Of a stretch of DNA of 35,676 bases, positions 1 to 35,676 are shown in pieces (within the stretch, counting starts at the first letter, position 1; every line of letters starts with the position of its first letter). The position numbers and the translations under genes were made by a program. A model generated the notes under the pieces. It had not been told where the DNA came from. It was given only the letters and a program-made list of their open reading frames with translations, and did no database searches. Source of the DNA: a virus; the IMG/VR virus record IMGVR_UViG_3300042691_034260, positions 1-35,676 of that record; one strand, written 5' to 3'.

Positions 1-2
1 TA

Positions 3-2525
3 GATAAAGAAAAAAGAAATATATATAGTGTTACAACTAGAAATCAAGACCAAATAGATTTAAATTTTGCTGACGGTAGTTTTGGCAATTTACCCAAAGG
101 GCAATTTAGATTATTTTATCGTCAAAGTAATGGTTTAACATATACAATTAAACCGGAGCAAATGAGCGGAATTAGTATTGAAATTCCTTATTTGAATAAA
201 AATAATCAACAGCACAAATTAACTTTAATTTTAGGACTTCAATACAATGTTTTAAACAGTTCTGGTGCCGAATCTAATGCAAGTATACAGAACAAAGCAC
301 CACAGGCATTTTATGTTCAAAATAGAATGGTCACTGCTGAGGATTATAATATAGCACCGTTAACTTTAGGTAATAACATATTAAAAGTTAAAAGTGTTAA
401 TCGTGTTTCTAGCGGAATAAGTAAATATTTTGACCTAAGTGACATTAGTGGAAAATACAGTAGGACAAATATTTTTGCAGCAGACGGAATAATTTATAAA
501 AATTTTAATGAAACAACTTTTGATTTTGAATTTGTTACACGAAACGAAGTATTTACAGTTATTAAAAATCAAATCGAACCAATTTTAACCAGTGAAGAGC
601 TGTCGTCATTTTATCTAGACAATTATAATACATTTGATTTAACATCAATTTCGTGGACAAATTCTCGAAATTCTATCACAGAATCGAGTGGATATTTTAC
701 TGAAGGAGGATATCCGACCGCAGTAGGCAATGTTAGTTCAGGAAATAAAATTTACATAACAGCAGGTTCTTTAATTAAATTTATACCGCCGGGACAATTA
801 GACCCTTCACATCCTTTATTTGATAATACTAAAAAATATTTTTCATCAAAAGGAAAATTAGTAAGTAAACAGTCAGACACTACAACAAATTATATTTGGG
901 CTAAAATTAAAAAAGTAATCGATGACGGTTCAAATGGCGGATTGGGACTGCTTGAAGACGGTTCAGGACCTGTTAAGTTAACTAAATTCGTTCCAACAGA
1001 TGCTGTTCCGGTTGCAGTAATTCCAAAATTTATTAATATTTTAACTTACAGTTTTGAAAATGAATTAGTAAACCTGTGTATGAATCGAAGAAATTTCGGG
1101 TTGTCATTTAATCAAATAACAGGCAAATGGATAATTGTATTAGACACTAATTTAGACCTATTCAATAGTTTTAGTCTTGATTTTCAAGGAAACACTGATA
1201 ATTTAAGTAAAGATTCAAGTTGGGTTATTGCTTTTGTGTGGAACGGTAACGGATATACAGTTCGTTCACGGACATTAGAATACATATTTGAAAGCGACAA
1301 AGAAACTGGATTTTTTGTAGATGAAAATTCTGTCAATTATGACTTTGTTACTAATAAAGTAATTAAAGATCAAGTTAATGTTCTGTCAATTAATCCTGCT
1401 TATACTCCTTCGAAAGCAGCAAACACATCTACTTTTAGTAGCTTAGGTAAAGATTATCTATGGCAAATTAATTCAGCAGTTGTAGAAGTTGATGGTTATA
1501 TAAATCCTAAAAAAGTAAAAGTAAGTTTTTATGATACAGGAGATGGGGATGTTCAAGACCCGGATAGTTTCAATAATATAGTCGAACCATTGACATTAAG
1601 TAATGAATTTTATTATACAAAAAATTCTGAAATAGTTTATTGCGAAGACAAATTTGTTTATTTTGAAAAAATTAATGGAACTGAAGAATATCAATTAGTT
1701 GACCAAGGTTCTATTATAGCTTATCCTACTCCTGATGATGTTGTAAATTCTAATCAAACGCCAGTTACTGGAGATTTATATTATTTTTACGATCCGACTT
1801 ACAATTTAGTAAAGTCATATGACGCATCTTTAGAAAATACTGGAGATCCTTGGGTATTTGAACCGAATTATTTTGCACGAGTAGGACGTCCAAATTTAAA
1901 ATTTCAATATATTCATAATAGTAATGAAGATAAAAGAATAGATCCTAGTAAGAGTAATATTATTGATGTATATGTTTTAACTTCTGATTATGATTTAGAA
2001 TATAGAACATGGCTAACTACAAGCACTGGAGACGAGCCGTTACCGCCTACTAGTCAAAGTTTAGATCAAAACTATCTTGCTTCGTTAGATTCTATTAAAA
2101 CTATCAGCGATGAAATAGTTTTTCAACCAGTAAGATATAAAGTTTTATTTGGATCAAAAGCACCGACAAATTTGCAGGCAACGTTTAAAGCTGTAAAAAA
2201 TACATCAAGGCCAGTTAGCGATAATGAATTAAAAACTAGAATTTTATCAGCTATTCAAGATTTTTTTAGTTTAGAAAATTGGAATTTTGGACAGACATTT
2301 TATTTTTCGGAGTTATCGACTTATGTCATGAATCAGCTAACTCCGGATATTACAAATTTTGTAATCGTTCCGAACTCAAATAATAGTTTTGGAAGTTTGT
2401 ATGAAATTACTTGTTTAAGTAATGAAATTTTTATTAATGGTGCAGGTGTCGCAGAGGTAGAAATTATCGATGCAATAACAGCATCTCAACTTAAAGTAAG
2501 TTCTATAGTTACTAGTGGAAGTTAA
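3..2525 (+). CDS. Baseplate wedge protein, T4 gp6-like / baseplate J-type (5' end outside window)
   Basis: The reading frame is open from the first bases of the window, so the first ATG (162) is internal and the true start lies upstream. The segment before that ATG contains FADGSFGNLPKG, a form of the FGDG..G..P..G motif typical of T4 gp6 and baseplate-J proteins, which form the ring of baseplate wedges in contractile tails. The C-terminal 100 residues (from DNELKTRILSAI) follow the gp6 pattern of an amphipathic helix, then G-x-x-F-x-x-S-x-L, then a strand-rich end. The visible part is 840 residues, already longer than T4 gp6 (about 660). The next gene starts 2 bases after the stop, preceded by GGAAG, so the two are probably translated together. 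What is seen is the motif and gene order; the wedge role is inferred from the family. Confidence 0.8.
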   Translation, partial: DKEKRNIYSVTTRNQDQIDLNFADGSFGNLPKGQFRLFYRQSNGLTYTIKPEQMSGISIEIPYLNKNNQQHKLTLILGLQYNVLNSSGAESNASIQNKAPQAFYVQNRMVTAEDYNIAPLTLGNNILKVKSVNRVSSGISKYFDLSDISGKYSRTNIFAADGIIYKNFNETTFDFEFVTRNEVFTVIKNQIEPILTSEELSSFYLDNYNTFDLTSISWTNSRNSITESSGYFTEGGYPTAVGNVSSGNKIYITAGSLIKFIPPGQLDPSHPLFDNTKKYFSSKGKLVSKQSDTTTNYIWAKIKKVIDDGSNGGLGLLEDGSGPVKLTKFVPTDAVPVAVIPKFINILTYSFENELVNLCMNRRNFGLSFNQITGKWIIVLDTNLDLFNSFSLDFQGNTDNLSKDSSWVIAFVWNGNGYTVRSRTLEYIFESDKETGFFVDENSVNYDFVTNKVIKDQVNVLSINPAYTPSKAANTSTFSSLGKDYLWQINSAVVEVDGYINPKKVKVSFYDTGDGDVQDPDSFNNIVEPLTLSNEFYYTKNSEIVYCEDKFVYFEKINGTEEYQLVDQGSIIAYPTPDDVVNSNQTPVTGDLYYFYDPTYNLVKSYDASLENTGDPWVFEPNYFARVGRPNLKFQYIHNSNEDKRIDPSKSNIIDVYVLTSDYDLEYRTWLTTSTGDEPLPPTSQSLDQNYLASLDSIKTISDEIVFQPVRYKVLFGSKAPTNLQATFKAVKNTSRPVSDNELKTRILSAIQDFFSLENWNFGQTFYFSELSTYVMNQLTPDITNFVIVPNSNNSFGSLYEITCLSNEIFINGAGVAEVEIIDAITASQLKVSSIVTSGS

Positions 2526-2527
2526 TA

Positions 2528-5500
2528 ATGGTTAAAAAAATAAAATCAATTGATTTATTACCAGATTTTTTAAAAACTGATAAAAATAATAAATTTTTAT
2601 CGAGCACTCTTGATCAATTAATACAAAAACCGTCTTTGGAACGATTAGATGGATTTGTAGGATCTAAATTAACTCCAAACTATGATCCTAATAACGATAA
2701 TTATATATCCGATGTGTCTAATATTAGACAAAATTATCAGTTATCACCGGCTCTTATTATTAATGATCAAGAAAATAACATTACTGATGTAGTAAGTTTT
2801 GATAATTTAATTAATGAAATTACACTTCAAGGTGGATATACTGATAACCTTGATAGATTATTTGAAACAAGTTATTATTCATATAATCCATTTATAGATT
2901 GGGATAAATTTATAAATTATCAAGAATACTATTGGTTAGTCACAGGACCGCAAACTATAGTAATTACAGGAAAACCGCAAAATACAACTAGCACATTTAC
3001 AGTAACTGAATCAGCTAATAGTTCATCTTTTGTATTTTCACCGGATGGTCTTTCTGAAGATCCTTTAGTAACACTATATAGAGGTAACACTTATATTTTT
3101 GATGTAAATTCGACTCAAAAATTTTATATTAAAACACAACCAACATTTGGTAATAACGACATTGTAGTTAATAATATAACAAACAATGGAATTAATAATG
3201 GAAAGATTACGTTAATTGTAGATGAAACTACACCTGATACTTTATACTACATAGGTAGTGATAGTCCTAATGCACAAGGGCAATTTGTTGTAAAATCCAT
3301 TGAAGAAGATACTACATTAGATGTAGAAAATGAAATAATTGGTAAACAGAATTATATTTCAGGTACAGGAATACAATTTTCTAACGGAATGAAAATACAG
3401 TTCGGAGGAAATGTAACTCCTGCGATGTATAAAAATAAAGAATATTTTGTCGAAGGTGTAGGAAAAGAAATACGATTAATTGATTACAGTATATTAACTT
3501 CGTCTGCCGATATAGCTGACACATATAATGATAATTTTGATATTACTCCCTTTGATACATTTCCCTTTGATACGTTTAAACGATTGCCCATTGACCCTGA
3601 GTATATAACAATTAATCGATCTAGTCGAGATTTAAATCCCTGGTCTCGATATAATCGTTGGGTGCATAAAGATATCATCAAAATAAGTGCAGAATTAAAC
3701 AATCAAATTCCAGTATATCCTTCGGATAAACGTGCAAAAAGACCTATAATTGAATTTATTCCTGATTTGCAATTATATAATTTTGGCGGCCAAGGTATAA
3801 AAAATGTTGATTTAATTGATACTACAACTCTTGATGCTTTTAATACAATTGAAAATTCACAAGGATATTATGTTGATCAAATTTTACTAGAGCAAGGTTA
3901 TAGAGTTATTTTTAATGCTGACTTAGATCCCGATGTTAGAGGAAAAGTCTATATTGTAAATTACGTTTTAATAAATGGTAAAAAGCGTTTAGAGCTTGTT
4001 CCAGCCGAAGATCATGCTCCTGTTGATAATGCAGCAGTTAGTATAAATTATGGATCTGAATATAAAGGAACAAATTGGTGGTATAATGGATCAGAATGGA
4101 TATACGCACAACAGCATATTAAATTAAATGACCCTCCTCTATTTGATTTATTTGATAATATAGGACAAAGTTACAGTAGAGATATTAAAACAGATTTTGC
4201 AGGTAATAAAATTTTTGGATACACGCCGGGGACAATTAATGATACAGTTCTCGGATTTCAAATCAAACAAGAAAATAGTGTTGGAATTGGTAGTTATTCG
4301 TTTAAAAATTTCTTAATGACAGAAACATTTGGGTTAATTGAAAGCAGTTTAAGTGCTAAAACAATTAACACTTATAATACTTTTATTAAAATTAATAATG
4401 ATAGTTCAACGTATAGGAATTCATGGATAGATGGAAAGCCCTATCAAATTCCTATTATACAATTTGATACAATTACAACATCTACATCTAATGTAATGGT
4501 GTCTGCAGTCGATTTAACTAATTCGACATATGTAAACTTTGATGTATTTTTAAATTTAAAAAAAATAAACAGTTCAAATTATGCAACTACAGTAACAAAT
4601 AATGTATATTCTATTAAATTTAATAACAATTTAAATACAGGAACTACGGTATTATTAAAAATTAGATCTGATGGAAAGTTGATAGAAGATAAGGGATTTT
4701 ATGAAATTCCTATTTCGGTAACTAATAATCCTGATAATAGTATTGTAGATGAATTAACATTAAGTGAAATTAGCAATCATGTTCGTGTAATTTCGGAATC
4801 TTCGTCGGAATTTACAGGAACATATCCAGGGGATAGTAATTTAAGAGATCTTGTAGATGTAAATGGATATGCTAATCAAATAATTACAAATATTAATCCT
4901 GGATTATTTTCTAGTTTTTTTATAGGCAAAAAAGAACATAGTTTATTAGATGCTATTAGTGTAGCTGCTGACGATTATAATAAATTTAAATTATTTTTAA
5001 TTAAAAAGATTTCAGAAATTAATGTAGGTTTAGATCCTATTGTTATTTTAGATTCTGCATTGCAAGATATAAATGCAACTAAACTTCAAAATTCTCCTTA
5101 TTATTTTTCTGACATGCTTGGATACGGCTCAGATAAAAATATTAAAACATGGAATGTTAGTAGTTTAGACAATTCTATATTTCCGTTACCGTCTTCTTTT
5201 AATCTTAGTAAATTAAATTTAAAATCTATTTTAGTCTATGTTAATGATATTCAATTAGTAGCTAATAGAGATTATACATTTATAGATGATACAGATGTTG
5301 AAATACTAATTGAATTATCTATTAATGACACGATAAAGATTGTTGACTATTTTAGCACAGAGGGAAATTTCGTCCCAGCAACACCAACAAAGTTAGGATT
5401 ATATCCAAAATTTGAACCTAAAATATTTGTTGACAATACTTATATTGACAGTCCTACTAAAGTAATTCAAGGACATGACGGTAGTATAACTGTTGCATTT

Positions 5501-8500
5501 AATGATTATAGAGATGATGTTTTATTAGAATTTGAAAAACGTATCTATAACAATATAAAAGTAGTGTATAAGCGTGAATTATTAGATTTTAATTCAGTTA
5601 TCCCTGGAGCATTTAGAACTGTAGAATATTCACAAAATGAAATTAACAGTATATTACAAAAAGATTTTATTAAATGGGCAGTAGCCTATGGAGTCGAATA
5701 CGAAAAAAATACTATATTTGATCTAGACAACCCTTATACATGGAATTATACAGGATCATTTAATTTTACATTAGGCAAACCTGTATCAGGTTACTGGAGA
5801 GCAGTTTATAAGTATTTCTATGATACTGATAGACCGCATACTCATCCGTGGGAAATGCTAGGGTTTAGTGAAAAACCTAATTGGTGGGACACTGAATATG
5901 GACCTGCGCCTTATACTTCTGGAAATGATATCTTATGGAATGATATCGAATTAGGTAATATTAAACAAGGTTCAAGAAAAGGTATTGATAAAATTTATGC
6001 TAGGCCTTTATTATCTAATTTATTGCCAGTAGATGAATATGGCAATTTAGTAGACCCGACAGTTAGAATTGCATCAGATATTACAGCTTTTAATCAACGT
6101 CAAAATTTTGTATTTGGTGATCAAGGACCTGCAGAATCGTCGTGGCGTAAAAGTAGCTATTGGCCTTATGTTGTTCAAAAATTATTAGCATTAACAAAAC
6201 CTGCGTTATATTCTGCATTAATGTATGATGTATCTAGACTTGAAAAAAATCTAGCAGGACAATGGATTTATAATGGAAACTTTATAAATCTTAAAAATGT
6301 TATAGTTCCTGTTGATAAAGATAATATTACTGCCGGATATAGCGTATATGTAATTGAGTCCGGTAAACAAAGATCAATTGATTATATTGATAAAATAACT
6401 TCTGATATTCAAAATTATGAAATTAAATTATTTCATAAAATTGGCGGATTTGTTAATAAAAATAAATTGCAAATAATAATCGATGCATTCGATCCAACGT
6501 CGACGGCACCCGGAGCAATTTTACCTCAAGAAGATTATAAATTAATTTTGAATACAGGTAATCCTATTAAGTCATTAGGTATATCTGGAATGATTATACA
6601 AAAGCTTAATGGAAAATTTGTTTTAAAAGGGTATGACACTTTTGATCCTTATTTTACTGTTTACACCCCGATTAGAAATTCAAATACTCCTTTGATAACA
6701 GTAGGCGGAACCTCAGTACCTTATTTAGAATGGAGCGGTGGTTCCACAGAAGGAAATACAGGACTTACAGATATAGAGTTATCTACTGCCGAGTCTGCTA
6801 CATCGTCAAAATATTATCAGCAAGGACAAGTAGTATCTTATCAAAATAAATTTTATGTTGTAAAAGTAAGCCATTATGCAAAATCTACTTTTAATGCTTC
6901 ATATTTTCAATCAATACCTAGCTTACCTATTAAAGGTGGAGTAACAGTTCAGTCTGAGTTAACTTTTGATAAAGTTGATAAAAAAATTCCTTACGGCAGT
7001 CAATTTGAAAATATTCAAGATATCTATGATGTAATTATCGGATATGGTGCATGGTTAGAAGCTCAGGGATTTATTTTTGATCAATATAATTCAGAGTTAA
7101 CTGAATCGTTAAATTGGAAATTTTCAGGTAAAGAGTTTTTATATTGGACTACTCAAAATTGGGCAGATAACAGTATAATTGCATTAAGTCCTTTTGCAGA
7201 TCAGTTAAAATTCCAATCATCAAATTCTGTTGTAGATAATCTTTTTAACTTTGAAAACAAATACAAAATATTACAAGTAAATGGAACGGCAATATCACAA
7301 AAAGATATTTCAGTATTTAGAGATGAACAACTTTGTGTAATCAATACAACTAATTCCGCTCAAGGAATGTATTATGCACGATTAAATCTTGTGCAAAAAG
7401 AACATGCTATAGTTTTTAATAATAGAACAATCTTTAATGATACTATATATGATTTTGAAACAGGTTATAGACAGCTTCGAGCTAAACTTGTTGGATTTAG
7501 AACTAAAGATTGGAACGGTGATTATTTTAGCCCTGGATTCGTTTATGATTCGGTAAAAATAACAACCTGGAAAAAATATACAAAATATAAAAATAGTGAT
7601 GTTGTTAAGTATGCTGGAAAATATTATTCCGCAGCTAAGAATATTGATCCGGCTGAGACATTTGATTTTTCAAATTGGGTATTGTTAGCTCAAAAGCCAG
7701 AAGAAGACTTGTTGCCAAATTTTGATTATAAAATAAATCAGTTCGAAGATTTTTATAGTTTGGATATTGATAATTTTGATTCTTCTCAGCAACAAATGGC
7801 TCAGCATTTAGTGGGATATACACCTAGAGTTTATTTGAATAACATCTTTACAAATCCTATTGCACAATACAAATTTTATCAAGGATTTATTAAAGAAAAA
7901 GGCACAAAAAATGCTATTAATAAATTAGCAAAAGCTAGTATTCAAAATCGTCAGGGCGAAGTTGAATATAATGAAGTATGGGCATTTAGATTAGGACACT
8001 TTGGATCCTTTGAAACTTTTAAAGAAATAGAATTTTCGTTAGTTGAAGGCACCTTTATCGATAATCCACAAATTATAAATTTTGTTGATACTAAACCTGC
8101 ATTGCCTAACGATTTAATTTACTATCAATTAAAAGATAATTTCCTAATTAAACCTAAAGATTATGTATCGTCAAATACCTTTATTACATCATTCTCAACA
8201 TTTGACGACAACATTTTTCAATTAAAAACAGCAGGGTATGTAAGATTAGAAGATATTACGGCAACTGCGTTAAATGAAGATAGTTTATTTGATATTGCCA
8301 GTAATAGTTTAATTAGTGAAGGAGATACTATTTGGTTAGGATTTAGAAGTGATGGCGAGTGGGATGTCTTAAGATATACTAGAAATCAAGCTCGAATTAT
8401 TTCAGCGCAATCTAATCAATCAGTAACACAAGTAACTTTAACAACCGATATATTCCATGATATTAAACCTAGTGATATTATTTCAATATCACAATTGAAT

Positions 8501-11500
8501 GACAATTTAAATGGAGTGTATAAAGTTATAGATGTTCCTAGTTTAACATCTTTTGTTATAGAATATACAGGTAATCCTATTTCTATTGATGAAGAAACAA
8601 TAGTTTCTCTTGGACTTTTGTTTAAATTTGTTAGCTATAGATTTAATTCAATTGATAATTTTTATACCGACAATAATTTAATAAATTTAAATTATGGAAC
8701 AAAATTTTGGGTCGATGCTGATGTTATAGGTAAATGGAAAGTTTACGAAAAAACAAAAAATTATAAATTAAAAACTAAATTAAAATCTAGTATAACAGCA
8801 GATACACATCAATTTGGTTATTCGATATCACAACGAACAAACTCTAATATTGTTTTAGTAGGAGCACCTAGTTTTTATGATTCGACAAATTATGGCAAGG
8901 TTTATGTTTATAAAAATCAAAATGATAGCTTAATATCAATTTGTCAATTTACTCTAAATGAAAATAAAAATTATCACGTTCCTGGGACAAAAAATGAATT
9001 TGGTTATGTAGTCCTTTATGACCCTGATGATTATTTAGATACAGGATATGGATTAACATTTATTGGAGCACCGGCAACAAGCAATGTAAAAAGTAACTCT
9101 ACTACAGGCACAGTGAGAGAGTCCACGGGAACTGGGTCAATTTCGTCGTTTGTTCAAGAAGGTGCAGTTAAAATAAGTAGTATTGATCCTATTTTAATTA
9201 GAGAAAAAGCAGAATTTGTTTTATTAAGTCCCTATCCAGCAAGTTATCAAAGATTTGGTAGTGCGATTTATGTTCAAAGAAATGCTTCTACAAAATTAAC
9301 ATTAGTAGGTGCACCCGGAACCTTAACAACAGGTAGCGGTGCTGTTTATGCTTATAATATTCTAAGCACATCTACAACAAATTTACAAATAATACCAGCT
9401 CCTACAGGGATCCAAGTTGCAAGTTCTGGTACCATTTCTGTAGGAAGCCAATGGGGATTTTCTATTAGCGGGTCTGACAATTCGTCAGTTATTGCTATAA
9501 GTGCTCCTGGGTATAATAACCAAAAAGGAATGGTTCAAATATTCAACGGAACTTCTTTTGTCCAGACTTTAGAAGTCCCAACAGTAATAAAAGAAAAATC
9601 TAGATTTGGAAATAAAGTTTTAGTATCGCCGGACGGATTAGACATATTTGTTACTGCACCGAAATCAAAAAATTTAGATAATTCGTTAGGTAAAGTTGTA
9701 TGTTATCGTAAAAATTCTATAACAGGATTGTTTACAGTTACTCAAATAATTTTAAACCCAGTGTCAGAGTCAGAAATGACTTTTGGTGCAAATTTAGATT
9801 TAAATTCTGATAAAGATCTTTTAGTAATTTCTGCATTAGGAAATAATTCTCGAATATTTACAACGTTTGATAATTATTCCGAACCGTCTGATATACCATT
9901 AGTAAATGACGCTGAAAGCGATTTAAAAGAAAATCTTACAAATTTTGATAATAAATCTACAACATTTAAAGACGGAATTAAGAAAACAGGAGCAGTTTAT
10001 CTTTATGATAAAAAGAATTCTAAATATATTTTAGTTGATGAAATTTATTTAAATGCTTATAAAGAAGGAAATGATTACGGCCACGGTGTTTCGATTAATA
10101 ATAACTCAATTTATGTCGGAGCTCCGTCATATAGCACTACGACAAATATAAGTTATGTTTATAATTTTGCTAAAATAGATAAAACTGTTTCGGGATATAA
10201 AGTTTTACATAGTCAAGACGATTTAGTTGATGTTAATTTATTAAATCGAAATGTATTAATTAATACTGAAAAAGAAGAAGTTATCGAATATTTAGATGTA
10301 ATAGACCCATTAAAAGGAAAAATTGCAGGGCTCGCACAGCAAGAATTAACATATAGGTCTGAAAATGATCCTGCAATTTATTCTTTAGGAATTGTTGCGA
10401 CCAATAACGATGAAAACACTAACTGGTTAGATGAACATGTTGGTGAACTTTGGTGGGATTTAAGCACATTGAAATATATGTGGTATGAACAAGGTGATCT
10501 GAATTTTAGAAAAAACACATGGGGTAAAGTATTTCCTGGAGCAACTATTGATGTATATGAATGGGTTAGATCAGAATATTTGCCAAGTGAATGGGCTACG
10601 ATAGCAGACACTGCGGAAGGTTTAGTAAATTCAATTAGCGGACAGCCTAAATATTCAGATAATACAGTGTTGTCAATTAAGCAAGTTTTAGATACAGCTA
10701 CTGGTACATTTATTAATGTTTATTATTATTGGGTAAAAAATAAAGTAACACTTCCGTCTAGAAAGAATAGAAGAATTAGTTGTTATCAGGTTGCAAACAT
10801 AATTGCTGATCCAATAACCTACGGATTAAAAACAATTCAAATATTGTCTGCAGATAGTATTTCATTATCAAATGTAGCTACACAATTAATAAGTGACAAA
10901 ATATCTTTAAATGTGTCGTTTGATATCATTAACAATCGTTTACCTCGACATACTGAATGGCTACTGCTAAAAGAAAATTCTGAAAATAGCATTCCAAATA
11001 CATTATTAGAGAAAAAATTAATAGATAGTTTTGTTGGATATGATAGTTTAGGAAATCCTGTTCCAAATAAATCGCTAACATTTAGAGAAAAGTATGGTAT
11101 AGGTATTCGTCCACAACAAACTATGTTTAAAGATAGATATGAAGCATTGAGAAATATAGTTGAATTTGCTAACGGTATATTAATTAAAAATCCAATAACA
11201 GATACATCTAGTTTTAATAATTTAAATAGTGAAGACCCAATTCCTGATGCAAGTTTAAATCAATATGATGTCATAGTCGAAGATCTTGACTATCTGTCTT
11301 TAGAGGTGCCAAATACTTCTGTTTTAAAAACAGGTGAATTAACAGCATATGTAAAAGATGGAAAAATATACAATGTAACAATTGAAAATCAAGGATTTGG
11401 ATATAGATATCCTCCTACAGTTACAATTTCAGATAATGAAAATAACAATGCAATAATTAATACAAGTATTAATTCAGACGGACAAATTGTTTCAGTTGAT

Positions 11501-14500
11501 ATTGTTAATCCCGGTAATAATTTTACCACGGCACCTACATTAACAGTGAGGCCGTTTATTGCGATTGTGTTAATAGATGAAAATTTAAATAATCGCTGGG
11601 CAAAATATTATTTTAATGAGCAATTAAAATTATGGATTAAAATAGCTACACAAAAATTTAATACTAAATTATATTGGAGTTATGTAGACTATGTAAGCGA
11701 AGACTATAAACCTTATAATGATTATTCTTATACACTAGATAATGTATTCCAATTGCAAACATTATCGAATATTTCTCCCGGCGAATATATTAAAATTAAA
11801 AATGGGGGATCTGGTCGTTATATTATTATTGAAAAAACTCCAGTAGATGTGTTAGGAAATTTTAGTAATAATTATAATTTAGTTTATAGTGAAAACGGAA
11901 CGATTCAAATTAATGATAGCATTTGGAATTTTATTACAGGTGATTTAACTTTTGATAAAAATAACAGATATGACCAAACTCTGTATGATCAAACACCTGT
12001 TGTTGAAATAAAAAATATATTTTTAGCATTAAAAGAAGATATTTTTATCGAAAATTTAAAAATAAATTGGAATTTATTATTCTTTAAAGCAGTAAAATAT
12101 GCCTTGTCAGAACAAAAATTGTTAGACTGGGCGTTTAAAACATCATTTATTGATGTTATTAATTATGCTGGAACTTTAAATCAGAGATCTGTATATAAAT
12201 TAGATTCTAGTTCTTATTTTGAAGATTACCTCAAAGAAGTAAAACCCTATCATAGCATAATTAGAAATTATACAACAAATTATAATAATAATGAACCGAC
12301 TAATACATATATAACTGATTTTGATTTCCCGACATATTATAACGAAGAAACAGGAAAATTTGAATTTGTTAACTTTGATAATTCGTTAATTGATCAATAC
12401 CCATGGAAATCTTGGGTAGATAACTATAAATGTTTTATTGCCGAAATAGTAATTGCAGATGCAGGAACAGGATATACAGCAGCACCTACAGTAACAATTC
12501 AAACAGCAGTCGGTGATACAGGGACCGGAGCAACAGCTAGAGCTTATATTAGTTCAGGAAAACTATCATCTATTGAAATAATTAACCCCGGAAAAAATTA
12601 TACTAAATTACCTAATATTATTTTAAGTGGCGGAGGAGGGTCTGCTACTCAAGGAAGAGCCTATGCTAGATTAGGTAATGATAAAATAAGAGCTAATACG
12701 ATAGGAATTAAATTCGATAGAATATCGTCAACTGTAAATTACATAGATAATAATGTTAGCGATTCTTTTATTTGTGATGGTTTTTCTAAAGAATTTATTT
12801 TAACTTGGTTAGCAACGCCCGATAGCTTAAAAATAACAGTAACATTAGATGGAAATTTAGTATTAGGCAGTGATTATATTGTTAGTTATTTTACAGAATT
12901 ATATAATGGATATAATAAAAAGTTTTCTAAAATTATTTTTGTAAACGAAGCACCAATTAAAGATTCAGTATTAAAAATTGATTATGTAAAGAATATTGAA
13001 TTATTACATGCAGCAGAAAAAATTATTTCTTATTATACTAATACTAATTTTATTGGCAAAGACTTAGCTCAATTAATGGAAGGAATTGAATTTCCTTATA
13101 ATAAATTAGAAGGGTTGCCGTTTGATTACACTTCAAAATGGGATGTTGAATATCAACCATTTGGACAATTTGCTTATGCAGATAATGTTGATTATTCAAA
13201 CAATTATATAGTCGGATCTGTTGCAGCTACAGGAACAAATACAATTGCGTTAACGACTACTACAGGAATTCAAATAGGACAATATGCAAACATTACTAGC
13301 TATATTGTTAACAAATTTGCTACATCGGCAACAGTAGTAGTATCATCCGTAACAAATAATAGTGTTACATTTAGTTCTACATTAAGTGATGCAGTTTATC
13401 CTGGAGATAAAATTGAAATTTGGTCTCAGTCCACTAGCCCTACATTAATTGATACTGATTTGTTTGGCGGCAATTGGATAAACTCAACAACTAACTATAT
13501 TTCTAATGCGTTAGGCGTTAATCCTGAAGATGTAATTGTGTCTGGTGACGGATTCTTCACTCAAGATAGCCTATATGCAACTGAAGAATTGGTTCCAGGA
13601 TTTGTTACTGATACATTAGGGATTAATGTTTATACTAAAAATTCTTTTGGAGCTCCTTTAGTTTATTCTAGCTTTAAATCTAATACAGTTAATTCTTATG
13701 AATATATCAATTTGCCATTTTTACCTCCGAGTCAGGATTATATAAAAGTAACTTTTGACGATATAAATCTTACATATAACTCGCAAGTAGAAAATATAGC
13801 TATCGATTTAAGACCATTTGAATTTACAATAAATTGGACTACAAAACAACTTATAATCGGTGAGCTTCCTACAGCTGGTTTAATAAAATATACAATTATA
13901 GGTATTAGCACTAGTGAAGCAAGTTTGGGAGTAGGGCTTGTTGATTTTAAATCAACAGTTACAACTCTATCATTAGTGCAAGTTATGAGTGATTCGATAA
14001 TTGATACAGTTAATAGTGCATATGTTACAGTTAACGGAGTAGCAGTTCCAAAAGTTACTGAACCTACTAGTTCTGGGTTTACATTATCTATGGCTAATGA
14101 TGGTAGTAGACGAGCAGTAGTGAACGTTTATGTTTCAACTCCGTTGTCTATGAATACAGTTCAAGCATATTTCTTTAGTGGATTATATGGCCAATTTAAT
14201 GAAATTAAAGAGCAAATATTTGAAGTAAGTTCAACGCCGACATCAGTGTTTACATTAAGTTATCCTCCTGGAGTATCAGGGCCTTTATCTGCAAATATTA
14301 TTGTTGATAAAACAGATATTTCGGGAACAGTTAGATTGTTACCTCCTTTTATTACATATTATGATATAACTAACTCGATTAACACAATTTTTGCAATCAA
14401 TTCATATTCGTCAGATCCGCTTAGATATAATGTAAATGATTTTACTATTTTGAATGTAAAAGTTTATATTAACGGCAAAGCGTTACGACCAGGATTTGAT

Positions 14501-15889
14501 TATTCAGTTCCTGTAGGAACTGGTAATATTGATATAAGTCCTGATTTTATCAAAGTAGGAAATGTTGTTGCTATTGAGTGTTTAGTGCAAGGGTTAACAA
14601 GTGATTTAGAATTTGACTACAATGTTGTAGGAGACAAATTAATTTTACAAAATCCTGTTGATAATTTAACTATTAAAGTAATAACATATAATGATAATGA
14701 TGGATTATTAGTTAGAACTGAAAGATTTATTGGATCTCCTGATCGTAGATATAAAATTAGTAGGCCAGTATTAAATGATGCATATGTTTGGGTGCAGGTT
14801 AATGGATTGGCATTAATAAGTAAGTTAGACTATGAAGTATTAGACGATCAAGTTACTATTCAAATTAGTGATGCTTACAATCATTCGATCGAAGACGAAG
14901 TAATAATAACTAGTGTCTCTAGTGAGCAATTTTCTTACACAGTATTAGGGTATAGAATATTTAAAGATATATTCAACAGGACTCATTTTAAGAGATTGTC
15001 AAAAAATAACACCACATATTTAATTAAAGAATTAAACTTTAGCGATACTGAAATATATGTTGCTGATTCTACAGTTCTTACATCACCGATTCCAAGTAAA
15101 AACATTCCAGGGGTTATTTTAGTAGATGGAGAACGAATAGAATTTTATAAAGTAAATGGGAATATTTTAACTCAACTAAGACGCTCTACATTAGGAACAG
15201 CGCCGAGTAATGTTTGCCAAATTGGAACTAAAGTTATTGATCAAGGGATAAATCAAACAATTAAATATTCAATTAATAATTATAAGCAAGTTCATATAAC
15301 CACAAGTTCAAATGTTTATACTATATCAACATTAACAAATGAAATAACCGGTGACGGTATTGTATTAGTTTCTAATCCATATATGCCCGCAAAAGATCAA
15401 ATTTCTGTATATTACGGAGGAAAATCTTTACGTAAAACCGGTCAGTATTATCAAGATATTAGTGAAGCATTTGACAGTAGTCCTTTTAATATAAAAGGAA
15501 CAACATCCACAGCGGAGTTGTTACCTTCAACGGCTGTAAAGTATGATGCGTATTTAATTACAAATAATAATCAAGTTTGGGTTTATACAAACTCTAAAAA
15601 ATTGGGTTCAATAAATGGATTTGAATATAATGGATTAAATTATTTGCCTCCGGAATTTAGTGTAAATACATCAACACAACAGTTAACATTAAATGTTGCA
15701 GGAGGAGTTGATCCCGGAATTAAGATAACAATTGTTAAGAAAGACTTCTTAAGAAGTAGTTCTTGGAATGATGAAGTTACAACTTCAACAACGTTATCAT
15801 TGTTTGATAGCACAACACCGCAGGCAAAATTTTTACAGGAACAACCTGCTGAATTGCCGGATATTTATTACTATGGTGGATCAACATAA
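2528..15889 (+). CDS. Giant virion structural protein (4453 aa), baseplate or tail associated
   Basis: A single uninterrupted 13.4-kb frame directly behind the gp6-like gene, in the position gp7 holds in T4, but more than four times as long as T4 gp7 (about 1030 aa). The N-terminus (LPDFLKTDKNNKFLSSTLDQ) resembles the start of large structural proteins of marine T4-like phages. No signal peptide, membrane segment or catalytic motif was recognised. Recognisable parts are a seven-repeat FG-GAP-like propeller at about residues 2096-2545, two G-x-GY...P beta modules at about 2955 and 3311, repeated NG/DG...Y-x-V beta units through about 3400-4150, and near the C-terminus a DGERIEF...RSTLGT motif (about 4199-4240) common in phage fibre-like proteins. 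The composition (many N, T, S, Y, V, I) fits a beta-rich extended virion protein. A baseplate wedge or baseplate-attached fibre role is inferred from context only. Confidence 0.75.
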   Translation: MVKKIKSIDLLPDFLKTDKNNKFLSSTLDQLIQKPSLERLDGFVGSKLTPNYDPNNDNYISDVSNIRQNYQLSPALIINDQENNITDVVSFDNLINEITLQGGYTDNLDRLFETSYYSYNPFIDWDKFINYQEYYWLVTGPQTIVITGKPQNTTSTFTVTESANSSSFVFSPDGLSEDPLVTLYRGNTYIFDVNSTQKFYIKTQPTFGNNDIVVNNITNNGINNGKITLIVDETTPDTLYYIGSDSPNAQGQFVVKSIEEDTTLDVENEIIGKQNYISGTGIQFSNGMKIQFGGNVTPAMYKNKEYFVEGVGKEIRLIDYSILTSSADIADTYNDNFDITPFDTFPFDTFKRLPIDPEYITINRSSRDLNPWSRYNRWVHKDIIKISAELNNQIPVYPSDKRAKRPIIEFIPDLQLYNFGGQGIKNVDLIDTTTLDAFNTIENSQGYYVDQILLEQGYRVIFNADLDPDVRGKVYIVNYVLINGKKRLELVPAEDHAPVDNAAVSINYGSEYKGTNWWYNGSEWIYAQQHIKLNDPPLFDLFDNIGQSYSRDIKTDFAGNKIFGYTPGTINDTVLGFQIKQENSVGIGSYSFKNFLMTETFGLIESSLSAKTINTYNTFIKINNDSSTYRNSWIDGKPYQIPIIQFDTITTSTSNVMVSAVDLTNSTYVNFDVFLNLKKINSSNYATTVTNNVYSIKFNNNLNTGTTVLLKIRSDGKLIEDKGFYEIPISVTNNPDNSIVDELTLSEISNHVRVISESSSEFTGTYPGDSNLRDLVDVNGYANQIITNINPGLFSSFFIGKKEHSLLDAISVAADDYNKFKLFLIKKISEINVGLDPIVILDSALQDINATKLQNSPYYFSDMLGYGSDKNIKTWNVSSLDNSIFPLPSSFNLSKLNLKSILVYVNDIQLVANRDYTFIDDTDVEILIELSINDTIKIVDYFSTEGNFVPATPTKLGLYPKFEPKIFVDNTYIDSPTKVIQGHDGSITVAFNDYRDDVLLEFEKRIYNNIKVVYKRELLDFNSVIPGAFRTVEYSQNEINSILQKDFIKWAVAYGVEYEKNTIFDLDNPYTWNYTGSFNFTLGKPVSGYWRAVYKYFYDTDRPHTHPWEMLGFSEKPNWWDTEYGPAPYTSGNDILWNDIELGNIKQGSRKGIDKIYARPLLSNLLPVDEYGNLVDPTVRIASDITAFNQRQNFVFGDQGPAESSWRKSSYWPYVVQKLLALTKPALYSALMYDVSRLEKNLAGQWIYNGNFINLKNVIVPVDKDNITAGYSVYVIESGKQRSIDYIDKITSDIQNYEIKLFHKIGGFVNKNKLQIIIDAFDPTSTAPGAILPQEDYKLILNTGNPIKSLGISGMIIQKLNGKFVLKGYDTFDPYFTVYTPIRNSNTPLITVGGTSVPYLEWSGGSTEGNTGLTDIELSTAESATSSKYYQQGQVVSYQNKFYVVKVSHYAKSTFNASYFQSIPSLPIKGGVTVQSELTFDKVDKKIPYGSQFENIQDIYDVIIGYGAWLEAQGFIFDQYNSELTESLNWKFSGKEFLYWTTQNWADNSIIALSPFADQLKFQSSNSVVDNLFNFENKYKILQVNGTAISQKDISVFRDEQLCVINTTNSAQGMYYARLNLVQKEHAIVFNNRTIFNDTIYDFETGYRQLRAKLVGFRTKDWNGDYFSPGFVYDSVKITTWKKYTKYKNSDVVKYAGKYYSAAKNIDPAETFDFSNWVLLAQKPEEDLLPNFDYKINQFEDFYSLDIDNFDSSQQQMAQHLVGYTPRVYLNNIFTNPIAQYKFYQGFIKEKGTKNAINKLAKASIQNRQGEVEYNEVWAFRLGHFGSFETFKEIEFSLVEGTFIDNPQIINFVDTKPALPNDLIYYQLKDNFLIKPKDYVSSNTFITSFSTFDDNIFQLKTAGYVRLEDITATALNEDSLFDIASNSLISEGDTIWLGFRSDGEWDVLRYTRNQARIISAQSNQSVTQVTLTTDIFHDIKPSDIISISQLNDNLNGVYKVIDVPSLTSFVIEYTGNPISIDEETIVSLGLLFKFVSYRFNSIDNFYTDNNLINLNYGTKFWVDADVIGKWKVYEKTKNYKLKTKLKSSITADTHQFGYSISQRTNSNIVLVGAPSFYDSTNYGKVYVYKNQNDSLISICQFTLNENKNYHVPGTKNEFGYVVLYDPDDYLDTGYGLTFIGAPATSNVKSNSTTGTVRESTGTGSISSFVQEGAVKISSIDPILIREKAEFVLLSPYPASYQRFGSAIYVQRNASTKLTLVGAPGTLTTGSGAVYAYNILSTSTTNLQIIPAPTGIQVASSGTISVGSQWGFSISGSDNSSVIAISAPGYNNQKGMVQIFNGTSFVQTLEVPTVIKEKSRFGNKVLVSPDGLDIFVTAPKSKNLDNSLGKVVCYRKNSITGLFTVTQIILNPVSESEMTFGANLDLNSDKDLLVISALGNNSRIFTTFDNYSEPSDIPLVNDAESDLKENLTNFDNKSTTFKDGIKKTGAVYLYDKKNSKYILVDEIYLNAYKEGNDYGHGVSINNNSIYVGAPSYSTTTNISYVYNFAKIDKTVSGYKVLHSQDDLVDVNLLNRNVLINTEKEEVIEYLDVIDPLKGKIAGLAQQELTYRSENDPAIYSLGIVATNNDENTNWLDEHVGELWWDLSTLKYMWYEQGDLNFRKNTWGKVFPGATIDVYEWVRSEYLPSEWATIADTAEGLVNSISGQPKYSDNTVLSIKQVLDTATGTFINVYYYWVKNKVTLPSRKNRRISCYQVANIIADPITYGLKTIQILSADSISLSNVATQLISDKISLNVSFDIINNRLPRHTEWLLLKENSENSIPNTLLEKKLIDSFVGYDSLGNPVPNKSLTFREKYGIGIRPQQTMFKDRYEALRNIVEFANGILIKNPITDTSSFNNLNSEDPIPDASLNQYDVIVEDLDYLSLEVPNTSVLKTGELTAYVKDGKIYNVTIENQGFGYRYPPTVTISDNENNNAIINTSINSDGQIVSVDIVNPGNNFTTAPTLTVRPFIAIVLIDENLNNRWAKYYFNEQLKLWIKIATQKFNTKLYWSYVDYVSEDYKPYNDYSYTLDNVFQLQTLSNISPGEYIKIKNGGSGRYIIIEKTPVDVLGNFSNNYNLVYSENGTIQINDSIWNFITGDLTFDKNNRYDQTLYDQTPVVEIKNIFLALKEDIFIENLKINWNLLFFKAVKYALSEQKLLDWAFKTSFIDVINYAGTLNQRSVYKLDSSSYFEDYLKEVKPYHSIIRNYTTNYNNNEPTNTYITDFDFPTYYNEETGKFEFVNFDNSLIDQYPWKSWVDNYKCFIAEIVIADAGTGYTAAPTVTIQTAVGDTGTGATARAYISSGKLSSIEIINPGKNYTKLPNIILSGGGGSATQGRAYARLGNDKIRANTIGIKFDRISSTVNYIDNNVSDSFICDGFSKEFILTWLATPDSLKITVTLDGNLVLGSDYIVSYFTELYNGYNKKFSKIIFVNEAPIKDSVLKIDYVKNIELLHAAEKIISYYTNTNFIGKDLAQLMEGIEFPYNKLEGLPFDYTSKWDVEYQPFGQFAYADNVDYSNNYIVGSVAATGTNTIALTTTTGIQIGQYANITSYIVNKFATSATVVVSSVTNNSVTFSSTLSDAVYPGDKIEIWSQSTSPTLIDTDLFGGNWINSTTNYISNALGVNPEDVIVSGDGFFTQDSLYATEELVPGFVTDTLGINVYTKNSFGAPLVYSSFKSNTVNSYEYINLPFLPPSQDYIKVTFDDINLTYNSQVENIAIDLRPFEFTINWTTKQLIIGELPTAGLIKYTIIGISTSEASLGVGLVDFKSTVTTLSLVQVMSDSIIDTVNSAYVTVNGVAVPKVTEPTSSGFTLSMANDGSRRAVVNVYVSTPLSMNTVQAYFFSGLYGQFNEIKEQIFEVSSTPTSVFTLSYPPGVSGPLSANIIVDKTDISGTVRLLPPFITYYDITNSINTIFAINSYSSDPLRYNVNDFTILNVKVYINGKALRPGFDYSVPVGTGNIDISPDFIKVGNVVAIECLVQGLTSDLEFDYNVVGDKLILQNPVDNLTIKVITYNDNDGLLVRTERFIGSPDRRYKISRPVLNDAYVWVQVNGLALISKLDYEVLDDQVTIQISDAYNHSIEDEVIITSVSSEQFSYTVLGYRIFKDIFNRTHFKRLSKNNTTYLIKELNFSDTEIYVADSTVLTSPIPSKNIPGVILVDGERIEFYKVNGNILTQLRRSTLGTAPSNVCQIGTKVIDQGINQTIKYSINNYKQVHITTSSNVYTISTLTNEITGDGIVLVSNPYMPAKDQISVYYGGKSLRKTGQYYQDISEAFDSSPFNIKGTTSTAELLPSTAVKYDAYLITNNNQVWVYTNSKKLGSINGFEYNGLNYLPPEFSVNTSTQQLTLNVAGGVDPGIKITIVKKDFLRSSSWNDEVTTSTTLSLFDSTTPQAKFLQEQPAELPDIYYYGGST
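8813..10180 (+). other. Seven FG-GAP-like repeats (predicted beta-propeller) inside the giant protein
   Basis: Within residues about 2096-2550 there are seven repeats of the form (F/W/Y)G..(h)...........(h)(V/I)(G/S)AP......G.V..Y. They begin at F2096 (nt 8813), then near nt 9000, 9254, 9452, 9606, 9782 and 10077. Examples are IVLVGAP, LTFIGAP, LTLVGAP, IAISAP, IFVTAP, LVISAL and IYVGAP. This is the pattern of the FG-GAP repeat of integrin alpha-type propellers, and seven copies is the closed-ring number. The sixth copy is degenerate (SAL instead of SAP). Propellers of this kind usually bind proteins or sugars; that role is an inference here. Confidence 0.7.
11325..11560 (+). repeat. G-x-GY...P beta module, copy 1 (coding)
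   Basis: Encodes a two-part unit, IENQGFGYRYPPTVTI then IVNPGNNFTTAPTLTV, inside the giant protein. The same unit recurs about 1.1 kb downstream. Such G-x-GY..PTV motifs are frequent in tail and fibre proteins of aquatic phages. The function is unknown. Confidence 0.55.
12445..12640 (+). repeat. G-x-GY...P beta module, copy 2 (coding)
   Basis: Encodes IADAGTGYTAAPTVTIQ followed by IINPGKNYTKLPNIILSG, matching the unit at 11325-11560 in order and spacing (G-x-GY..P-T-V, then N-P-G-x-N-(Y/F)-T..P). It is separated from copy 1 by a different segment, so this is a recurring domain rather than a recent tandem duplication. Confidence 0.55.
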
Positions 15890-15917
15890 TTTAATAAAAA
15901 TGTTACTAAATTAATTA

Positions 15918-15926
15918 GATAAATAT
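15918..15926 (+). promoter_or_regulatory. Possible T4-type late promoter element (ATAAATAT)
   Basis: GATAAATAT, close to the T4 late -10 box TATAAATA, in the 41-base gap before the 220-residue structural gene. That gene has no clear Shine-Dalgarno sequence. The element ends only 4 bases before the ATG, which would give an almost leaderless transcript. In such AT-rich DNA chance matches are common, so support is weak. Confidence 0.25.
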
Positions 15927-15930
15927 CAAT

Positions 15931-16593
15931 ATGGACCACAAAAAAATGAATGATTTAACATACAATGCATTAAAAAATAACTCGTCATCTATGAAAGAAT
16001 TTGGTGCTTTCAGCATTGAAGGGCATATTAAAATTTACGATCCTGCATCTACAGAAGTTTATGTTAATAAAAGAAATGCCATTCATTATGAAAATTTTAG
16101 TATTGCTTTAGCAAGAGGAATAAGCAATCAAGGAAAAGGCACAATAGCAGAAATGGCGTTTGGTAATGGTGGTACAAGAGTTGACCAAACTGGTATAATT
16201 ACTTACTTAACACCTAATTCTGTCGGAGCAAATGCATCGTTATATAATCAAACTTATATCAAAACTATTGATGCAAAATTAACTTCAAATTTTAATCCTG
16301 CTCGAAATTTTATGGAAGTTAGGCATGTATCTGGAGCAGTGTATTCAGATATATTAGTAAGCTGTCTACTCGATTTTGGTGAACCATCTGGTCAAGCTGC
16401 ATTTGATAATTCTACAAATTCTGACGGAGAATTTGTATTTGATGAATTAGGTTTAAGAGCATATAGTGCTGACGGTCCTGGTCTAGGAGATTTATTAACT
16501 CATGTGATTTTTCACCCTGTTCAAAAGTCTTTAAATAGAATGATTCAAATTGATTATACTGTTCGTGTTCAATCATTAACAGCAGGAACATAA
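15931..16593 (+). CDS. Virion structural protein, probable baseplate or tail component (unknown)
   Basis: A 220-residue protein lying between the giant structural gene and the fibre genes. Visible features are an N-terminal segment GHIKIYDPASTEVYVNKRN, a central MAFGNGGT motif (about residues 78-85), and a strand-rich C-terminus ending VRVQSLTAG. It has no signal peptide, membrane helix or coiled coil. I recall similar proteins in baseplate and fibre modules of marine T4-like phages but do not know an assigned function. It has no recognisable similarity to T4 gp8 or gp9 that I can support. The start at 15931 gives the full open frame but lacks a clear ribosome-binding site. Confidence 0.6.
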   Translation: MDHKKMNDLTYNALKNNSSSMKEFGAFSIEGHIKIYDPASTEVYVNKRNAIHYENFSIALARGISNQGKGTIAEMAFGNGGTRVDQTGIITYLTPNSVGANASLYNQTYIKTIDAKLTSNFNPARNFMEVRHVSGAVYSDILVSCLLDFGEPSGQAAFDNSTNSDGEFVFDELGLRAYSADGPGLGDLLTHVIFHPVQKSLNRMIQIDYTVRVQSLTAGT

Positions 16594-16611
16594 TATTAGT
16601 GGAAATATAAA

Positions 16612-18405
16612 ATGCCTTATACATTAAAATTTTCAGATTCTTCTAAAATTGAAACGGTAGTTGTTCCTGAAATGCCGCCGGGCATTAATTCGATCGATAC
16701 TAGCTTAAGTTTAGTAGGTAAAAATTATCCCAATTACGGTGAAAAAATAGCTCAGAATTTTCTTTCTTTATTAGAAAATTTTGCATCTCCATTACCGCCA
16801 GAAAACCCAATCGAAGGACAATTGTGGTATGATACAAGTGATCCTAACAGTAAAGTTTTAAGAATAATGGACGGAACTGCTGATAGCACTAGATGGCCAT
16901 CTGCTAACGGTATATATCAGCAAGGAACAGATCCTAAAGAAACCGCAACTGCTGGTTTAAAAGTTGGAGATATTTGGGTCGACACTCAAAACAATGTTTT
17001 AAAAATTTACCATAGCGGTAATTGGACTACAGTAGGCCCTACAATAAGCTCTGGTATAAACAAAACTGGAGTCGAACCAGCAATTATAACTAGCAATACT
17101 AATACAGATCACGGTGTAGTTATAACTTATATTGATGGTAATGCTGCGACTATTACGGCTTTTGATCAGTTTGTTCCGAAAACAGTTATTGACGGATTTA
17201 CTTTATTAAAGCCTGGAATTAATATTTCTACAAATAATAGTTCAATAGTTAACGGAACAGCAGATTCTGCTGCTAATTTAAAAATTGGCAATAATAAGTA
17301 TTTGGCAAATAGGTTTTTAATTAAAGATGATTCTCTACAACAGTTAATAACTGGAAAATTATTTTTTCAAACACCGTCAAATCAGGCAGGAAGCGAAGGA
17401 CGAGATGGTATAGTTATTGATACGAAAATTCCATCAAACAATACTTATGTTCAGTTTTACAAATATGTTAATGATGCAGTAATTCTTAATAATACACCCG
17501 GCGGAAAAATTGTTTTTAAAACTAGGCAAAGTATTGGTTCAGGGTTAGTTAACGGATTAACAATTGAAAATCAATCAGTTGCCATTAACACAGTCACTAA
17601 TTCTAATTATGCGCTTTCAGTAAATGGTGCTCTTTATGCATCTGGTGACATTATTTTAAACTCAACATCTTCAAACACTACTATTGTAAAAGGAGCAACG
17701 AACTTTTCTCAGAATGTTACTTTAGAAAAGTCTTTGTTGGTTAACAATAATGCAACAGTTACTAGTTTATTAACATTAGGAGCTTCGGCAGGAGTAGGAG
17801 TTGTTTTATTACCTGGAGCACATAATTCTTTAGATATAGGTTCTACTACAAAGTATTTTAGAAGATTATATGTATCATCTATCGGTTCAACAGGAACAGG
17901 GACAGTTTTATACGGTCGAGTTATAGGAAATTCTACAGGATTAGAAAAATCTTCTGAATTTAAGCTGCAAGGACAAGTAACTGCTCCTTCGTTTATATTT
18001 GCAGGAACAGGCACAACGGCTACTTTTGTTACATCGTTATCAACTACAGCAATTACTGGGCAACAAGCGTTAAGTCAAACTACTTCAACTTTAACTTTAT
18101 TAGTTGTAGATACTTCTACATCTGCTACCTATACAGGGTTACAAAAAATTAATAGATACGACTTCTTAAAAGGAATTGTTCCTTCCGGAACAATAATGCC
18201 ATTTTCAGGAACAGTTGTACCTGACGGTTGGCTATTATGTGACGGCACATCTAAGTCCAGCACTAATTATCCAGAACTATTTTCAGTTATAGATAATTTT
18301 TATAAAACAGGCGGCACAAATTTTAAAGTTCCGGACATGAGGTATTCTACTACTTCTACAAATGGTGTTGGTGTGACATTTATACAATACATTATAAAGA
18401 TATAA
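16612..18405 (+). CDS. Tail fibre protein with C-terminal tail-collar domain
   Basis: 597 residues. The N-terminal region (about 1-145) has the unit SLVGKNYPNYGE..AQNFLSLLENFA...GQLWYDT followed by GDIWVDTQNNVLKIY...W..VGP. It is shared with the next two genes and is probably the attachment domain. A long beta-rich, low-complexity middle follows. The C-terminus (about 520-597) is a phage tail-collar domain: GTIMPFSGTVVPDGWLLCDG, then NYPELFSVI and F-x-VPDMR. Tail-collar domains are found at the tips of short and long fibres, including T4 gp12-type fibres. Receptor contact or fibre assembly is inferred. It starts 18 bases after the previous stop, with a weak GGA upstream. Confidence 0.8.
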   Translation: MPYTLKFSDSSKIETVVVPEMPPGINSIDTSLSLVGKNYPNYGEKIAQNFLSLLENFASPLPPENPIEGQLWYDTSDPNSKVLRIMDGTADSTRWPSANGIYQQGTDPKETATAGLKVGDIWVDTQNNVLKIYHSGNWTTVGPTISSGINKTGVEPAIITSNTNTDHGVVITYIDGNAATITAFDQFVPKTVIDGFTLLKPGINISTNNSSIVNGTADSAANLKIGNNKYLANRFLIKDDSLQQLITGKLFFQTPSNQAGSEGRDGIVIDTKIPSNNTYVQFYKYVNDAVILNNTPGGKIVFKTRQSIGSGLVNGLTIENQSVAINTVTNSNYALSVNGALYASGDIILNSTSSNTTIVKGATNFSQNVTLEKSLLVNNNATVTSLLTLGASAGVGVVLLPGAHNSLDIGSTTKYFRRLYVSSIGSTGTGTVLYGRVIGNSTGLEKSSEFKLQGQVTAPSFIFAGTGTTATFVTSLSTTAITGQQALSQTTSTLTLLVVDTSTSATYTGLQKINRYDFLKGIVPSGTIMPFSGTVVPDGWLLCDGTSKSSTNYPELFSVIDNFYKTGGTNFKVPDMRYSTTSTNGVGVTFIQYIIKI

Positions 18406-18409
18406 AAAT

Positions 18410-19390
18410 ATGGCATATACAATATCAAACACTGACGGATCAACTTTAGTCCTATTAGCTGATAATACTGTAGACAATATTTCAACCAGTATTGCATTAA
18501 TTGGCAGAAATGTTAATGGATTCGGCGAATACTTTAACAACAATTTAATTAAATTAATGGCAAATTTTGCCTCAGATTCAATTAACCCTCCGACGAATCC
18601 TCTAAAAGGTCAGTTGTGGTATGATACTACAGTTAAAAAAATTAAAGTATATGATAACGGTTTTAAAAATGTAAGTGGTGCAATAATTTCTGCCGCGCAA
18701 CCAGACTCATTAAGCACTGGTGACCTTTGGTTCGATAGCACCAATAATCAATTAAAAATTATAAATGGTAGTTCAGTTCTATTAGTAGGTCCTACATATC
18801 CAATCAGTGTAGGAGAAAATGGGTGGATACTTCCTCAAACAAGCCTAAGAGACAATAATTTATATGTTAAACAAGTTACTTTGTTAAAAAATTATGGAAA
18901 TTCCTTAGGAGCCATATCTCATGAAGCGTTTGACGTAGTATCTAGCGATGCCACTACTTATTTTAATACTTCTACAGTATCGTTAGTATCAGGACTGAAT
19001 ATATTCGGAGATATTAATTATACTGGCAAAATTAATAATAATTATTTTACTTTAAATGTTGATTTAGATGTATTAACACCGTCGTCAAACGATATTTCTA
19101 ATATAACTGATGTAGTAACACAAACGAATGCTATTATTGATTTGTTAAATGCAGTATTTCCTATTAACACACAAACAGGAAATATTTCTCACCCGTTAAA
19201 TTCGCAGTCAATTGAACCCGGTGTTCCGGTAAACAGCGAAGCAAGAGTAATTTGCCAACATACTGTTCCTTTTAATGGATATCAAATTCGAAGATTTAAT
19301 TCTACATTATTAACTTGGGATTATGTTGAATTAACAACTTCAAATGTATTTACAACCGTATCCAATGTGATTGCTACAATTAACCTATAA
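18410..19390 (+). CDS. Tail fibre-type protein, paralogue of its neighbours
   Basis: 326 residues. The N-terminus repeats the family pattern IALIGRNVNGFGE..NNNLIKLMANFA...GQLWYDT, then GDLWFDSTNNQLKI. After about residue 135 the sequence diverges and no known domain is recognised. There is no tail-collar motif; the end is a short beta-rich tail. It begins 4 bases after the preceding stop. Likely a virion appendage protein made by duplication of an attachment domain with a new C-terminus; its exact place in the tail is unknown. Confidence 0.7.
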   Translation: MAYTISNTDGSTLVLLADNTVDNISTSIALIGRNVNGFGEYFNNNLIKLMANFASDSINPPTNPLKGQLWYDTTVKKIKVYDNGFKNVSGAIISAAQPDSLSTGDLWFDSTNNQLKIINGSSVLLVGPTYPISVGENGWILPQTSLRDNNLYVKQVTLLKNYGNSLGAISHEAFDVVSSDATTYFNTSTVSLVSGLNIFGDINYTGKINNNYFTLNVDLDVLTPSSNDISNITDVVTQTNAIIDLLNAVFPINTQTGNISHPLNSQSIEPGVPVNSEARVICQHTVPFNGYQIRRFNSTLLTWDYVELTTSNVFTTVSNVIATINL

Positions 19391-19398
19391 TAAATATT
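19386..19398 (+). promoter_or_regulatory. Possible T4-type late promoter element (TATAATAAATATT)
   Basis: An AT-rich element containing ATAAATAT sits 15 bases upstream of the third fibre gene, which has no Shine-Dalgarno sequence. It overlaps the stop of the preceding gene. The core is the same as the element at 15918-15926. A match to T4 late -10 sequences is plausible, but chance is not excluded in this base composition. Confidence 0.3.
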
Positions 19399-19412
19399 AA
19401 AAAAATAAAATT

Positions 19413-20606
19413 ATGCCTTATATACTTAATAAAACAAATGGTGCAAAAATAACCATAGTAGATGATGCACAAATTGATACATCTACTGATTTATTTTTTG
19501 TGGGTAGAAATTACAGTGGCTATGGTGAATTTGTTAATGAAAATCTTTTAAGACTGTTAGAAAATTTTTCAAATACGACTCCTACCCCAAAACCAATTTC
19601 AGGCCAAACATGGTATAATAGTTCGAGTGATATTAAAAAGTTAAATGTATTTGATGGAAAAGAATATAAATCTATTGCAAATTTACATGTTTCTTCCGAA
19701 GCGCCAATTTATCCTACTACAGGAGATTTGTGGTGGGATGAAACTAATGTAAAATTAAAAATTTGGGACGGTAATACTTATAAATCAATTGGCCCATCGG
19801 GCTCTGTTAGAGCAGATTGGCGCACAGTTGAAGAAATTGTCGAAAGTTCTACGCAACCAGTCATTGAAGGATTTTTTGGTAGTAATGTAAAAATCACAGT
19901 ATCTGATGTTGCTTTTACACCTGATGTTTCGTCATTGTTATCTGGATCGGATAAATTTCCTTCTGTTAAAAAAGGAATTACTTTATACGGTGCAAATTCT
20001 GTAACAGGATCAACAAAAGAATCTGGATATTACTTTTGGGGAACTGCTGCCGAGTCTCTGGTTGCAACAACATCTACGAATCTAAGCGTAACATCTACTA
20101 CGTCAAACGCAACTTTTTATGTTCCTTTTGTTAATACATCGACTGGCGGAGTATCTGCATTTTCGCATTCGGGTATAACATATAACCCTTCTTCGGGTAT
20201 ATTATCTACTATTGCTTCGGCGGCTCTATATGCAGATTTAGCAGAAAGATATGCCTCGGATACTGTTTATGACATAGGTACTGTGGTAGTCATAGGAGGA
20301 ACAAAAGAAATTACAGTTTCTCATTTACACGCTGATACAGCAGTTGCGGGTGTGATTTCTCAACATCCTGCCTATCGAATGAATTCTGCCGCAGGTACAG
20401 ACGACACACATCCTTATGTGGCACTCCGTGGTCGAGTTCTTTGTAAAGTAGTAGGACCTGTTAAAAAAGGAGCGTTATTAGTAACTAGCTCTTATCCGGG
20501 GTATGCAGAAGCTATAAAGAGCGACGATAATAAAAATGCAGTGTTTGCTAAATCACTGCAAGATTTTTCAGGGCCAAAGGGCTTAGTTGAAGTCTTAGTT
20601 ATCTAA
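19413..20606 (+). CDS. Tail fibre protein with auto-processing/chaperone-like C-terminus
   Basis: 397 residues. The N-terminus has the shared attachment unit FFVGRNYSGYGE..NENLLRLLENFS...GQTWYNS, then GDLWWDETNVKLKIW.....SIGP. The middle is beta-rich. The C-terminus, from about residue 266 (ALYADLAERYASD, then GTVVVIGG, VAGVISQHPAYRMN, ALRGRVLCKVVGPVKKGALLVTS), recalls the YAD.AE...G..V.........GV.S..P pattern of phage fibre ends that include the peptidase G2/intramolecular chaperone type. Whether it cleaves itself is not known; no catalytic pair was identified. Its TAA overlaps the stop of the convergent thymidylate synthase gene. Confidence 0.7.
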   Translation: MPYILNKTNGAKITIVDDAQIDTSTDLFFVGRNYSGYGEFVNENLLRLLENFSNTTPTPKPISGQTWYNSSSDIKKLNVFDGKEYKSIANLHVSSEAPIYPTTGDLWWDETNVKLKIWDGNTYKSIGPSGSVRADWRTVEEIVESSTQPVIEGFFGSNVKITVSDVAFTPDVSSLLSGSDKFPSVKKGITLYGANSVTGSTKESGYYFWGTAAESLVATTSTNLSVTSTTSNATFYVPFVNTSTGGVSAFSHSGITYNPSSGILSTIASAALYADLAERYASDTVYDIGTVVVIGGTKEITVSHLHADTAVAGVISQHPAYRMNSAAGTDDTHPYVALRGRVLCKVVGPVKKGALLVTSSYPGYAEAIKSDDNKNAVFAKSLQDFSGPKGLVEVLVI

Positions 20607-21487
20607 ACAGCCATATCTGCTTTAATTGCGTCATGGCATTTATAGTCAATTAATTCAATATCGTCCATTGTAAATTCTGTAATAGTTTGAATATTTTTGT
20701 TTAATTTTAATTTAGGTAAAGGAAAAGGTTTTCTTTTTAATTGCTCTTTTACTTGATCGATATGATTATTATATATATGAGCATCGCCTACACTTATAAT
20801 TAATTTACTTGCTTCTAGATTACATACACTAGCAATCATGTGCGTAAATAATGCATAACTTGCAATATTAAAAGGCATTCCTAAAAACATATCAGCGCTC
20901 CTCTGATACATATGACAGCTTAACTTATTGTCGTGGACATAAAATTGTGCCATCATATGACAAGGTGGTAACGCCATCAGATCTAATTCACCCGGATTCC
21001 ACGCAGTAATTATATGACGTCGACTATACGGATCTGTTTTTATTCCTTGAATTAATTCTAATAGTTGATCATGGTTTTGTAAAACTACTTTATTAATTCT
21101 AACCAATGGTCTGCGCCACCGACGCCATTGAACTCCATATATCCTACCGAGATCTCCAGGATGGCGTTGAAGTCGTTTTTTAGTCCAATAATCGGCAGAA
21201 GCGTTATCGGACCAAATTGTTTTTTTATCAGTATATCTTTCACCGTGAAGAATTTCTTTTAAACGATACTCGTCTCCACTGCCTTCAATAAACCATAAAA
21301 GTTCTGATACGACTGCACGCCAGGCAAGCTTTTTTGTTGTAATGGCCGGAAATCCTTTTTCAAGATCAAAGTTTAATTGTAATCCGAATATACTTTTTGT
21401 TCCTGTATTAGTTCGATCGATGCGATCTCCGCCTGTTTCTAAAATATTTTTTAATGCTGCTAAGTATGTAGTTTCGGTGTCGTTCAT
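20603..21487 (-). CDS. thyA: Thymidylate synthase
   Basis: Converts dUMP to dTMP with methylene-tetrahydrofolate, producing dihydrofolate. All family landmarks are present: phosphate-binding DRTNTGT (R25), cofactor-side SELLWFIEGS, dimer arginines YSRRH (156-157), catalytic cysteine in LPPCHMMAQF (C176), RSADMFLGMPFNIASYA, SVGDAHIYNNH, and the C-terminal AV-type end. The length of 294 residues is slightly above bacterial ThyA (264). It overlaps the DHFR gene by 4 bases (ATGA), the same frd-td order as T4, so the enzyme that recycles its dihydrofolate is made alongside it. No intron interrupts it, unlike T4 td. It is the last gene of the minus-strand run. Confidence 0.97.
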   Translation of the reverse strand: MNDTETTYLAALKNILETGGDRIDRTNTGTKSIFGLQLNFDLEKGFPAITTKKLAWRAVVSELLWFIEGSGDEYRLKEILHGERYTDKKTIWSDNASADYWTKKRLQRHPGDLGRIYGVQWRRWRRPLVRINKVVLQNHDQLLELIQGIKTDPYSRRHIITAWNPGELDLMALPPCHMMAQFYVHDNKLSCHMYQRSADMFLGMPFNIASYALFTHMIASVCNLEASKLIISVGDAHIYNNHIDQVKEQLKRKPFPLPKLKLNKNIQTITEFTMDDIELIDYKCHDAIKADMAV

Positions 21488-21978
21488 ATTTTATATTCTT
21501 TAATTGTGTAATTAATTGGGTCAGTATATTTTACAATTTCTGTAATATTTTTACAATGTTTTTTAACATAAGATAGATTAAAAAATGTATCACAGGTGTA
21601 ATCTTTATCAATTTCTGTAATAAAAAATTTATTAATAACTGGCAAATATAGCTCGTATATTTTGCTTCCGCCTATTATAAAAATTTCTTTGTCTACATAT
21701 TCTTGCTTACAAAATTCTAATGCAGTGTGCGGATCACTAAATGTATGGTCTGCTGCATTTGGTCCTGAATAATCATGCGTTTTTGATAATACTACATTAA
21801 TTCGATTAGGTAAAGGTTTACAATTTAAGCTTTTCCATGTAGTCGACCCCATTATTACAACTTGAGTTATGGTTTTATCTTTAAACCATTTCATATCGCC
21901 TTTAAGGTGAGGCCAGGGCATAGAACCGTTAAATCCTATGCCCTGACTACGTTCTATTGCAACAATAGCGTTGATCAT
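21484..21978 (-). CDS. Dihydrofolate reductase
   Basis: Reduces dihydrofolate to tetrahydrofolate with NADPH, feeding the adjacent thymidylate synthase. Visible motifs are the N-terminal strand INAIVAIERSQGIG, the Met20-loop region NGSMPWPHLKGDMKWFK with W22 and the catalytic acid D28, VVIMGSTTWKSL (NADPH binding), LPNRINVVLS, and IIGGSKIYELYLP. At 164 residues it has the usual bacterial and phage length. The start overlaps the upstream stop by 4 bases, indicating translational coupling in the operon. Confidence 0.95.
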   Translation of the reverse strand: MINAIVAIERSQGIGFNGSMPWPHLKGDMKWFKDKTITQVVIMGSTTWKSLNCKPLPNRINVVLSKTHDYSGPNAADHTFSDPHTALEFCKQEYVDKEIFIIGGSKIYELYLPVINKFFITEIDKDYTCDTFFNLSYVKKHCKNITEIVKYTDPINYTIKEYKI

Positions 21979-22538
21979 TCCGCCTCAACTTCAACTTTTT
22001 TAGGTCGACGTTTTGGAGGATCTAATTCATCTGCTTGTTTCCTTAACTGTTGTGCTTCTTTAAAAAGTGCATCAGCTTTTGATCTAAGTTCAGGTGCGGT
22101 CAACGGTGTTGACATAGTAGTTTCTTCTTTAGTTGGCTTTATAGAAATATCGTCTTTATTGCTTTTAACAGCAAGGTCTTCCAAAGAAACTCCTTTTTGT
22201 TCTGCAATTATCGAATTAAGTTCGTCGAGCGCAACAGATGCTTGCGGAGTCGGAGTCATGATTACTAAATTGGTAGGCACTTTTTTAAGGTGTCCATATG
22301 TATGGAGCCAAGATAGCATGTTGTTACCGTCCGGAAATTTTCTTACAGCTAAAATATCTGCAAATTCGTTTGCACTTTGTCCGCTAGGATCTTGTACTAA
22401 ATTCATTAAGGCATCATGATAAGATGCTCCAAGACTTGCGCTACCTACTACTAATGCACTATACGGATCGCCAGGTAATGTTCTATAGACAACAACAACT
22501 TTTGCATTGTTGTTTTTCATTTTACCGACATGTTTCAT
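21975..22538 (-). CDS. Conserved phage protein of unknown function (187 aa)
   Basis: A soluble protein with an N-terminal alpha/beta-looking region (KVVVVYRTLPGDPYSALVVGSASLG, about residues 13-37) and a helical, charged C-terminal third rich in K, E and A (RSKADALFKEAQQLRKQADEL), probably a coiled coil. I recall similar proteins in marine T4-like phages without an assigned function. A clear AAGGA ribosome-binding site precedes the ATG. It overlaps the DHFR start by 4 bases and follows a 70-residue gene, so it belongs to the same operon. Confidence 0.75.
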   Translation of the reverse strand: MKHVGKMKNNNAKVVVVYRTLPGDPYSALVVGSASLGASYHDALMNLVQDPSGQSANEFADILAVRKFPDGNNMLSWLHTYGHLKKVPTNLVIMTPTPQASVALDELNSIIAEQKGVSLEDLAVKSNKDDISIKPTKEETTMSTPLTAPELRSKADALFKEAQQLRKQADELDPPKRRPKKVEVEAE

Positions 22539-22548
22539 AGTTTATCCT

Positions 22549-22761
22549 TTATTGATTTTCTTGTTGTGCGGGAGGAGAAACTGCATTTAGAAAATTGTTA
22601 AGTTTGTCATAAACAAGTCCGACAGAGCTTAACTCTTGAGCTTGAAATGCTCCTCTACGAACTGTAGCCTCAATTAACGCTCGAATATTTTGAAGATCAC
22701 TAATTGTTAGTTCTGGTTGCGGTGCAGCGCCAGGTGTTACTTGTGGTGTATTATTTTCCAT
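22549..22761 (-). CDS. Small conserved protein of unknown function (70 aa)
   Basis: Has a Pro/Gln-rich N-terminus (ENNTPQVTPGAAPQP), one predicted helical core with ISDLQNIRALIEATVRRGAF and VYDKLNNFL, and a Pro/Gln-rich end. AAAGGA lies at good spacing before the ATG. It sits 10 bases upstream of the 187-residue gene in the same direction. The helix-only core suggests a small protein-binding factor, but no function can be assigned. Confidence 0.7.
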   Translation of the reverse strand: MENNTPQVTPGAAPQPELTISDLQNIRALIEATVRRGAFQAQELSSVGLVYDKLNNFLNAVSPPAQQENQ

Positions 22762-22771
22762 TTTTATTCCT

Positions 22772-23044
22772 TTATAAGTATGGACATGTTAAACTAAAAA
22801 TAGTAGTTTCTTTGGGATTTTCAAATCCTATTAAGACTCCATTAACAATTTTTCTATCTTTATCTAACATATATATATTTTTGATAGCATATCTACTATT
22901 TAAGTTGAACTCTATCCAGTCTTCTAATAATTTGATATCTAGTTTTTTAGATAATGATATTTTTTCAAAATGAAAAGGAATAAACCCTAACCGTCGAGCA
23001 TTTAGCACCGACAACGGGTTTATTTCTTTATTCTTTAAAGCCAT
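22772..23044 (-). CDS. Small protein of unknown function (90 aa)
   Basis: Starts 1 base after the stop of the VWA gene, with AAAGGG upstream of the ATG, so it is probably co-translated. It contains a LEDWIEFNLNSRY helix and a strand pair (AIKNIYMLDKDRKIVNGVLIGF). The base composition is clearly lower in GC than the VWA gene just upstream. No family was recognised. Confidence 0.65.
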   Translation of the reverse strand: MALKNKEINPLSVLNARRLGFIPFHFEKISLSKKLDIKLLEDWIEFNLNSRYAIKNIYMLDKDRKIVNGVLIGFENPKETTIFSLTCPYL

Positions 23045-23045
23045 G

Positions 23046-24299
23046 TTACCCTTTATAATACGCTACTTGTCCAAAGGGAGGAACAATATTATCATTTCCG
23101 TGAATAATAAACAATGCATCACAATACTCTTCATCGCCCCAGGATCCACAAGGATATCCATCAGTGAACATAATGAATTTCTTTGGTTCAATTTGTTCAT
23201 TTTTCATAAAACGATAGTTTGCATCAAAGTCAGTGCCGCCTCCACCCTTAGGTTCGTAGCTCATGATATCGTCAGCAGTATCGCCTGTAAATCGAACATA
23301 GTTATAAACCTCGGTATCAAAGCACCATAGGTCAAGATTAAAATCTACATACTCGTCCATAATACCTTTAACTTCGCTAAGAAAGTCTTTGGCCATAGCA
23401 TCACTAATACTACCGCTCATATCAATTGCAACGCTTACATCGATAGTTTCTTCGTTAATCATACCGGGCAAAATAGCTCCGCTATGCTGGCTCTTACGAT
23501 TTGGGCGGCTAAAGCTAAAATTGCTCTTAAGAATACTTTGAATATTCATACGAAGCAATTGGCGCCAATCCATTTTAGGCTCAGTAAAATCCTTGATCAT
23601 ACGTTGAATACCTGCAGGAACTTTACCTACCCCGGCGCTTTGTGCAGCCGCAATCATAGCTTCTTTAATTTCGTCGCGGATCTTTTTGCGATCTTCAGGG
23701 CTCAACTTAGGCCGTCCGCCGGTCTTATCGTTATCACTGCCTTCGCCTTCACCGTCTCCTTCGCCGTCAAGATGTTCGTCGAGCAATTCGCCTAATTGGC
23801 TAATATCAATTTTTTCAGCGTTATCGTAAAGATCTTGATAAATTTCTTCGTAAGACTTACTACGATATTTGTCGTTTTGAAAGATTTTAAGGAATGACGG
23901 AACGTTGCCAATTTTTTCGTCTTTAAGAATTTGATTAACAGCAAAGTCGGCAGCAATATTGCTTAGTTGAGGGTCACGATTTTCGCGACGTCCTAGGTGA
24001 TCAAACACGTTATGCAATACTTCGTGTGCAAATCCGAACTCGCACTCTTTAGGCGTAAGCTTATTAACAAAGCCATTATTGTAATAAAAAGTCCTACCGT
24101 CTGTAGCCAAAGTTTGACACCAATCACTGGCGTCAACCATTTTCATACGAGTTGCCATATTACCAAAAAATGGATGACGCAACAGCAAACCTACGCGGGC
24201 TGTAATTAGCTTATCGAGAATTTTTGCCTTCTCGGCAGAGCTAAATTCTTTACCTGTCCAATCTTGTTTCTTAGACTTTTCTTGCTTCATTACAGTCAT
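23046..24299 (-). CDS. VWA-domain protein with N-terminal metallopeptidase-like domain
   Basis: 417 residues in two parts. The N-terminal part (about 35-130) has GFAHEVLHNVFDH with HEVLH at 92-96, the zinc-binding form of the putative metallopeptidase (DUF2201-type) domain. An acidic Gly-rich linker (about 179-190) follows. The C-terminal part (about 285-417) is a von Willebrand A-like fold with a MIDAS motif DMSGS (293-297), GGGGTD (about 351-357) and FTDG (378-381). Bacterial relatives work with MoxR-type AAA+ ATPases as metal-dependent partners, and such an ATPase is the next gene upstream. AGGAG lies 6 bases before the ATG, and a sigma-70-like promoter lies at 24324-24352. Whether it cleaves protein is unknown. 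Confidence 0.85.
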   Translation of the reverse strand: MTVMKQEKSKKQDWTGKEFSSAEKAKILDKLITARVGLLLRHPFFGNMATRMKMVDASDWCQTLATDGRTFYYNNGFVNKLTPKECEFGFAHEVLHNVFDHLGRRENRDPQLSNIAADFAVNQILKDEKIGNVPSFLKIFQNDKYRSKSYEEIYQDLYDNAEKIDISQLGELLDEHLDGEGDGEGEGSDNDKTGGRPKLSPEDRKKIRDEIKEAMIAAAQSAGVGKVPAGIQRMIKDFTEPKMDWRQLLRMNIQSILKSNFSFSRPNRKSQHSGAILPGMINEETIDVSVAIDMSGSISDAMAKDFLSEVKGIMDEYVDFNLDLWCFDTEVYNYVRFTGDTADDIMSYEPKGGGGTDFDANYRFMKNEQIEPKKFIMFTDGYPCGSWGDEEYCDALFIIHGNDNIVPPFGQVAYYKG

Positions 24300-24323
24300 A
24301 ATAAACTCCTATTGTGATACACA

Positions 24324-24352
24324 ATTATATATTATTTTTAATCAAAATGCAA
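24324..24352 (-). promoter_or_regulatory. Sigma-70-like promoter for the VWA gene
   Basis: TTGCAT (24347-24352), a 17-base spacer, then TATAAT (24324-24329), followed 24 bases later by an AGGAG/ATG start. It lies just downstream of a terminator, so the VWA gene and the genes to thyA can be transcribed on their own. Confidence 0.7.
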
Positions 24353-24354
24353 GT

Positions 24355-24379
24355 AAAAAAGGCCCTTACGGGCCTTTTT
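24355..24379 (-). terminator. Rho-independent terminator after the MoxR-like gene
   Basis: On the minus strand: an A-rich run, stem GGCCC, loop GTAA, stem GGGCC, then a run of six T. The A-run overlaps the last codon and TAA of the ATPase gene. The near-symmetrical A/T flanks mean it could work in both directions, but only minus-strand transcription is expected here. It is the only clear intrinsic terminator I see in the window. Confidence 0.85.
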
Positions 24380-25460
24380 AACCTTCCATTGCAGAGATAA
24401 TATACTTACCATACTTGTCATGGAATCGATCAAAGTTCTTCAACTTTGAGGCATCGAACGGCAGTTGATAGTTAGTCAATGCAGTCTTTGCACCCATGAC
24501 AACAATTTCAGTCGGGAAGTTATCCATCATGAAACCAAAGAAGTTATCTGCCATAGCATCCCAAGACTTAACCTTCTTACGATCTGCTTCTTGCAGTTCG
24601 TAGCACAGGCTAATGGTCAAAGAATACATAGCGGAGATCTCTTTGATATCACACTTAGCAACCTTGCCAGAAAGAATATCTTCGGGCTTAGGCATCTGCT
24701 TGGCAACCTTACGGTGAGCCATAAATTTAACAGCAAGACCTTCACCGACTGCACCTGCAACCAGATCAGTTAGCGTACCTTCGCTGACGTCATCGTCTTC
24801 GAGCAGTTCGCTAACGAAAGACCAAGAACGAGGTGTAGCAAAGCTCTTGCTAGAGCTCTTAGGATCAAAATCGTAAAGATCTTGCTTGGCAAAGCCAACA
24901 TAACCGACAACCTGTTCGTGAACACGATTGTTAACAGCCCATGAATGCCAATCTTCGTAATCAACACGAAGTTCGAGGTGCAGGAACCGATTTGCAAGCG
25001 GAGCAGGCATACGATAAGTAACACCCTTGTCGCTTTCACGGTTACCGGCAGCAACGATGCTAACACCCTTAGGGAGGGTATAAGCACCAACACGCCGATT
25101 GAGAATCAGTTGATAGGCAGCAGCCTGTGTAGCAGGTGCAGCAGAATTAAGTTCATCAAGAAACAGAATACTGTCATCATCTGGATCAGACGGGAATTCC
25201 ATCGGAGGGGCCCATTCCATTGAACCAGTATTTGCATTATAAAATGGAATACCTTTAATATCAGTTGGTTCCCAAAGAGAAAGACGAACGTCAATAACAC
25301 GACGGCCTTGTTCGTCACCGAGTTGCTTAACGATATCACTTTTACCAATTCCGGGAGGACCCCACATAAACACAGGGCGATTCTTTTTCATGCACTTACG
25401 AATTGCAGTTTTTGCTTCGTTAGGGCTAACGGTACGAGATGAAGAAATTTTATCTGCCAT
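24378..25460 (-). CDS. MoxR-type AAA+ ATPase
   Basis: 360 residues from the ATG at 25460, chosen because AGGAAAG precedes it at good spacing; an upstream GTG (25481) lacks such a site. It has Walker A GPPGIGKS (34-41), Walker B ILFLDE (98-103), sensor-1 region AAGNR (138-141) and a likely arginine finger in ANRF (156-159), then an all-helical C-terminal part. This is the MoxR/RavA style of AAA+ ATPase, which remodels or activates protein targets together with VWA partners. The VWA gene follows directly, separated by a terminator and a promoter. A consensus promoter lies upstream. Higher GC than the flanking small genes suggests a separate origin or strong selection on expression. The substrate is unknown. 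Confidence 0.88.
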   Translation of the reverse strand: MADKISSSRTVSPNEAKTAIRKCMKKNRPVFMWGPPGIGKSDIVKQLGDEQGRRVIDVRLSLWEPTDIKGIPFYNANTGSMEWAPPMEFPSDPDDDSILFLDELNSAAPATQAAAYQLILNRRVGAYTLPKGVSIVAAGNRESDKGVTYRMPAPLANRFLHLELRVDYEDWHSWAVNNRVHEQVVGYVGFAKQDLYDFDPKSSSKSFATPRSWSFVSELLEDDDVSEGTLTDLVAGAVGEGLAVKFMAHRKVAKQMPKPEDILSGKVAKCDIKEISAMYSLTISLCYELQEADRKKVKSWDAMADNFFGFMMDNFPTEIVVMGAKTALTNYQLPFDASKLKNFDRFHDKYGKYIISAMEG

Positions 25461-25498
25461 TTTTGCTTTCCTATTAAACACTGTTGTTGTGTGTTAAT

Positions 25499-25527
25499 AT
25501 TATACAAAATTTCTTAATTATTGTCAA
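25499..25527 (-). promoter_or_regulatory. Consensus sigma-70 promoter for the MoxR-like gene
   Basis: TTGACA (25522-25527), an exact 17-base spacer, and TATAAT (25499-25504): a perfect match to the bacterial housekeeping consensus. The -35 box overlaps the stop of the upstream gene. The predicted transcript leader is about 30 bases before the SD-preceded ATG at 25460. It is likely a host-polymerase early promoter. Confidence 0.85.
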
Positions 25528-25910
25528 GTCAGATGTAAATTTCGATATTTTGAATGGATAAATTTTTTGAGATCACCATTAAATAAAATTAGCTGGATCG
25601 CAGTTGTTTCGTCAAATACATGCATTTCTCGATGCGTGATATAAAAAGGAGAGTTGATAAAATTATCTAATCCTAAAATAATTTTGTTACTATCAATATC
25701 TAAAATATATTCAAATTTAATTTTATAATTTTTTATACCTGCTCTAACAAATGCCTCAAAACCTTGTGGAGTCAAAGACATTCCACCAAATTCTTTTTCT
25801 CTAGGATTTTTCCACCATAATAGCTTTTGTTTACGAAATTTTTTTTCGTCAAACGGAATTTCGAGAGAATTCATTACGTATTTTGTAATATCACTCTTCC
25901 GGGTTTTCAA
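25524..25910 (-). CDS. Conserved phage protein of unknown function (128 aa), TTG start
   Basis: The start is TTG at 25910, preceded by AGGAG (25920-25924) with a 9-base gap; the first in-frame ATG (25874) has no well-placed site. Basic and aromatic-rich, with KLLWWKNPREKE (about 29-40) and MSLTPQGFEAFVRAG (about 44-58), the latter resembling the recognition helix and turn of small phage proteins. I recall relatives in marine T4-like phages without function. It overlaps the previous gene by 20 bases. Confidence 0.7.
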   Translation of the reverse strand: MKTRKSDITKYVMNSLEIPFDEKKFRKQKLLWWKNPREKEFGGMSLTPQGFEAFVRAGIKNYKIKFEYILDIDSNKIILGLDNFINSPFYITHREMHVFDETTAIQLILFNGDLKKFIHSKYRNLHLT

Positions 25911-26190
25911 ATATTTTCTCTCCTGCTGTTAATTTATAAACAGTAAATTCAGTGGTATTATACATTTTATTCAATTTTTCGGCAAGATTAAATGCATGTC
26001 CGGAATTTGAAAAGCTTACTTTTTTATATTTAGGACTAATCTGTCCTAATGATAAATTTGTTGTTTTTAAATTTATCGGTTTTTCTTTATAAAATACAGC
26101 CCATATAGCTTCTGATTCTAATACTTGATCAGTTTTATAAGTTTTTTTGTTTGTAATTTCTAATAAAACTTTTGGTTTAGGGCGACTCAT
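25891..26190 (-). CDS. Conserved phage protein of unknown function (99 aa)
   Basis: The start at 26190 (MSRPKPKVLLE) is preferred over the longer frame at 26235. GGAG lies 8 bases upstream of it, and the longer version would run into the preceding gene. Motifs are AIWAVFYKEKPINLKT, KYKKVSFSNSGHAFNLAEKLN and FTVYKL, giving an alternating strand/helix pattern. I recall this family from T4-like aquatic phages; no function is known. An ATAAATAT element (26212-26219, minus strand) sits 21 bases upstream of the start. Confidence 0.75.
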   Translation of the reverse strand: MSRPKPKVLLEITNKKTYKTDQVLESEAIWAVFYKEKPINLKTTNLSLGQISPKYKKVSFSNSGHAFNLAEKLNKMYNTTEFTVYKLTAGEKIFENPEE

Positions 26191-26218
26191 ACATATCTCC
26201 GAAATATGTATATATTTA

Positions 26219-26437
26219 TTAGAAATTACCTCCATTCATTTTCACTGTTATTGTTGAATTTTGATCGAATAATTTTTCATCTAGTTGATTGCTTAGTCTA
26301 GTCATAACAATACTTAAACTATTTTGCAAATCTGTAACTTCTTTTATAGATAAAGTAATGTTTTTTTGATTACTTTTAATTGCTATTCTAGCTTTTTCTA
26401 AAAAATCTTCAATTGGGAGAGTGTTTAATCGTTTCAT
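26219..26437 (-). CDS. Small helical protein of unknown function (72 aa)
   Basis: A predicted almost all-helical protein (LPIEDFLEKARIAIKS, then VTDLQNSLSIVMTRLSNQL). Its ATG overlaps the upstream stop by 4 bases (ATGA), typical of translational coupling in this operon. No known domain is recognised. The coding frame is supported by the tight packing with its neighbours. Confidence 0.7.
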   Translation of the reverse strand: MKRLNTLPIEDFLEKARIAIKSNQKNITLSIKEVTDLQNSLSIVMTRLSNQLDEKLFDQNSTITVKMNGGNF

Positions 26438-26910
26438 GCTTTGTTCATAACATAAACTAAGTTTTTAATTTCAGCTTCTGTTTTAAACGGACCTTTAAAT
26501 TGACAACGTTCAATAGTTATTAATTTAGGACAAAAGCTTTTAACCCATCGTTGCTTAAATTTTATAATATAATATCCTGCACAATATTGACTTTTACTTT
26601 TTGAACTTTTATAAAAAAGTGGTAATTTCTTTTTTATATTAAAGACCGGACTGTAAGGTTTAGAACTGCAAGGAAAATCATAGATAAAATCTTCGTTACT
26701 TGATTTTTTTTGAGTATTCTTATCTAGCTCATCTGGTATTTTTATACCTAATTGACTTTCTATTTCGGAAATGTCATGAAATTTGATCTTATTTCCTTTT
26801 TTTAAAAAAGAAAACCCCTTTTTTTCTTTAATTACAGATCCAAGTTTTTCTGAATCTTTTTTAAGGATCCACTCTTTTTCAGGAATTAATATTTTTGCGT
26901 GTGTAATCAT
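26434..26910 (-). CDS. Conserved phage protein of unknown function (158 aa)
   Basis: A Lys-rich protein. The C-terminal half carries DFPCSSKPYSPVFNIKKKLP, SQYCAGYYIIKF and FCPKLITIERCQFKGPFKTE (about residues 78-143), with cysteines spread through it. The pattern recalls a conserved family of marine T4-like phages with no function assigned. It overlaps both neighbours by 4 bases. It is unusually AT-rich and directly follows the nuclease gene. Confidence 0.72.
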   Translation of the reverse strand: MITHAKILIPEKEWILKKDSEKLGSVIKEKKGFSFLKKGNKIKFHDISEIESQLGIKIPDELDKNTQKKSSNEDFIYDFPCSSKPYSPVFNIKKKLPLFYKSSKSKSQYCAGYYIIKFKQRWVKSFCPKLITIERCQFKGPFKTEAEIKNLVYVMNKA

Positions 26911-27899
26911 TCACAATACCTTGCATTTAATGGTTCTGCATAACTTTGCACTTGTTCTGTGATTTTTTGTAAATCAAATTCTGTGCAAAATTTTAATAAA
27001 CGTGTTCCCACTTGAGAAATTTTCTTTTCACGATGTTTGGGATCCTTTACAGTGTCTTCAATTAAAGTTTTAATTTCTAATGGTTGTGCAGTTAGATCAC
27101 ATAACATAACATTTCTATTATAATCTTCAAGAACTCGATGTTCAACGCCATCGTGATCAGCCCAACGTTGTAACATCATATTATTCCAAGAATAGCCTTT
27201 ATTTTTTCTATCCGCATAGGCTTCTCGAAGACCAATTTTATTTTTAGAACCTTTTTCTCGAACACCTGGATAAGCACTAAAAATGTTATCACTAGTGTCG
27301 CCTCGCATACATTTTTCGAATAATAGCCATTCGGGATCCGGTGGAGGCTTTATTTCTTTAGTCTTGTTGTCAACGACTCTTTTACCTTTTTCGTCAAAAT
27401 AACCGTCATGCGATATAGTAACTCCTGTCACACCGTTATATTGTTTAACGTTCTTTGAAATAAGTTGTGCGAAATCTCCGTCAGTGCTGATAATAACATG
27501 ATTATCATCGGGATGATATTTAATCCATCCTGCAATTAAATCATCTGCTTCTAGCTGAGGATGATGCAATACAGTTGCATTAGTTTTATCGACGACAAAA
27601 TTTTTGAACTGATCAAACGTTTCCCAAAATACTCGTTCTTCTTCTGCTTCTCTCGGAGAAAATTTTTCTCGACTTTCTGCTCGTTGTCTTTTGTAAGGAG
27701 CATAATAGTCTTTTCGCCAACTGCGACCTTCTAGACAAAATATAACATGATCGCCATTAAAATCTCGCCAAGCTTTTCTAATACTACTTAATGTAGTATG
27801 AATACTCAGTCCAATTTTATCTTCTAAACTACCACGCATAACATGGCGTGCTCTAAAAAATAAATTAGCAAGATCGATCAATAGGTATGTTTTTTGCAT
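26907..27899 (-). CDS. 5'-3' exonuclease of the T4 RNase H / FEN family
   Basis: 330 residues, similar in length to T4 RNase H (305). Acidic metal-binding clusters stand in the expected order: D9 in LLIDLANLFFR, E57 region CLEGRSWRKDYY with the basic arch segment (about 60-80), EADD (117-120), STDGDF (138-143), and RGDTSDNI in the helix-hairpin-helix region. ISTDGDFAQL..NVKQY closely follows the T4 ISSDGDFTQL...NVKQW segment. In T4 this enzyme removes RNA primers and adjoining DNA from lagging-strand fragments. It starts 1 base inside the preceding gene's stop and is followed by a 4-base overlap. Confidence 0.88.
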   Translation of the reverse strand: MQKTYLLIDLANLFFRARHVMRGSLEDKIGLSIHTTLSSIRKAWRDFNGDHVIFCLEGRSWRKDYYAPYKRQRAESREKFSPREAEEERVFWETFDQFKNFVVDKTNATVLHHPQLEADDLIAGWIKYHPDDNHVIISTDGDFAQLISKNVKQYNGVTGVTISHDGYFDEKGKRVVDNKTKEIKPPPDPEWLLFEKCMRGDTSDNIFSAYPGVREKGSKNKIGLREAYADRKNKGYSWNNMMLQRWADHDGVEHRVLEDYNRNVMLCDLTAQPLEIKTLIEDTVKDPKHREKKISQVGTRLLKFCTEFDLQKITEQVQSYAEPLNARYCE

Positions 27900-28324
27900 T
27901 AGCTTATTTCAGTTAGTCCATCATCACGAAGGGCTCGATTGATATAACCACTGCCCCTTCGGTCCATATTAACACCAGCTTCATTCCCGACATTTTTACA
28001 TAGTTCACTAAACCATGCATCAACTATTTCTTCGTCAGAAGAACCATGATAGCCAGCATCACGTAATTGTAATATAAAATATTCATTCCAGTCAAGTTCA
28101 AAAAACCCATTTTTAATATTTTCTTTATTAACATGAGTTGTTAAAACTGCTACCCAAGGTTCTTTTTTTTCAGTAGCTAATTCTTTTGGACTTAATTTAG
28201 CAACACGTTCTGTTTCTTTAGCACGTTCAGCAGCAGCAAGTGCTTCTGCTGCTGCTTTTAGATTTTCTTCAGTTTTGGCTTTTATTTTATCAATACCAAA
28301 TAATTTTTCTATAATTGTTTTCAT
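27899..28324 (-). CDS. Conserved phage protein of unknown function (141 aa)
   Basis: The N-terminus (about 1-52) is a long Ala/Lys/Glu-rich helix, probably a coiled coil. The C-terminal part has WVAVLTTHVNKENIKNGFFELDWNEYFILQL and DEEIVDAWFSELCKNVG. I recall this second part as a conserved, unassigned domain of aquatic T4-like phages. The gene is translationally coupled on both sides (ATGA with the glycosyltransferase, 1-base overlap with the nuclease). Confidence 0.75.
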   Translation of the reverse strand: MKTIIEKLFGIDKIKAKTEENLKAAAEALAAAERAKETERVAKLSPKELATEKKEPWVAVLTTHVNKENIKNGFFELDWNEYFILQLRDAGYHGSSDEEIVDAWFSELCKNVGNEAGVNMDRRGSGYINRALRDDGLTEIS

Positions 28325-29280
28325 ATATTTTTCCTAAAAAAAGAATCTCGTATGTAAATAAAAAAGTTAATAATACTTTCCGTTTCTTTTTCTCTGCTAT
28401 AAAAATATTTCAAATAATCTATATAGTCATTATATGGTTTTATATTAGCATCGTCTACATGTTTCATAAAGACATCTAATTTATCGACGAATTCTAAATG
28501 ATCCATAAAGTTTACCGAAGTAAACACTGGTTCTTTAAAATATTCTTTACCAGCTTCTCCATGAAATCCAATAACTTTACAACCGCAAAATGCAGCTTCT
28601 AAAGGTGGTAAACCAAATCCTTCCGGTCCACCGAATGATAAAAATATTTTTGATTTTCTAAATAATGCTGCCGTTTCTTCTTTTGGTAATAATTCGATCA
28701 TTTTAATTTTCCAGTCAGGGTATTTGTCAGCAAAGTAGCTATTCATAAACCTAACGAAATTTCCATTCTTATAAACCAAACAAGTAGCTAAATTTTCTTT
28801 TTGTTCGGGATAATATAAACTAGTATCGATTCCAATTCTGTAATAAAAAATATTTTTTTGATCAACGTCGAAAAGTTTTTCAACTCCGTTAGCAGTATGT
28901 ATTGAATTTACTAAAACAGCTAATGCATCTTGATATGATTTTTTATGTTCGTTATATGAATTATGTGAATATAAACTAGCAAAAATTCCCTGATTAAAAA
29001 TTACATATTTTATTCCTTTTTGTTTTAAAAAATCGTAAGCTATCCAAATGAATTCTTCTGCTACTACTACTACATCATTTTTTGGATCTAAATCGTCGAA
29101 TCCTAAAATTTGAAAATCTTTTTCTAGATCAAAGTGAATTGATTTTTGTTCGTCGTAAGAATAATAATAAACACATACATGAAAGTCGGCTTTTTTTAAA
29201 ATACGCATAGCCGATAGCATTACAGAAATTCCTCCTGAGAAAGGATTAAAATGATTCATTAAATTAAATACAATTCTCAT
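28321..29280 (-). CDS. GT-B type glycosyltransferase
   Basis: 319 residues. The N-terminal half starts with a Rossmann-like strand and Gly-rich turn (MRIVFNLMNHFNPFSGGISVML). The C-terminal half carries the family 1/4 signature region FGGPEGFGLPPLEAAFCGCKVIGF, where the E-G-F-G-L-P-P-x-E pattern marks the nucleotide-sugar site. The acceptor is unknown: DNA base, lipopolysaccharide or virion protein are all possible. It sits 2 bases after the queE stop. It is a separate family member from the second glycosyltransferase at 32043-33143. Confidence 0.8.
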   Translation of the reverse strand: MRIVFNLMNHFNPFSGGISVMLSAMRILKKADFHVCVYYYSYDEQKSIHFDLEKDFQILGFDDLDPKNDVVVVAEEFIWIAYDFLKQKGIKYVIFNQGIFASLYSHNSYNEHKKSYQDALAVLVNSIHTANGVEKLFDVDQKNIFYYRIGIDTSLYYPEQKENLATCLVYKNGNFVRFMNSYFADKYPDWKIKMIELLPKEETAALFRKSKIFLSFGGPEGFGLPPLEAAFCGCKVIGFHGEAGKEYFKEPVFTSVNFMDHLEFVDKLDVFMKHVDDANIKPYNDYIDYLKYFYSREKETESIINFFIYIRDSFFRKNI

Positions 29281-29282
29281 AA

Positions 29283-30134
29283 TTAAGTCCCCCAGGCATT
29301 TTTAAATAATGGAACTTGTAAACGATCGCTGTATCTTAGTCCATGTTTCATTGCCAGATCTGCAACAGCACGATTATTCATACTATAAACTTTTTCTACG
29401 CCACCGACAGGCATTAGATAAACAGGGCCTTTAAATCCTGCACGTCTATAAATGTCTATTACCTCTAGAGCTTCTTTAGCATCTTCTTCCGTGGCAATTA
29501 CTAGTTTAAGATATGTATATCCTAAAGTTTCGTATTCGCAAATAACATTTGGTTTAATTGCTTCTTCACGGAGTTCACCGCTGACACTTAGTTTGGCACT
29601 AACACTAAAAGTTAGAGAACTGTATCCTCTGCGTTCAATACCCCAATGCCAAAGATAATTTTTAAATTCTTTTGTTAACTCTTGAGTACCGTTTGTTTCA
29701 AATGTAATTTCTTTCAGAGCTTTCATCTTAGGGTGCTCTAACAGAGCAGGATAAGCACGTTGCCAACCTAGTAAAGGTTCACCGCCTGTAATTACAAGAT
29801 GTTCTTCTCGCCATTCTTTGTATGGTAAGAGGTCGACGATATTTTCTGCAAGTCCGTCCGTCTCAACCACAGGTGAAAGGTCTTTGAACCGAGGATCCCA
29901 ACTAGCGTAAGAATCACAGCCGGTACTAACAAGTGGAAGATCTCTATATTGTTTATAAAAGTTGATATGGCTAGCCACAGTGTGTCGTTCATTTGATTTT
30001 TCTCCTTTTTTCATTCCAAAGCCGTCACATGTAAAGTTACATCCAAATGTGCGTAAAAACACACTAGGAACACCCATATATCGACCTTCGCCTTGAACTG
30101 AGTAAAATAATTCGCTTACTTTAATTTTTGACAT
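29283..30134 (-). CDS. queE: 7-carboxy-7-deazaguanine synthase (QueE), radical SAM
   Basis: Makes CDG from 6-carboxy-tetrahydropterin, the radical-SAM step of the preQ0 pathway. The start at 30134 ([21 protein letters not shown]) has AAGGGA upstream; a longer frame begins with GTG at 30170. The FYSVQGEG..MG..SVFLRTFGCN N-terminus is diagnostic, as are ITGGEPLL (about 115-122) and FETNGT. The cluster cysteines appear as C32-x3-C36 with the third probably C73 (TGCDSY), so a 36-residue stretch lies where CX2C is usual. It overlaps the HIT gene by 14 bases. It fits a DNA-modification role with the DpdA-like enzyme at the window end. Confidence 0.9.
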   Translation of the reverse strand: MSKIKVSELFYSVQGEGRYMGVPSVFLRTFGCNFTCDGFGMKKGEKSNERHTVASHINFYKQYRDLPLVSTGCDSYASWDPRFKDLSPVVETDGLAENIVDLLPYKEWREEHLVITGGEPLLGWQRAYPALLEHPKMKALKEITFETNGTQELTKEFKNYLWHWGIERRGYSSLTFSVSAKLSVSGELREEAIKPNVICEYETLGYTYLKLVIATEEDAKEALEVIDIYRRAGFKGPVYLMPVGGVEKVYSMNNRAVADLAMKHGLRYSDRLQVPLFKNAWGT

Positions 30135-30507
30135 AATTTCCCTTACCTGGTATAACATTGCGGACACCACCTGTAGGATCTTCGCAGTCTCCTAATCGTC
30201 TAGGTATTAAATGAACGTGAGGATACATAACAGTTTGTCCTGCGGCAGAACCGATGTTTAGTCCAACATTGAACCCCTCACATTCGTTATTAGATATCAT
30301 TTGCATACCTTTTTTATATGCATCAAAAAATGCATCCTGTAATACTTCAGCAGTGTTGTATTTAGGCACAAATAAAAGATGACCATTAGTTACTGGAAAT
30401 TTATCTTTGTAGACCACAACGTGGAAATCTTCACTAATAGGATCAGTCCAAGGGACATTTGACGTTGACAGCTCTGCGGTTTCAATTTTTTTATTTAATA
30501 AAGACAT
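30121..30507 (-). CDS. HIT-family nucleotide hydrolase or transferase
   Basis: 128 residues. Contains [21 protein letters not shown] (about 28-48), [25 protein letters not shown] (about 80-104) and [12 protein letters not shown], the full layout of a HIT protein. The histidine triad is incomplete: the first His is Y95, while H97 (the nucleophile position) and H99 remain. HIT enzymes cleave nucleotide phosphate bonds (AMP-lysine, Ap3A, AMP-adenylates). The true substrate here is unknown. It overlaps guaC by 17 bases and queE by 14. Confidence 0.85.
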
Positions 30508-31585
30508 CGTTTATTTGCCTATTTACTCTAATAAATGTTGTGCATTTACTTAATTGTTTAAGTGTTTGTGCTCCTACGTAAGTGCAAGTGCTACGTAATC
30601 CACCTAACATATCTAATACTGTATTTTTTACAGATCCTTTATATAAGATTTTTACAGTTCTACCTTCTGAGCTACGATAACTAGCAACACCACCGTGATG
30701 CTTTTCCATAGCAGTATCCGAACTCATGCCGTAGAATTGAACAGACTGTTCGACTCTAATTTTTTTGCTAGGACGATGTTCGCCTTGATCTAGCGGCCCA
30801 AACTCATCAGTTTCGAAGAATTGTTGTACAATCTCGCCGCCGCCTTCGTCATGTCCAGCAAACATGCCTCCCATCATAACGAAGTCCGCACCAGCACCGA
30901 AAGCCTTAGCAACATCGCCAGGACAAGTACATCCACCGTCAGCCATAATATGACCACCAAGACCGTGAGCAGCATCGGCACATTCAATAATAGCACTAAG
31001 TTGTGGGTAGCCCACACCAGTTTGAACACGAGTAGTGCAAACACTACCAGGGCCAATACCCACTTTAACAATATCTGCACCACGTAAAATCAACTCCTGT
31101 GTCATATCTGCGGTAACAACATTACCGGCAATGATAGTTTTATTTGAAAATTCTTTTCTAACTTTTGCTACAAAGTCTCCAAATTTTTCCGAATACCCGT
31201 TTGCAACGTCGATACAGATAAATTGAATTGCCGGCAGGGCTGCTATAATAAATTTTAGCTTTTCGAAATCTTTATCACTAGTCCCTGTGCTAACTGCGGT
31301 ATAATCTGCTTGCAATTCTGCCCGTTGACTTACCCAATCTTCGAGGTTATAAGATTTAATAGCACAAGTAAGAATCTTGTGATTCTGTAACTCTTTAGCC
31401 ATAGCAAATGTTCCTACACCATCCATGTTAGCAGCGGCAATAGGAACTCCAGTCCACGAATTATTGCTCCATTTAAATTTAAAGGTTCTTTCTAGTGAAA
31501 CTTCTTTTCTGCTTGAAAGTGTGCTACGTTTTGGACGAATTAAAACATCTTTAAAATCTAATTTAATATCTTCTTCAATAATCAT
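30491..31585 (-). CDS. guaC: GMP reductase
   Basis: Converts GMP to IMP with NADPH, moving guanine nucleotides toward the adenine branch. 364 residues, close to bacterial GuaC. Key motifs are [13 protein letters not shown] at the N-terminus, [17 protein letters not shown] with catalytic C183, [70 protein letters not shown], and [13 protein letters not shown]. The CBS domains of IMP dehydrogenase are absent and the overall pattern is GuaC rather than GuaB. Higher in GC than the small genes nearby. It is followed 1 base after its upstream neighbour's stop and overlaps the HIT gene. Confidence 0.93.
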
Positions 31586-31586
31586 T

Positions 31587-32033
31587 TTATTCTTTTTGTT
31601 CTAAATACATATTATGTGGGATCCATTGATCTTTAACTAAAAATCCCCATTCTCGTTGTTGTGGCCCGGGCATAAACATAGTCCAGCAAGTTATATTAGG
31701 ATCTAATTCGATCCTGTGAAAACTCCTTGCATTACATTTACGAAAATGTCCAGGACCTCTCCAATAACGTATTTCGGTTAGTTTATTACCATTTGAATCG
31801 AACTTTGGGATCCATTCCCAGTATCCTCCTTTGAGGATTAATGTAGCATACGGCCACGGATGGTCATGCACATCATCAGGATCTGACTTTAAGAATTTGT
31901 GAATAAACACATTGAACGGAAACCGCTTTCTATCTTTAAGAAAAATATAATACCGTTCTAAATACGGTTTATTACTTTGGCGATCCATAATGATTCTGTG
32001 TCGCCCAAGACGTTTTAGCAGTTTAAGTATCAT
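31587..32033 (-). CDS. Cupin-like protein (148 aa)
   Basis: Contains [22 protein letters not shown] (about residues 53-74), with an HxH pair, and later [10 protein letters not shown], the layout of a cupin metal-binding barrel, though the Glu of the classical motif is not obvious. Metal-dependent cupins include isomerases, dioxygenases and sugar-modifying enzymes; no substrate can be named. There is no visible ribosome-binding site at this ATG; an internal Met (residue 16, MDRQ) is an alternative start. It lies between guaC and a glycosyltransferase. Confidence 0.65.
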
Positions 32034-32042
32034 AGTATTATT

Positions 32043-33143
32043 TTACACTAAATTTTTTAAAAGTCTATCACAACTGAAAAAATGATTAGTTAAATCCTGT
32101 GCTTGCTTTTTTACATAAGAAACACGTTTATCATAGTGTTCCATTGTAGTAATGATATTATGACATATTTGTTGTCTGTATATTTCGTATTTGTTCCAAG
32201 ATTCAGTCCATTCACTGGGATATTTGAATCCTTCGTAATACATCTCTTTGTATGAAAGACGGTCCGGAACCATTGGTACGGCATCTACTAGGGCACCTTC
32301 ATAACAGCCGATACCTAGTGTTTCTTGTAGGCTACAGCTAAACACAATTTTAGATTGGCCGAGCAAGGTATGATATTCATGCTTAGTTAATTGTTGATCT
32401 TGACAAACAATGAATTCATACTGTGGAAGATGTTTTGCAATGTCTCTAAAGATATCTACTTGCTTTTCTGGTGCAATTCGATGTGGAAACAGGATCAGAT
32501 CACGCTTGGTTATATTTTTATATGGATCGAGAGTTTTTTCCATATATTCCATAGGCCATCCAGTACGCACAATTTTTTCAAATTGTCCACCTAAGATTTC
32601 ATCTAAGTCATCTTCTAGCCAAGGATTTTCTATAGTACCATTGTTAAGTAGATTGCGAACAAACATTTCAATATGAAAGTCTGTAGCAAAATAGTTGTAA
32701 TCAATAGCGTGATAGAAACTTTGTTCAGCATATCTAACCCAAGGAGCATTACCGATTAGCCTACCAAGGAAGTCATGTGGATCATAACTTCCGGCATGCC
32801 ATAGAGCGTGAATCTTGACAGGAATGCCAAGAAGTTCGCTCATATATTTTAGGTTGATAATACCCGGGTGCCAAGCATCAGTAAAAAGAAAGTGGTCGCC
32901 AGCAGAAATGCGTCCATCGCAAAACATTCGGCCAATTTTTTCAACTTGAGCAGACTTGTAAACATTAGTCCCGCCAAAATTAAGAAAGGCCCCTGGAGTA
33001 GTAGCAGCCGGGATATCCGTAGGGCCGTTAATAATTTGAACATTGTGTCCAGCCTTTTTGAGAAGTTCAGGAACGTGAGTTTTCCACTGACCTGTATAGC
33101 GTGTTTCCACGCTTTCCAGGTCCACTAAAAATATCTTACTCAT
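32043..33143 (-). CDS. GT-B type glycosyltransferase (second)
   Basis: 366 residues. The N-terminus VDLESVETRYTGQWKTHVP and GHNVQIING forms a Rossmann-like start. The C-terminal half has LILFPHRIAPEKQVDIFRDI (a GT1/GT4-like R..PEKq element) followed by YEFIVCQDQ, then FSCSLQETLGIGCYEGALVDAVP with the usual E...G...EG pattern. The acceptor is unknown. Phage GT-B enzymes modify DNA bases (as in T4) or surface glycans. Its position in the queE/dpdA-like run makes a DNA-base role worth testing but does not prove it. Confidence 0.78.
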   Translation of the reverse strand: MSKIFLVDLESVETRYTGQWKTHVPELLKKAGHNVQIINGPTDIPAATTPGAFLNFGGTNVYKSAQVEKIGRMFCDGRISAGDHFLFTDAWHPGIINLKYMSELLGIPVKIHALWHAGSYDPHDFLGRLIGNAPWVRYAEQSFYHAIDYNYFATDFHIEMFVRNLLNNGTIENPWLEDDLDEILGGQFEKIVRTGWPMEYMEKTLDPYKNITKRDLILFPHRIAPEKQVDIFRDIAKHLPQYEFIVCQDQQLTKHEYHTLLGQSKIVFSCSLQETLGIGCYEGALVDAVPMVPDRLSYKEMYYEGFKYPSEWTESWNKYEIYRQQICHNIITTMEHYDKRVSYVKKQAQDLTNHFFSCDRLLKNLV

Positions 33144-33145
33144 AA

Positions 33146-33361
33146 TTAATGAGTTACGTGATTATTACGACGAGAATACCGAGTTGCCTTAGACTTTTCA
33201 CGTTGCCATTCTTTATATTCTTTACTCCTATAAAGGTCTTTGGGTTCAAAAGGAAGCAGATTAAATCTGCAATGATCCAGCCATTCTTCGAGATCGTCAA
33301 AGATCTTAGTGACTTCGGGCTTCATAACAAGGGTTTTTTGAATGTAATTAGGAATTGCCAT
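33146..33361 (-). CDS. Small conserved protein of unknown function (71 aa)
   Basis: N-terminus AIPNYIQKTLVMKPEVTKIFDDLEEWLDHCRF, then LPFEPKDLYRSKEYKEW and a basic tail (KSKATRYSRRNNH). I recall relatives in aquatic T4-like phages, without function. The strongly basic C-terminus could contact nucleic acid. Two bases separate it from the glycosyltransferase downstream. Confidence 0.7.
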   Translation of the reverse strand: MAIPNYIQKTLVMKPEVTKIFDDLEEWLDHCRFNLLPFEPKDLYRSKEYKEWQREKSKATRYSRRNNHVTH

Positions 33362-33380
33362 TTTTGATTAAGTTAGTTAG

Positions 33381-33767
33381 TTAAATGGTTGAAGAAAATT
33401 TAATGAAGCAGCCATTCTCGCCGTCTTCACTAACGTCAATCCAGATCTCACGACCTGAATATCTTGCAGCAATGGTAGCGTGAAGATCACGACTAATCAT
33501 TTCGCAGGATTTGTAGTTAAGTTGGAGTGTACCTTCGTTGTACAATTTTTCCAACCAACGTTTAAATTGAATAAATTCGATGTCACGGTCATCATGAAAT
33601 ACTTCGATATAGACCTTAAAATGAAAAATATGTCGATGTGGTGTTCCTAGGAAACTAACATCATATTCGTCACCAGTAACCAATTTTGGATCAAAATTAG
33701 CTGCTGGGTATTTGTGAATACCTTCTTTACGGAAAGTAACCCATATCATTGATTTTTCGTTATTCAT
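33381..33767 (-). CDS. Conserved protein, possible tunnelling-fold (QueD/PTPS-like) enzyme
   Basis: 128 residues. TPHRHIFHFKVYIEVFHDDRDIEFIQFKRWLEKLY (about 42-76) recalls the HGH..R...V...D...V.DF..LK pattern of 6-carboxytetrahydropterin synthase. CEMISRDLHATIA..Y and IDVSEDGENG recall the PT.E....W and V.V.ET segments. The three His (HRH..H) could bind zinc. The match is by eye and incomplete; the usual first zinc His and catalytic Cys were not identified. It would supply the substrate of QueE encoded 3.2 kb downstream. It overlaps the next gene by 1 base. Confidence 0.5.
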   Translation of the reverse strand: MNNEKSMIWVTFRKEGIHKYPAANFDPKLVTGDEYDVSFLGTPHRHIFHFKVYIEVFHDDRDIEFIQFKRWLEKLYNEGTLQLNYKSCEMISRDLHATIAARYSGREIWIDVSEDGENGCFIKFSSTI

Positions 33768-34291
33768 TATAGAACTTTATCTTCTTTATATTTTGACCAG
33801 TCTGTAAATTTATTACGATCCATTAGTGTATGTAGACTGTGGGACCATACACCGGGATTAGTTGCCTTAAAATCCTTGTCGTCGATTTTAAGCATTGTAT
33901 TATAATTCCAAAGACGAATATAAGGAATAGGAACTCGAATTTGCGGAATAAAATTATCATATTCGCAAAGACCGCTTTCGTGAAATTCTTCAACTTGAAC
34001 AATTGGAATATCAAGACTACATAGATAATCTTTTTTAAGGAAGAATGTAATCATATCTTCCCAAGTCTTATGATCATCATAAGTTTGAGGTTTATAGCTA
34101 TGATTTGCACCAAAGAAAATATGTTGAATAGATTTACGTGTTACTTTGGTAAGTTGAGAAGCAATTTCGTCTACTGGTCTGACACCAGTGACAAATAAAG
34201 TTTCCATTCCATATGCAGGAGTATGTTCGACTTCATTACCTACAAAATAGATAACATTGTCTGCTTCACCGTTTTGATAATCTCGTTTCAT
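33767..34291 (-). CDS. Conserved phage protein of unknown function (174 aa)
   Basis: Visible segments are NVIYFVGNEVEHTPAYGMETLFVTG (about 12-36), QHIFFGANHSYKPQ (about 56-69), and EYDNFIPQIRVPIPYIRLWNYNTMLKIDD. It looks like an alpha/beta fold with paired strands. I recall relatives in marine T4-like phages but no function. A TTGACA-17-TATACT promoter-like sequence lies immediately upstream; the start has no ribosome-binding site, so its transcript might be leaderless or it may rely on coupling to the upstream gene. Confidence 0.72.
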   Translation of the reverse strand: MKRDYQNGEADNVIYFVGNEVEHTPAYGMETLFVTGVRPVDEIASQLTKVTRKSIQHIFFGANHSYKPQTYDDHKTWEDMITFFLKKDYLCSLDIPIVQVEEFHESGLCEYDNFIPQIRVPIPYIRLWNYNTMLKIDDKDFKATNPGVWSHSLHTLMDRNKFTDWSKYKEDKVL

Positions 34292-34297
34292 ATATTA

Positions 34298-34326
34298 AGT
34301 ATATAGAAATTATTATTAGTTGTCAA
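34298..34326 (-). promoter_or_regulatory. Sigma-70-like promoter within the end of the DpdA-like gene
   Basis: TTGACA (34321-34326), a 17-base spacer, TATACT (34298-34303). The -35 box is also the codons for the last residues of the DpdA-like protein. The -10 box ends only 6 bases before the next ATG, so transcription would start at about the ATG. It is either a leaderless-transcript promoter or a chance match. Confidence 0.45.
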
Positions 34327-35676
34327 GCTCATTTGCTAATTTACGTAGTTCGTCATCATCGGGATTTTCTAAATCTAATTCTTCTTGTTGAGTGATTTCA
34401 GTGTCAAATAAATTACCAAACGTATTTTGGGCAGGACCACCTCTTAAACGTGACCCTTCTAAACTACGTAGGAATGGACCGGCTTTCTCAATTAATTCAA
34501 ATGCTTCATCTTTAGTTTTGGTATTAAATAGTTCCTCTACAAATTGACTAAAATAAAGAATATTACGAGGAACCCATTCGCTATATTCATCACCGACGGA
34601 ATTTTTAGCATTAAGTTTTTGCCAACCTTTCCAATTAAGTTTACCTTTAATTTTAGCAATTTCAATGTCCATTAATTGTTGAGCACGTTGAACAGCTACA
34701 ATATGGCAATAGACATTGTGTCCCATCATAAGAGCATATGAGAAACTGTCCCATGATGTTTTACCTTCTTTGCCAATTTTGTTTAGCATACCGGGAGCAT
34801 AGTGACAAATATCTCCCATATTTAATCTGCGGCCTAGTTCTGATTCGAAGGGGAATGGGATTGTGCTTTCGGCAAGTAGTTTGTTATCTGGTGCTTTGTC
34901 CATAATAACACTCCAACGTTTCGTAGTGTGCTGGGCATTTGTGTAGACGAGGCCGTGTGCTGTTGCGATAAACGGTGAGGCGCAATCAAAAGAGATGGTA
35001 AGGTTTTCATTAATGTGTTTCCTAATTTGTCGTTGAATTAAAGTCAAATAGCACGACCAGTCAAGTTGTGCTGTACCAAGAACGTGAATCCAGTCTTTAT
35101 TTTGTAATAAACCATCTTCACGTAAGGTCATTAGGCGTTTGAGTGTTATGTCCATCTTACACATATTTGCACCACCAAACGCCCATCCTTCTGCGGCCTT
35201 ATCGCCCCAGATAGCAGGATCACTAAATTCTTTAACACCTTGATACCACTTTTCCGCAGTATCCCAATCGCTACCTTGCAACACATTTAGGAACTTAGTA
35301 TGACCTAAACGATTCTTAAGGAAGTAATCATTATTAAACTTGGTCTTATCTAGACAGTCATCAAAGGTCTTTAGTCCTGTCTTAGCAGTGTGATTATGAT
35401 CGCAAGCCCATGTAGGAACGTCGAGCATCATAGACCAATCGGCAGTAAGCTCAAGCCATTCTAAGATTTGTTGACGAGTTTTATTAGCTTCTTTACCTTC
35501 AAAGTCTAGCCAATCAAATTTAAGAACACCTTTACCGATTTGGTATCCACCGGAGTCTCCAAGAATCATAGTGTTATTACGATCTCGTTGTTGGATCATT
35601 GATTCTTGAGTCATACTCTTATTAAGATCTAATTGTGCATGACCTGCAGAATAAAGAGCATACTTGTAAGTAAAAT
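34316..35676 (-). CDS. DpdA-like DNA 7-deazaguanine transglycosylase (TGT family; 5' end outside window)
   Basis: The frame stays open to the window edge (YALYSAGHAQLDLNKS precedes the first ATG at 35614), so the start lies outside. Core tRNA-guanine transglycosylase elements occur in order: LGDSGGYQIGKG (TGT DSGGFQ), LNVLQGSDWD, WAFGGANMC, HVLGTAQLDW, and SFDCASPF (TGT MFDCVLP, the nucleophile Asp). The CxCx2C...H zinc site of tRNA enzymes is not present. A zinc-less, divergent TGT with QueE in the same gene run fits DpdA, which swaps guanine in DNA for a 7-deazaguanine. A tRNA substrate is less likely but not excluded. Confidence 0.82.
   Translation of the reverse strand, partial: FTYKYALYSAGHAQLDLNKSMTQESMIQQRDRNNTMILGDSGGYQIGKGVLKFDWLDFEGKEANKTRQQILEWLELTADWSMMLDVPTWACDHNHTAKTGLKTFDDCLDKTKFNNDYFLKNRLGHTKFLNVLQGSDWDTAEKWYQGVKEFSDPAIWGDKAAEGWAFGGANMCKMDITLKRLMTLREDGLLQNKDWIHVLGTAQLDWSCYLTLIQRQIRKHINENLTISFDCASPFIATAHGLVYTNAQHTTKRWSVIMDKAPDNKLLAESTIPFPFESELGRRLNMGDICHYAPGMLNKIGKEGKTSWDSFSYALMMGHNVYCHIVAVQRAQQLMDIEIAKIKGKLNWKGWQKLNAKNSVGDEYSEWVPRNILYFSQFVEELFNTKTKDEAFELIEKAGPFLRSLEGSRLRGGPAQNTFGNLFDTEITQQEELDLENPDDDELRKLANELDN

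Follow-up and report, generated by a model that had tools for sequence, protein, structure and literature searches.

A preliminary description of the 35.7-kb virus record analysed here (the window) recognized a row of FG-GAP-like repeats within a predicted phage baseplate protein. This raises the questions of whether these repeats constitute a complete β-propeller, how such a domain came to lie in the middle of a giant structural protein, and what it might do on the virion. We sought to address these questions by combining motif statistics and profile searches with structure prediction, and by comparing the locus with the corresponding regions of related jumbo phages.

The giant protein and its genomic context

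The plus strand of the window opens within a gp6-type baseplate wedge gene (162..2525; phrog_10646 baseplate wedge subunit, E 5e-132), the product of which is truncated at its N-terminus by the window edge, with the frame open from base 3. It is followed on the same strand by a single open frame encoding the giant tail or baseplate structural protein of 4453 aa that carries the repeats (2528..15889). This protein scores 1090 bits against phrog_10938 ('virion structural protein'), and tblastn searches found relatives of its residues 1-2058 in 60 jumbo-phage records, with every identity below 60%. Among these phages are PA5oct-like Pseudomonas phages, Atu_ph07, Salicola SCTP-2, Salmonella Munch, Klebsiella RaK2 and Escherichia 121Q. 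The protein thus belongs to the phrog_10938 family by homology over its conserved core. The direct succession of wedge gene and giant-protein gene recurs in RaK2, the PA5oct-like Cassandra, Atu_ph07 and CBB, and the giants of this family, such as CBB_236 and RaK2 ORF070, share with the window protein this position after gp6, a conserved N-terminal region of 1850 residues and a domain downstream of the repeats.

Virions of CBB yielded 21 unique peptides of the orthologue CBB_236, which holds a domain matching the window protein (PMC5259590). Likewise, the 382 kDa gp245 of phAPEC6, adjoining the baseplate wedge gp244, was detected with 17 peptides (PMC7247149), and its gene position and size indicate that it is probably another orthologue. 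The assignment to the baseplate therefore draws its support from synteny with the gp6-type wedge and from virion mass spectrometry of an orthologue, rather than from direct localisation. T4 gp7 occupies the same position after gp6; however, no sequence homology between it and the giant protein was found, and direct homology was rejected on profile comparison (probability 0.1%), leaving position after gp6 as the sole basis of a gp7-like placement.

The conserved domain downstream of the repeats (aa 2560-2890; 10205..11197, plus strand) is matched in 59 cultured phage records, and its structure model is of low confidence. Upstream lies a weak match to the CBM5/12 (chitin-binding type 3) family (aa 1427-1451; 6806..6880, plus strand; 19.2 bits, below cut-off), which reaches or exceeds the cut-off in the giant proteins of two close relatives, L001 and L002. 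The L001 protein additionally contains two Laminin_G (LamG) stretches (aa 1053-1126 and 1213-1360), in a stretch that the window protein lacks. The family has taken up other modules elsewhere too, namely LamG in L001 and CBM5/12 in L001 and L002. A LamG domain guessed by eye in an SCTP-2 insert was dropped, as it had no Pfam match. A 94-aa segment (aa 147-240; window 2966-3247), apparently another inserted module, is missing from L001 and L002 and gave no Pfam match. The same giant protein also contains two similar GY-x-x-x-P-x-V-x-I repeats (aa 2936-3008 and 3304-3376; window 11333-11551 and 12437-12655), one of which matches phrog_460, a family labelled head closure Hc2; several relatives have copies resembling them.

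Seven repeats and their predicted fold

Seven consecutive units of the form [FWY]G...(G/S/T)A(P/L) span aa 2096-2533, starting at aa 2096, 2158, 2243, 2309, 2360, 2419 and 2517. The seven-in-a-row arrangement first noted from the sequence alone withstands statistical scrutiny: 5000 shuffled versions of the 530-aa stretch averaged 0.05 units and none had more than 2, and the remaining 530-aa stretches of the giant protein have at most one unit each. Profiles built with one blade left out located six blades correctly (E 5e-8 to 0.017), with chance matches elsewhere at E ≥ 0.3. Blade 6 was missed by the profile built without it, and is thus divergent. The Pfam FG-GAP_2 model matches the isolated 530-aa fragment with 32.8 bits (E 8e-8; cut-off 23 bits), scores 19.3 bits, below the cut-off, when all 4453 aa are scanned, and matches all eight members of a homologue alignment (A1) at E ≤ 0.01.

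Together, the motif test, Pfam, AlphaFold and Foldseek delimit an FG-GAP_2 or integrin-type seven-bladed propeller, including an N-terminal closing strand, at aa 2078-2549 (8759..10174, plus strand). The individual blades, all on the plus strand and defined by the AlphaFold model, the motif test and the leave-one-out profiles, are blade 1 (8813..8953; FGYSI..VGAP..GKVYVY), blade 2 (8999..9229; FGYVV..IGAP, a long loop and GAVKIS), blade 3 (9254..9400; FGSAI..VGAP..GAVYAY), blade 4 (9452..9577; WGFSI..ISAP..GMVQIF), blade 5 (9605..9757; FGNKV..VTAP..GKVVCY), blade 6 (9782..10048; FGANL..ISAL, a long insert and GAVYLY), which has no proline in its GAP box, and blade 7 (10076..10174; YGHGV..VGAP..ISYVY). 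The start originally given to the domain, 8813, coincides with the first FG codon, but the fold begins about 50 bases earlier, with the closing strand near aa 2079-2086. The G-x-V-x-x-Y box, described as part of the repeat pattern, survives only in part in blades 2 (GTVRES/GAVKIS), 4 (GMVQIF) and 7 (without its G).

The AlphaFold model, computed on eight aligned homologues (mean pLDDT 69, pTM 0.77), has a strand order of seven four-stranded blades preceded by a short N-terminal hairpin (fragment residues 11-17 and 21-28); pLDDT falls below 50 in the long blade-6 insert. Its best match among solved structures in Foldseek is integrin alpha5 (7nwl; E 6e-9, TM 0.52 over the query). A longer, 941-residue model based on eleven aligned sequences repeats the propeller of seven four-stranded blades, and integrin alpha chains take the first seven places among its solved matches (E 7e-12 to 2e-10). 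The sequence profile of A1 likewise finds integrin alpha-4 at E 3e-9, a value that sums weak repeat matches. Structure prediction, suggested earlier as the check on a seven-bladed FG-GAP-like propeller, thus bears this reading out in both models, with ring closure deduced from the order of the strands and from the Foldseek matches at moderate model confidence. The domain is accordingly predicted to be a complete seven-bladed FG-GAP_2 (integrin-type) β-propeller.

While the window domain shares its seven FG...GAP repeats and best solved folds with the FG-GAP_2 family (PF14312) and the integrin-alpha propeller, it differs from the latter in residing within a phage structural protein and in the absence of DxDxDG-like calcium loops from its blades in a motif scan. 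A strict definition of FG-GAP calls for the full FG-GAP/Cage pattern in each blade (PMC3192720); here a loosened pattern is complete in five of the seven, blade 6 lacking the P and blade 7 the third G. The motif scan of the propeller also found no RGD-type motifs.

The preliminary description implied that such propellers are rare in phages, which overstates the case, since further phages, as well as giant viruses infecting eukaryotes, also have them. A fold search of predicted viral structures returned many giant-virus FG-GAP propellers, a protein labelled 'FG-GAP repeat' from an uncultured Caudovirales phage, and Atu_ph07 gp320. The last of these ('hemagglutinin protein') is a phage FG-GAP_2 repeat protein like that of the window, but is free-standing and of 393 aa; gp111 ('TolB') of Synechococcus phage S-SCSM2R is another, but has 1369 aa and is not evidently related to the giant baseplate protein. 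Searches of the open-access literature returned no paper on FG-GAP with phage baseplate, and for FG-GAP with bacteriophage no title or abstract on phage tail proteins. FG-GAP propellers in viruses are therefore already known; what is new is an integrin-type propeller inserted in a giant baseplate protein, of which we found no description.

Insertion site, distribution and divergence

The propeller is bracketed by two segments, one before it (8708..8752, plus strand; WVDADVIGKWKVYEK) and one after it (10190..10234, plus strand; GYKVLHSQDDLVDVN), which form the strands of a base hairpin and align with contiguous sequence of propeller-less relatives; for the second strand, a flank-only profile also matches in L013, L014 and L016. 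In propeller-bearing sequences the domain lies between WxDxxxxGKWKVYEK-like and W/Y...QxxLVD-like segments, and the two flanks, when joined, correspond to contiguous sequence in the PA5oct-group protein (KVWIDSINSDNDWAVAVVSGSTITNIRSRQNLVDSRLFE), Atu_ph07 (KWKVKEFTKVINGDDWNTIREETPMVD) and SCTP-2 (RWAVYYFNSGKWNLDYKEQDVID). When the propeller profile was run against the proteins of these three, just its last, flank-derived part matched. With the window propeller as a tblastn query, none of the 59 cultured records with the downstream domain was found, and a search using it together with the propellers of two relatives returned nothing in phages; the propeller of another relative, L024, had S-SCSM2R gp111 as its sole phage match. 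The FG-GAP_2 profile found no match in the giant proteins of Cassandra, RaK2, SCTP-2, Vibrio 2.275 and Munch. The propeller profile gave flank or insignificant matches only, and on these searches we rejected the idea that cultured relatives conceal a divergent propeller. As judged from these alignments, the propeller is an insert in a predicted surface β-hairpin, and the cultured relatives searched, none of which has a propeller at this site, read straight through it.

In a tree of 910 core columns, ten propeller-bearing sequences are split from seven propeller-less ones with a support of 100, and all relatives recovered via the propeller carry it at the same place of the same protein. The distribution fits a propeller confined to one branch, with one gain or one loss in this unrooted tree. 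Such restriction to one family branch, together with absence at the site in cultured relatives, runs against the initial suggestion of an old domain. Extra stretches between blades occur in L003, L009, L012 and L031; in the first three the propeller region measures about 770 aa versus 530.

The propeller is 39-40% identical to those of L001 and L002, versus 56-57% for the core before it (aa 1491-1870) and 60-61% for the core after it (aa 2560-2890), and a similar local dip in identity is seen at the propeller in other sequence pairs. At the level of sequence identity, then, the propeller diverges faster than its flanks. Against this background, profile comparison of the relatives identified a motif in the blade-6 insert, TxFDxxTTxF...GxVYxY (aa 2471-2493; 9938..10006, plus strand), versions of which are present in 13 of 13 propeller-bearing giants and in none of six cultured relatives, even though identity to the window propeller otherwise lies at just 24-40%. 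The FG of blade 6 is also invariant among the eight aligned members of A1, despite the absent GAP proline. The conservation of both elements points to specialisation rather than decay; the sixth repeat is indeed divergent, as the preliminary description held, but the degeneracy it read there is not decay.

Possible roles of the propeller

We consider binding of the host surface or of a glycan the likeliest role of the propeller, by a modest margin over the remaining possibilities taken together. The picture that best explains the observations, and which we hold to be rather probable, is that of a propeller inserted in a surface β-hairpin of a giant protein of the baseplate-wedge region in a RaK2/PA5oct-like jumbo myovirus. 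The two ends of the propeller are expected to come together in the final blade, so that the hairpin could carry it without disturbing the scaffold. Several copies would be displayed outward from the tail tip, and the loop face would bind a host-surface ligand during adsorption, with a glycan or outer-membrane protein as the likeliest candidate and specificity set by the fast-diverging loops; docking of the propeller, either to the baseplate or to itself, may be the task of the conserved blade-6 insert.

Evidence counted in favour of binding includes the lectin and CBM modules in the same family, the faster divergence relative to the flanks, and precedents among phage propellers. The baseplate propellers of phi11 and PhiKZ gp131C are proposed or likely receptor binders (PMC4901313). 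PhiKZ gp131C (PDB 4GBF) offers a seven-bladed jumbo-phage baseplate propeller, proposed as receptor binder or enzyme (PMC4901313), but there it is a C-terminal domain and in the window an insert, and gp131C was absent from the sequence matches and the best 50 fold matches of the window propeller. The phi11 receptor-binding protein also bears its propeller on the baseplate, with a likely GlcNAc site (PMC4901313); it is trimeric with a five-bladed platform, whereas the window propeller is seven-bladed. On the other side, faster divergence also fits relaxed constraint, and the virion data come from cultured phages rather than from a propeller-bearing member.

The main alternative is that the propeller is structural, serving in the baseplate wedge or tail tip as a rigid spacer or a contact between subunits, and touches no host ligand. 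The seven-bladed propeller of T7 gp12, which closes the tail channel and is purely structural (PMC6702177), is a precedent for it; the blade-6 insert motif is shared by members that have otherwise diverged, which is what one would expect of a docking surface, and the constant location among relatives recovered through the propeller agrees with it. However, the scaffold of cultured jumbo phages works without the propeller, and faster divergence than the flanks is the opposite of what is usual for a shared assembly interface. We accordingly regard a structural role as a serious but distinctly less probable option than binding. An enzymatic role, sialidase-like or otherwise glycan-cleaving and directed at surface polysaccharide, is very improbable: sialidase and arabinanase propellers, including the phage K1F endosialidase, do appear lower in the fold lists, but integrin alphas rank first, Pfam shows no match to an enzyme family, and the motif scan found no sialidase Asp-box within aa 2059-2588. 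Equally hard to credit is a decayed or open propeller with real repeats and no function, for though the GAP proline of blade 6, the G-x-V-x-x-Y glycine of blade 7 and a whole-protein Pfam score above the cut-off are lacking, seven blades are predicted in both models, and the blade-6 motif, like the FG and GAP residues, persists across sequences of only 24-40% identity.

If the propeller does bind the host, a eukaryote-like adhesion fold would sit at a defined insertion site on the tail tip of a giant phage, and a very large baseplate protein would possess host-recognition modules besides the tail fibres. This would help account for the 3300-5000 residues of the giant proteins and define a new place for host-range determinants. 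More tentatively, and with less confidence than binding itself, one may envisage that an uncultured jumbo-phage lineage gained the integrin-type propeller once, as an exchangeable or tunable adhesion head, with the giant protein serving as a general display platform for LamG, CBM and propeller modules, independent of the tail fibres.

Elsewhere in the window, three tandem fibre-like genes (16612-20606) have the N-terminal families phrog_15511 and phrog_14394 in common, which suggests a common attachment domain, and the first of them terminates in a tail collar domain. The minus strand carries genes of nucleotide metabolism, for a thymidylate synthase, a dihydrofolate reductase and a protein resembling IMP dehydrogenase/GMP reductase (20603-21978 and 30491-31585), as well as a phage-encoded pair (23046-25481) in which a MoxR-type AAA ATPase adjoins a DUF2201 metallopeptidase/VWA-like protein.
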